Source: Herbiconiux sp.
Lineage (GTDB): Bacteria > Actinomycetota > Actinomycetes > Actinomycetales > Microbacteriaceae
Assembly (NCBI RefSeq): GCF_023264895.1
Contig: NZ_JAHFUY010000036.1
Location: 1-43,593, forward strand
Direction of reading: 5' to 3'
Length of the DNA: 43,593 bases
The notes beneath the pieces were generated by a model. The model ran no database searches. It was not told the origin of the DNA and saw only the letters and a program-made list of their open reading frames with translations. The translations under genes were made by a program, and so were the position numbers. Below, piece by piece: positions 1 to 43,593 of this stretch. Within the stretch, counting starts at the first letter, position 1. Each line of letters starts with the position of its first letter.

Positions 1-549
1 GCCCGCGGACGCCAGGGCCCGCCGGGGTGCGGCGGGGCGCCGAGCCCGGAGGACGAGCGCCGCCACCGCCCAGCCGAGGCACGCGCCCGCCGTGTTCGTG
101 ATGAGGTCGTTGACGTCGGCCGTGCGACCCACGTCCATGACGTACTGGGCGATCTCGATCGAGAGCGTGACCGCGAGCGCACCCGGCAGCAGCGCGCGGA
201 ACCGGATGCCCGCGGCCGCCGCCAGGAGGCCCAGCGGCACGAAGACGAACACGTTGAGCACGGCGTCGACCGCGGATCCCCGACCGTCGAACAGGAGCGG
301 CAGGAGGTTGAGCCGCACGCCGAGGCCCGTTCCGGTGCGGAGGGTCATGTAGGCGACCGACACGCCCCAGACGAGCATGAGCAGCACCGCCGCGGTCACG
401 ACGACGGCCGGCACCCGCCCGCGCCGCGATCCCGCAGCACCCACGGGGGCGCCGACGGCCCGGCGCGGCACGAGCGCGAGTGCGAGACCGGCCATCGAGG
501 TCACGGCGAGCACCGCGGCGAACGCGAGGTTGAGGGCGAAGGTGCTCAT
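1..549 (-). CDS. VanZ-like family membrane protein (partial, C-terminus outside window)
   Basis: The gene reads leftwards from an ATG at 547-549 and stays open to base 1, giving 183 codons with the C-terminus missing. It starts with a hydrophobic helix (residues about 4-28), followed by an Arg/Gly-rich loop and a second helix. The middle has the VanZ-family pattern: NLLPLLF, then NVFVFVPLGLL, an IEIAQY helix, and GRTADVNDLITNTAGACLG. The family is named after the teicoplanin-resistance accessory protein VanZ. Most members are membrane proteins of unknown role, so resistance should not be assumed. It is divergent from the PaaX-like gene. The family call rests on these motifs only. Confidence 0.75.
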   Translation of the reverse strand, partial: MSTFALNLAFAAVLAVTSMAGLALALVPRRAVGAPVGAAGSRRGRVPAVVVTAAVLLMLVWGVSVAYMTLRTGTGLGVRLNLLPLLFDGRGSAVDAVLNVFVFVPLGLLAAAAGIRFRALLPGALAVTLSIEIAQYVMDVGRTADVNDLITNTAGACLGWAVAALVLRARRPAAPRRALASAG

Positions 550-737
550 GGTCGCTCCAGAGTGGCAGGTGGCACCGCGAGACACCTGGGGAAACGCCGG
601 GGCCCGGCTGTCCGCACGATCCACACGTGATCGACGCGGCATCCACACGCCGAGCGCGCAGCGGAGCGCGCACCGGGCACGCACCGCGCACGTGGCGGGC
701 ACGCCCGACCGCCCCGGGGCCTGGCATGATGGGGGCG

Positions 738-1613
738 ATGACCGATATCAGCCAGTCGCCCGGCACCTCGGCGGCACGCGCGTCCCGCACCATCCTGGTG
801 GGCTTCCTGGGCTCGATCGTGCGCAGGATGGGCAACTGGATGCCCATCGCCGGCGCCGTCGAGCTGATGGGTCAGTGCGGGCTCGACGAGTCGAGCGTGC
901 GCACGGCGATCTTCCGGCTCAAGCAGCGCGGCTGGCTCGTGCCCGAGGCGCGCTCGCGGGCCAAGGGCTACCTGCTCACCGATCTCGCTCTCGAGTCGCT
1001 CGCGGCGGGCGACGAGATCGTCTGGCACGCGAGGCAGGCCGCCAACCTCGACGACGGCTGGTGCGTGGTGAACTTCTCGGTGCCCGAGTCGGCCAGGGCA
1101 AAGCGGCACAAGCTGCGCGCGCACCTCGCGGCGCTCGGCTTCGGCAACATCGGCTCCGGCGTCTGGATCGCCCCGGCCCGCATGCTCGACGCGGCCAAGC
1201 GGGCCATCGAGGAGCTCGACCTCACCGGCCAGTCCGCCGTCTTCGTGGGCGACTACGCGGGCGGCCAGGAGCTCGACGAGCTGCTGCGCAACGGCTGGGA
1301 CCTGCCGGAGATCGACCAGCGCTACCGCGACTTCATCGACGACCACCTCGAGCGCGCCGAGGCCCTCGAGTCCTCCGGCACGATCGACGGCGAGGACGCC
1401 TTCGTGACCTACGTGACCGTGATCAACCAGTGGCGGAAGCTCCCCTTCCGCGACCCGGGGCTCCCGCGCGAGATCCTCGGCGACGACTGGGCGGCGCCGG
1501 CCGCGGGAGTGCTGTTCGAGCGCATGGTGACCCTCCTCGAGGGCCGCGCCCTCGCCCACGCGGCCTCGCACTGGCCGTCGGTCGCCGAGAGCGCGGGCGA
1601 CCCTCGACCGTGA
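738..1613 (+). CDS. PaaX-family transcriptional regulator
   Basis: This 291-residue protein has an N-terminal winged-helix region (about residues 15-80, with MGNWMPIAGAVELMG and SSVRTAIFRLKQRGWL). A PaaX-type central and C-terminal region follows (WCVVNFSVPESARAKRHKLR, then SGVWIAPARML). The length fits the PaaX family. Known members repress phenylacetate or related aromatic catabolic genes and respond to CoA-thioester ligands. The ATG at 738 is chosen because a G-rich stretch lies just upstream; an in-frame ATG at 726 is possible. No paa genes lie next to it. Its stop overlaps the start of the next gene by 4 bases, so the two are probably co-transcribed. The ligand is unknown. Confidence 0.85.
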   Translation: MTDISQSPGTSAARASRTILVGFLGSIVRRMGNWMPIAGAVELMGQCGLDESSVRTAIFRLKQRGWLVPEARSRAKGYLLTDLALESLAAGDEIVWHARQAANLDDGWCVVNFSVPESARAKRHKLRAHLAALGFGNIGSGVWIAPARMLDAAKRAIEELDLTGQSAVFVGDYAGGQELDELLRNGWDLPEIDQRYRDFIDDHLERAEALESSGTIDGEDAFVTYVTVINQWRKLPFRDPGLPREILGDDWAAPAAGVLFERMVTLLEGRALAHAASHWPSVAESAGDPRP

Positions 1614-2158
1614 GCGCCGTCGGCGAGGCCGCCGCCCCCGACCTCGGCAACCTGCCCCGGTTCCTCGACCATCTGGCCGAGCGCGATGACGACGCGGCCC
1701 GGTTGGCCCGACAGCTTCTCGCCGACGGCGGTGAGGTGCTCGTGTTCTGGGGGCCGCAGCAGATGGACGTGTGGCATCTCGAGGTGCGGCGCGGGCGGTG
1801 GATCGTGCTCTTCCGCATCGAGCGCGGCATGGCCGAGTGGCCCCGGATGGGGCTCGTCGCCGACCCGCCCGTCTCGTGGGACGACTATCGCCCGGTCGGC
1901 CTGGCCGTGCTCGCCTGGGCCCGAGCGAACGATGTGCCGTTCGACCTGGACGGACCAGACGACCTCCATCACGACCTGGCGTCGCACGGCCCGGCAGCTC
2001 TGGACTGGCTGGGCGACGGGCGGGTGCAGGTGTTCGATCGTCTGTGCGCCGCCTGGATGGACTACCGACACGCCCGCGTGGCCAGGGCCGGCGAGGGCGC
2101 GCGGGAGTCCGTCCGGGCCGAGGGCCTCGCGGCCCTCGAGCGTGCGGCGGCCGGATAG
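1610..2158 (+). CDS. Hypothetical protein translationally coupled to the PaaX-like regulator
   Basis: The 182-residue product starts at a GTG that overlaps the TGA of the regulator (GTGA). I do not recognise a family. It is rich in Trp, Asp and Arg and has no membrane segment or signal peptide. Features include VLVFWGPQQMDVWHLEVRR (about residues 43-61), a WPRMGLVADPPVSWDDY segment and an alpha-helical C-terminus. It looks like a soluble mixed alpha/beta protein. The 4-base overlap suggests a joint function or stoichiometry with the regulator. Codon usage matches its neighbours, which supports a real gene. Confidence 0.7.
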   Translation: MSAVGEAAAPDLGNLPRFLDHLAERDDDAARLARQLLADGGEVLVFWGPQQMDVWHLEVRRGRWIVLFRIERGMAEWPRMGLVADPPVSWDDYRPVGLAVLAWARANDVPFDLDGPDDLHHDLASHGPAALDWLGDGRVQVFDRLCAAWMDYRHARVARAGEGARESVRAEGLAALERAAAG

Positions 2159-2252
2159 TACGTCACCAACACCTGACGATCGATATATTTCGGGGATGTA
2201 AAACCTTCGGGATCGCTCGCCACGGGCATCCCGGTGCCCCTACTTTGAGTGC

Positions 2253-3359
2253 ATGACGAACATCGTGGGTTCTCTGGCCGTTCCCGACTTCAAGCTCGGG
2301 CTCTTCAGCCCCAACTGCTCCTCGGGGCTCGCGGTCACCACGGTGCCCGAGCGCTGGTCCGGCAGCTGGGACGACAACATGGCGCTCGGCCGGCTGGCCG
2401 ACGAGGTGGGCATCGACTTCCTGCTGCCGATCGCGCGCTGGATCGGCTACGGCGGCGGCACCAATTTCCACGGCTCGGTGCTCGACCCGATCGCCTGGCA
2501 GGCCGGGCTCCTCGCCATCACCGAGAAGATCAGCGTGTTCGCCACCGTGCACACCGCCTTCAACCACCCCATCGTCGTGGCGAAGGCCCTCGCCACCGCC
2601 TCGCAGATCGGGAAGGGCCGCGCGGGCCTCAACATCGTGGCCGGCTGGAACCAGCCCGAGTACGAGACCTTCGGCATCGAGCTGCCCACCGACCACGACG
2701 CCCGCTACGCCCGCGCGCAGGAGTGGTGGGACCTCATCCGCACGCTCTGGCAGTCGGAGGAGCCGTTCGACTGGAACGGCGAGTACTTCCAGTCGCAGCA
2801 CCTCGAGGGGTGGCCGAAGCCGCAGGGCGGGAGCCTCCCCGTGCTGAACGCCGGCTCGTCGAAGCAGGGGCGCGACTTCGCCGCCCGCAACGCCGACTAC
2901 GCCTTCACGGTGGTGGGCGGCCCGGAGGACGGCGCCGGCATCGTGCAGTCGATCAAGGCGGCAGGGCAAGCGGATCATGGTCGCGACGTGGGTGTGTTCA
3001 CGCTCGGTCACGTGGTCTGCCGACCCACCCGCGCCGAGGCCGAGGAGTACCTGCACTACTACGCCGACGAGAACGCCGACTGGGACGCCGTGGACAACCT
3101 GATGCGCCTGCAGGGCCTCCACGCCCAGTCGTTCACACCCGAGATGCTCGAGATGTTCCGCGGGCGCTTCGCCGCCGGGCACGGCAGCGTGCCGCTCGTG
3201 GGCTCGCCCGACGACGTGGCCGACGAGATCGCGCGCTACGCCGAGGCCGGCTTCTCAGGCATGACGCTCTCGTTCCTCAACTACACCGCCGAGCTCGGCG
3301 ACTTCGCGGCCGAGGTCATCCCCCGCCTCGAGCGGAAGGGCATCCGGCTCCCGCGCTGA
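2253..3359 (+). CDS. LLM-class flavin-dependent monooxygenase, RutA-like
   Basis: This 368-residue protein belongs to the bacterial luciferase-like family that uses reduced FMN and oxygen. The segment GRAGLNIVAGWNQPEYETFG (about residues 126-145) matches the RutA/SfnG-type subgroup, in which RutA opens the uracil ring and SfnG oxidises dimethyl sulfone. An ATG at 2253 fits the family N-terminus, but no strong ribosome site precedes it. The upstream 94 bases are AT-richer than the surroundings (GATATATTTCGGGG) and may hold the promoter. No rut or ssu-type partner genes are adjacent, so pyrimidine, sulfonate or another small N/S compound all remain possible substrates. Confidence 0.88.
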   Translation: MTNIVGSLAVPDFKLGLFSPNCSSGLAVTTVPERWSGSWDDNMALGRLADEVGIDFLLPIARWIGYGGGTNFHGSVLDPIAWQAGLLAITEKISVFATVHTAFNHPIVVAKALATASQIGKGRAGLNIVAGWNQPEYETFGIELPTDHDARYARAQEWWDLIRTLWQSEEPFDWNGEYFQSQHLEGWPKPQGGSLPVLNAGSSKQGRDFAARNADYAFTVVGGPEDGAGIVQSIKAAGQADHGRDVGVFTLGHVVCRPTRAEAEEYLHYYADENADWDAVDNLMRLQGLHAQSFTPEMLEMFRGRFAAGHGSVPLVGSPDDVADEIARYAEAGFSGMTLSFLNYTAELGDFAAEVIPRLERKGIRLPR

Positions 3360-3383
3360 CGCCGCTGCCGACACCGGATCCGC

Positions 3384-4523
3384 TCACCGCGGCACGGCGG
3401 GCCCGGTCGGCCACCGCAGGAGGGCGGCGACCCCCGACCCCGTCGGCGGCTCCACCAGGTCGACGTCATCCGGCACCCGGCGCGAGTCGGTGAACAGCAC
3501 CGACGCATCGGTGAGCACCGCGGCGCGCACGAGCGCGACGGGGGCGGGCACCGAGGCGAGCACCTCGGCCCCGAGGGCCTCCTCCGGGCTCGCCGCCAGC
3601 CACGGCTCGGCGGCGAGCGCGAGCAGCTCGCGATCGCGCAGCCGATCGGTGTCGAGCAGCAGCGTGTCGACCTGGGCCGACGCGAGCGCGTGCACGACTC
3701 CTCCGACGGTGGTCTCCACCTCGTTGTCGCCGCGACCGGCGTGCAGGGCGATGAGGTCGGCCGCCTCGTCCTTCCGCTCGGCCAGCAGCCGGGCGATCTC
3801 GTGCTCGATGTGCTCGTCGAGAGCGGCGGGGTTCGACCCCTCCGAGCGCGTGTCGACGGGCAGCACCGAGAGCAGCCGCCTCGACTCCTCGGCGAGCTCC
3901 TGCTCGAGCAGCTGGCGGGCGCGCACGTCTCCGCTCACCACGAGGAGGCTCGGCCTCCGCTCGCGCACGATGCGGTCGACCATCTCGGCGAGCTCGGCCT
4001 GGGTCTGCCGCCAGATCTCCTCGGCGTGGTTCTGGAACCGGTCGTGCCGCCATCCGCCCGCCTGCACCTTCTTGAGGGTGTCGGTGCGTCCCTGATGGGC
4101 CTCCCGCTGCTCGGGCGCCGAGGCCCCGAGGCGGTAGAGGGTGATCTCGCCGCCGTCGCGACCCGTCTCCACGACCAGGCAGCGGATCTCCGGCGGCCGG
4201 TGCTCGAAGAGCGGCACGAGGTCGGGCACCGGCCCCACCACGACGCTCTCGGGCTCGACCGCCCGGCCGGGCAGGAGCTCCTCGACCACGATCTCGCCGC
4301 CGTTCACGAGCAGGTAGAGGCAGTGCTCCCCGCCCTCGCCGCGGAGCGTCGCCATGGCATCGACCACGGCGTCGACGTCGGCGTCCGAGGCGTTCTGCGC
4401 CCGCAACCGGTCGACCACCGAGATGCGCCGCTCCTCGATCACGCTCGGCGGGTCACCCGTGTCGACCGAGACGTCGAGGTAGACCTGGCACCAGGGTCCC
4501 GTCCTCCGGTACACGTCACTCAT
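3384..4523 (-). CDS. baeRF2-type / Rv2629-like protein (bacterial eRF1-like)
   Basis: The 379-residue protein resembles Mycobacterium tuberculosis Rv2629, a DosR-regulon protein, and the bacterial archaeo-eukaryotic release factor (baeRF) class. Matching blocks include PWCQVYLDVS near the N-terminus, a VETGRDGGEITLYRLG central strand, KVQAGGWRHDRFQNHAEEIW (about 165-184), LLVVSGDVRARQLL, and a C-terminal VDTLLLDTD plus ALLRWP end. In other organisms these proteins are linked to hypoxia or dormancy and possibly ribosome rescue, but their biochemistry is poorly known. The start has a strong site (AAGGAG). It is divergent from the DUF2795 gene, with back-to-back GTCAA-containing promoter-like elements between them. 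Confidence 0.82.
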   Translation of the reverse strand: MSDVYRRTGPWCQVYLDVSVDTGDPPSVIEERRISVVDRLRAQNASDADVDAVVDAMATLRGEGGEHCLYLLVNGGEIVVEELLPGRAVEPESVVVGPVPDLVPLFEHRPPEIRCLVVETGRDGGEITLYRLGASAPEQREAHQGRTDTLKKVQAGGWRHDRFQNHAEEIWRQTQAELAEMVDRIVRERRPSLLVVSGDVRARQLLEQELAEESRRLLSVLPVDTRSEGSNPAALDEHIEHEIARLLAERKDEAADLIALHAGRGDNEVETTVGGVVHALASAQVDTLLLDTDRLRDRELLALAAEPWLAASPEEALGAEVLASVPAPVALVRAAVLTDASVLFTDSRRVPDDVDLVEPPTGSGVAALLRWPTGPAVPR

Positions 4524-4585
4524 CGCTGTTCTCCTTCCGATCGCGTCCGACCCTGTCGAGGCAACTCCACGGCATCCGGCGCGGG

Positions 4586-4597
4586 AGGGGGTTGACG
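4586..4597 (-). promoter_or_regulatory. Promoter-like element CGTCAACCCCCT upstream of the baeRF gene
   Basis: Read on the minus strand this 12-mer resembles CTGTCAAGCCCCT found on the plus strand 15 bases away, in inverted orientation. Further downstream only a weak counterpart of the GGCGGTC box is seen (GCCGTGG). The assignment is an inference from symmetry. Confidence 0.35.
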
Positions 4598-4611
4598 AAC
4601 GGAGTGCCGCT

Positions 4612-4650
4612 CTGTCAAGCCCCTGGGTGCGGTCGCGGGCGGTCCTACGG
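4612..4650 (+). promoter_or_regulatory. Putative alternative-sigma promoter upstream of the DUF2795 gene
   Basis: The element is CTGTCAAGCCCCT (4612-4624), 13 bases, then GGCGGTCCTACGG (4638-4650). The same two boxes with the same spacing stand before the manganese catalase gene at 19351-19387. The position about 60 bases before the DUF2795 start fits a promoter. Which sigma factor reads it is not shown, but the sigma-B/F/G gene at 5935 is the obvious candidate. Confidence 0.5.
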
Positions 4651-4709
4651 TGTGCGCTGACGGGCATCCGCCCGCCGGATCGACTGAAGGATCGACTGAA
4701 GGAGACACC

Positions 4710-4904
4710 ATGGCCGACAAGCCCACCCCCATCGAACTGCAGAAGCACCTCTCGGGAGTCGACTACCCCGCGAGCAAGGACGACCTGCTGGCGGCCGCCC
4801 GCGAGCAGGGGGCTCCGGATGACGTGATCGCCGCGCTCGAGGCGGTGCAGGAGGACGAGTTCGACAGCCCGACCGCCGTGAGCAGCGCCGTCAGCGGCGA
4901 CTGA
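4710..4904 (+). CDS. DUF2795 domain protein
   Basis: This is a 64-residue soluble protein. The pattern IELQKHLSGVDYPASKDDLL (residues about 7-26), followed by a helix and A..Q.APDDVIAALE, is typical of DUF2795, a short helical domain common in actinobacteria whose function is unknown. The start is set by AAGGAG seven bases before the ATG. The initiation region GAAGGAGACACCATG is almost identical to that of the small gene at 19157. The promoter-like motif it shares with Mn catalase suggests stress-related expression. The GT2 gene follows after 11 bases. Confidence 0.85.
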   Translation: MADKPTPIELQKHLSGVDYPASKDDLLAAAREQGAPDDVIAALEAVQEDEFDSPTAVSSAVSGD

Positions 4905-4915
4905 CGACGGCCCTG

Positions 4916-5773
4916 GTGACCGAGCGCAGGAGCTCCGGCCGCTGGGCCGAACCCGCCGAACCGGTGGCGGTGGAGATCGACGTCCTGATCCCCACCGCGG
5001 GCCGGGTCGCCGAGCTCGCCGTGACCCTCGCCGGGCTGGCCGCGCAGGACGGCCCGCCGTTCGGCGTGATCGTGAGCGACCAGTCCGACGACGGCGAGCC
5101 GGTGCGGCACCCGAGCGTGCAGGCCATGGTGAGGGTGCTGCGTGCCGAGGGACATCCGGTCGAGCTCGTGCGGCACGTGCCGAGGCGGGGTCTCGCCGAG
5201 CACCGGCAGTCGCTGCTCGAGCGATCGTCGGCACCGGCGGTGCTCTTCCTCGACGACGACGTCTGGCTCGAGCCCGGCCAGCTCGAGCGGCTGTGGCGCG
5301 CCCTCGGTGCGCTCGGCTGCGGTTTCGTGGGGTCGGCCGTGCAGGGGCTCTCCTACCTCGACGACGAACGGCCGCACCAGCAGGAGTCGTTCGAGCTCTG
5401 GAGCGGTGGGGTGGCTCCCGAGCGCATCCGCCGCGGCACCCCCGGCTTCGAGCGCTGGCCGCTGCACAACGCGGCGAACCTGGCACACATCGCGAGGCGC
5501 ACCGCGCTGCCGCCCGAGGGCTGGGCCGCCTACAAGATCGCGTGGGTGGGCGGCTGCGTGCTGTTCCGGCGCGACGCCCTCGTCGCATCCGGGGGCTTCG
5601 TGTTCGACCGCGAGCTGCCCGAGGGGCACTCGGGTGAGGACGTGGCGGCGCAGTGGCGGGTCATGGAGCGGTTCGGGGGCGCCGGGATCCTGCCGAGCGG
5701 GGCCGTGCACCTGGAGTCGCCGACCACGGTTCCGGATCGCAGCGTGGATGTGTTCGACGTGGCCCTCGACTGA
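4916..5773 (+). CDS. Family 2 glycosyltransferase
   Basis: The 285-residue protein has a GT-A fold pattern. It has VLIPTAGRVAELAVTL near residues 22-37, a VIVSDQSDDGEP nucleotide-binding strand and the metal-binding VLFLDDDVWLEPGQ (about 106-119). The acceptor region has WVGGCVLFRRDALVASGGF and GHSGEDVAAQWRV. No membrane segment is seen, so it probably acts on the cytoplasmic side. The GTG start fits the reading frame but has a poor ribosome site, so coupling to the DUF2795 gene 11 bases upstream is likely. Donor and acceptor sugars cannot be told. It may contribute to the glycan made by the heptose cluster downstream. Confidence 0.85.
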   Translation: MTERRSSGRWAEPAEPVAVEIDVLIPTAGRVAELAVTLAGLAAQDGPPFGVIVSDQSDDGEPVRHPSVQAMVRVLRAEGHPVELVRHVPRRGLAEHRQSLLERSSAPAVLFLDDDVWLEPGQLERLWRALGALGCGFVGSAVQGLSYLDDERPHQQESFELWSGGVAPERIRRGTPGFERWPLHNAANLAHIARRTALPPEGWAAYKIAWVGGCVLFRRDALVASGGFVFDRELPEGHSGEDVAAQWRVMERFGGAGILPSGAVHLESPTTVPDRSVDVFDVALD

Positions 5774-5778
5774 GCCGT

Positions 5779-5860
5779 GGGCGTGGGTGGGTGGGCGGAT
5801 GCGCGAGCGGCAGGCGTAGGCGTGGGCGGGTGGGCGGGATGCGTGGGCGGCAGGCGTGGG
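5779..5860 (+). repeat. G-rich imperfect direct repeat with two G-quadruplex motifs
   Basis: Two copies of a roughly 31-base G-rich unit (5790-5820 and 5829-5860) lie between the GT2 stop and the sigma gene. Within them are two canonical four-run G-tract motifs on the plus strand: runs at 5779-5795 with loops of 3, 1 and 1 bases, and at 5824-5838 with one-base loops. Confidence 0.75.
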
Positions 5861-5890
5861 CGGGATTGTCGCCGTTGGCGCCGGAGAAGG

Positions 5891-5928
5891 CAAGCCCCTT
5901 GGGGAGAAGGGCACTCGGTTCGACCGTG
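5891..5928 (+). promoter_or_regulatory. Variant of the shared promoter motif, directly before the sigma gene
   Basis: CAAGCCCCT (5891-5899) is followed after 16 bases by CGGTTCGACCGTG (5916-5928). This resembles the element at 4612-4650 with one extra spacer base. If real, transcription would begin almost at the start codon, which would mean a leaderless mRNA and autoregulation of the sigma factor. It is a weaker match than the other two copies. Confidence 0.35.
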
Positions 5929-5934
5929 TTGACC

Positions 5935-6657
5935 ATGACGGAGTACCCAGATCCGGAGGCGCTCGTGGTCGAGCACCTCTCCCTCGCCGACGCGGTGGCG
6001 CGCCGCTTCTTCCGCCACGACCGCGCCAGGGACGAGGACCTCGTGCAGGTGGCGCGGATCGGCCTGCTGAAGGCCGCCCGCCGGTTCGATCCCGAGAAGG
6101 GCGACACCTTCTCCGCCTTCGCCGTGCCCACCATGGCGGGCGAGATCAAGCGGCACCTGCGCGACCTCGGCTGGTTCGTGCGGCCTCCGCGGTCGGTGCA
6201 GGAGCTCAGGGCCCGGGTGGCCGAGGCGACCTCGCGGCTCACCCAGGAGCTCGGCCGGGCGCCCTCCCTCGCCGAGCTCACTCTCGACCTCGGCGAGTCG
6301 GCGGCCGCCGTGGTGGAGGCGAGGGCCTGCCAGCAGCACCTCTACCCGTCGTCGCTCGACGTGCCCATCGGCGACAGCCACGGTGCCACCCTCGCCGACA
6401 TCATCCCGGATGCCGCCGACGAGGTCGAGCGCGCCGACCTCGTGGTGATGCTCTGGTCGGTGCTGCGCACACTGCCCGCGCGCGAGCGGCGGGTCATCCA
6501 GCTGCGCTTCTTCGAGGACCGCACGCAGCAGGAGATCGCGGTCGAGCTGGGGGTCACCCAGATGCAGGTGTCGCGCATCCTCACGAAGACCCTCGCCCTG
6601 CTCCGGGACCGGATCGTGCACGGCGCCCCGCGCGTGCACGGGGCCGGCGCCGCGTAG
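5935..6657 (+). CDS. RNA polymerase sigma factor, SigB/SigF/SigG type
   Basis: The 240-residue protein has sigma-70 regions in order. Region 2 has DLVQVARIGLLKAARRFDP and FSAFAVPTMAGEIKRHLRD. Region 3 has LTQELGRAPSLAELTLDLG. Region 4 has LPARERRVIQLRFFEDRTQQ with a helix-turn-helix ending QMQVSRIL. The pattern matches the stress/sporulation sigma-B/F/G group, not the ECF group. The ATG at 5935 gives the expected N-terminus; an in-frame GTG at 5926 and TTG at 5929 are alternatives, and none has a well-spaced ribosome site. No anti-sigma or anti-anti-sigma gene is adjacent, although partner-switch control is usual for the family. Confidence 0.93.
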   Translation: MTEYPDPEALVVEHLSLADAVARRFFRHDRARDEDLVQVARIGLLKAARRFDPEKGDTFSAFAVPTMAGEIKRHLRDLGWFVRPPRSVQELRARVAEATSRLTQELGRAPSLAELTLDLGESAAAVVEARACQQHLYPSSLDVPIGDSHGATLADIIPDAADEVERADLVVMLWSVLRTLPARERRVIQLRFFEDRTQQEIAVELGVTQMQVSRILTKTLALLRDRIVHGAPRVHGAGAA

Positions 6658-6680
6658 GCCGGGTCTCAGGCCGGGTCTGG

Positions 6681-7700
6681 TCAGGTCTGTGCGCGGGCGA
6701 GCACCCGCCCCGCGGCCTCCAGTACGTCGGCGACACCCACCGCGAGGAGGGCCGGGTCCGGTGTGGCGGCGAACGCGTCGCCCCGCCGCACCGAGGCATC
6801 CGTGAGCACCTCGTGCGGGCCGGGCGGCGGCCCCCAGTGCTCGGGAGCGGCCGGCCCGAAGAGCACCACGGAGGGCCTGGCGTAGGCGGAGGCGAGGTGG
6901 GCGGCGCCCGTGTCGGCCGAGATCACGAGCGCCGCGTCCTCCACGACCCCCGCGAACTCGGCCAGCCCGAGCTCGCCGGCCAGCACGCTCTCCTCGGGCG
7001 CTCCGGCGAGGCGCGCGACCTCGAGGGCGCGCTCGCGCTCGGCGGCGCTGCCGGTGAAGACCACCCGGTGGCCCTGCCGGCCGAGCTCGCGCGCGACCTC
7101 CGCGAAGCGCTCGACCGGCCAGCGGCGCGAGCCGTAGAAGGCCCCGACGTGCAGCACGGTCGCGCCCACCACGTCGACGCGGTGCGGTGACGACAGGAGG
7201 CGCACCTCATCCGGATCGGCCTCGACACCGTAAGCGCGCACGAGGCGCACCCAGCGGGCCCGCTCGCCGATGTCGTCGCGCCAGACCGGGCAGCGGCCGT
7301 CGTCCTGAGCGTCGCCGGGGCGCGGCCCGTCGATCTCGTCGACGTGATGCACCATCGCCACCCTCGCCTCGAGGGCGTCGATCAGGCGCCGGCTCTCCGG
7401 TCCGCTGCCGTGCAGGTTCACCGCCACGTCGATGCGGCCGGGCGCCAGGGGCAGCAGCTCGTCGAGCCCCTTCGTGGGCAGGAGGGCATCGACGCCGTCG
7501 ACGAGGTCGACGATCGGTTCGAGCCAGCCGGGCACCGCGAGCACGAGCCGATGCTCGGGATACGACCGCCGGAGTCCGTGCAGCGCGGGCACAGCCACCA
7601 GCAGGTCACCGAGCTTGAGGGTGCGGAGCGCGAGGAGCTCGGGGCGGCCGTCGGCGTGCGCCGTGCCCGTGTCGGTGTCGGAGGTGTCCAGGAGGTGCAT
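6681..7700 (-). CDS. GT9 family glycosyltransferase (heptosyltransferase-like) no. 1
   Basis: This 339-residue protein belongs to the ADP-heptose:LPS heptosyltransferase family. LKLGDLLVAVPALHGLRRSYP (about residues 28-48) is the N-terminal acceptor-domain motif. The C-terminal nucleotide-sugar domain has HVGAFYGSRRWPVERFAEVA and the DTGAAHLASAYARPSVVLFGP signature. The enzyme would be cytosolic and GT-B-fold. It faces left, divergent from GmhB across 165 bases, at the left edge of the heptose cluster. Its presence with GmhA, GmhB and HldE supports use of an ADP-heptose donor, though some GT9 members use other sugars. The first 20 residues before the fold are low-complexity. Confidence 0.88.
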   Translation of the reverse strand: MHLLDTSDTDTGTAHADGRPELLALRTLKLGDLLVAVPALHGLRRSYPEHRLVLAVPGWLEPIVDLVDGVDALLPTKGLDELLPLAPGRIDVAVNLHGSGPESRRLIDALEARVAMVHHVDEIDGPRPGDAQDDGRCPVWRDDIGERARWVRLVRAYGVEADPDEVRLLSSPHRVDVVGATVLHVGAFYGSRRWPVERFAEVARELGRQGHRVVFTGSAAERERALEVARLAGAPEESVLAGELGLAEFAGVVEDAALVISADTGAAHLASAYARPSVVLFGPAAPEHWGPPPGPHEVLTDASVRRGDAFAATPDPALLAVGVADVLEAAGRVLARAQT

Positions 7701-7788
7701 GCGCCCACCTTCGCAGGGGTCGGCCGGTTCGGCGAGCCCCTCGACCAGCGCCGGAGCTGAACCCGCCCGCGTTCGAGCGCCGGCTGGA

Positions 7789-7832
7789 TCCGGAGCAGGA
7801 GGAGCAGCAGAAGGAGCAGGAGGAGAAGGAGT
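7789..7832 (+). repeat. Polypurine GGAGCA/GGAGAA tract
   Basis: An almost pure A/G stretch built from GGAGCA, GAAGGAG and GGAGGA steps lies in the spacer between the first GT9 gene and gmhB. It has several ribosome-site-like AGGAG words, but the gmhB start is more than 30 bases further on. Confidence 0.6.
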
Positions 7833-7834
7833 TT

Positions 7835-7850
7835 ACTTCTGCCGAGAAGT
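7835..7850. promoter_or_regulatory. Perfect inverted repeat upstream of gmhB
   Basis: ACTTCT, GCCG, AGAAGT form a perfect 6-base inverted repeat ending 15 bases before the gmhB start. It could be an operator or a small hairpin in the leader of the heptose operon. No cognate regulator is identified. Confidence 0.4.
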
Positions 7851-7865
7851 GGGAAGTGCTGGGGT

Positions 7866-8420
7866 ATGACCGAAACCGCCCCCGTGCGCGCCGTGCTGTT
7901 CGACCGCGACGGCACCCTCGTCGTCGACGTGCCGTACAACGGCGACCCCGCGCTCGTCGAGCCCATGCCGGGGGCGGTCGAGGCTGTGGGGCTGCTGCGC
8001 GCGGCAGGGCTCGCGCTCGGTGTGGTCTCGAACCAGTCGGGGGTGGGCCGCGGGCTCATCTCCCGGCGTCAGGTCGAGGCCGTCAACGCGCGGGTCGACG
8101 ACCTGCTGGGCCCCTTCGACGCCTGGCACTGGTGCCCGCACACCACGAACGTCGGATGCCGGTGCCGGAAACCGGCCCCGGGTCTCGTGCTCGACGCCGT
8201 CGGCGCGCTCGGCGTGCGGCCGGAGGAGACCGTGCTGATCGGGGACATCGGCGCCGACATGAAGGCCGCAGAGGCGGCGGGGGCGCGGGCGATCCTCGTG
8301 CCGACGGCCGTGACCCGGGCAGAGGAGATCGTGGCCGCTCCGGTGGTGGCCGGCGACCTCGCGGAGGCCACCGCACTCGTGCTGGACTGGGTGGCGAGGC
8401 CCGACGAGGCGCAGCGGTGA
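7866..8420 (+). CDS. gmhB: D-glycero-D-manno-heptose 1,7-bisphosphate 7-phosphatase-like HAD hydrolase
   Basis: The 184-residue product has the HAD-IIIA layout of GmhB. The nucleophile motif is LFDRDGTLVVDVPYN (residues about 11-25), motif II is VVSNQSGVGRG, and motif III is CRKPAPGLVLDA. VLIGDIGADMKAAEAAGA carries the last acidic motif. A zinc-binding loop with Cys and His is visible as WCPHTTNVGCRCRKP. GmhB removes the 7-phosphate from heptose bisphosphate between the two HldE reactions. Histidinol-phosphate phosphatase is the main alternative within this family, but gmhA and hldE in the same operon favour GmhB. The stop overlaps the next start by GTGA. Confidence 0.88.
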   Translation: MTETAPVRAVLFDRDGTLVVDVPYNGDPALVEPMPGAVEAVGLLRAAGLALGVVSNQSGVGRGLISRRQVEAVNARVDDLLGPFDAWHWCPHTTNVGCRCRKPAPGLVLDAVGALGVRPEETVLIGDIGADMKAAEAAGARAILVPTAVTRAEEIVAAPVVAGDLAEATALVLDWVARPDEAQR

Positions 8421-9622
8421 CCCGGCGCGTGCTCGTGGCACGGCTGGACAGCGTGGGTGACGTGCTGCTGTGCGGCCCGGCCGTGCGAGCGGTGGCGAGC
8501 TCTCCCGGCGTCGACGAGGTGTGGCTGCTCTGCAGCTCGATCGGCGCTCCCGCCGGGCGGATGCTGCCCGGGGTCGCCGGGGTGCTCGAGTGGGACTGCC
8601 CGTGGATCACCGCCTCCGCTCCCCCGGTGAGCGCCGCTCACCTCGACCGGCTCGACGAGCTCGTGCGCCGGATCGCGCCCGAGGCCGCCGTCATCCTCAC
8701 CTCGTTCCACCAGTCGCCGCTGCCGCTCGCGCTGCAGCTGCGGCTCGCGGGGGTGCCGCGCATCGCGGGGGCCTCCGTCGACTTCGCGGGCACGCTGCTC
8801 GATGTGCGGCTGAAGCCCGGCGAGGACTTCCCGGAGGACCAGCCCGAGCCCCTGCGGGCCCTCGGCATCGCCCGGGCGGCCGGTTTCACGCTCCCACCGG
8901 AAGACGACGGCGCCCTTCGCGTGACGGGACTGGGCCCGCTGCCGGCGGCACTCGGCCGGTTCGCTGGCGACGTGGACGGTGGGCTCGACGGTGGGCTCGA
9001 CGGTGAGCTCGAGAGCAAGTCCGCTGGTGGGTCCGGCGGCTACGTGGTCGTGCACCCCGGCGCCTCCGTGCCCTCCCGGCGGTGGCCGGAGGGCCACCAC
9101 GCGCGGGTGGTCGAGCTGCTCCGCGACGCGGGTGTCGACGTCGTCGTGACCGGCGGGCCCGACGAGGTGGAGCTCACCCGGCAGGTAACGGGCGACGACG
9201 ACGCTGCCCGCAGGGGCGACGTGGTCGATCTGGGCGGGGACACGCCGCTGCCTGTGCTGGCCGCGGTGCTCGCGGGCGCATCCGTCGTCGTCAGCGGAAA
9301 CACCGGGCCCGCCCACATCGCCGCGGCCGTGGGCACGCCGGTGGTCAGCCTGTTCTCACCCGTCGTGCCCGCCGAGCGGTGGGCACCGTACGGCGTGCCC
9401 CACGTGCTGCTCGGCGATCAGCAGGCCGCCTGCCGGGGGACGCGGGCGACGGAGTGCCCGGTGCCCGGGCATCCGTGCCTCACGTCGGTGACTCCGGAGC
9501 AGGTGGTGGAGGCGTGCTTCGCCCTGGCCCCGGCGCTGCAGGCCCCCGCGCTGCAGGCCCCCGCGCTGGAGGCGGCCGCACCGCAGGAGGCCGCGCTGCA
9601 GAAGGAAGGTGCTGTCCGATGA
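8417..9622 (+). CDS. GT9 family glycosyltransferase (heptosyltransferase-like) no. 2
   Basis: This 401-residue protein starts at a GTG overlapping the gmhB stop. The N-terminal motif is [18 protein letters not shown]. The donor-domain motifs are [21 protein letters not shown] and [22 protein letters not shown] Cys-containing end ([13 protein letters not shown]) is typical of this GT9 subgroup. Two in-frame repeats stand out: a 12-base repeat giving [12 protein letters not shown] (about residue 190), and a 15-base repeat at 9533-9562 giving ALQAP twice near the C-terminus. Its stop overlaps the next ATG. Co-transcription with gmhB and gmhA makes ADP-heptose a likely donor. Confidence 0.88.
9533..9573 (+). 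repeat. 15-base in-frame tandem repeat at the end of the second GT9 gene
   Basis: Two perfect copies of GCGCTGCAGGCCCCC are followed by a degenerate third. They encode ALQAP units in a low-complexity C-terminal tail after the folded enzyme. Confidence 0.8.
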
Positions 9623-10647
9623 GGATCCTGCTCTGGCACGTGCACGGCGGCTGGACCGACGCCTTCGTGCGCGGCCGCCACGACTACCTGCTGCCCCTCA
9701 ACGAGGCGCACGACGCCTGGGGGCTCGGCCGGGCCGGCCGGGACTGGCCCGAGCGCGTGGTGGAGGTCGATGTGGCACGACTCCGCGAGACCGACGTCGA
9801 CGTGGTCGTGCTGCAGCGGCCCGAGGAGATCGACGCCGTCGAGCGGCTGACCGGACGCGCCCCCGGCCGAGACCTGCCCGCCGTGTTCGTGGAGCACAAC
9901 ACGCCCAAGGTCTCGGTGACCGACACTGTGCATCCGCTCGCCGCGAGGAGCGACATCCCGATCGCTCACGTCACCCACTTCAACCGGCTGTTCTGGGATG
10001 CCGGGAGGGCGCCCAGCACGGTGATCGAGCACGGCGTCGCCGATCCGGGCCCGCTCTACACGGGCGAGCTCGAGCGCCTCGGCGTGGTGATCAACGAGCC
10101 GGTGCGCCGCGGGCGCGTGACCGGGACCGACCTCCTCCCGGGGTTCTCGAGGGTCGCTCCGCTCGACGTGTTCGGCATGGGCGCCGAGCACCTGCCCGAG
10201 GCCCTCGGGGTGCGTGCCGACAGGATCGCCCCCGTCGGAGACCTGCCCTCGGCGCGCCTGCACGCCGAGCTCGCGCGCCGGCGGGTCTACCTGCATCCGC
10301 TCCGCTGGACCTCGCTCGGGCTCGCGCTGCTCGAGGCCATGCACCTCGGCATGCCCGTGCTCGCCCTCGACACGACCGAGGCCTCGCGTGCCGTGCCCCC
10401 CGAGGCCGGGCTCGTGTCGAACGACCTCGGGGCGCTCGAGCGGGCCGCGGCACGACTGATCCGCGATCCGGCCGGAGCGGCGGAGCAGGGCGCGGCCGCC
10501 CGACGGCACGCCCTCGAGCACTACGGCCTCGAGAGGTTCCTCGAGGCCTGGGACCGGCTGCTCGGCGACCTCGCGCCCCGACGGCGCTCCGGTCGCCGTC
10601 CCGCAGCGGACTCCCCCACCACCCTGATGGAAAGGACGACACGATGA
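9619..10647 (+). CDS. GT-B glycosyltransferase (family 4/1-like)
   Basis: The 342-residue protein starts at an ATG overlapping the previous stop (ATGA). It begins [16 protein letters not shown]. It has the GT-B C-terminal domain with [38 protein letters not shown], corresponding to the E-x7-E-like donor motif of GT4 enzymes. The N-terminal half has [12 protein letters not shown] and [10 protein letters not shown] segments. There is no membrane helix. The donor and acceptor are not predictable. Its place between a GT9 enzyme and another GT4 in one operon says it extends the same glycan. The C-terminal 25 residues are Arg/Pro-rich. Confidence 0.85.
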
Positions 10648-12032
10648 AGATCTCCATGGTGTCCGAGCACGCCAGTCCGCTCGCCACGCTCGGCGGCGTC
10701 GACGCGGGCGGGCAGAACGTGCACGTCGCCGCCCTCTCGGCGGCCCTCGCGGCCCGCGGCCACGACGTGACCGTCTACACCCGCCGCGACGACGCCTCGC
10801 TCGAGGAGCGGGTGCGGCTCTGCGACGGGGTCGAGGTGGTGAACGTGGAGGCGGGACCCGCGACCGCCATTCCGAAGGACGAGCTGCTGCCCTTCATGGG
10901 CTCCTTCGGCGACCGGCTCGCGGAGTACTGGCAGGGCGACCGGCCGGACATCGTGCACGGCCACTTCTGGATGTCGGGCCTCGCCGCCCTCGACGCGGCG
11001 CGCCGGCCCGGTGCCGCCGAGCTCCCCGTGGTGCAGACCTTCCACGCTCTCGGCACGGTGAAGCGCCGCCACCAGGGCAGCGACGACACGAGCCCGCCCG
11101 AGCGCGAGTCGCTCGAGCCGCGGGTGGGCCGCGGGGTCGACGCCGTGATCGCCACCTGCTCGGACGAGGCGTTCGAACTGAAGACGATGGGCGTGCCCTC
11201 GACGCGGATCTCGGTCGTCCCGTGCGGCGTCGACACCGGGCTCTTCACCCCCGACGGCCCGGCGGAGGAGAAGGGGCGGCCCTTCCGCATCCTGACCGTC
11301 GGCCGGCTCGTGCCGCGGAAGGGTGTGGGACTGACGATCTCCGCGCTCGCCCGGCTGGTCGACTCCGGCCGCGACGACGTCGAGCTCGTGGTGCTCGGCG
11401 GGTCACGGCCGCCCGCGGAGGTGCTGGACGACCCCGACGTGCAGCGACTACTCGCCCACGCCGAGGGCCTCGGGGTGGCCGACCGGGTGAGCTTCCGCGG
11501 CCAGATCCGGCAGGGCGACCTGCCCCAGGCGCTGCGCTCCGCCGACGTGGTGGTGTGCGCTCCCTGGTACGAGCCGTTCGGCATCGTGCCGCTCGAGGCG
11601 ATGGCCACGGGAACCCCCGTGGTCGCCGCCGCGGTGGGCGGGCTGATCGACAGCGTCGTGCACGGCCGCACGGGGCTGCACGTGCCCCCGCGCGACTCGG
11701 ACGCGATCGCCGACGCCGTGCAGACCCTCCTCGACGACCCGGCGCTGCTCGCGTCGCTCGGGGCGGCGGGCATCGCGCGCACGCACTCGCGCTACACGTG
11801 GTCGAAGGTGGCGGCCGAGACCGAGCGGGCCTACCTCCGCACGCTGCGGGCCGCGGGCCGCGCGGATCGTGGAGGCCGGGCGGGCCGGCCGGTCGATCAC
11901 GCCGACCGGGCGGATCGCGCGGATCGCGCCGATCGAGCCGACCGCACGGATCGGGCGGCGAGACTGCCCGAGGGGGTCGCGGGCGGATCGCGCCGATCAG
12001 CCGGGCGCTCGAACGGGCGGGTGAGCTCGTGA
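10644..12032 (+). CDS. Family 4 glycosyltransferase with repeat tail
   Basis: This 462-residue GT4 enzyme overlaps the previous gene by ATGA. Near the N-terminus it has [20 protein letters not shown], close to the sucrose-phosphate-synthase and MshA type. It then has [21 protein letters not shown] and the donor motif [19 protein letters not shown], so it is a retaining GT-B enzyme with both donor motifs intact. MshA itself makes the mycothiol precursor, but the operon context speaks for a glycan role. The C-terminal 45 residues are not part of the fold: DRA is repeated at 11895-11957 and the end is Arg/Gly/Ser-rich. Confidence 0.87.
11895..11957 (+). repeat. 9-base DRA-coding tandem repeat
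   Basis: Units of the type GA[T/C]CG[G/C]GC[G/C] are repeated about six times in frame, encoding an Asp-Arg-Ala array in the tail of the GT4 protein. The charge alternates regularly. Confidence 0.8.
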
Positions 12033-12712
12033 GCATCCGGGAGGCCCTGCGGCCGGCATCGACGACGGGCCCGGACCAGACGGGCCCCTCAGTGGTGGGT
12101 GACACAACGGTGAACGGCACGGCCGACCTGCTCGCGCGCCACCTCGACGACCACGTCGACACGATCGCGGCCCTGCGCGAGCACGTGCCCACCCTCACCC
12201 GCTGGGGCGACACCCTGGCCGAGCGCCTGCTGCACGGGCACCGGCTGATCGCCGCGGGCAACGGCGGCTCCGCGGCCGAGGCCCAGCATCTCACGGCCGA
12301 GATCGTGGGGCGGTTCGACGGCGAGCGCCGGCCGTTCTCGGCCCTGTCGCTGCACGCCGAGACCTCGAGCGTGACCGCCATCGCGAACGACTACGGCTAC
12401 GACGAGGTGTTCGCGCGGCAGCTGCAGGCCCACGCGAGGGCCGGCGACATCGTGGTGCTGTTCTCCACGAGCGGCCGCAGCCGCAACCTCCTGCTCGCCG
12501 CCGAGGCCGCGCGCCGCATCGGCGCCACGACCTGGGCGCTCACCGGGGTGGCTCCGAATCCGCTCTGCGACGAGTGCGACGAGCAGATCGCGCTGACGGG
12601 CCCCTCTGCCGCCGTGCAGGAGGCCCAGCTCGTGGCGCTGCACCTGCTCTGCCGGGTGTTCGACGACCGGGTGAGACGGCACGACGCCGGCTCGGGAAGG
12701 AGCTCCCGATGA
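12029..12712 (+). CDS. gmhA: Sedoheptulose 7-phosphate isomerase-like SIS protein
   Basis: The 227-residue product starts at a GTG overlapping the GT4 stop. After about 30 extra N-terminal residues it has the SIS fold. The [20 protein letters not shown] segment (about residues 79-98) is the hallmark of GmhA. It is followed by [18 protein letters not shown] and [13 protein letters not shown]. The C-terminal [17 protein letters not shown] includes the catalytic-type His. GmhA converts sedoheptulose 7-phosphate to D-glycero-D-manno-heptose 7-phosphate, the entry step to ADP-heptose. DiaA is a related alternative, but GmhB and HldE neighbours fix the call. The stop overlaps the hldE ATG. Confidence 0.9.
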
Positions 12713-14127
12713 GGATCGTGGTGGTGGGCGACGTGCTGCTCGACGTGGATCTGACCGGCAGCGCCGATCGGCTGAGCCCGGATGCTCCGGTGCCCGTGGT
12801 CGCGGTGCAGGATGCCGCGGAGCGCGCGGGCGGCGCCGGCCTCGTGGCGACCCTGCTGGCGCGCGACGGGATCGACGTCTCCCTCGTGACCGTGCTCGGC
12901 GACGACGACCGGGCCGGCCGCATCCGCTCGTGCCTGGAACGCACGGCCGAGGAGCCCGGGTCCGGTGCGATCGAGGTCGTGGCGGGCGACTCGGGCGCCC
13001 CCACCCCCGTCAAGACGCGGGTGCGCGGATCCGGCCAGGCGGTCGTGCGGATCGACGAGGGCTGCGACCCTCCCCCGCCCCCGCGGGTGAGCGCTGCGAT
13101 GCTCGACGCGCTCACGGATGCCGACGCGGTGGTGGTGGCCGACTACGGCCGCGGCGTCGCGGCCGATCCGGTGCTGCGCGAGGCGCTCGAGCGGGTGGGC
13201 CGGCGGGTGCCCGTGGTCTGGGATCCGCATCCGCGGGGCGCGGAGCCCGTGTGCTCCGCCGCGGTCGTGACCCCCAACTCGAGCGAGGCGCTGGCTGCCG
13301 CGGCCAAGAACGGCGGCAGCAGTGGCAGCACCGACACGATCGTGGGCGCGGCCTCCGACGCCGCCGCCGCGCTCGCGGCCCACTGGGGGTGCGGTGCCGT
13401 GCTCGTGACCCTCGGCCTCCGCGGAGCGCTCCTGCACGTTCCGGGCGAGAGCCCCGACGTGCCGCACGTGGTGCCGGCCCAGGCGGTGCACGACATCGAT
13501 CCGTGCGGTGCCGGTGATCGACTCGCCGCGACCCTCGCCGTGGCGCTCGCCTCGGGCGAGGAGCTCCCCGCGGCCGCCCGCACGGCGGTGGCGGCAGCCG
13601 GCAGGTTCCTCGCCGACGGTGGGGTGGGCGGCCTCGCGAACCCCGCCAACACCCGCCCGCTCGGCGGCGATGCGGGCGACGCTCTCGCGGTGGTGCACGC
13701 CGTGCGGGCACGCGGCGGCACGGTCGTGGCCACCGGCGGCTGCTTCGACCTGCTGCACGCGGGTCACGCCCGCACCCTCGCCGCCGCCCGGGCCCTCGGC
13801 GACTGCCTCGTGGTGTGTCTCAACAGCGACGCCTCGGTGCGACGGCTCAAGGGGTCAGAGCGCCCCATCATGTCCCAGCCCGACCGGGTCGACCTGCTGC
13901 AGGCGCTCGAGTGCGTCGACGCGGTGATCGTGTTCGAGGAGGACACCCCCGAGAGCGTGCTGCGCCGGATCGAGCCCCACATCTGCGTGAAGGGCGGCGA
14001 CTACGTGGCCGAGGAGCTGCCCGAGACGGCGGTGCTCGCCGAGTGGGGCGGCCGCACCGTCACCGTGCCGTACCACGCCGGCAGGTCGAGCACTCGGCTC
14101 GCCGGTGCCCTGGCCCGCGTGGGCTGA
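12709..14127 (+). CDS. hldE: Bifunctional HldE-like heptose kinase/adenylyltransferase, copy 1 (diverged kinase domain)
   Basis: The 472-residue protein has an N-terminal PfkB/ribokinase domain (about 1-320) and a C-terminal nucleotidyltransferase domain (about 340-472). The latter has ATGGCFDLLHAGH (HxGH motif), LNSDASVRRLKGSERP and VKGGDY, as in E. coli HldE. The kinase half keeps GAGD, but in an unusual context (DPCGAGD, usually D-T/V-T-G-A-G-D). The first PfkB signature, GGAAN in E. coli HldE, is GGAGL here, so the sugar-contacting Asn is missing. It starts at an ATG overlapping gmhA. Adenylyl transfer is probably intact; the kinase substrate or activity may differ. A second, more canonical copy lies at 17631. 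Confidence 0.88.
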   Translation: MRIVVVGDVLLDVDLTGSADRLSPDAPVPVVAVQDAAERAGGAGLVATLLARDGIDVSLVTVLGDDDRAGRIRSCLERTAEEPGSGAIEVVAGDSGAPTPVKTRVRGSGQAVVRIDEGCDPPPPPRVSAAMLDALTDADAVVVADYGRGVAADPVLREALERVGRRVPVVWDPHPRGAEPVCSAAVVTPNSSEALAAAAKNGGSSGSTDTIVGAASDAAAALAAHWGCGAVLVTLGLRGALLHVPGESPDVPHVVPAQAVHDIDPCGAGDRLAATLAVALASGEELPAAARTAVAAAGRFLADGGVGGLANPANTRPLGGDAGDALAVVHAVRARGGTVVATGGCFDLLHAGHARTLAAARALGDCLVVCLNSDASVRRLKGSERPIMSQPDRVDLLQALECVDAVIVFEEDTPESVLRRIEPHICVKGGDYVAEELPETAVLAEWGGRTVTVPYHAGRSSTRLAGALARVG

Positions 14128-14242
14128 GCGCCCGCCCGCACCTCCCCGCCCGCCCTGCCCCGGCCCGGCCGACGCCAGCCCTACCTACCCGACCCAGCCC
14201 CACCGATCCGAACCCGCACCACCACCGAAAGGAAGCACCCCC

Positions 14243-14935
14243 ATGCCCCGTCCCCTCGGAAACGTCCTCATCACCGGAGGAGCCTCCGGCCTCGGAGCCG
14301 CCGTCGCCGCCGCCGTGCGCGCCGCGGGCGGCCGACCCATCGTGCTCGACCTCGACATCAGCCGCATCTCGCCCGACGACGCCTACACCGCCGACGTCTC
14401 GGACACCCGCGCGACCGAGGAGCTCGTGGCCCGGCTCGCCGAGCAGTACGGCGGCCTGGATGCGGTGGTCACCGCCGCCGGCATCGACCGGCCGGCGCCG
14501 CTCGGCTCCCTGCCGGGCGCCGACTGGGAGCGCATCGTCGCGGTCAACCTCCTCGGCACGGTCGCCGTCGTGCGAGCTGCCCTCCCCGCACTCCTCGAGG
14601 CGCACGGTCGCGTGATCACCATCGCCTCCTCGCTCGCGCTGCGCGCGCTCGGAGACGCCACCGCCTACTGCGCCTCGAAGTTCGGCGTGCTCGGCTTCAG
14701 CCGCTCGCTGGCCGCCGAGACCAAGGGGAGCCTCGGCGTGACGACCGTCATCCCGGCCGGCATGGACACCCGGTTCTTCGACGGGCGCGACGAGCAGTAC
14801 CGGCCCGGATCCGACGCCAGGCTCATCGACGCGGCCGAGGTCGCCGAGGCGATCGTCTTCGCGCTCACCCGCCCCGCCGGAGTCGAGCTGCGCGAGCTCG
14901 TCATCTGCCCCGAAGAGGAACCGTCGTGGCCGTGA
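14243..14935 (+). CDS. Short-chain dehydrogenase/reductase in the heptose cluster
   Basis: This 230-residue classical SDR has an N-terminal LITGGASGLGAA cofactor motif, a short VTAAGID in place of NNAG, IASSLALRALGDATAYCASK with the Ser and the YxxxK pair, and a PAGMDT segment. It starts at an ATG after AAAGGAAG. A 115-base C-rich spacer separates it from hldE copy 1, so it may be read through or have its own promoter. Its last 35 bases overlap the convergent GT9 gene. It is too short to be the HldD epimerase (about 310 residues, extended SDR). A keto-sugar or heptose-modifying reductase is a reasonable guess, no more. Confidence 0.85.
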   Translation: MPRPLGNVLITGGASGLGAAVAAAVRAAGGRPIVLDLDISRISPDDAYTADVSDTRATEELVARLAEQYGGLDAVVTAAGIDRPAPLGSLPGADWERIVAVNLLGTVAVVRAALPALLEAHGRVITIASSLALRALGDATAYCASKFGVLGFSRSLAAETKGSLGVTTVIPAGMDTRFFDGRDEQYRPGSDARLIDAAEVAEAIVFALTRPAGVELRELVICPEEEPSWP

Positions 14936-16121
14936 CGGGCCCGAGCAGCGAGACGATGTCGTCGTAGACCGCGTCGGCCGGAACGTCCTGCACGAACGAC
15001 ACGTCGTGCTCGCAGCGCGGGGCGGTCCAGCCCACCTGGGTGCAGTCGCGGCCGCAGACCGGGCAGTGCGTCGTCCACGACAGCTGCACCCGCTGACCGC
15101 CGCGGGTGAGCGGCCCGCCGTTGATGAGGTTGCCCACCCAGTAGACGCTCGCCGTGGGGGTGCCGACCGCCTGGGCGAGGTGCCGCGGGCCGCTGTCGTT
15201 GCCCACGAACACGTCGGCGTTCGCGAGCACCCCCGCGAGCTCGGGCAGCGAGAGCCGGCCGGCGAGCGACACGACCGGCTCGGCCGACGTGGTTGCGGTG
15301 GCGGCGGCGGTCGAGGCGATCCGGTCGGCCAGGGCGGCATCGTCGCCCTCCCCCACCAGCACGACGCGGAGCCCGTCCCGGGCGGCCCGGCGGGCGACCT
15401 CGGCGAAGCGGCCGGCCGGCCACCGCCGCCGCGGGTCGGTGGCGCCGGGGTGGATGACCATCAGGCCGGCGCCGCCACCACCACCACCGGCGCCGCCCCA
15501 GCCCCCGGTGCTCGCGTCGAAGACGCCCTCGACGAGCGCCCGTGCCCGCTGCCGCTCCGGCATCGTCACCACGACATGCGGCTCGGCCCGCACCGGCACG
15601 GCACCCGCGAGCGCCACCGTCTCGAGCCAGCGCACCACCTCGTGCTGGTAGTAGAGGTAGGGCAGACTCCGCTCCAGCGGCTGCGCATCCGGGGTCACCG
15701 TGCCCACGGTGTGGGCGGCCCCGAGACCGAGCAGGAACGGGTTCGAGAAGCGGCCGCCGCCGTGCAGCTGGCAGGCGAGGTCGAAGTGCTCGGCCGCCAT
15801 CCGCTTGGTGAACAGAGCAGTGCCGATCGCGTCGTCGTCGGCGGTGTCGGGGCCGTGCACGCCGCGCGCGTGCGGGAGCACCTCGACCCGCGCCACGGGC
15901 CCCGGCCGGCCCTCGAGCAGCGCGCGGTGCGCCGGGGTGCCGAGCAGCACGATCTCCGCCTCGGGATACGCCGCCGCCAGGGCGTCGACGGCGGGCAGCG
16001 CGAACAGCAGGTCGCCGAGACCGCCACCCCGCAGCACGGCGATCTTCAGCACGTCGTCGAACCGCATCGTCTGGTCGAACCGCATCGTCTGGCAGAGCGC
16101 CGTCGCATCCACTGTCCTCAT
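14901..16121 (-). CDS. GT9 family glycosyltransferase (heptosyltransferase-like) no. 3
   Basis: The 406-residue protein has LRGGGLGDLLFALPAVDALAA (GT9 N-terminal motif), VIHPGATDPRRRWPAGRFAEV and GNDSGPRHLAQAVGTPTASVY. Four Cys near the end (THCPVCGRDCTQ then PRCEHD) could bind a metal. A Gly-rich loop, GGWGGAGGGGGGAG, splits the two halves. The start is uncertain. ATG at 16121 gives MRTVDATAL. An 18-base direct duplication creates two more in-frame ATGs at 16085 and 16067, and the last gives a family-like N-terminus MRFDDVLKIAVLRGG. It is convergent with the SDR (35-base overlap) and divergent from the aldehyde dehydrogenase. Confidence 0.86.
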   Translation of the reverse strand: MRTVDATALCQTMRFDQTMRFDDVLKIAVLRGGGLGDLLFALPAVDALAAAYPEAEIVLLGTPAHRALLEGRPGPVARVEVLPHARGVHGPDTADDDAIGTALFTKRMAAEHFDLACQLHGGGRFSNPFLLGLGAAHTVGTVTPDAQPLERSLPYLYYQHEVVRWLETVALAGAVPVRAEPHVVVTMPERQRARALVEGVFDASTGGWGGAGGGGGGAGLMVIHPGATDPRRRWPAGRFAEVARRAARDGLRVVLVGEGDDAALADRIASTAAATATTSAEPVVSLAGRLSLPELAGVLANADVFVGNDSGPRHLAQAVGTPTASVYWVGNLINGGPLTRGGQRVQLSWTTHCPVCGRDCTQVGWTAPRCEHDVSFVQDVPADAVYDDIVSLLGPVTATTVPLRGR

Positions 16122-16171
16122 CCTCTCGTCAGCCGGTTCCCTCCCCTTTCCCCATCGGGTCGCGGGCGAAA

Positions 16172-16201
16172 CACCTGCCCGGGAACGGGATGGGCGAGGT
16201 G
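16172..16201. promoter_or_regulatory. Imperfect inverted repeat between the GT9 and aldehyde dehydrogenase genes
   Basis: CACCTGCCC (16172-16180) and GGGCGAGGTG (16192-16201) are inverted copies with one inserted base. They lie in the divergent promoter region, about 33 bases before the aldehyde dehydrogenase start, and may be an operator or hairpin. Confidence 0.35.
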
Positions 16202-16233
16202 TGGGCCGGGCGGCAAGTGGGTACGGGTCGGTC

Positions 16234-17634
16234 ATGAGCCTCCACCCGATCCGTTCCACCGAGCCGACCGCAGCACCGGAGGCCGAGATGGTCATCTCCG
16301 ATCCCCGCACGGGAGAGCCGGTCGGCCGGGTGCGGATCGCCGATCAGGCCGACGTGGCCGCCGCCGTCGAGCGCACGCGCGACGCGTTCCGCTCCTGGTC
16401 GGAGGTCTCCCCCGCCGAGCGCGGCGTGCGCCTCCGCACGGCGGCCTCAGCGCTCTCGGCGCACGCCGACGAGCTCGCCGAGCTCAACGAGAGGGAGACG
16501 GGCAAGCCTCGCGCCGATGCCCTCGGCGGGGTGCTCGCCGGGGTCGCGACCCTCGAGCAGTACGCCGAGCTCGGCCCCCTGCACACCGGCCGCACCCTCC
16601 GCGGAGACCCGTCGGCCATCGACTACACGGTCGCCGAGCCGCGCGGCGTCGTGGCCGTCATCACCCCGTGGAACGATCCCGTGGCGGTGGCCGCCGGGCT
16701 CATCGGGGCGGCCGTGGTGACGGGCAACACCGTCGTGCACAAGCCCAGCGAGCGCTGCCCCCACCTCGGCGAGCTGCTCGGCCGTGTGCTCGGCGGGGCG
16801 CTGCCCCCGGATGTCGTCGTGACGGTCTCGGGCGACGCCGGCACGGGCGCGCAGCTCGTGGCGCAGCCGGGCGTCTCGATGGTCGCGCACGTGGGCTCCA
16901 CCGCGGCGGGCGAGCGGATCGCGAGAGCCGCGGCCCTCACCGGCGCGCACGTCGTCCGCGAGAACGGCGGCAACGACGCGCTCATCGTCGACGCCGACGT
17001 CGACCCGGTCTGGGCGGCCGAGCAGGCGGCCCTCGGCGCCTTCGCCAACAGCGGCCAGATCTGCACCTCCGTGGAGCGCATCCTGGTGCACGCCGCCATC
17101 GCCCAGCCCTTCCTCAGTGCGCTCGTGGCCGAGGCCGAGCAGCGCACCGCCGATCCGCTGTTCGGCCCGCTGGTCGACACGGCGCTCCGCCGCGACGTGC
17201 ACGCCCAGGTGCTCGAGGCGCTCGAGAGCGGGGCGGTCGCGCTGACCGGCGCCGCACTGTCGGAGGGTGCGGGCAGCTTCTACCCCGCCACCGTGCTGAG
17301 CGGCTGCCGGCCGACCATGACGATCATGCGCGAGGAGACCTTCGGGCCGGTCGCACCCGTGCAGGTGGTCGACTCGTTCGACGAGGCGCTCCGGCTCGCG
17401 GCCGACGACCGCTACGGCCTCGCCGCGACCGTGCTCACGCGCTCGCTCGAGCACGCCGCCGACGCCGCCCGGCGGCTGCCGGTGGGCACCGTGAAGGTGA
17501 ACGCCGTGTTCGGCGGCGCCCCGGGCGGCTCGGCCGAACCGCGGAGGGCCAGCGGCAGCGGCTTCGGCTACGGGCCGGGGCTCCTCGACGAGATGACGCT
17601 CACCAAGGTCGTGCACATCGGGGTCGCGCCATGA
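16234..17634 (+). CDS. Aldehyde dehydrogenase in the heptose cluster
   Basis: This 466-residue NAD(P)-dependent ALDH-superfamily enzyme has TPWNDPVAVAAGLIGAAVV (Asn of the oxyanion hole), VVHKPSE (cofactor Lys), HVGSTAAGERIA, the general-base Glu in VVRENGGND (usually ELGGK), the nucleophile Cys in NSGQICTSVERI, and EETFGPVAPV. Catalytic residues are therefore present although the ELGGK motif is changed. The stop overlaps the ATG of the second HldE, so the two are translationally coupled. Coupling to a heptose enzyme suggests oxidation of a sugar aldehyde or a C7 position, or supply of a precursor. This is inference from position. Confidence 0.87.
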   Translation: MSLHPIRSTEPTAAPEAEMVISDPRTGEPVGRVRIADQADVAAAVERTRDAFRSWSEVSPAERGVRLRTAASALSAHADELAELNERETGKPRADALGGVLAGVATLEQYAELGPLHTGRTLRGDPSAIDYTVAEPRGVVAVITPWNDPVAVAAGLIGAAVVTGNTVVHKPSERCPHLGELLGRVLGGALPPDVVVTVSGDAGTGAQLVAQPGVSMVAHVGSTAAGERIARAAALTGAHVVRENGGNDALIVDADVDPVWAAEQAALGAFANSGQICTSVERILVHAAIAQPFLSALVAEAEQRTADPLFGPLVDTALRRDVHAQVLEALESGAVALTGAALSEGAGSFYPATVLSGCRPTMTIMREETFGPVAPVQVVDSFDEALRLAADDRYGLAATVLTRSLEHAADAARRLPVGTVKVNAVFGGAPGGSAEPRRASGSGFGYGPGLLDEMTLTKVVHIGVAP

Positions 17635-19100
17635 CGCCGCAGCTGCGGCAGCTGCCCGACCTCGTGCGGGCCCGCCCGCCGCGGGTGACCGTCGTGGGCG
17701 ATGTCATCCTCGACCGCTGGCTGCGCGGCGGGGTGCAGCGGGTGAGCCGCGAGGCTCCCGTGCCGGTGGTCGAGGTGGGCGAGCCCGAGAGCTGCCCCGG
17801 CGGCGCCGCGAACACCGCCGTCAACCTCGCGGCCATGGGGGCCGAGGTCGAGCTCGTGACGGTGCTCGGCGACGATCCGGAGGGACGCGAGCTGCTGCGA
17901 CTGCTCGCGGAGGCCGGGGTCGGCACCTCCGGCGCGCTGGTGCGGCCGGGTGCCACGACCGCGTCGAAGACCCGCATCGTGGGAGCCGACCAGATCATCG
18001 TGCGGGTCGACCAGCTCTCCCGGCCGGCGCCTGGGCCCGGCGTGCGCTCGCACGTGCTCGCCGCTCTCGAGCGCGCGCACCCCGAGGGCGCCCTCGTGTT
18101 CTGCGACTACGGCGCCGGGCTCTTCGACGACGAGCTGCTCGAGCTCCTCGCCTCGCACCGGCCTCCCGGCGGCCACCGGGTGGTCGACGCGCACGATCTC
18201 CAGCGCTGGCGGGCCTTCCGGCCGGATGTCGTGACCCCCAACGCCCAGGAGACCGAGCGGCTGCTCGGCCGGCCGCTCGGCAGCGGGGCCGAGCGGGTGG
18301 CCGCGGTCGAGGCGGCCTCCGGTGAGATCCTCAGCTCCTCCGGTGCCGGGCTCGCCGTCGTGACCCTCGACCGCGACGGGACCGCCGTGCTCGACGGAGG
18401 GCATCCGGTGCACCGCACGCACGCCCACCCCGCACCCGAGCACCAGGCATCCGGAGCCGGCGACACGTTCGTAGCGGCCCTCGCGATCGCCCTGGCCGCC
18501 GGCGCGACGCCCGCCACGAGCGCGAGCTGGGCGCAGGCAGCGGCCGACGTGGTGGTGGCCCGGCCCGGCACCGCGGTCTGCTCCCTCAACGATCTCGACG
18601 AGGCGCTCGGCGCGCGCGAACCCACCAGGGCGCTCGGCCTGCCCGAGCTCACCGAGGCGCTGGCCGCCGAGCGGGAGAAGGGTCGGCGGATCGTCTTCAC
18701 GAACGGCTGCTTCGACGTCATCCACCGCGGTCACACCACCCACCTCCGCCAGGCCAAGCAGCTCGGCGACGTGCTCGTGGTCGCGCTCAACGACGACGCC
18801 TCGGTGAGCCGCCTCAAAGGTCCGGAACGGCCCGTGAACCCGGTCGGCGACCGGGTGGCGGTGCTCGAGGCGCTCGGCTGCGTCGACCACGTCGTGGTGT
18901 TCGGCGAGGACACCCCGATCGCCCTGCTCACGGCCCTCCGGCCGGACGTCTACGCGAAGGGCGGCGACTACACGCCCGAGATGCTCGCCGAGACCGAGGT
19001 GGTGCGGGGGTACGGGGGCGAGGTGCGGATCCTCGACTACATCGCCTCGCACTCCACCACGGGGCTCGTCGACCGCATCCGGGCGAGGGCGCTGCCCTAG
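17631..19100 (+). CDS. hldE: Bifunctional HldE-like heptose kinase/adenylyltransferase, copy 2 (canonical motifs)
   Basis: The 489-residue protein has an N-terminal PfkB kinase with VVGDVILDRWLRGGVQRVS, CPGGAANTAVNLAAMGA (intact Asn), KTRIVGADQIIVRVD and ASGAGDTFVAALA. The C-terminal adenylyltransferase has FTNGCFDVIHRGH, ALNDDASVSRLKGPERPVNP and KGGDY. Length and order match E. coli HldE (about 477 residues). It would phosphorylate heptose 7-phosphate at C1 and, after GmhB, join it to AMP. It is coupled to the aldehyde dehydrogenase by ATGA. A strong hairpin at 19116-19134 follows the stop. Compared with copy 1 at 12709 it keeps all kinase signatures. Confidence 0.92.
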   Translation: MTPQLRQLPDLVRARPPRVTVVGDVILDRWLRGGVQRVSREAPVPVVEVGEPESCPGGAANTAVNLAAMGAEVELVTVLGDDPEGRELLRLLAEAGVGTSGALVRPGATTASKTRIVGADQIIVRVDQLSRPAPGPGVRSHVLAALERAHPEGALVFCDYGAGLFDDELLELLASHRPPGGHRVVDAHDLQRWRAFRPDVVTPNAQETERLLGRPLGSGAERVAAVEAASGEILSSSGAGLAVVTLDRDGTAVLDGGHPVHRTHAHPAPEHQASGAGDTFVAALAIALAAGATPATSASWAQAAADVVVARPGTAVCSLNDLDEALGAREPTRALGLPELTEALAAEREKGRRIVFTNGCFDVIHRGHTTHLRQAKQLGDVLVVALNDDASVSRLKGPERPVNPVGDRVAVLEALGCVDHVVVFGEDTPIALLTALRPDVYAKGGDYTPEMLAETEVVRGYGGEVRILDYIASHSTTGLVDRIRARALP

Positions 19101-19115
19101 GCCCAGCCGCACGTG

Positions 19116-19134
19116 CCGCCGGACCGTCCGGCGG
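19116..19134 (+). terminator. Hairpin after hldE copy 2
   Basis: CCGCCGGAC, C, GTCCGGCGG is a perfect 9-base inverted repeat 15 bases after the hldE stop, followed by ATTCG and no clear U-run. It is likely a GC-type terminator or an RNA processing/stability hairpin before the small gene at 19157. Confidence 0.55.
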
Positions 19135-19156
19135 ATTCGAGGAAGAAGGAGACACC

Positions 19157-19303
19157 ATGTCGGACGACCGACCGCAGGAGAACCCCCAGAACCACGACAT
19201 CGTGCCCGGTGCGGGCACCGACAAGCCCTCGCAGGCCGAGGGATCCGAGGAGCAGGCGGAGGAGGCCATCTCGGAGGCCGCGCCCACCGGCGGCGAGGAC
19301 TGA
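19157..19303 (+). CDS. Small acidic hypothetical protein, 48 residues
   Basis: A short gene with a strong site (AAGGAG, seven bases before ATG) encodes 48 residues rich in Glu, Asp, Ala, Gln and Pro. It begins MSDDRPQENPQNHDIVPG and ends APTGGED. It has no hydrophobic segment and is probably disordered. I know no family. Third-position G/C and the ribosome site support it as real. Its initiation region matches that of the DUF2795 gene almost base for base, which hints at shared history or regulation. The stop codon sits inside a 7-base hairpin (19302-19323). Confidence 0.6.
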   Translation: MSDDRPQENPQNHDIVPGAGTDKPSQAEGSEEQAEEAISEAAPTGGED

Positions 19304-19323
19304 GCCCGGGCGGCTGCGGGCTC
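19302..19323 (+). terminator. Hairpin overlapping the stop of the small acidic gene
   Basis: GAGCCCG (19302-19308) and CGGGCTC (19317-19323) form a perfect 7-base stem with an 8-base loop, followed by GCGGTCTTCT. It probably terminates transcription before the catalase promoter at 19351. Confidence 0.5.
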
Positions 19324-19350
19324 GCGGTCTTCTACGCCGCCGAGTGCGCG

Positions 19351-19387
19351 CTGTCCAGCCCCTCGCCCTGATCCGGGGCGGTCGTAG
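19351..19387 (+). promoter_or_regulatory. Putative alternative-sigma promoter upstream of Mn catalase
   Basis: CTGTCCAGCCCCT (19351-19363), 13 bases, then GGCGGTCGTAG (19377-19387). It has the same boxes and spacing as the element at 4612-4650 before the DUF2795 gene. It lies about 60 bases before the catalase start, the same distance as in the other copy. Confidence 0.5.
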
Positions 19388-19448
19388 TTTCACTCTCAAC
19401 ACACACATCGGAGGCGTCGACGACGGCGCCCGGAACGGAGGATGCATC

Positions 19449-20330
19449 GTGTTCTTTCACAAGCAGGAGCTGCAGTTCAAGTCGTCACCGTCGAAGCCGG
19501 ATGCGGTCTTCGCCCGGCGGTTCCAGGAGGTTCTCGGCGGTCAGTACGGCGAGATCACGGTGGCCATGCAGTACGGCTTCCAGGCCTGGAACGCGCACGA
19601 GCCCGGCAAGTACCGCGACCTGCTGTTCGGCATCGGAGCCGAGGAGTTCGGGCACGTCGAGATGATCGCCGTCATGATCGCGCAGCTGCTCGAGAAGGCG
19701 CCCGTGGAGCAGTCGGAGGCGGCCATCGCGGCCGATCCGGTGCTCGGGGCCGTGATCGGTGGAACCGACGTGCAGGCCGCCATCGTGGCCGGTGCGGGAG
19801 CGCGGCCCGTCGACAGCAACGGCAACCCGTGGTCGGGTTCCTACATCACGGCGAGCGGCAACCTGCTGGCCGACTTCACGGCCAACGCGAACGCCGAGAT
19901 GCAGGGACGCATCCAGGTGGCCCGGCTCTACAACATGACCGACGACTACGGCGTGCGCGACCTGATCTCGTTCCTGCTGGCGCGCGACACGATGCACCAG
20001 AACCAGTGGATCGCGGCGGCAGCCGAGCTGCGGGCCGAGGGCAAGGAGGACCTGCCCGTGCCGAGCAACTTCCCTCTCAGTCAGGAGCACCGAGAGGTCT
20101 CGTACCAGTACATCAACTTCTCGGACGGCGCTGCGGCGGCCGAGGGCAGCTGGGCCTCGGGGCCGACCCCCGACGGCAAGGGCGAGTTCACCTACCTCGA
20201 CGGCCCGCAGGGCTCGGTTCCCATGCCGCCGCCCACGCAGCCGGACCCGCGGCTCTTCGGCACCGACCCGAAGCCCAACCTGGTCGACAAGGCCACAGGG
20301 GTCATCAAGGACAAGCTCAGCACGAAGTAG
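19449..20330 (+). CDS. Manganese (non-haem) catalase
   Basis: The 293-residue protein matches the dimanganese catalase family, which converts hydrogen peroxide to water and oxygen in the cytosol. It starts at GTG (GGAGG eight bases upstream), giving the usual FFHKQELQF start. Likely metal ligands are the Glu in GGQYGEITVAMQYGFQAWN, Glu and His in GAEEFGHVEMIA, Glu in ANAEMQGRIQVARLYNMT and His in RDTMHQNQW. The C-terminal wrap region has the usual Pro-rich PMPPPTQPDPRLFG. The promoter-like motif links it to the stress group at 4.6 kb. The small gene at 20359 follows after 28 bases. Confidence 0.95.
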   Translation: MFFHKQELQFKSSPSKPDAVFARRFQEVLGGQYGEITVAMQYGFQAWNAHEPGKYRDLLFGIGAEEFGHVEMIAVMIAQLLEKAPVEQSEAAIAADPVLGAVIGGTDVQAAIVAGAGARPVDSNGNPWSGSYITASGNLLADFTANANAEMQGRIQVARLYNMTDDYGVRDLISFLLARDTMHQNQWIAAAAELRAEGKEDLPVPSNFPLSQEHREVSYQYINFSDGAAAAEGSWASGPTPDGKGEFTYLDGPQGSVPMPPPTQPDPRLFGTDPKPNLVDKATGVIKDKLSTK

Positions 20331-20358
20331 GCGGATCAGGAGAGGGAGGTGGTGCGCG

Positions 20359-20616
20359 GTGCTCAGCGAACAGCTCACGCGACCGGTCGTCGACGTGCGG
20401 ATCGAGCATCCGGCGGCTGACGAGTGGGAGGTGCATCTCGCCGGCGGCGGGGCCTCGGTCGGGTACGTGACCCGGCTGGGCTCCGTCTACGAGAGCATCG
20501 ACGTGCTGCCTCCCTACGAGGTGCGCCTCTCGGGCTCGCTCGAGGGGGCGCTGGAGTCGATCTACGTGACGCTCACGCCCGAGAACGGGCGGCTGCTGGA
20601 GGCGTACGGGCGGTAG
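20359..20616 (+). CDS. Small hypothetical protein downstream of Mn catalase
   Basis: The 85-residue protein starts at GTG with GGGAGG just upstream. It is soluble and mildly acidic and has short beta-prone stretches (EWEVHLAGGG, SIDVLPPYEVRLSGS, SIYVTLTP). I do not recognise a family. The 28-base gap to the catalase gene suggests one transcript and hence peroxide or stress expression. Convergent with the SDR at 20670. Confidence 0.7.
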   Translation: MLSEQLTRPVVDVRIEHPAADEWEVHLAGGGASVGYVTRLGSVYESIDVLPPYEVRLSGSLEGALESIYVTLTPENGRLLEAYGR

Positions 20617-20669
20617 GGGGGCGTCATCGCGGGGGCGGGCGCTCCGGCCGCGGTCTGCGCGAGGTGCGC

Positions 20670-21455
20670 CTATGCGGGCCGGTTCGGTGAGGAGTTGGCG
20701 AGGCGCAAGACGATCTGCCGCGGCAGGAGCGACACGATGCGACTCGTGCGCGTGTTCGCTCTGCCGGATACGGCGCTGACGGGTGTTCTCGATTTATCCA
20801 GGGCGCGAAAGGCGGAGTCGACGACTTGCTTGGGCGTTTCGAAGGTGACGCCGTGCTCGCTCGAATCAGAGTTGCTGAAGAAGTCCGTCTTGGTGGGTCC
20901 GGGAGAGAACGCCATCACCGTCAGCGGAGAGTCGCGGAGCTCGTAGGCGAGGGCTTCGGTGAATCGCAGGACGAAGGCTTTCGACGCGGCATAGACAGCC
21001 ATTCCCGGGGTGGGCATGTACGCGGTCAGGCTCGCAATGTTGATCAGGGCGCCTCGGCCCGATTCCGCGAGCTGCGGGAGGAAAGCTCGAGACACGTCGA
21101 CGACCGCGTCGATGTTGACGGCGAGCTGCTCTCGAAGGTCTGAGGGGGTCGTGTCCTTGAAGTCCCGAGTGAGGCCGATACCTGCGCAATTGACGACCGT
21201 GTCCACGCGAAGGTCTCGCCGGGCAAGATCAGCAAACAGACGCGTCCCGCTGGATGGCTGGGACAGGTCGAGGGCAACGGTCGTCACCGTGCGGTGAAAT
21301 TCCTCGCGGAGAGTTTCGGCAAGGTCCTCCAACAGGCTGATTCGCCGGGCGACGAGGACGATGTCTGCTCCTCGGGCGGCGAAGGCGCGAGCGAATTCAC
21401 GGCCGATACCGGAGCTTGCTCCGGTGACGAGGACGGTTGTTGTTGCATATTCCAT
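20670..21455 (-). CDS. Short-chain dehydrogenase/reductase, divergent from a TetR gene
   Basis: This 261-residue SDR has LVTGASSGIGREFARAFAARG, VVNCAGIG, the catalytic Ser in NIASLTAYMP, the YAASKAF Tyr/Lys pair and FSPGPTKTDFF. It resembles the DltE/YqjQ-like group of NADP-dependent reductases of unknown substrate. The start has AGGAG seven bases upstream. It reads away from a TetR regulator, with an inverted repeat between, so it is probably the repressor's target. Base composition here is less GC-extreme than in the heptose cluster, consistent with an accessory region. Confidence 0.9.
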   Translation of the reverse strand: MEYATTTVLVTGASSGIGREFARAFAARGADIVLVARRISLLEDLAETLREEFHRTVTTVALDLSQPSSGTRLFADLARRDLRVDTVVNCAGIGLTRDFKDTTPSDLREQLAVNIDAVVDVSRAFLPQLAESGRGALINIASLTAYMPTPGMAVYAASKAFVLRFTEALAYELRDSPLTVMAFSPGPTKTDFFSNSDSSEHGVTFETPKQVVDSAFRALDKSRTPVSAVSGRANTRTSRIVSLLPRQIVLRLANSSPNRPA

Positions 21456-21476
21456 GGATAGCTCCTAGGTTGACAG

Positions 21477-21512
21477 GTGTTAACCATAGAGCAGGTCGGC
21501 GGTGATCAACAC
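21477..21512. promoter_or_regulatory. Likely TetR operator/promoter between SDR and TetR genes
   Basis: GTGTTAACC (21477-21485) and GGTGATCAACAC (21501-21512) are inverted half-sites. A TTGACA (21470-21475) lies on the plus strand beside the left half. On the minus strand TTGATC and TATGGT with a 15-base gap could drive the SDR. Operator function is inferred from divergent TetR gene organisation. Confidence 0.45.
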
Positions 21513-21550
21513 GGGACTCTGTGGCCGGCGTGCTGTGGAAGGGTAGGTCC

Positions 21551-22141
21551 ATGACGACGACGGGTTCCAGGACGCGTACGGGCAGTCAGCTGCGTGACGA
21601 GCTCTTGGCCGCGGCGACCGATCTGTTGTCCGAGCGGCTTGCGATCACGCCGCCCTCGTTGCGCGAGACCGCCCGCGTGGTCGGCGTTTCTGCCACGGCG
21701 GTCTATCGGTACTTCCCCTCTCAGCAGGAGCTTCTTCTTGCGATCGCGAGCCAGAGCCTTGCTTCTCTCGAGGCCGTCCTGGGCACGTGTCAGGACGAGG
21801 CGTCAGGGGGTGAGGATCCCGTCGTCCGGGTCCGGAGCATGGCTGTCACGTATGCGACGTGGGCTGTTGCCAATCCGGGGGCATACCAGTTGTTGTTCGA
21901 GGGCCGAGATCTTCTCGACGAGTCGGCGAGGATCGACTTGGGGATTGACCGCTTGCAGGCCGACCTCGAGTCCCTCCTCCAGGATCTGCCGGCCGGCGGT
22001 CGTGACAAGCAGGTGCGTGCCGAATTGCTGTGGACCGCCCTGCACGGCCTTGTGGTCACGCGCATCCGGAAGACTCGACAGCAGTGGCGCCGCCCCCTTG
22101 CCGAGGATGCCGTGGCCCTGGTGGACGCCTTCATCAGCTGA
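21551..22141 (+). CDS. TetR-family transcriptional regulator
   Basis: This 196-residue protein has an N-terminal helix-turn-helix (PSLRETARVVGVSATAVYRYF, about residues 38-58) followed by PSQQELLLAIASQSL. The C-terminal ligand domain has ANPGAYQLLFEGRDLL, similar to the WHG-type TetR C-terminal domain. The ATG at 21551 is preferred for its GAAGGG site; a GTG at 21521 in frame is an alternative. It likely represses itself and the divergent SDR gene. The ligand is unknown. Confidence 0.88.
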   Translation: MTTTGSRTRTGSQLRDELLAAATDLLSERLAITPPSLRETARVVGVSATAVYRYFPSQQELLLAIASQSLASLEAVLGTCQDEASGGEDPVVRVRSMAVTYATWAVANPGAYQLLFEGRDLLDESARIDLGIDRLQADLESLLQDLPAGGRDKQVRAELLWTALHGLVVTRIRKTRQQWRRPLAEDAVALVDAFIS

Positions 22142-22223
22142 AGGGGTCTGTCCTCGAACGCGTCACGCGTGACGGGTCGGTGGCTCCGACGGCTCGCACA
22201 GCCGGCGATCGGCTGCAACGACG

Positions 22224-22460
22224 CTAGAAGATCGCGACGACCATTGCTAGGACATTTTTGCGGGCACCCAAGCTCTGGCTGCTCCTCGATGGTCGGAAAC
22301 GCGAGAAGCTTCCCGCGGAGGCTTCCCTGCCGCCGTCGTTCATCTCTCGAACTCGGGCGCCGTCGAGCGAAGAGAGCAGAGCGGCGTTCTCAGCCGGCGC
22401 GAGCCGCACGAGGTGCGCAACGAGCTTCGCCTCGAGAACCACGAGCTTCCATGTCGCCAA
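22224..22460 (-). pseudogene. Frameshifted remnant of a small protein gene (DUF6984-like pattern)
   Basis: In the 22142-22643 gap the minus strand encodes HLVRLAPAENAALLSSLDG followed by VREMNDGG. Moving to the neighbouring frame restores QGSLRGKLLAFPTIEEQP. Joined, this resembles the R-L-x-x-E-x-ALL ... M-N-DGG-x-GSL pattern I associate with DUF6984-type proteins. No ribosome site is seen at the 22460 start. I read it as a decayed gene with one frameshift. The family call is from memory of the pattern and is weak. The rest of this gap shows no supported feature. Confidence 0.35.
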
Positions 22461-22643
22461 GTGACCATGCGAAGCCCTCGGAGGTGGTCGGCAGGCGCGC
22501 CGAACTCATCCCCAGCACCCAGGGGGACGAAACCGACGATGAGGACCGCGGACGATCCGCGCCGGAGTGCGGGCTGCCCGCCGGCCATCGCTAGAATTGG
22601 CGCGACCGCGCAGGGGGTGCGGCGCGACGAGGGGACGGTTGCG

Positions 22644-24926
22644 ATGGGTCACGCCTTCGCGGGTGCCAGGACGACCAACGGGCGAGCGGCCGACCGGCGG
22701 GGGACGCTGCGCCGGGGAGCGATCGGGCTGGCGAGCGGCCTCGCGGTCGCGGCTTCCCTGTTCGCGTTCCCCGTTGTCGCACACGCCGACCCGACCGGCA
22801 TCACCGACGGTGGCGTCTCGTCGGGGCTCGCGCGCCTCGCGGCGTCCGGCGCGACCCCGGGCACGCCCGAGGCTTCTCGCGCTGCCGGTCTGCCCGCGGA
22901 GGGTCCGGGCTCGCTCGCGGTCGACGGCAGCGGCCGCGTGATCGTGGAGCTGCGGTTCGAGTCGTTCGAGGCGCAGCACGCGGCGCTCCTCGCCATCCGG
23001 AATCTCTTCGAGGTGCGTTCGGTGGGTGTCAGCGCCCCCGCCGTCTCGGTCTACGCCACACCCGATCTCTTCGACGACGCGGCAGCGCTGGCCGGAGTCG
23101 TCTCGCTCGAACCGGGTCTGCTGTCCAAGCATGCGTCGAGCACCGCCCTGCCCACGCAGCTCAGCGCTGCGCTGGCGCTCTCGGGTGACCCCGACCTCAC
23201 GGGCACGAGCTGCCGATCGATCCCCGTCAACACGGCGGGACCCCTCGGCGTCGACACGGTGCAGGCGCAGTACGGTCTCGACGGGACGGGCCTCACGGTC
23301 GGCGTCATCTCCGACTCCTTCGACCTCGGCGCCGACAAGGTGGCGACGAATGCCGCCGAGGACGTTCTGGCGGGCGCCCTCCCCGGCCCCGGCAACCCCT
23401 GCGGCTACACGACGCCGGTCGGTCCCGTCCTCGAGAAGAACGCGACCATGTTCTCCGACGAGGGACGCGCGATGGCCCAGGTGGTGCACGGCATCGCTCC
23501 CGGCGCGCGACTCATGTTCGCCACCGACGGGGCCACGCAGACCGAGTTCGCCGACAACATCCAGGCGCTCGTCGACAACGGCGCCGACGTGATCGTCGAC
23601 GACGTGGTGCAGTTCACCGAGCCGTGGTTCCAGCAAGGCGTCGTGGCGCAGAAGATCGCCGAGATCCGCACCCAGGGCGTGCTCTACGTCGCCGCCGCCC
23701 AGAACGAGGGCAGCATCGGCTACCTCGGGGCCGGCACCGAGAACGTCGCGCCCACGGGTTCGTGGGAGTCGGCCGAGTACCGTCCCGGCGAGTGCTTCGC
23801 GGGCATCGCCGCGATGATGGACACGGCCCTCGGCACCACGGGCACCGAGGCCGACTGCATGGACTTCGGGCCTGCAGGCGCGCCGGCGAAGGGGCTCCAG
23901 GTGACGCTCGGTACCGCCCCGAGCTTCGAGCTGCTCGCGCAGTGGGCCGAGCCCGTCGACGGCCGATCGACCGTGATCGTGCCGTTCCTGCTCGATGCCA
24001 CCGGCGCACCGCTGCCGTTGCCGACCGGCAGCGGCACCTTCGACGACAGGACACCAGCGTCGTACGTCGGGTACACCGCCACGACCGACCCCTCGGTGCC
24101 GTTGGTCGTCGCCGACTACACGCTCGTGCTGGCGCGCGCGAAGAATGTCGGCGAGCCAGGCACACCGCGCGTCAAGGTCATCTTCGCGATCGACGACGGT
24201 GGCGTGCAGCGCCTCCCCTACGCTCCCGGCGAGTGGCGAGACGACGTCGTCATCGGCCCGGTGGTGTTCGCGCACCCGGCGGATCCCGCCGTCCTCACGA
24301 GCGGAGCAGCGCCGGCGTACGAGCCCCAGTACATGGAGCCCTACTCGGGCACAGGTCCGGCCACGTACTACTTCGGCCCGGTCGACGCGCTGACGTACCG
24401 CCCGGCGGAGCGTCTGGTCGAGCCGCGCGTGCTCGTCAAGCCCGACCTCATCGGGGTCGACTACGTGCGCACGACGTTCTTCGAGACCTACTACTCCGAC
24501 AGTCCTGTGCTGCCGGACGGCTACTACTTCCCCGGCACGTCGGCAGCCGCTCCCGGCGTTGCCGCCGTGGCCGCGCTGGCGATGCAGCACTCCCCGCAGT
24601 CCACGGCCGAGCAGGTGCGCGAGGCGCTCGTCTCGACGGCGGTCGCGATGCCGAAGCAGCCGTTCGACTACGGCGTCTCCGACGCGAACGTGTGGGGTTC
24701 GGGACGCGTTTTCGCGCCCGCCGTGATCGCGGCGCTGCCGGCAGCCCCGGCGCCGTCCCCCGCGCCGACTCCGGTGCCCGCCGGTGACGGCGGCACGCGC
24801 CTGGCCGACACAGGACTGAGCGTCGGAGGAGGTCTTCACGGAGTCGCGCTCATCGCCCTGCTGCTCGCCGGGGGCGCGATGGTGTCGTTCCGCTCTGCTC
24901 GACGTGCCGGTCGAGCCCCACGATGA
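22644..24926 (+). CDS. Secreted S8 subtilase-like protease with LAxTG wall anchor
   Basis: The 760-residue protein has a signal peptide with a long Arg-rich n-region (core about residues 26-47, cleavage near AHA-DP). The protease domain has the Asp motif LTVGVISDSFDLGADK, the His motif DEGRAMAQVVHGIAPGARL, ADVIVDDVV, and the Ser motif PGTSAAAPGVAAVAALAM, so the triad is present. The insert between His and Ser is unusually long (about 340 residues). The C-terminus is a Pro/Ala linker, LADTG, a hydrophobic helix and a basic tail RSARRAGRAPR. LAxTG is the class E sortase signal common in high-GC actinobacteria. No sortase is in the window. Substrate unknown. Confidence 0.88.
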   Translation: MGHAFAGARTTNGRAADRRGTLRRGAIGLASGLAVAASLFAFPVVAHADPTGITDGGVSSGLARLAASGATPGTPEASRAAGLPAEGPGSLAVDGSGRVIVELRFESFEAQHAALLAIRNLFEVRSVGVSAPAVSVYATPDLFDDAAALAGVVSLEPGLLSKHASSTALPTQLSAALALSGDPDLTGTSCRSIPVNTAGPLGVDTVQAQYGLDGTGLTVGVISDSFDLGADKVATNAAEDVLAGALPGPGNPCGYTTPVGPVLEKNATMFSDEGRAMAQVVHGIAPGARLMFATDGATQTEFADNIQALVDNGADVIVDDVVQFTEPWFQQGVVAQKIAEIRTQGVLYVAAAQNEGSIGYLGAGTENVAPTGSWESAEYRPGECFAGIAAMMDTALGTTGTEADCMDFGPAGAPAKGLQVTLGTAPSFELLAQWAEPVDGRSTVIVPFLLDATGAPLPLPTGSGTFDDRTPASYVGYTATTDPSVPLVVADYTLVLARAKNVGEPGTPRVKVIFAIDDGGVQRLPYAPGEWRDDVVIGPVVFAHPADPAVLTSGAAPAYEPQYMEPYSGTGPATYYFGPVDALTYRPAERLVEPRVLVKPDLIGVDYVRTTFFETYYSDSPVLPDGYYFPGTSAAAPGVAAVAALAMQHSPQSTAEQVREALVSTAVAMPKQPFDYGVSDANVWGSGRVFAPAVIAALPAAPAPSPAPTPVPAGDGGTRLADTGLSVGGGLHGVALIALLLAGGAMVSFRSARRAGRAPR

Positions 24927-25051
24927 GGAACTCACCGACGACGGTCTTGCCGCTCGATCTGTAGACGTGGGTCAGGCGCTCAGCCCGTGAGCTGATCGAG
25001 GATGCGCTGGATCGTGGAGGGGAAGTCGCGCGCTGCCCCGCACCAACGGGA

Positions 25052-25082
25052 GGCCGCCGCTCCGGAGTGCGGGGCGACGGCC
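25052..25082 (-). terminator. GC hairpin downstream of the CsbD gene
   Basis: GGCCGCCGC (from 25052) pairs with CGGGGCGACGGCC (to 25082) with a bulge and one mismatch, 17 bases past the CsbD stop on the minus strand. A second small hairpin, CCGTG/CACGG, lies between. There is no U-run, which is usual for actinobacteria. Confidence 0.4.
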
Positions 25083-25098
25083 TACCGTGTGAACACGG

Positions 25099-25272
25099 TC
25101 AGTTCTTGAAAGCGTCCTTGACGTTCTCGCCGGCCTTCTTCGCGTCGGCCTTGGTCTGGTCGGCCTTGCCCTCGGCGACGAGCTTGTCGTTGTCGGTGAT
25201 GTTTCCGACGGCTTCCTTGGCCTTGCCGGCGAGGTCTTCGGCGGCGTTCTTGATCTTGTCTGCAGCGCTCAT
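25099..25272 (-). CDS. CsbD family stress protein
   Basis: This 57-residue highly charged helical protein begins MSAADKIKNAAEDLAGKAKE, then has AVGNITDNDKLVAEGKADQ and ends KAGENVKDAFKN. This is the CsbD pattern (general-stress proteins, sigma-B-controlled in Bacillus subtilis, biochemical role unknown). The start is clear from AAGGAG six bases before ATG. It is the last of three very small minus-strand genes. No copy of the 4612-type promoter motif was found upstream. Confidence 0.9.
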   Translation of the reverse strand: MSAADKIKNAAEDLAGKAKEAVGNITDNDKLVAEGKADQTKADAKKAGENVKDAFKN

Positions 25273-25336
25273 GGTGAGCTCCTTCCGTTGTGGTGTTCGG
25301 TGGGATCAGCCTCCACGGGTGTGGTGGCCGGGTGGG

Positions 25337-25456
25337 TCAGTGGCGTTTCCGGGCGATCCGCTTCGCGGTGTCCTTCGTGGCCTGGGTTCTGGTGCCGAGG
25401 ACGTATCCGGTGACTCCGAATGCGATCGCGACGATCCAGGCGACTGGCTTCGACAT
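25337..25456 (-). CDS. Small single-span membrane protein, 39 residues
   Basis: The short frame encodes MSKPVAWIVAIAFGVTGYVL followed by a Lys/Arg/Thr-rich tail ending RKRH: one transmembrane helix (residues about 5-21) and a basic cytoplasmic-type tail. The upstream site (GAGAAGAG) is moderate. It sits between the CsbD gene and another tiny frame on the same strand, so it may be part of one stress operon. No family recognised. Confidence 0.5.
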   Translation of the reverse strand: MSKPVAWIVAIAFGVTGYVLGTRTQATKDTAKRIARKRH

Positions 25457-25494
25457 GATGATGCTCTTCTCTCTCGTGCGACTGACGGCTGCAG

Positions 25495-25638
25495 CTACTG
25501 CAGCCGGGTGGGGGAGCTGACGCGGGCCCGGAAGCCACCGCTGATCTGCACCAGGGCGGGCAGCGGGCGACCGAGGAAGCGAGCAGCACGATCACCGCGA
25601 TCACGGCCAGCACGAGGAGGGCCGGCATGGGTGGCCAT
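25495..25638 (-). CDS. Tiny hypothetical or frameshifted membrane protein gene
   Basis: A strong ribosome site (AAGGAG, seven bases before ATG 25638) precedes a 47-residue basic frame starting MATHAGPPRAGRDRG. Ten bases in, a second ATG (25628) in another frame opens MPALLVLAVIAVIVLLASS, a convincing membrane helix, but that frame lacks its own well-spaced site. A one-base change near the start would fuse the good ribosome site to the hydrophobic frame. It is therefore either a broken small membrane protein or a sequencing indel. The downstream stop is 38 bases before the 39-residue gene. Confidence 0.3.
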   Translation of the reverse strand: MATHAGPPRAGRDRGDRAARFLGRPLPALVQISGGFRARVSSPTRLQ

Positions 25639-25807
25639 GGTGTTTCTCCTTCGGGTCGTCCCCGGTGGGCTCCGGGGTGCTGCGTGGTTACGAAGATGAG
25701 ACGCGGCGAACGGGTGATTCGTCACGGTCTCAGCTGGATGGTGGTTCGCAGGCCGCAGCGAGACGGCTGGCGGGCATCACCTCGATCGGCGGAACTAGGG
25801 TCGGGGT

Positions 25808-26515
25808 ATGACTCGCACCGACAGGCTGTACGCGCTTGTGGAGGAGCTGCGGGCCGTGGCGCCGCGACCGAGAAGCGCCCGGTGGCTTGCCGACCGGTTC
25901 GGCGTCAGTTCGCGGACCATCGAACGAGACCTGTCGGCCCTGCAGCAGAGTGGAGTGCCGATCTGGGCGGAACCCGGTCGCACCGGCGGCTACTGCCTGG
26001 ACACGGCACACTCCCTGTCACCCCTCGGGTTCACGGTCGATGAAGCTCTCGCCGTGATGGTCGCCCTCGGCGCGCTGGCCACGAGCCCGTTCCGTGATTC
26101 GGCGACGTCGGCTCTTCGCAAGGTCGTCGCCGTCACCGACGATCGCAGACTGAGAGAGACGGCCGACCTGGCTGCGCGCATCCATCTGCTTGGCGGCGAG
26201 GAGCCGACCGGTGCGCCTCGTGGTCTGGATGCAGCCCTGCGGACCGGACAGGTCCTTCGGATCTCCTACACCGACCGCGACGGCGGCGCGACCGTGCGGG
26301 ACGTCGAACCGATGGGGTTCGTCGGCAAGGGCGACAACTGGTACCTGATCGCGTGGTGTCGGCTCCGCGACGGTCTTCGCGCGTTCCGGGGCGACCGGAT
26401 CGTCCAGGCAGAGCCTCTGGTCGAGCGGGCGGCGCGTCGAACGCTCCGGGCGGAGGATCTCGGCATCGTCGAGGGACGGCTGCGAGAAGTCGGGCTGGGC
26501 CGGAATACGGCCTGA
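25808..26515 (+). CDS. HTH/WYL-domain transcriptional regulator (YafY-like)
   Basis: The 235-residue protein has an N-terminal helix-turn-helix (SARWLADRFGVSSRTIERDL, about residues 23-42) with the following wing QQSGVPIWAEPGRTGGY. The C-terminal WYL-like region has QVLRISYTDRDGG, DVEPMGFVGKGDNWYLIAWC and LRAFRGDRIVQAEPL. These proteins are sensors or repressors in many actinobacteria. The VOC-family gene 76 bases downstream on the same strand is the likely partner or target. The ribosome site is weak (GGGTCGGGGT), so it could be leaderless. Confidence 0.9.
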   Translation: MTRTDRLYALVEELRAVAPRPRSARWLADRFGVSSRTIERDLSALQQSGVPIWAEPGRTGGYCLDTAHSLSPLGFTVDEALAVMVALGALATSPFRDSATSALRKVVAVTDDRRLRETADLAARIHLLGGEEPTGAPRGLDAALRTGQVLRISYTDRDGGATVRDVEPMGFVGKGDNWYLIAWCRLRDGLRAFRGDRIVQAEPLVERAARRTLRAEDLGIVEGRLREVGLGRNTA

Positions 26516-26591
26516 AACACCGACATGACGGTGTCGCGCAGGGCGCCCAGGATGATGACGTCGGGCCGGATGGCGCGGCCGGAAGGAAGAC

Positions 26592-26966
26592 ATGGACCTC
26601 GCATCACTCCGCATCATCACGCACGACGTCGACCGGCTCACCCGCTTCTACGAGGCGGTGACGGGGGTCACGGCCACGCGGCCTGCTCCGGTGTTCGCAG
26701 AGTTGCGGACATCAACGGGCACCTTGGCGATAGCGAGCACGGCGACGGTCGCCACGCTCGGCACCGACGCGCCACGACCAGCCACCAACAACTCGATCAT
26801 CATCGAGTTCCTCGTCACGGACGTCGACGCCGAATTCGCACGCCTCCACGACCTGCTCGACGACGTCGTGCTCAGGCCGACAACCATGCCGTGGGGCAAC
26901 AGGTCCACCCTCTTCCGCGATCCCGACGGCAACCTCGTCAATCTCTTCTCACGCCCAGCCCCGTGA
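26592..26966 (+). CDS. VOC (glyoxalase/bleomycin-resistance) superfamily protein
   Basis: The 124-residue protein begins MDLASLRIITHDVDRLTRFYEAVTG, the first beta-alpha-beta unit of VOC proteins, written here only to show the helix-start pattern RLTRFYEAVTG. The C-terminal unit ends STLFRDPDGNLVNLF, the usual DP-x-GN-x-x-x-F signature. Such proteins bind metals and small molecules as lyases, dioxygenases or binding proteins. The start has GGAAGGAAG upstream. It follows the WYL regulator, a pairing often seen in actinobacteria. Substrate unknown. It is convergent with the hydrolase gene. Confidence 0.85.
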   Translation: MDLASLRIITHDVDRLTRFYEAVTGVTATRPAPVFAELRTSTGTLAIASTATVATLGTDAPRPATNNSIIIEFLVTDVDAEFARLHDLLDDVVLRPTTMPWGNRSTLFRDPDGNLVNLFSRPAP

Positions 26967-27011
26967 TCGAACCGCCCCTGTGGTGTGAGATCGCGGCCAG
27001 GGCTGAGCCGT

Positions 27012-27854
27012 TCACGAGGCGGTGCTGTGAGCCGGTGTCGTTTCGAGGTGCTGGGAATCCAGCCAGTCCAGGGTGACGTCGGCGACGTCTTTCCAGCCGC
27101 TGTCGATGGCGAGGGAATGTCCTCGGCCCTCGAACTCGTGGTAGTCGGTGATCGACGAGGTGTCCCCGTAGAGCTTGAGAACCTCGAGGGTCACGGCCTT
27201 GGGCACGGTGTGGTCCTCGGTGCCGGAGGTCAGCAGGAGGGGTCCGCGTGCTGCGACGTGGGTGTCGACGGCGGCAGGAGAGTTGCGCGTGAAGTTCGCG
27301 GTCGCGTCCTCGAACAACGGCCTCCCGGGGCCGGGGATCGTCCACGCCTCGTGCAGCGCATCGGACTCCTGTTCTGAGAGCGCGTTTCCGAAGCTGTAGC
27401 GGAACTGCTTCGCTGTCAATGACACGGTCCGATGCTTGTTGGCCGGGTTGCCGAGCACGGGAAGCCCCGACCGCAGCTGCGAGAAAGGCAGGGTCTTCAC
27501 TCCCTTGATCGGAGCCGGATCGATCGCGATCCCGGCGGTCGCGTAGCCGTTCGCGAGCAGTTCCTGCGCGATGAGCCCGCCGAAGGAGTGACCGATCACG
27601 ATCGGTTTCGTGGGCATCGCTTCGACCAGTGCGGCGTAGTGCCGGCAGATCGCTTCGATGCCGACGTCATCGAGCGCAGAGGGGTTCTCGCGTGTGGCCT
27701 GCACGGTGTCCCCATCGCCCGGCCATCCGGGGGCGGAGGTCTGGTATCCGGATGCCTCGAAGAGGTTCTGCCATTCGTGCCACGCGCTCGAGTGGATCCA
27801 GAGTCCGTGGATGAACATGACAGGGAATGGGCGGGTGACGGCTGGATCTGGCAT
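27012..27854 (-). CDS. Alpha/beta-fold hydrolase
   Basis: This 280-residue protein has VMFIHGLWIHSSAWHEW (oxyanion region), the nucleophile elbow IVIGHSFGGLIAQELL, acid candidate SGTEDHTVP and catalytic His EFEGRGHSLAID. No signal peptide is seen. The start has an excellent site (GAAGGAG). It lies 47 bases after the SDR gene on the same strand, so the two are probably one unit under the TetR regulator at 28800. Ester, lactone or epoxide substrates are all possible. Confidence 0.9.
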   Translation of the reverse strand: MPDPAVTRPFPVMFIHGLWIHSSAWHEWQNLFEASGYQTSAPGWPGDGDTVQATRENPSALDDVGIEAICRHYAALVEAMPTKPIVIGHSFGGLIAQELLANGYATAGIAIDPAPIKGVKTLPFSQLRSGLPVLGNPANKHRTVSLTAKQFRYSFGNALSEQESDALHEAWTIPGPGRPLFEDATANFTRNSPAAVDTHVAARGPLLLTSGTEDHTVPKAVTLEVLKLYGDTSSITDYHEFEGRGHSLAIDSGWKDVADVTLDWLDSQHLETTPAHSTAS

Positions 27855-27901
27855 TGCGGCTCCTTCAGGGTGGGGATGATTCTCGAGGCAGGGCGGACGT
27901 T

Positions 27902-28684
27902 CTACAGGGTGGGGATCAGGCCGCCGTCGATCCGGAAGTCGGCACCGGTGATGTTCGCGGAGCGGTCGCTGGCCAGCAGCAGCACGAGGTCGGCGACCTC
28001 ACGAGGCTGTGTGAAGCGCCCCGTCACGGCCTGCGCTGCGGCGGCGGCGGCGACTTCCTCCGGGGTGCCGCCCCCCGCCTGTGAGACGGTCTGGGCTACG
28101 CCGGTGGCGCCCAGCCACAGAGCTGTCTCCACTGGTCCGGGGCTGATCGTGTTGACACGAACGCCGTGCCTCCCGACTTCCTTCGACACCGATTTGCAGT
28201 AGTTGGAGAGGGCGGCCTTCGCCGCGGAGTAGTCGGGGACGAGCGGGTCGGGCAGTGCGGCGTTGACCGAGCTGATGGTGATGATGCTGCCGCCTCCGAG
28301 GATCAGGCCGGGCAGCGCTGCACGAATAGTCCGTACAGCCGACATGAGAGTGAGGTTGAGCGTGCTCTCCCAGTCGGCATCCGTCACGCTGGTCACTCCG
28401 TCCGGCCGTGGCTTCACAGCCCCGACGTTGTTGACGAGGATGTCCACACCTCGCCCGGTCAGCGCTCTCTCGATGAGCGCCGACGGACCGAGGGGCGTCG
28501 CCAGGTCCACGGCGAAGAACTCGACGCTTCCTCCCGCGACCATCGTCTCGAGTTCGGGCGTGAGCGAACGAGCGCCCGCCAGCACGTGAGCGCCCTCTCT
28601 CGCGAGCGCCTCGACGACGGCAAGTCCGATCCCCTTGCTCGCCCCTGTGACCACTGCCGACTTGCCGGCCAGTCCATAGTCCAT
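27902..28684 (-). CDS. Short-chain dehydrogenase/reductase, TetR-controlled pair
   Basis: The 260-residue classical SDR has VVTGASKGIGLAVVEALARE, ILVNNVGAVKPRP, ITISSVNAALPDPLVPDYSA with YSAAKAAL (Tyr/Lys), RVNTISPGPVET and a C-terminal GADFRIDGG. This is the FabG-like subgroup. It is transcribed away from a TetR gene and followed by the alpha/beta hydrolase. Similar TetR/SDR/hydrolase sets often detoxify small carbonyl compounds; here that is only an inference. Confidence 0.92.
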   Translation of the reverse strand: MDYGLAGKSAVVTGASKGIGLAVVEALAREGAHVLAGARSLTPELETMVAGGSVEFFAVDLATPLGPSALIERALTGRGVDILVNNVGAVKPRPDGVTSVTDADWESTLNLTLMSAVRTIRAALPGLILGGGSIITISSVNAALPDPLVPDYSAAKAALSNYCKSVSKEVGRHGVRVNTISPGPVETALWLGATGVAQTVSQAGGGTPEEVAAAAAAQAVTGRFTQPREVADLVLLLASDRSANITGADFRIDGGLIPTL

Positions 28685-28722
28685 GCTCGTCCCGTCCTCG
28701 TCCAGGCTCAGCCCGTGGTGAA

Positions 28723-28748
28723 GTAGGTAGACGGACCTGTCTATCTAC
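28723..28748. promoter_or_regulatory. Inverted-repeat operator between SDR and TetR genes
   Basis: GTAGGTAGAC (28723-28732) and GTCTATCTAC (28739-28748) are 10-base inverted arms with one mismatch and a 6-base centre. The size and place are typical of a TetR-family operator controlling both divergent genes. Confidence 0.65.
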
Positions 28749-28799
28749 CTTCATGTGGCAGTATGGCCGAAGAAGAACTCGAAGGGCAAGGACGAATTC

Positions 28800-29414
28800 G
28801 TGAGCACCCCGCACCACGGCAGAAGTTCCGCATCCGCCGCGGAAGCGCAACAGCCACGCGCCGCCTCGGCCGCCCGCCAGCGGATTCTCGCGACCGCGAC
28901 AGAACTGTTCATCTCGACCGGCATACGAATCGTCGGTGTCGATCGATTGATCGCGGAATCCGGTGTCGCTCGTGCGACGTTCTTCCGGCATTTCCCGACC
29001 AAGGATGATCTGGTCGTCGCGTTCCTCGAAGCTCAGGCGGCCGAAGCGCGCCGTGTCCTGACCGCCATACGCGCCCAGCCCGAAGGAGCTCGCGCCGTTC
29101 TGGCCGAGATCGCGTCCGGGGCGAAGGCCGGCATGGAGTGCACCGGATTCCGCGGATGCGAGTTCATCAACACCGCCGCCGAATACAGCGATCCCGACCA
29201 CAAGACCCGCATCGTGGTCGACCGCCACCGCGCGTGGGTGCGCGACCTCATGGTCGACTCCCTCACGGAACTCGGCCATCCCACGCCGACCGGAACAGCC
29301 GAGGTCCTGTTCACGATGCGCACCGGCGCCATCGTCGCGTCCTCGCTCGAAGGATTCAGCGACGCCGATGGCGCCTTCGACAGAGCGTGGTGGGCTCTCA
29401 TAGACCACGCCTAG
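28800..29414 (+). CDS. TetR-family transcriptional regulator
   Basis: This 204-residue regulator has a helix-turn-helix VDRLIAESGVARATFFRHFP (about residues 46-65). The C-terminal domain has a Cys-containing CTGFRGCEFINTAAEY segment, typical of the subgroup controlling SDR or monooxygenase genes. The GTG at 28800 (AAGGA upstream) is chosen; an in-frame GTG at 28755 would add 15 Lys-rich residues and would lie only 7 bases past the operator. It probably represses itself and the SDR/hydrolase pair. The two nearby Cys may matter for sensing. Confidence 0.9.
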   Translation: MSTPHHGRSSASAAEAQQPRAASAARQRILATATELFISTGIRIVGVDRLIAESGVARATFFRHFPTKDDLVVAFLEAQAAEARRVLTAIRAQPEGARAVLAEIASGAKAGMECTGFRGCEFINTAAEYSDPDHKTRIVVDRHRAWVRDLMVDSLTELGHPTPTGTAEVLFTMRTGAIVASSLEGFSDADGAFDRAWWALIDHA

Positions 29415-29445
29415 CAGGCCGGCCGACGTGGTCGAGCCGCGTCGG

Positions 29446-30156
29446 CTACGGAGTTCCCGGCGGCTCCACTGTCACGAACTCACGTGTCCACGTCACCTGA
29501 ACGTCCTCGTTCGCAAGCCGCAGGCCGGCCTCGGGGAATGCAGCCGTGACGGAACAGGTCCAGCTGTAACCGGCACCTGATGCACTCCCCGCGAGGATCG
29601 CGCAGTACTGGCCAGTGACCGAGCGCGCCAGCCAGAAACCCCCGCCGGCCGGACTTCCCGACGAGTCGAGCCGCCGGGTCGATTCCGGCTCTATGGAGGG
29701 CAAGGCGGTTGCCAACTGGTCCCCTGGCCGCTGCGGTCCGGTGAAGTAGGCGTCGACGGCGGCTGGGTCCATCGCCGAGGGAGAGGTAGGGGTGGGTGCG
29801 GTTTCGCCAGATGGCTGCTGACCCATCACGTAGATCGTTCCGACGATCGTCACACCGACCAGAGCCGCAGCGAACGCACCGGTGCGAAGGATCTTGCGCA
29901 CCGGCCCGCTCGTTGCCCCGGGTCTCACGCCTGGCTCTTCACTCTTCTCCGGGTCCCGTTCGGTCGCAGAGGTGCCGTCCGGGGGAAGCGCTTGCTCGCT
30001 CGCCGGCACGAGCGGTGCCCCCTCCGCCCGTGCACGAGCGGAACGATCCCGCCGACGCTGCAACTCGTTCGTCGCTTCTTCGATCAGGTGAGCCGAGTGA
30101 CCACGGTCGAAGATGATCCGCTCGAGTTCAGCGTCGGATGCGTGCGCGAGATCCAT
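29446..30156 (-). CDS. Hypothetical single-span membrane protein
   Basis: The 236-residue protein has a cytosolic N-terminus with a charged helix (HASDAELERIIFDRG, then NELQRRRDRSARARAE). A Pro/Glu-rich linker follows, then one membrane helix (GAFAAALVGVTIVGTIYVMG, about residues 88-107) and an outer domain with two Cys (GQYCAILAG and YSWTCSVTA) that could form a disulfide. The ATG at 30156 follows GGGAGA; ATGs at 30189 and 30174 are alternatives. No family recognised. Convergent with the TetR gene. Confidence 0.75.
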   Translation of the reverse strand: MDLAHASDAELERIIFDRGHSAHLIEEATNELQRRRDRSARARAEGAPLVPASEQALPPDGTSATERDPEKSEEPGVRPGATSGPVRKILRTGAFAAALVGVTIVGTIYVMGQQPSGETAPTPTSPSAMDPAAVDAYFTGPQRPGDQLATALPSIEPESTRRLDSSGSPAGGGFWLARSVTGQYCAILAGSASGAGYSWTCSVTAAFPEAGLRLANEDVQVTWTREFVTVEPPGTP

Positions 30157-30212
30157 GCCAGCAGTCTCCCTCATCGGATCGCGGAGCACCGGGTGATCGA
30201 CAAGGAGCCGCC

Positions 30213-31775
30213 TCAGCCGACCGCATGCTGGAGCGCGGTCTCCTCCCCGCCGACTCCTGACAGCAGCCGATCGTAGTCGCGGAGGCCGGCCGGGGCATCC
30301 GCGGCGATGTGACCTACGTAGCCGTCGGGGCGCACGATCACGAGGCCGCCGTGGGGCAGGCCGGCCGATCGCCGGAGCGTGTCCGCGTCGCGCTCCGTGA
30401 CGGCGAGCTCCTCGATCCCGTCCGGCAGCGGCGTCGGCAGCGGCTCCGGCGAGCCCCGCCCCGGCACGCGGATGGCGAGGTGGCCGGGGTGCCGAGCGAG
30501 AGCCTGCGCCACGACGGTGTCGTCGAGGCGCAGGTAGTCGCCCGGCTTGAGCGTGCCGCCCGAACCGCCGACGATCGGGCTGTGCCGGTAGGCGACGTTC
30601 TGCTGCTCCACCCGGTCGACCATCTTCTCGGCCACCGCCGGGATGCCGAGACCGAGGTGCAAAAGCACGTTGCGGGCGTGCTGGGCCACCGGGTTCGTCA
30701 GCGTGCCGGCGGCCGAGAGCCGGGTGGTGAAGGAGATCACGTCGGCGGCCACGGGGTGCCGCTCGAGGTGGTAGCTGTCGAGCAGCCCGGCCGTGTCACC
30801 GGTCTGCACGGCCCGGGCGAGTTTCCAGCCGAGATTCGTCGCATCCTGCATGCCCGTGTTCATGCCGAGGCCGCCGGCCGGACTGTGGATGTGCGCCGCA
30901 TCGCCCGCGAGGAACACGCGGCCGTCGCGATAGCGCGGCACCTGACCGTGCTTGAGCGTGACCCGGGTGAGCCAGTGCGCCTCGCGGATGCGCAGTCGGA
31001 TGCCGCGCTCGTCGAGAGCCTGCTGCAGCCACTCGACGGTGACCGGGCGATCCGGCTCGATGCCGGGCTCGAGCTGGGCGAACACCCGCACCCGCTCGCC
31101 GAGCAGGGGGAACAGCAGCCCGGTACCGGTGCCCGGTGAGAAGAAGGTGTGGAACTGCGAGTCGTCGTAGTGGTGCTCGCCCTCGACGTCGCCCAGCAGG
31201 AAGTCTTCGCCCGCGAACGAGCCCTCGAGTCGCTGCCCCATGCCGTGGCGCACGGTGCTGCGCGCACCGTCGGTGCCCACGAGGTAGCGGGCCCGCAGCC
31301 GGCGGGTTCGACCGTCGGCACCGGTGAGCTCGGCATCGACGCCCTCCGCATCCTGGTCGAAACCGCTCAGCGCGGTGGACCGCTCGACCGTGACGCCGAG
31401 CTGTTGCAGCCGCTCGGCGAGCAGCGACTCGGTGTCGGTCTGGGCGATGGCGGCCGAGAAGGGGTGCACGGCCCGGATGCCCTCGAACGAGACCTCGGCC
31501 ACGGTCGTGTCGCCGTCGTGCATCGCCATGCCGCGGGCCACCCGCGACCGGTCGAGGAGGGCCGGCAGCACCCCCAGCATCTCGACGTGGTCGAGCGATC
31601 GCGAGTGCACCACGATCGCGCGCGACTCGGTGGTGGGCGAGGGCAGCGTGTCGACGATGCGCACGGCGACGCCGCGCCGCGCGAGTTCGAGGGCGAGCAC
31701 CAGGCCCACGGGACCTGCGCCGGCGATGAGCACGTCGGTCTCGGCGTCGGTGAGGGGGACGGTCGATTCGGCCAC
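30213..31775 (-). CDS. FAD-dependent aromatic-type monooxygenase (PheA/TfdB group)
   Basis: The 520-residue group A flavoprotein has VLIAGAGPVGLVLALELARR (GxGxxG), the DG motif in GTDGARSTVRHG and the GD motif in FLAGDAAHIHSPAGGLGMN. A C-terminal thioredoxin-like region ends VIVRPDGYVGHIAAD. Such enzymes hydroxylate phenols, polyketides or antibiotics (for example rifampicin) with NAD(P)H and oxygen. The GTG start (31775) lies in a small duplication: a near-copy of its first 15 bases, beginning with ATG, is 38 bases upstream in another frame. No neighbouring pathway genes clarify the substrate. Confidence 0.9.
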   Translation of the reverse strand: MAESTVPLTDAETDVLIAGAGPVGLVLALELARRGVAVRIVDTLPSPTTESRAIVVHSRSLDHVEMLGVLPALLDRSRVARGMAMHDGDTTVAEVSFEGIRAVHPFSAAIAQTDTESLLAERLQQLGVTVERSTALSGFDQDAEGVDAELTGADGRTRRLRARYLVGTDGARSTVRHGMGQRLEGSFAGEDFLLGDVEGEHHYDDSQFHTFFSPGTGTGLLFPLLGERVRVFAQLEPGIEPDRPVTVEWLQQALDERGIRLRIREAHWLTRVTLKHGQVPRYRDGRVFLAGDAAHIHSPAGGLGMNTGMQDATNLGWKLARAVQTGDTAGLLDSYHLERHPVAADVISFTTRLSAAGTLTNPVAQHARNVLLHLGLGIPAVAEKMVDRVEQQNVAYRHSPIVGGSGGTLKPGDYLRLDDTVVAQALARHPGHLAIRVPGRGSPEPLPTPLPDGIEELAVTERDADTLRRSAGLPHGGLVIVRPDGYVGHIAADAPAGLRDYDRLLSGVGGEETALQHAVG

Positions 31776-31884
31776 GGGACACTCGTCTCTGAGCGGAGGG
31801 TCGATTCAGCCATCACACCGCCCTCGGCGACTCTAACGGTCGGCCCCTGGCCACGACAGCCCCCGAGCGCGGCACAGCGCGAGA

Positions 31885-31920
31885 CCGCCCGCCGCCGCCT
31901 GGGGGTGCGACGACGGGCGG
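31885..31920 (-). terminator. GC hairpin downstream of the four-helix membrane protein gene
   Basis: CCGCCCGCCG (31885-31894) and CGACGGGCGG (31911-31920) form a 10-base stem with one mismatch, just past the stop at 31930 on the minus strand. It separates this gene from the FAD monooxygenase gene. Confidence 0.45.
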
Positions 31921-31929
31921 GAGCTCGGC

Positions 31930-32334
31930 TCAGCCGCGGGCGGGCAGGCCGCTCGGCGCGCGGGTGTCGGCCGTGGTGCGACCCGGCACGAAGGCGGCGA
32001 TGACCGCCACGAGGCCCGACGCGATGTGGAACACGATGTCGAAGGTCGTGAACCCGGTCGGCAGGATGCCGAACAGCGTGGGGTCGAAGATCGCCAGCAC
32101 GCCCATCAGCACGTACATGATGCCCACGATGGCGAGCACCGCCGACAGCGCGCCGCGCGAGACGCGGCCGAACCCCACCACGAGCAGGGCGACGGCGATC
32201 ACGATCCTGGCGATGTCGAGCGGCAGGTCGACGTTCGCGATCCCCGCGAAGTGCTCCCCCTCGATGAACAGCCCCACCACCGCCAGCAGTGCGACGACGA
32301 TCCCGAGAATCCTGGCAACCCATTTGGCGAACAT
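31930..32334 (-). CDS. Four-helix membrane protein (DUF4383-like)
   Basis: The 134-residue protein has four hydrophobic helices (about residues 5-24, 40-60, 64-84 and 96-116), separated by short loops such as GEHFAGIANVDLP and FGRVSRG. This layout and length are typical of DUF4383-like actinobacterial membrane proteins of unknown function. The start is set by GAAAGGA nine bases before ATG 32334, not by the longer frame that begins at 32409. It probably has its own promoter and a terminator hairpin at 31885. Confidence 0.7.
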   Translation of the reverse strand: MFAKWVARILGIVVALLAVVGLFIEGEHFAGIANVDLPLDIARIVIAVALLVVGFGRVSRGALSAVLAIVGIMYVLMGVLAIFDPTLFGILPTGFTTFDIVFHIASGLVAVIAAFVPGRTTADTRAPSGLPARG

Positions 32335-32426
32335 GTCGGTCCTTTCACAGAGGTGATCAACTGCTCCGGACCCTACAAACCTCCCCGCGACGGGCACGGG
32401 GCTTGACATCCGCCCCTCTCACCTGG

Positions 32427-33866
32427 CTAGGCAGACGCGAGCACCGAGGTGCGCCACGGCCGCGCGGTCTCGAGCGACTCCGCGAGATCGAGCAGCTGCA
32501 GGTCTGCACCGTAGGCGCCCACGAGCTGCACCCCCACGGGCACCCCGCCCGCGAACCCGGCCGGCACGCTCACCGCCGGCAGCCCGGTCATGTTGGCCTG
32601 GGGCGTGAAGCGCAGGATGCGGATGGACTCCGCGATGCCGTCGTCACCCCCGGCGAACTGCCCGGCCGGCTGCGGCTGCAGCGGGAGCACGGGGCACAGC
32701 AGCACGTCGAACTCCTCCCACCAGGACTGCACGCGTTGCCGGAACCCGTCGAACCAGCCCATCGCCTCCACGTGCTCCGCCGAGGTCTGCGAGGCCGCGA
32801 GCGCAGCCCAGTGCTCCGTGATCGGATCGAACCGCGGCGTCGCTCCGGCCGCCTCCGCCGCGTGCGCCGCGCGATCCCTCGCGACCTTCGCGAACGGCAG
32901 CAGCGCCGCGAACCAGCGTTCGGCGAACTCGTCGGGGAACATCGCCGCCGGCCACGCGGGCTCCACGACGTGCCCGAGTCCCTCGAGCAGGCCGGCTGTC
33001 TCGAGCACGGCCGAGCGGATCTCGGGCGAGACCTCGTAGACCCCGCCCGGGTCGTGGTCGAGGACTCCGATGCGGAGCGGCCTCGCCGCGTCGCCGGTCA
33101 TGCCTCCGCGCACAAGTCCCGGCGACACCACGGCGTCTCCCGGCTCCCGGCCGGCCAGCAGCGCGAGCACGGCCCGCGCATCCCGCACCGACCTCGTGAG
33201 CACCCCGGTCTGCGAGATCCCGTAGAGCGACTCCCCGGCGGGCGCCTCGCTGATGGTGCCGCGGCTCACCTTGAGCGCCACGAGCCCGCAGTGCGCCGCC
33301 GGGTTGCGCAACGAACCGCCCCCGTCGGTGCCCTGGGCGAGCGCCGTCATGCCCGCCGCCACCGCGGCCGCCGAGCCTCCGGAGGATCCGCCTGCCGACC
33401 GGCTCACGTCCCAGGGGTTGCGGGTGAGCCCGTAGGCGAGGTTCCTGGTCTCGGAGTGCAGCCCGAACTCGGCCGAGTTGGTGCGGCCGATCGGCACGAA
33501 GCCGCCGGCGCGGAGGCGTCGCACGACGGCCGAGTCGTGGTCGAAGGCGCAGCCGGCGTCTTTGCGGGCGATGCTCCCCTGGTGATCCGGATGCCCCAGC
33601 GCGGCCACGCCGAGATCCTTCAGGAGGATGGGGACACCGGCGAACGGGGCGGGCTCTGCGCCCACCACGGTGCCGGCTCCGGCGGGCGTCCCCGCGCGCT
33701 CCACCGCGTGCTGGTCGACGTACACGACCGCGTTCACCGCCGCATCCGCCTCCTCGATGCGCGCGACCGACAGCGACAGCAGCTCGCGGGCCGTCAGCAG
33801 TCCGCTCCGCACCGCCTCGGCCTGCCCGGTGGCGTCGAGCGCCAGCACCGCCGACGCCTCGCTCAT
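32427..33866 (-). CDS. Amidase (amidase signature family)
   Basis: The 479-residue enzyme has PILLKDLGVAA with the catalytic Lys, SAGGSSGGSAAAVAAGMTAL with the cis-Ser, and QGTDGGGSLRNPAAHCGL with the nucleophile Ser. The usual GTDTGGSIR is GTDGGGSLR here, a conservative change. The family hydrolyses amides, including drugs, indoleacetamide and oligomer linkages. It is the last gene of the minus-strand catabolic run; its start overlaps the acyl-CoA ligase stop by ATGA. This suggests the operon substrate or an intermediate contains an amide. Confidence 0.92.
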   Translation of the reverse strand: MSEASAVLALDATGQAEAVRSGLLTARELLSLSVARIEEADAAVNAVVYVDQHAVERAGTPAGAGTVVGAEPAPFAGVPILLKDLGVAALGHPDHQGSIARKDAGCAFDHDSAVVRRLRAGGFVPIGRTNSAEFGLHSETRNLAYGLTRNPWDVSRSAGGSSGGSAAAVAAGMTALAQGTDGGGSLRNPAAHCGLVALKVSRGTISEAPAGESLYGISQTGVLTRSVRDARAVLALLAGREPGDAVVSPGLVRGGMTGDAARPLRIGVLDHDPGGVYEVSPEIRSAVLETAGLLEGLGHVVEPAWPAAMFPDEFAERWFAALLPFAKVARDRAAHAAEAAGATPRFDPITEHWAALAASQTSAEHVEAMGWFDGFRQRVQSWWEEFDVLLCPVLPLQPQPAGQFAGGDDGIAESIRILRFTPQANMTGLPAVSVPAGFAGGVPVGVQLVGAYGADLQLLDLAESLETARPWRTSVLASA

Positions 33867-35455
33867 CGGTCGGCCGTCTCCGACTCGCGGTCCCAGCGGT
33901 CGACGGCGGCACCGCGCTTGCGGAGCTCGGCCTTGCTGACCTTGCCGTTGGCGGTGCGGGGCAGGTCGTGCTCGAACACGATGAAGCGCGGCACCGCGAA
34001 CGGCGGCAGGTGCGGCTCGACGAACTCGATCAGCTCGCGCGGATCGAGGTCGACGCCGGCCTTGACCTCGACCGAGACCTGCACCTCCTCCTCGCCGAGC
34101 TCCGACGGCACCGCGTACGCCGCGACGGCAGCGACACCCGGGTGCTGCAGCACGGTCGACTCGACCTCGACCGACGAGATGTTCTCGCCCCGTCGCCGGA
34201 TGATGTCCTTGATGCGGTCGAGGAAGCGGAACCAGCCGTCCTCCTCCCGCACCACCCGGTCGCCGGTGTGGAACCAGAGGTCGTCCCAGGCCTTCACCGT
34301 CTCGTTCGGCATGCCGAAGTAGCCGCGGGCGAGCGCATAGGGCTGATCGCTCCGGATGAGCAGCTCGCCCGGCACGCCGTCGGGCAGCGGTTCGCCGTTC
34401 TCCGGATCGATCACCCGGTTGTCGAAGCCCGGCACCGAGACGCCGAGGTAGCCGGGGCGCAGCTCGTCGACCGGCACCGCGATGGCGAGGTTGGTCTCGG
34501 TCGAGCCGAACGCGTCGACGAGGTTGACCCCGAAGCGCTCCTTGAACTCCGGCAGCATGCGCGCGGGCGTGGCGGGCGCGAGTGCCGCCCGCACCGTGTG
34601 CGGCACGTACTCGCTCTCGGGCCGGTTGAGGAGGATGCCCACCATCGCGCCGAGGAGGAACGTGAACGTTGCCCCGCACTCGGCGGCCTCACCCCAGAAG
34701 CGGCTGGCCGAGAACCGGCGCGCCACCACGAACGACGCACCGGACACCACCGCCTGGATGAAGGCGTTGAGGGCGTTGGTGTGGAACAGCGGCAGCGTGG
34801 TGAAGAGCACGTCGTCGCGGGTGAAGCGCATGTGCAGCGTCTGGTTGCGGCCCCACCAGTAGAACTGCGCGTGCGGGCAGAGCACACCCTTCGAGGGCCC
34901 GGTGGTGCCCGAGGTGTAGAGGATGGCGGCGATGTCGGAGGGTGCGACGGCGGCGGCCTCCACCTCGCGTGAGACGGCCGGGATGGCCTCGACCGGCAGC
35001 GACAGGACCCTCGCGCCCGGGCCGGCCGCCGCCTCGAAGCTCAGCACCCGCTCGACCGCGACCGGGTCGTCGAGCCGCGCGAATCCGGCGAGCCCCTGGT
35101 CGTCGGCGAGCAGAAGGCGCGCACCGCTGTTGAGCAGCGCGTGCCGCAGCTGCGGCGGTGTGAGGGCGGGGTTGAGGGGCACGGCGACGGCCCCGACCCA
35201 GGCGGCCGCGAGGATCATGTCGAGCAGCTCCAGCCGGTTGCCCGAGAGCATCGCCACCCGGTCGCCCACGCCCACGCCCGCGTCGGCGAGCACGCCGCCG
35301 AGCCCGCGCACCACGCGGAGCTGCTCGGCACCGGTGCGGGATTCGCTGCCGGAGCTCAGCAGCAGGTCGTCGGGCATCTCGTCGGCACGGCGCTGGAGCA
35401 TGGCCGGGATGGTGCAGTCGGCGAGCGGGCGGTCCAGTTGGGGGATGCGGGTCAT
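33863..35455 (-). CDS. AMP-dependent acyl-CoA ligase
   Basis: The 530-residue ANL-superfamily enzyme has AAILYTSGTTGPSKGVL (P-loop), DAFGSTETN, WFHTGDRVVREEDGWFRFLD, IIRRRGENISSVEVE, and the C-terminal RTANGKVSKAELRKRG with the adenylation Lys. The sequence is nearest the crotonobetaine/carnitine-CoA ligase-like and medium-chain groups. It would activate the acid made by the GMC oxidase and aldehyde dehydrogenase to a CoA thioester for the thiolase pair. It overlaps both neighbours by ATGA (DUF35 upstream, amidase downstream). Confidence 0.92.
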   Translation of the reverse strand: MTRIPQLDRPLADCTIPAMLQRRADEMPDDLLLSSGSESRTGAEQLRVVRGLGGVLADAGVGVGDRVAMLSGNRLELLDMILAAAWVGAVAVPLNPALTPPQLRHALLNSGARLLLADDQGLAGFARLDDPVAVERVLSFEAAAGPGARVLSLPVEAIPAVSREVEAAAVAPSDIAAILYTSGTTGPSKGVLCPHAQFYWWGRNQTLHMRFTRDDVLFTTLPLFHTNALNAFIQAVVSGASFVVARRFSASRFWGEAAECGATFTFLLGAMVGILLNRPESEYVPHTVRAALAPATPARMLPEFKERFGVNLVDAFGSTETNLAIAVPVDELRPGYLGVSVPGFDNRVIDPENGEPLPDGVPGELLIRSDQPYALARGYFGMPNETVKAWDDLWFHTGDRVVREEDGWFRFLDRIKDIIRRRGENISSVEVESTVLQHPGVAAVAAYAVPSELGEEEVQVSVEVKAGVDLDPRELIEFVEPHLPPFAVPRFIVFEHDLPRTANGKVSKAELRKRGAAVDRWDRESETADR

Positions 35456-35832
35456 GGGGTTCCCTCGTTCTCGATGTGAGTGGTGGTGAAGAATGCGGCG
35501 GGCTCCACGCGGGCGGAGCCGGGCAGGTGGACGGCGTGGACCGGGTGCGCGGGCTGGCCCCCCTGCTCGGGAGGCGAGTCGACGAGCGCCACGGAGGAGC
35601 CGACCTCGACCGCCGAGGATTCCGAGGACGTCGAGCAGACCACGGGCACCCCGCGGGCCCGCACCGAGGCGATGCGGAGCCCGTCGGGGAGCTCCGTGAC
35701 CTCCTCCACGACACCCGGTCCGGCCTCGACCTGCTCGAACGCCGCTCCACCGCACGCACGGCAGGCGAGCCGGGGCGGGAAGAAGACGGTGGAGCACGCC
35801 GTGCAGCGCTGGAAGAAGGCGGGGCCGCTCAT
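35452..35832 (-). CDS. Zn-ribbon/OB-fold (DUF35) protein, thiolase partner
   Basis: This 126-residue protein has a zinc ribbon with four Cys (RCTACSTVFFPPRLACRACG, residues about 9-28). An OB-like domain follows, with VVEEVTELPDGLRIASVR, AVEVGSSVALVD and a C-terminal PAAFFTTTH. DUF35 proteins form complexes with thiolase-like proteins; BbsA with BbsB in toluene degradation and archaeal acetoacetyl-CoA thiolase are known cases. It overlaps the thiolase gene by 4 bases and the ligase gene by 4 bases, which fixes its role as the thiolase's partner. Confidence 0.88.
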   Translation of the reverse strand: MSGPAFFQRCTACSTVFFPPRLACRACGGAAFEQVEAGPGVVEEVTELPDGLRIASVRARGVPVVCSTSSESSAVEVGSSVALVDSPPEQGGQPAHPVHAVHLPGSARVEPAAFFTTTHIENEGTP

Positions 35833-37010
35833 CGCACTCCCTCCAGAACCGCCACGTTCGCGCAGGCCCCGTAGCGGTACAGCACCATGCCGTAGCCGGT
35901 CACGACCCCGAACCGGGCGTCGTCGACCTGCCGCTCTCCCGCGATGCCGGCGAGCTGGCGGTAGGTCTCCACGACACCGTGCATTCCCGCAGCCGCTCCC
36001 GCCTGCCCGGCCGAGAGCTGGCCGCCCGCGGTGTTCACGGGCAGACGCCGGGTGCCGATCCGCTCGGCCAGGTCGCGCTGGGCGTCCTCCGCGGCGATCG
36101 CGCCGAGGTCGATGAGCTGCGCGAGCGCCATCGCGGGATAGTCGTCGTAGACGCTGAGCACGTCCATGTCCGAGGCTCCGAGTCCGGAGCGCTCCCAGGC
36201 GCGCGGCGCGGCCTGCACGAGTCCGGTGGTGAGCCCGTCGGCATCCTGGTCGTCGATCCCGATGCTGGTCTCCACGGCGAGCACCCGCACGGGCCGGCCG
36301 GCAGCGCCCGCTCCGGTCCCGGCGGAGCCGGCAGAGCCGGCGGGCCCTGCGGTCAGCACGATGGCATCCGCCCCGCTCACGGGCGGCACGCAGTCGTACC
36401 TGCCGAGCGGCGGCGCCACGAGGGGTGCATCGAGGTACTCCTCGAGACTCAGCGGCGCGCGGTACACCGCACCCGGGTTCAGCCCGGCCCACGCGCGCTG
36501 AGCGGTCGCGATGTGCCCGTAGTCGCGCCGCGAGAGTCCGAGCGCCGTCATCTGCCGCTGGGTGAGCAGCGCGAACAGCGCGTTCGGGCCCGTGAGCGGG
36601 AGCGGTGCGAGGTGCTCCTCGGTGGCGCGGTTGTAGTGCTCCACGAGCATCCGGAACGCGGCGGCGTCCATCCGGTCGCCCGAGACGAGCACGATGGTCG
36701 AGGCCTGTCCCGAGCGGATGGCGAGTTCGGCGTGCTGCAGCATGTTGAGGGCGCTCGCGCCGCCGTTGGTGTCCTCCATGAGCCAGCTCAGAGGGCCGAG
36801 GCCTGCACGCCAGGCGAGGTCGACGGCGTGGTCGGGACCGAGCGTGAAGCTCGACACCCCGAGCCCGTCGACGTCAAACCAGCGGAGCCCGGCCGCGGCG
36901 ACGGCCTCGCGGGCGGCCTGCACGAGCAGACCCGAGGTGCTGACGCCGGGCGTCGGGTGCCGGGTGTACGGCGTCTCGGCCGCTCCGACGATATATGCGG
37001 AATCGAGCAT
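35829..37010 (-). CDS. Thiolase-like acyltransferase lacking the usual active Cys
   Basis: The 393-residue thiolase-fold protein begins SAYIVGAAETPYTRHP and has EDTNGGASALNMLQHAELAI where active thiolases have a Cys (NxxCSSG). It keeps a VNTAGGQLSAGQAGAAAGMH segment, related to the GGxxxxGHPxGA loop, and AERIGTRRLP. The match is to the lipid-transfer/SCP-x-like and BbsB-type group that works with a DUF35 partner. The loss of Cys suggests retro-Claisen or lyase-type chemistry using another residue, as discussed for steroid side-chain aldolases (Ltp2-type with DUF35). No strong ribosome site is seen; the aldehyde dehydrogenase stop is 17 bases upstream. Confidence 0.87.
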   Translation of the reverse strand: MLDSAYIVGAAETPYTRHPTPGVSTSGLLVQAAREAVAAAGLRWFDVDGLGVSSFTLGPDHAVDLAWRAGLGPLSWLMEDTNGGASALNMLQHAELAIRSGQASTIVLVSGDRMDAAAFRMLVEHYNRATEEHLAPLPLTGPNALFALLTQRQMTALGLSRRDYGHIATAQRAWAGLNPGAVYRAPLSLEEYLDAPLVAPPLGRYDCVPPVSGADAIVLTAGPAGSAGSAGTGAGAAGRPVRVLAVETSIGIDDQDADGLTTGLVQAAPRAWERSGLGASDMDVLSVYDDYPAMALAQLIDLGAIAAEDAQRDLAERIGTRRLPVNTAGGQLSAGQAGAAAGMHGVVETYRQLAGIAGERQVDDARFGVVTGYGMVLYRYGACANVAVLEGVR

Positions 37011-37027
37011 GTGCGGTCCGTCCGGCC

Positions 37028-38476
37028 TCAGGTGAGATTAACGAAGACGCTCTTCGTCTCGGTGAAGGCGTCGATGGCGTAGGAGCCCATCTCCCGCCCC
37101 CACCCGCTCAGGCCGATCCCGCCCCAGGGGGCAGCCGGGTCGATCAGGGGGAGCTGGTTGACGAACACGGTGCCGGCCCGCACCTCGGCTCCCACCCGGT
37201 GCGCGGTGCGGAGATCGCTCGTCCAGACCACGCTCGCGAGTCCGTAGTCGGAGTCGTTGGCGCGCTCGATCGCCTCGTCGAGGTCGCTGAAGCCGAAGAT
37301 CGGGACGACGGGCCCGAAGAGCTCGTCGCGCGCCACCGCCATGTCGTCGGTCACGCCGGTGAGCACGGTGGGGCGGTAGAAGCAGCCGGAGGCGAGCTCG
37401 CCGTCCGCACGCGATCCCCCCGTGAGGAGCGTGGCCCCTCCGGCGACGGCGGCCTGCACCGCGCTGTGCACCTTCTCGAGCTGCTCCTCCGAGATGAGCG
37501 GTCCGAGCACCGTGTCGGGGTTGCTGCCGGGGCCGATCACGAGCTGCTCGGCTGCTGCGGCGATCTTCTCCGAGAACTCCGCCAGCCGGGACTCGTGCAC
37601 GTAGAAGCGCGTGTAGGCGCCGCAGGCCTGACCCGAGTTGAACGCCGCACCCTGCAGGTTCCCCTGCACGGCGGCGTCGATGTCGGCGTCGGCTGCGACG
37701 ATGCTCGGCGCCTTGCCGCCGAGCTCGAGCGACACCCGCTTGAGGTTGCCGGCGGAGGAGCGCACGATCTCCTGCCCCACCTCGGTCGATCCGGTGAACG
37801 AGACCTTGCCCACACCGCGGTGGGCCACGAGGGCCTTGCCGACCTCGGGTCCGCCGGTCAGCAGGCTCACGACACCGGGAGGGATGCCGGCCTCCTCGCA
37901 CAGCTCGGCGAGCCGCACCGTCGAGAGCGGGGTCTGCTCAGCCGGCTTCAGGATGGCCACGTTGCCGGTGGCGAGGGCCGGCGCGAGCTTCCAGGCCGCG
38001 ATGGCGAAGGGCACGTTCCAGGGAGTGATGAGAGCGGTGACGCCGATCGGCTCCCGCAGCGTGTAGGTGAGCTGGCCGGGGATGGAGACCTGGGAGGTCT
38101 TCCCCTCCAGCTTCGTGGCGTAGCCCGCGTAGTAGCGGAATACCTGGGCGCCGAGCGGCACGTTGACATCGCGGGCCATGCCGATGGGCTGGCCGGAGTC
38201 GGCCACCTCGAGCGCGGCGAGCTCGTCGGCGTGGAGCTCGATGAGCTCGGCGACGCGCCAGAGCAGCCGGCCCCTGGCATCCGGGGTGAGGCCGCGCCAC
38301 GCGGGAGACCGGAAGGCCTCCCGCGCGGCACGCACCGCGTCGTCGACGTCGTCACGAGTGGCCTCGGCCGCCGTGCCGATCACGAGCCCGGTGGCGGGGT
38401 CGAGGGTCTCCCTCGTGCCTCCGTCGCTCGCGTCGGCCCATCGGCCGCCGATCAGGAGCCGGGTGGGTGCGCTCAT
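37028..38476 (-). CDS. Aldehyde dehydrogenase, catabolic operon
   Basis: The 482-residue protein has all ALDH motifs: TPWNVPFAIAAWKLAPALA, NVAILKPAEQTP (Lys), SFTGSTEVGQEI, general base in VSLELGGKAPSIV, nucleophile in NSGQACGAYTRFYV, and ELFGPVVPIFGF. It would oxidise the aldehyde produced by the GMC oxidase in the same operon to an acid, using NAD(P). The start follows AAGAAAGG. The 86-base space between it and the upstream substrate-binding protein gene holds six 8-base tandem repeats. Confidence 0.93.
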   Translation of the reverse strand: MSAPTRLLIGGRWADASDGGTRETLDPATGLVIGTAAEATRDDVDDAVRAAREAFRSPAWRGLTPDARGRLLWRVAELIELHADELAALEVADSGQPIGMARDVNVPLGAQVFRYYAGYATKLEGKTSQVSIPGQLTYTLREPIGVTALITPWNVPFAIAAWKLAPALATGNVAILKPAEQTPLSTVRLAELCEEAGIPPGVVSLLTGGPEVGKALVAHRGVGKVSFTGSTEVGQEIVRSSAGNLKRVSLELGGKAPSIVAADADIDAAVQGNLQGAAFNSGQACGAYTRFYVHESRLAEFSEKIAAAAEQLVIGPGSNPDTVLGPLISEEQLEKVHSAVQAAVAGGATLLTGGSRADGELASGCFYRPTVLTGVTDDMAVARDELFGPVVPIFGFSDLDEAIERANDSDYGLASVVWTSDLRTAHRVGAEVRAGTVFVNQLPLIDPAAPWGGIGLSGWGREMGSYAIDAFTETKSVFVNLT

Positions 38477-38496
38477 GCCGTCGTCGCCTTTCTTCA

Positions 38497-38544
38497 GGTG
38501 GAACTGTGGATCGGTGGAACTGTGGATCTGTGGATCTGTGGAAC
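38497..38544. repeat. Six perfectly phased 8-base tandem repeats
   Basis: Units [G/T]GTGGA[A/T]C run without gaps: GGTGGAAC, TGTGGATC, GGTGGAAC, TGTGGATC, TGTGGATC, TGTGGAAC. They lie between the substrate-binding protein and aldehyde dehydrogenase genes, outside any supported frame. Confidence 0.85.
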
Positions 38545-38562
38545 CGTGCTGCGGGGGTCGCG

Positions 38563-39576
38563 CTACTCGACCAGCGGGATGGTGTCGAGCGTGTAGACGC
38601 GGTCCTCGGGAGCGACGTAGTCGGCCAGGTTCTCGCCCGTCCAGAAGGTGGCCTCCACGATCAGGTCGGCGGGCTCGCCGTCCTTCAGCAGCTCAGCGGC
38701 CTTCACCATCGCCCAGCCGGTCGCCGGCGGGTTCGGGTCCCAGGTGCCGGTGAGCCGGCCCTGCTCGACGGCCTGGATGGCATCCGCGTCGCCGTTGATG
38801 CCGATCGTGATGACGCCGTCGTTCGATCCGTTGTAGATGGTGCCGCCGGCCTGGGTGATGGCCGAGGAGGCGCCGAGCGCGGAGGCGTCGTTGTACGACC
38901 AGATCGCGTCGACGTCCGGGTACTGCAGCAGCAGGTCGGAGACGATGGAGGCCGCCGTCGCGCTGTCGTCGGCGGTGTTGTCGGTCTGGTTCACGATCGT
39001 GATGCCGGCGGCCTCGGCGGCCTTCGTGAAGCACTCGACGGTGGCGGTGATCGAGGCGACGGGCGGCCCGCCGATCACGATGACCTCGGCGTCGGGCTTG
39101 GCCGAGGCGATGTACTCGGCGGTCTGGTCGCTCGGCCCGCCGTCGAGGCACACGTGGGTCTGCCACGAGACGGTGCCGTCGAACTCCTCGGCCTCGCTGT
39201 TGAGGCCGATGAGCTTGACGTCCTGGCTCGCGGCCTGCGCGTAGGCGCTCCGCAGAGCGTTCGAGTCGAGCGCCCAGAGGCCGATCGCGTTGACGCCGAG
39301 CTGCAGCATGGTCTGCACGTCGGAGACCTGCTTGTCGACCGAGAGGTTCGCGTCGAGGATCTCGTTGCTCCAGCCGAGCTCGGTCGTTGCCGACCCGATG
39401 GTCTCGGCGATCTGCTGCTGGCCGGGCTGGGCGCCGACCGGCGTGGAGTAGCCGAGGCTCCAGGCGCCGGAGTCGTCGCCTCCCCCGGCCGCGTCGGTGG
39501 TGCCACCGCTGCACGCGGCGAGCAGGAGGGCTGCGGGGATCAGCGCCGCGACGGCGACGGTTGTCTTGGACTTCAT
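38563..39576 (-). CDS. ABC transporter substrate-binding lipoprotein (type I sugar/ribose-like)
   Basis: The 337-residue protein has a lipoprotein signal (LIPAALLLAACSGG, lipobox Cys at about residue 22). A periplasmic-binding type I domain follows, with LGYSTPVGAQPGQQQIAETI, MLQLGVNAIGLWALDSNAL, DVDAIWSYNDASALGA and ITIGINGDADAIQAV. It would catch the substrate outside the membrane for the permease and ATPase upstream. Two Cys (HVCLDGG and VECFTKAAE) may form a disulfide. It is separated from the GMC gene by 141 bases with a strong hairpin, which may raise its expression over the membrane parts. Confidence 0.92.
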   Translation of the reverse strand: MKSKTTVAVAALIPAALLLAACSGGTTDAAGGGDDSGAWSLGYSTPVGAQPGQQQIAETIGSATTELGWSNEILDANLSVDKQVSDVQTMLQLGVNAIGLWALDSNALRSAYAQAASQDVKLIGLNSEAEEFDGTVSWQTHVCLDGGPSDQTAEYIASAKPDAEVIVIGGPPVASITATVECFTKAAEAAGITIVNQTDNTADDSATAASIVSDLLLQYPDVDAIWSYNDASALGASSAITQAGGTIYNGSNDGVITIGINGDADAIQAVEQGRLTGTWDPNPPATGWAMVKAAELLKDGEPADLIVEATFWTGENLADYVAPEDRVYTLDTIPLVE

Positions 39577-39632
39577 GTCGAACGACCTCTCTTCAGGATG
39601 TGTTGATTGGTGCTTTCGGGGTGATGCGGGGG

Positions 39633-39679
39633 CTCCTCGGGCTGTTTTCGGGCGTGCGGATGCACGGGAGCCCGAGGAG
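39633..39679. promoter_or_regulatory. Long intercistronic hairpin between GMC oxidase and binding protein genes
   Basis: CTCCTCGGGCT (39633-39643) and AGCCCGAGGAG (39669-39679) are perfect 11-base inverted arms. Inside the loop CGTGC and GCACG (39653-39666) form a second stem. It lies after the GMC stop on the minus strand and may act as a partial terminator or an RNA stabiliser. Confidence 0.6.
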
Positions 39680-39687
39680 GGGCTGGT

Positions 39688-39707
39688 GGGGAGGGGTGGG
39701 GAGGGGG
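39688..39707 (+). repeat. G-quadruplex-type motif, four G4 runs with one-base loops
   Basis: Four runs of four or five G separated by single A or T bases lie 11 bases past the GMC stop, on the strand that is template for the minus-strand operon. Together with the adjacent hairpin it makes an unusually structured intercistronic segment. Confidence 0.7.
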
Positions 39708-39717
39708 CCGGCCCGGG

Positions 39718-41829
39718 TCAGTCGGCCTCTCGAGCCGAGGCGTGAGCCGTCGCCGCCGCCGTCGTTGCGGGCGCGGCCGTGCCGACGAGCGCCTCCGCCG
39801 TGCGCTCGGCGACCGCCATGACGGTGATCATCGGGTTCACCCCGGGCGCCGTCGGCAGCGCCGAGGCGTCTCCGATCCACACCCCGGCCACGTCGTGCAG
39901 CTGCCCGCGGCCGTCGGCCACCGAGACGGCGGGGTCGGAGCCGAGTCGGCACGAGCCCATCTGGTGCGCCGACATCGCGAGGTGGTCGCGCGGCGGCTCC
40001 GCGGCGAGCGCCTCGAGGAACGCCTCGAAGTCCTCGCCGTCACGCCAGCGCAGGTCGCGCCAGAGGAAGGTGAAGATCTCCTTCGCGCCCGCGGCCCGGT
40101 GCATGCGGGCGAGCTCCTGGTGGGCGCGCACGCCCACGCGGTAGTCGATGTCGTCGTCGAGATCCCAGATCAGGGCAGCGCGGCCCTCCTCGTCGAGCAC
40201 GATCCGACCGGCCCCGTGGTCGTGCGCCACGCCGTGCCAGGTGGCGTAGCGGTCGAAGGAGCGCATCCGGTCGCGAGCGGTGCGCCCGTCGGCGAGGGGG
40301 CTGAGCCCCGCCCAGCTGCCGATGTTGAGCGAGAGCGACTCCACGAGGAATCCCTCGCCGTCGACCACCTCGGTGAGGTCGAAGCTCACGGCCGACTGGA
40401 TCTGGCCGTGCCAGGCCTCGATGGCCTCGTCGTAGACGCCGGTCACGATCCAGGCCGGGTGCAGGCGCAGGTTCCGCCCCACCGCCGGTCCGCCGATGCC
40501 CGAGCGCAGAAGGAGCGCCGGCGACTCGATGCCGCCGGCGGCCACGACCACGGTGGGGGCGTCGACGCGGAGCGGACGGGGGCCGTCGGCGGTCTCGATG
40601 CTGCCGACCACGCCGGATGCCCGGCCGTCGGCCGCGATCACCCGGTCGACCCAGGCCCCGGCGAAGATGCGGGCGCCCGAGGCGACGGCGTCGTCGAGGT
40701 AGGTCACCACGGTCGAGGCGCGGTAGCCCTGCTGGTGGGTGCAGCCCTCGGCGCAGAACGGGCAGAACTCGCTCACGCCGTCGGCCACGAAGTTGCGCGG
40801 CAGCCGCTCGTGGCGGTAGCCGAGCTCGGCGAGGCCGGTGATCATGGCGCGGGTGTTGGCGTTGTGGTGCGAGGCCTCGGTGTTCACGCCGAGGCGGCTC
40901 CAGACCCGGTCGAGGAGCGCGTCGAACTCCGGGCCGTCGAGGCCCTCGAGGCCCTCGCTCGCCCACAGCTCACGGATCTTCTGCGGCGGCCGCAGGCTCA
41001 CCATCGAGTTGATGAGGGTGCCGCCGCCCACCGCCGAGCCGGCGAGGATGCCCATCTGCCCGGTCTCGGAGAACAGGCCCCCGCGGCCGAGGAACAGCGG
41101 TCCGCCTTCGGCACCGTGCTGGGTGCGCTTGGCGTCGACCACGTGCGGGCCGGCGTCGAGCACGATGACCGAGAGACCGGCCTCCGCGGCACGCGCGGCG
41201 ATCACGCCGCCGCCGGCACCCGAGCCCACCACGACCACGTCGGCGGTGAGTACGACCTCGTCGCCCGGCTGCGGGGTCTCGACCCGGAGGTTCTTCGGCG
41301 TCTCGCCCGGTGTGGCGGGGCGATAGGTGAGCGGGCCGTAGCCGATGGCGGGCCAGACGGGGTTCGTGCCGCTCTCGTCGACCGCGTTCACGAAGGTGCC
41401 CATCGCCATGCTCTTGAGCTGGCGCACCGCGTTGCGGTGGGTGAGCGAGGCGTCTCCGGCCGCGCGGAGCAGCTCGATCCGGCGCCCGGCATCGGCATCT
41501 GCGTCTGCACCTGCATCTGCGCCCGCGTCGAGGAAGCCGGCGGCCGCGAGGTGCTCGGCGAGTCCCGCGATCGCGCGGCGGAGCGTCGCGTCGAGCGTGG
41601 GCACGGCGGCGGCCACGGCCACGTCGATGCCCCGCGCGACGGCGCCGTCGCGGTAGTAGGCCTCGAGCACGGGGTCGCCGAGGGCGTCGGCCGGTGGCTC
41701 GAGCGCGGGCAGCAGGGCGTCGCAGACCGCCTTGACGATCTCGTCCTGCAGCTGCCGATCGGCGCCGCGCGGGGCACCGCCCTGGGTGGGGTCGTTCTGG
41801 GTGAGGGTGTGCGTGTCGGTCATCGTCAT
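39718..41829 (-). CDS. GMC-family FAD alcohol oxidase (long-chain alcohol oxidase-like)
   Basis: The 703-residue protein has an N-terminal helical domain (about 25-180) as in fatty-alcohol-oxidase-type GMC proteins. Next is VVVVGSGAGGGVIAARAAEAG (FAD), GSAVGGGTLINSMVSLRPP, a Cys-rich CPFCAEGCTHQQGYRAST, and a C-terminal MGSCRLGSDP and ASALPTAPGVNPMITVMA with the GMC His/Asn region. It would oxidise an alcohol to an aldehyde for the downstream dehydrogenase. A low-complexity GADAGADADADAG insert lies near residue 105. The ATG overlaps the permease stop (ATGA). Confidence 0.9.
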   Translation of the reverse strand: MTMTDTHTLTQNDPTQGGAPRGADRQLQDEIVKAVCDALLPALEPPADALGDPVLEAYYRDGAVARGIDVAVAAAVPTLDATLRRAIAGLAEHLAAAGFLDAGADAGADADADAGRRIELLRAAGDASLTHRNAVRQLKSMAMGTFVNAVDESGTNPVWPAIGYGPLTYRPATPGETPKNLRVETPQPGDEVVLTADVVVVGSGAGGGVIAARAAEAGLSVIVLDAGPHVVDAKRTQHGAEGGPLFLGRGGLFSETGQMGILAGSAVGGGTLINSMVSLRPPQKIRELWASEGLEGLDGPEFDALLDRVWSRLGVNTEASHHNANTRAMITGLAELGYRHERLPRNFVADGVSEFCPFCAEGCTHQQGYRASTVVTYLDDAVASGARIFAGAWVDRVIAADGRASGVVGSIETADGPRPLRVDAPTVVVAAGGIESPALLLRSGIGGPAVGRNLRLHPAWIVTGVYDEAIEAWHGQIQSAVSFDLTEVVDGEGFLVESLSLNIGSWAGLSPLADGRTARDRMRSFDRYATWHGVAHDHGAGRIVLDEEGRAALIWDLDDDIDYRVGVRAHQELARMHRAAGAKEIFTFLWRDLRWRDGEDFEAFLEALAAEPPRDHLAMSAHQMGSCRLGSDPAVSVADGRGQLHDVAGVWIGDASALPTAPGVNPMITVMAVAERTAEALVGTAAPATTAAATAHASAREAD

Positions 41830-42863
41830 CGTCCTTTCCGCCCGAATCGCAGCCAGCCGTACTGTCGCGCCACGCCCAGCGCGACGGCGAGGATGAGCAC
41901 GATCCCGTTGACCGCGCCCCGCCAGAAGGAGGAGACGCTCGTGAGGGTCAGCCCGTTCTGGATCACACCGAGGAAGAGCACGCCGAGCACCGTTCCGCCC
42001 ACGCCGCCCTCGCCGCCGGTGTAGGCGGTGCCGCCGATCAGCACGGCGGCGATGACCGTGAGCAGCAGCGTGGCGTCGAAGGTCGGTGCCGCCCCGGCGA
42101 GCCTGCCCACCTGCACGAGCGAGGCGAGCGCGGCGGTGAAGCCCACGATCACGTACACGAGCATCGTGGTGAGGCGCACGTTGATGCCGTTCAGGCGCGC
42201 CGCCTCGGCGTTCGAGCCCACGGCGTAGATTCCCCGGCCGAACTTGGTGTAGCGCAGCACCACCGCGGTGATGACCACGAGCACGATGTCGAACATCAGG
42301 ATGAAGGGGATGCCGAACGCCTGCCCCAGCACGAAGTCGTTCACGAAGGCGAAGCCCGGGAAGTCGAAGACGTTGATGGTCTTGCCGTCGTTCAGCAGCA
42401 GCGCGATGCTCGCGAAGAGCGAGGCCGTGCCGAGGGTCACCACGAGGAACGGGATCCGCGCGTAGCTCGTGAGCACGCCGTTGAGCAGCCCGAAGACGAG
42501 GCCGGCGAGGAGCGTGACGGCGATGGCCGGGAGGGCGTCGGCGCCGCTCTGCAGCATGAGCCCAAACACCATGCCCGTGGCGGCGCTCGCGGCCACGATC
42601 GAGAGGTCGAGGCCGCCCGCGAGCAGCACGAAAGTGGCGCCGAGAGCGAGCACGAGCGTGACGCTGTTGGCACCCACGAGGTTGGTGATGTTGCCCCAGG
42701 TGAGGAACACCGGCTGGGTGAGGGCGAGGACGACCGTGAGGATGACGATGCCGGCGATCGCGCCGGTCGCCGGGCCGGTGGCGGCCGCGATGCGCGAGAG
42801 CACCGGTCGGCGGGCCGGGGGCGCCGCCTTCAGGTCGGTGCGCTCCGCTGTGGACTGGTTCAT
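41826..42863 (-). CDS. ABC transporter permease, RbsC/sugar type
   Basis: The 345-residue membrane protein has about ten hydrophobic helices and the BPD_transp_2 family patterns: NSVTLVLALGATFVLLAGGL with DLS, IPFLVVTLGTASLFASIALL, GRGIYAVGSNAEAARLNGIN and IAAVLIGGTAYTGGEGGVGG. This is the permease of ribose/autoinducer-2-type importers. It overlaps the ATPase stop (ATGA upstream) and the GMC start (downstream), so transport and oxidation are translationally coupled. Confidence 0.93.
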   Translation of the reverse strand: MNQSTAERTDLKAAPPARRPVLSRIAAATGPATGAIAGIVILTVVLALTQPVFLTWGNITNLVGANSVTLVLALGATFVLLAGGLDLSIVAASAATGMVFGLMLQSGADALPAIAVTLLAGLVFGLLNGVLTSYARIPFLVVTLGTASLFASIALLLNDGKTINVFDFPGFAFVNDFVLGQAFGIPFILMFDIVLVVITAVVLRYTKFGRGIYAVGSNAEAARLNGINVRLTTMLVYVIVGFTAALASLVQVGRLAGAAPTFDATLLLTVIAAVLIGGTAYTGGEGGVGGTVLGVLFLGVIQNGLTLTSVSSFWRGAVNGIVLILAVALGVARQYGWLRFGRKGR

Positions 42864-43593
42864 CGTGTCCTTCCCGCGCCGGCGACGGCGCTGGTGGGGG
42901 TGTCTGCGCTGGTGGGGGTGTCGGTGCTGGTGGGGGTATCGGTGCTGGTGGAGGTATCGGTGCCGGTGGCCGTGTCGGTGGAGATGGCGGCCGACGGGTG
43001 GTCGCCCGGCCGCGCGCCGCTCACGGCCCAGGCCCCGAGCACCTCCTCGGTGAGGTCGTCGCCCGAGACGACGGCGCGGATGCCGCCATGGTGGAACACG
43101 GCCACGCGATCCGAGAGGCCGATCAGCTCGGGCAGCTCGGAGGAGATCAGCACCACGGCGGCGCCCTTCTCGGCGAGGGCCTGGATGTAGCCGTAGATCG
43201 CGCTCTTCGAACCGACGTCGACCCCGCGGGTGGGTTCGTTGAGCACGTAGACGGGGCAGCCCCTCGCGAAGGTGCGGCCGAGGATGGCCTTCTGCTGGTT
43301 GCCGCCCGAGAGCAGTGTGATGCGCTTGTCGAGCGAGGAGGTCTTCACGCCGTAGTCGGTCACCACCTGCGAGACGTCGCGGCGCTCGGCGGCGACCCTC
43401 ACGAAGCCGAACCGGGTGATCGTCTCGAGCCAGGCGAAGCTGATGTTCTCGGCCACGCTCCGCGGCGGCAGCAGGGCCTCGCGGCGGCGGTCGTCCGGCA
43501 CGTAGCCGATGCCGGCCGCGATGGCGCGCCGGGGGCTGCCGAGGCGGAGCGGCCGGCCGGCCACCCGCACCTCGCCGCGGGCCGGGGTGGCGC
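42860..43593 (-). CDS. Sugar-type ABC transporter ATPase (partial; N-terminal part outside window)
   Basis: The frame enters from the right edge and covers the second nucleotide-binding domain of an RbsA/MglA-type double ATPase: GIGYVPDDRRREALLP, signature LSGGNQQKAILGRTFARG, then YVLNEPTRGVDVGSKSAIY and VVLISSELPELIGLSDRV. The Walker B Asp is Asn here (LNEPT), a change I recall in other members of this group. The last 40 residues are a Thr/Ser/Asp repeat tail from an 18-base DNA repeat at about 42893-42960. The stop overlaps the permease start. Confidence 0.9.
   Translation of the reverse strand, partial: ATPARGEVRVAGRPLRLGSPRRAIAAGIGYVPDDRRREALLPPRSVAENISFAWLETITRFGFVRVAAERRDVSQVVTDYGVKTSSLDKRITLLSGGNQQKAILGRTFARGCPVYVLNEPTRGVDVGSKSAIYGYIQALAEKGAAVVLISSELPELIGLSDRVAVFHHGGIRAVVSGDDLTEEVLGAWAVSGARPGDHPSAAISTDTATGTDTSTSTDTPTSTDTPTSADTPTSAVAGAGRTR
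42893..42960 (-). repeat. 18-base in-frame tandem repeat in the ABC ATPase tail
   Basis: Units close to GGTGCTGGTGGGGGTATC (plus strand) are repeated about four times. They encode a Thr-Asp-Thr-Pro/Ser array after the ATPase fold. Confidence 0.8.

Follow-up and report, generated by a model that had tools for sequence, protein, structure and literature searches.

Why does a Gram-positive bacterium carry the genes of a heptose pathway that is classically associated with the lipopolysaccharide (LPS) core of Gram-negatives, and what could be made with them? The locus that raises this question lies in a window of 43,593 nucleotides, that is, the whole stretch of Herbiconiux DNA that was analysed (contig NZ_JAHFUY010000036.1). 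The host is a Gram-positive member of the Microbacteriaceae. The initial annotation had seen Gram-negative-type LPS chemistry in an actinobacterial-looking host. No match to LpxC was found in the host assembly (3.95 Mb, 92% complete).

In profile searches, the isomerase, kinase, phosphatase and nucleotidyltransferase of NDP-heptose biosynthesis are all found to be encoded, which completes the predicted route from sedoheptulose 7-phosphate (S7P) to NDP-D,D-heptose. The genes, all on the forward strand, are those for the heptose 1,7-bisphosphate 7-phosphatase GmhB (7866..8420; NF006506, 117.1 bits, cut-off of 178 not reached), the S7P isomerase GmhA (12029..12712; TIGR00441, 122.6 bits, cut-off of 209.45 not reached) and two bifunctional enzymes: HldE1, a kinase/nucleotidyltransferase of a cwg-type clade (12709..14127; NF008454, 287 bits against 521), and HldE2, a kinase/adenylyltransferase of the classical GGAAN type (17631..19100; NF008454, 348.9 bits against 521). 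Heptose-specific NCBIfam models score under their curated cut-offs, with the adenylyltransferase domain of HldE2 (TIGR02199, 191.1 bits, cut-off 181.5) as the single exception, while broader models (HAD-IIIA, histidinol-phosphatase domain, cytidylyltransferase-like) reach theirs. The enzymes are therefore related to those of LPS synthesis but divergent. Residues of catalytic or metal sites are conserved among 61 to 109 orthologues per protein. The DxD and CxH...CxC sites of GmhB, which has 4pnh as its nearest solved structure, are 100% conserved in 104 orthologues, as are the QH...E and Q.......H sites of GmhA in 106. No canonical HldD 6-epimerase was found in the assembly, where the best of 9 matches reaches 98.1 bits against a cut-off of 274.6, and the sugar therefore probably keeps its D,D form. 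The heptose pathway as such is not novel in actinobacteria, since NDP-heptose synthetases from these organisms are already in print, as known through citation. A survey from 2008, which covered 395 glycan sequences of actinobacteria, confines L,D-heptose to Gram-negatives and to that extent counts against a heptose glycan here; the passage in question makes no mention of D,D-heptose.

Three putative heptosyltransferases are interleaved with these genes: GT9a (6681..7700, reverse strand; PF01075, 84.6 bits), GT9b (8417..9622, forward; 84.1 bits) and GT9c (about 14901..16121, reverse; 94.5 bits). They are the only GT9 matches in the whole 3.95-Mb assembly, and their best NCBIfam heptosyltransferase scores (66.8-76.8 bits) are all below cut-off. 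The motifs typical of the family, an N-terminal GD, (K/R)xWP and (D/N)(S/T)G..H, are conserved in GT9a (as GD, RxWP and DTG..H, 86 orthologues) and in GT9c (61 orthologues); GT9b, which has 1psw (WaaF) as its nearest solved structure, keeps them too, yet with the W in only 83% and the P in 75%. In known cases, GT9 enzymes build surface sugar chains. Two other glycosyltransferases are encoded on the forward strand. GTx (9619..10647; Pfam Glyco_trans_1_4, 38.8 bits) is a divergent GT4-type (GT-B) enzyme, whose predicted model (pLDDT 83.1) has PimB' (3oka) and BshA as its top Foldseek matches. GT4 (10644..12032) is MshA/sucrose-phosphate-synthase-like, with 6kih and 3c4q/3c48 as nearest solved structures. 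A role as MshA was ruled out, because GT4 scores 236.5 bits with TIGR03449 against a cut-off of 462.5 and another host gene scores 333. Both sucrose-phosphate synthase and MshA act on phosphorylated soluble acceptors.

GmhA, GmhB, two HldE proteins, three GT9 enzymes and two other glycosyltransferases had all been listed by the initial annotation, with mostly 4-base overlaps between them. Each of these genes was recovered at the coordinates given (6681-19100), and such overlaps were counted at six junctions (GmhB/GT9b, GT9b/GTx, GTx/GT4, GT4/GmhA, GmhA/HldE1 and ALDH/HldE2). Missing from that list were a short-chain dehydrogenase/reductase (SDR; 14243..14935, forward; PF00106, 122.2 bits), an aldehyde dehydrogenase (ALDH; about 16234..17634, forward; PF00171, 372.2 bits; catalytic Cys and Glu 100% conserved in 66 orthologues), a GT2 glycosyltransferase (4916..5773, forward; Pfam Glycos_transf_2, 47.5 bits) and an upstream sigma factor gene.

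HldE2 is, judged from its sequence, a second and deeply diverged HldE, and belongs to an accessory module together with GT9c, GT2 and ALDH. Of the protein trees that had been proposed, the one for HldE sets HldE1 apart on a deep side that comprises 25 rows (support 100/100), and places HldE2 on that of the LPS enzymes; streptomycete plasmid clusters were included in this tree as a stand-in for the septacidin and hygromycin B enzymes. The sugar-kinase pocket reads GGAGL in HldE1 (G 91%, A 8%) and GGAAN in HldE2. The C-terminal motif YHAGRSST of HldE1 has as its counterpart YIASHSTT in HldE2, with His at position 5. Among 109 HldE1 orthologues, position 5 is Arg in 106, and position 1 is Tyr in 64, Phe in 39, Leu in 2 and something else in 4. 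For the STTR5 motif, (F/L)xxGRSTT, an arginine at position 5 is reported to allow the use of several NTPs (Tang 2024; PMC11573728, PMC11461863). HldE1 has Arg at this position but Tyr instead of Phe or Leu at the first, and could perhaps use CTP or UTP besides ATP. On sequence, the earlier claim of a full route from S7P to ADP-heptose holds for every step, but in the case of HldE1 the prefix "ADP-" is perhaps too restrictive. Two deep-lineage clusters (L176, L177) with the same set of genes have an HldE from the HldE2 side. One genome (G023) retains the other cluster genes without the gmhA-hldE1 pair, which makes it plausible that HldE2 supplies this glycan as well.

The gene order is widely conserved. 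In the best 80 named loci, all actinobacterial, the order gmhB-GT9-GT-GT4-gmhA-hldE is intact in 75; of the remaining five, two are on contigs that end before the core and three are rearranged. HldE1 is directly followed by a match to the SDR in 79 of the 80 loci, and a GT2 homologue is present in 33, mostly 3' of HldE2 in relatives, as in L043, L188 and L217, where it lies near HldE2. GmhA, GmhB, HldE and GT9 travel together across the phylum, over several families. Chance clustering is ruled out by the retention of the core order across relatives and by the presence of all GT9 matches in one cluster. None of the 23 neighbour families present in at least 8 loci could be recognised as a polymerase, flippase, ABC exporter or ligase, which counts against an envelope glycan in that export and attachment lack an explanation; families 13, 15 and 16 of these gave no or weak Pfam matches. 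Two others of the 23, which match no window gene and lie outside the Pfam scan, consist of GT9c and of ALDH plus shadow sequence, and family 12 includes a second SDR of the window (20673-21455).

The cluster is situated on a genomic island (3364..24977, the right joint read by eye) that is absent in a same-genus genome. This relative, G004, matches the window at 2162-3363 (95.5%) and at 25045-25577 (93%), and just 596 bases separate its two matches, which leaves an empty site in place of about 21.6 kb. As to a route of insertion, no tRNA was found in the window, and the segments 3101-3900 and 24601-25400 have no identical word of 11 to 20 bases in common. The island may instead have been lost in G004 and in another relative, G005. 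It also holds stress-like genes, for a Mn catalase and a hibernation-factor-like protein.

What is this locus related to? The cwg operon of Streptomyces coelicolor (SCO6179-6190) has been described as a putative cell wall glycan operon since 2002 (Hong 2002). In the published passages, it is an envelope-stress target induced by sigma-E and vancomycin, cwgH is annotated as a phosphoheptose isomerase, cwgI as a bifunctional synthase/transferase, and cwgE is called a putative heptosyl transferase (PMC5882110). The cell-wall location of the product is a prediction in these passages, which name no product. Of 392 Streptomyces-type genomes, 6 contain the published cwg promoter (PMC6767563) with no more than 2 mismatches, one of them without any. 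Behind this promoter, the best matches to GmhB, GT9b, GTx, GT4, GmhA, HldE1 and GT9a follow in this order in 4 of the 5 regions examined, the fifth (L241) having a GmhB fragment and GT4 only. In the region with the exact promoter (L240), 147 bases separate it from the earliest start codon in the ORF that follows, and the published distance is likewise 147. On this comparison, the core of the window is homologous to the cwg operon, and the locus is therefore not a new kind of system. The two differ in several respects. GT9a is upstream and divergent in the window but downstream in Streptomyces; the epimerase and carbamoyltransferase genes that open the operon in L240 are absent from the window cluster, which adds SDR, ALDH, GT9c and HldE2; and the window has a SigB/F/G-type sigma gene and element where Streptomyces has a sigma-E promoter. 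A search for literature that joins the cwg operon, heptose and Streptomyces found none, a negative result that does not prove that nothing has been published. A precedent comes from passages of two Rhodococcus papers, according to which deletion of gmhD in R. ruber abolishes EPS or capsule, but gmhD encodes a different, GDP-heptose enzyme.

The locus seems to carry its own dedicated switch protein. The gene for a SigB/SigF/SigG-type sigma factor (ORF bounds 5653..6657, forward; Pfam sigma70 r2-r4; TIGR02980, 222.4 bits, cut-off 234.35) overlaps GT2 as an ORF, so that its start is probably further in, at about 5770-5830. It recurs in 50 of the 80 named loci, and of the 77 loci scored, 50 have it no more than 6 kb upstream of gmhB. 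An element GTTT-N16-GGGAA, presumably a promoter of the SigB/F type as judged from the GTTT...GGG consensus, precedes gmhB (7831..7855, forward), and a second copy (16148..16172, reverse) lies 26 bases before the chosen GT9c start (16121); these are two of the three copies in the whole assembly. GTTT-N14-17-GGGWA is found before gmhB in 48 of 77 loci and before GT9c in 11 of 58, where dinucleotide shuffles give expectations of 0.4 and 0.05. Sigma gene and motif go together: both occur in 46 of the 77 loci, neither in 24, the sigma gene only in 4 and the motif only in 2, counts that include related, non-independent genomes and one locus without room to tell. By genus majority, both are present in 9, neither in 9, and either one alone in 2 each (p 0.009). 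This regulation is not universal, given the 24 loci with neither, and some copies do not fit, namely those on the reverse strand in 7 of 64 HldE2 upstream windows and single reverse-strand copies before GTx, GT4, GmhA and gmhB. A sigma-E-like promoter was rejected for the cluster: in 58 divergent GT9a/gmhB regions the pattern is near chance (5 against 2.8 expected, and 5 against 3.7 on the other strand, by crude pair shuffles), and in the window a SigB/F-type element stands in its place.

Several products could be imagined for such a gene set. One is a small heptoside, secreted or intracellular, as in septacidin and hygromycin B, for which passages on Streptomyces describe an NDP-heptose supply from S7P (Tang 2018, cited in PMC10221265). 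Two plasmid-borne enzymes of the HldE1 type, both of which the tree places with HldE1, fit this reading. One belongs to a Streptomyces cluster (L205) that also has genes for a P450, a carbamoyltransferase and an aminoglycoside phosphotransferase, and the other lies beside an MFS transporter on plasmid p1 of S. fungicidicus. The lack of recognised exporter and polymerase genes among the conserved neighbours would also suit a heptoside. The natural product is nevertheless unlikely: unlike in the antibiotic clusters, scaffold genes (PKS, NRPS, aminocyclitol, nucleoside) were recognised neither in the window cluster nor in the scanned recurrent neighbour families, conservation over several families is unlike that of a secondary-metabolite cluster, and the Streptomyces counterpart is described as an envelope-stress target. 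Plasmid p1 itself was dropped as a secondary-metabolite case, a short cwg-like cluster (epimerase, carbamoyltransferase, glycosyltransferases, SIS, HldE) being a better fit. Slightly less probable again is a product that stays soluble inside the cell and is made under stress, either an oligosaccharide or a glycosylated metabolite (a protectant, or one of the thiol or inositol type). The sequence proximity of GT4 to sucrose-phosphate synthase and MshA, the lack of a recognised exporter, the SigB-type promoter and the stress-like neighbours in the island agree with it, but three GT9 enzymes, the reported vancomycin induction of cwg and the distance of GT4 from the MshA cut-off do not.

That the enzymes have drifted to a sugar other than heptose is improbable. 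Family scores below cut-off and the GGAGL pocket of HldE1 could be read in this way, but the four families co-travel over the phylum with intact catalytic and metal sites, and in the two deep-lineage clusters the HldE of this gene set comes from the HldE2 side. LPS core synthesis itself uses the same enzyme families for all steps together with GT9 transferases, and the family names would suit a cryptic outer-membrane lineage or Gram-negative contamination. This can practically be dismissed: the host differs in lacking a recognisable LpxC and a canonical HldD, HldE1 is on a separate side of the tree, the best 80 named loci are all actinobacterial, and contamination is rejected because the contig flank at 33863-43500 matches a genome of the same genus with 93% identity.

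We therefore prefer, with a probability of roughly 0.65, a cwg-type heptose-glycan locus on a genomic island, with a second module and driven by its sigma factor, of which the product is probably an envelope glycan made under stress. Homology of the core to the envelope-stress-induced cwg operon makes a wall or envelope glycan the better guess; of the two products considered by the initial annotation, the wall polymer is thus favoured and the secreted heptoside finds little support. In the proposed scheme, GmhA would convert S7P into D,D-heptose 7-phosphate, the kinase half of HldE1 or HldE2 would form the beta-1,7-bisphosphate, and GmhB would strip the 7-phosphate. The activated heptose, in the case of HldE1 perhaps also a CDP or UDP form, would probably remain D,D. 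GT4 and GTx may build the acceptor, to which GT9a, GT9b and GT9c would add heptoses, while SDR and ALDH (and GT2) may modify or extend the glycan. The sigma factor would drive the gmhB operon and GT9c from the SigB/F-type promoters, and the product is most likely an oligosaccharide or polymer of the wall or cell surface that is formed under stress. Gene content, synteny, conserved motifs, the relation to cwg, the association of motif and sigma gene and the empty site are observed, whereas the specificities of the enzymes, the product and the direction of regulation are inferred. It is also possible to speculate, more tentatively, about a self-contained mobile module, with a dedicated sigma factor whose regulon is about this locus, and with separate pools of CDP- or UDP-heptose from HldE1 and ADP-heptose from HldE2 for different GT9 enzymes of a single glycan.

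In the literature found, there is no description of the accessory module (HldE2, GT9c, GT2, ALDH), of the NTP-promiscuity arginine of HldE1 in such a cluster, of a sigma gene that tracks with a promoter motif before gmhB, or of a same-genus relative without the island of about 21.6 kb. A glycan island that travels with its own dedicated sigma factor would be unusual as a unit of regulation. One study calls the physiological role of some NDP-heptoses elusive and presents ALPK1 activation as a property of NDP-heptoses in general (PMC11573728), so that the ALPK1 link drawn by the initial annotation is not specific to this organism. If the host makes CDP- or UDP-heptose, these NDP-heptoses would gain a role. 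Common Gram-positive bacteria may also make ALPK1 agonists.

Gene bounds in the window, where G+C runs from 66 to 76% in 2-kb steps, were drawn from open reading frames, codon-position composition, inspection of starts and Pfam/NCBIfam matches. The cluster opens with a GT2 gene (4916-5773, +) and a SigB/F/G-type sigma factor gene (within 5653-6657, +; score slightly under the family cut-off), followed by GT9a (6681-7700, -). The core lies on the plus strand and consists of GmhB (7866-8420), GT9b (8417-9622), GTx (9619-10647), GT4 (10644-12032), GmhA (12029-12712) and HldE1 (12709-14127). Downstream are SDR (14243-14935, +), GT9c (about 14901-16121, -), ALDH (about 16234-17634, +) and HldE2 (17631-19100, +). 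The genes named in the initial annotation are correct, but SDR and ALDH were missing from its list. A whole-assembly search places all three GT9 matches of the host in the cluster. HldE2 is followed by a Mn catalase gene (near 19449-20330, +), a relative of which (74%) adjoins the cluster of Microbacterium barkeri on the opposite strand.

Orthologues from 112 loci were aligned to the window proteins, percentages referring to rows without a gap, and sites that we take to act in catalysis or metal binding were checked. The QH...E and Q.......H sites of GmhA are present in 100% of 106 orthologues, DxD, CxH and CxC of GmhB in 100% of 104, and GAGD and H.GH in 100% of 109 HldE1 and 98-100% of 71 HldE2 orthologues. 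The GD, RxWP-type and (D/N)(S/T)G..H motifs are kept in GT9a (86 orthologues), GT9b (104) and GT9c (61), RxWP being looser in GT9b (W 83%, P 75%). By sequence, the solved relatives are phosphoheptose isomerases, heptose bisphosphate phosphatases, HldA together with a cytidylyltransferase, and heptosyltransferases. The first seven Foldseek matches to the predicted model of HldE1 (pLDDT 85.1) are HldA structures from Burkholderia, and GTx has a predicted GT-B GT4 fold, nearest to PimB' and BshA; the nearest solved chains for GT4 are sucrose-phosphate synthase and those of MshA type. On these sequence grounds, the predicted heptose chemistry of the locus is well supported.

The host is a member of the Microbacteriaceae, and in its assembly (3.95 Mb, 168 contigs, 92% complete) LpxC was not found and no HldD scored above the cut-off (best 98.1 against 274.6 bits). 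The closest described system is cwg of Streptomyces coelicolor (SCO6179-6190). According to the literature its 12 genes form an operon that vancomycin induces with partial dependence on sigma-E, that is upregulated in an argR mutant and that responds to salt at cwgA; its predicted product is a cell wall glycan, and cwgH is a phosphoheptose isomerase, cwgI a bifunctional synthase/transferase and cwgE a putative heptosyl transferase (PMC5882110). The published cwg promoter (PMC6767563) was searched in 392 genomes of a genus inferred to be of Streptomyces type and gave six matches, one of them exact. In four of the five regions fetched, the best matches are to GmhB-GT9b-GTx-GT4-GmhA-HldE1-GT9a, in that order; in one (L243), GT9b and HldE1 are each in two pieces. 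Another (L240) keeps 147 bases between the promoter and the first start of the next frame, equal to the published distance, and carries in addition two GT2 genes as well as genes for an epimerase and a carbamoyltransferase. In L241 the promoter is kept, followed only by a GmhB fragment and GT4; this is a decayed or replaced operon. That an actinobacterium can need a heptose enzyme for its surface sugars has a precedent in gmhD (GDP route) of R. ruber, without which the exopolysaccharide or capsule is reportedly lost. Against it counts a 2008 survey, which places L,D-heptose in Gram-negatives only.

The distribution of the cluster was read from the best 80 of 584 relatives in a scan of named genomes with the HldE1 alignment, a choice that biases the sample to close relatives. 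Counting matches anywhere in the stretch around each of these 80, HldE1 (by design) and GmhA occur in 80, SDR in 79, GmhB, GT9b, GTx and GT4 in 78 each, HldE2 in 64, GT9a in 61, GT9c in 59, ALDH in 54, the sigma gene in 50 and GT2 in 33. The six core genes stand in strict order on one strand in 75; among the others, two contigs end before the core (L052, L100) and three loci are rearranged (L113, L115, L121). Where the downstream sequence extends for at least 7 kb (73 of these loci), HldE2 is present in 62, GT9c in 55, both in 51 and neither in seven. In a 396-genome phylum sample, HldE1-like matches at E <= 1e-137 were counted by hand in 39 genomes besides the host, and the 20 regions taken from these show the core again, at times varied or truncated, in some cases at the end of a contig. 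Genes of the accessory, second module are also found apart from the core: HldE2, GT2 and GT9c stand together, with no core alongside in the sequence read, in Nonomuraea (L217) and in G382 (L188), the latter having its core elsewhere in the genome. Genome G023 is a natural variant: HldE2, GT2 and ALDH stand in the first of its stretches (L231-L233), GT9c and the other cluster genes follow about 12 kb beyond ALDH, and the gmhA-hldE1 pair is absent between GT4 and SDR, which lie about 100 bases apart; a GmhA-like gene (38-39% identity) is found elsewhere.

Several neighbouring observations may be recorded. A 303-residue protein without a Pfam match (L089, 15238-16146, +), of a family found in 14 loci, follows HldE2 in L072 and L089, the place of GT2 in other loci. 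Plasmid pFRL5 of Streptomyces sp. F8 (L205) has a 654-residue SIS-kinase-nucleotidyltransferase fusion matching GmhA and then HldE1, together with GT9, carbamoyltransferase, P450 and aminoglycoside phosphotransferase genes, and looks like a heptose natural-product cluster. Plasmid p1 (927 kb) of Streptomyces fungicidicus (L206) holds a short cwg-like cluster of epimerase, carbamoyltransferase, two glycosyltransferases, SIS and HldE adjoining an MFS transporter, and plasmid p5 of Gemmobacter fulvus (L211) an alphaproteobacterial island with HldE, a HAD phosphatase, an AGE epimerase, rhamnose genes and a large GT9.

The two HldE proteins belong to distinct lineages. A tree of 58 rows, split at a midpoint root used for drawing only, has on one side 25 rows of HldE1 type (100/100), two enzymes from streptomycete plasmids among them, and on the other 33 rows (100/100), where HldE2 stands with enzymes of LPS type and others from alphaproteobacteria, planctomycetes and deep actinobacterial lineages; the deep-lineage clusters L176 and L177 have the gene set with an enzyme of the HldE2 side. 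In the orthologue alignment HldE1 reads GGAGL (fourth residue A in 8%) and HldE2 GGAAN. PMC11573728 and PMC11461863 connect an Arg at position 5 of the nucleotidyltransferase motif (F/L)xxGxSTT with the use of several NTPs, one of them adding that it is not strictly necessary. The motif could be placed because the E. coli row reads FEDGCSTT. Position 5 is Arg in 106 of 109 HldE1 sequences (YHAGRSST in the window), the first position being mostly Tyr as against F/L; in HldE2, where the motif is visible in 63 of 71, it is His in 40, Arg in 18 and another residue in five. By the published rule, HldE1 should use several NTPs. Since the only full-length HldE of G050 and G058 is of HldE1 type and G023 has HldE2 only, the two seem to overlap in role.

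A SigB/F-type promoter-like element precedes gmhB. Of 58 divergent regions between GT9a and gmhB, one from the window and 57 from other loci, 36 carry GTTT-N14-17-GGGWA on the gmhB strand and none on the other. Within 280 bases around the gmhB start it is found in 48 of 77 loci against 0.4 expected (reverse strand, one), with a spacer of 16 in 42 of the 48; in these 42 rows T before GTTT, AG after it and C after GGGAA are conserved as well, although not imposed. The motif also precedes GT9c (11/58 against 0.05 expected) and ALDH (2/50 against 0.1). Among the named loci, the coding strand has no copy upstream of GT9b, GTx, GT4, GmhA, HldE1 or SDR; windows upstream of HldE2 have it on the reverse strand in 7 of 64. 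Its presence tracks the sigma gene: with one of the 77 loci set aside for too little upstream sequence, 46 have both, 24 neither, four the sigma gene only and two the motif only. By genus majority, with family-only names counted as genera and ties as no motif, the figures are 9, 9, 2 and 2 (p 0.009).

The host assembly has three copies of GTTT-N16-GGGAA, two of them in the cluster (7831-7855, 16148-16172), and the sole copy of G414 is at its cluster, positions having been compared by hand. Elsewhere the copies at the cluster among those in the genome are 1/4 (G009), 2/6 (G016), 1/5 (G023), 1/11 (G041) and 1/16 (G059); G030, whose locus is without a sigma gene, has one copy, away from the cluster. 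In 14 genomes together nine of 71 copies lie at the cluster, against 66 copies of the reversed control in all, G019 being an outlier (8 against 2). A stricter form misses the host copies and matches G009 at the cluster only. A sigma factor dedicated to the cluster would be the simplest reading; as the genome-wide count took GTTT-N16-GGGAA, with promoters of other -10 forms outside it, a wider regulon may exist.

About 21.6 kb of the window including the cluster (3364-24977) is absent from two genomes of the same genus, G004 and G005, with flanks matching at 81-96%. G004 has 95.5% identity over 2162-3363, resumes at 25045 after 596 other bases and reaches 93% over 33863-43500; G005 lacks this segment and more (3360 to 32437). 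Near the sigma gene the island holds a gene of the Rv2629 ribosome-hibernation-factor family (3384-4763, -; 163 bits, cut-off 320) and, further on, a long frame (22413-24926, +) in which a subtilase domain is represented by its C-terminal part only, an uncertain gene call. The neighbourhood varies at further points, 26981-30208 also being absent from the G004 stretch. No tRNA or direct repeat was found at the joints. One of 15 other genomes of the genus (G009) has a strong HldE match, and the sequence read near its cluster (L203, L204, L036) shows no match to the window's own flanks. The island was likely gained by transfer, but its absence may instead be a loss in the relatives.

In sum, the window holds a predicted cwg-type locus for a heptose glycan in an actinobacterium, and its new elements are the proposed regulation and the second module.
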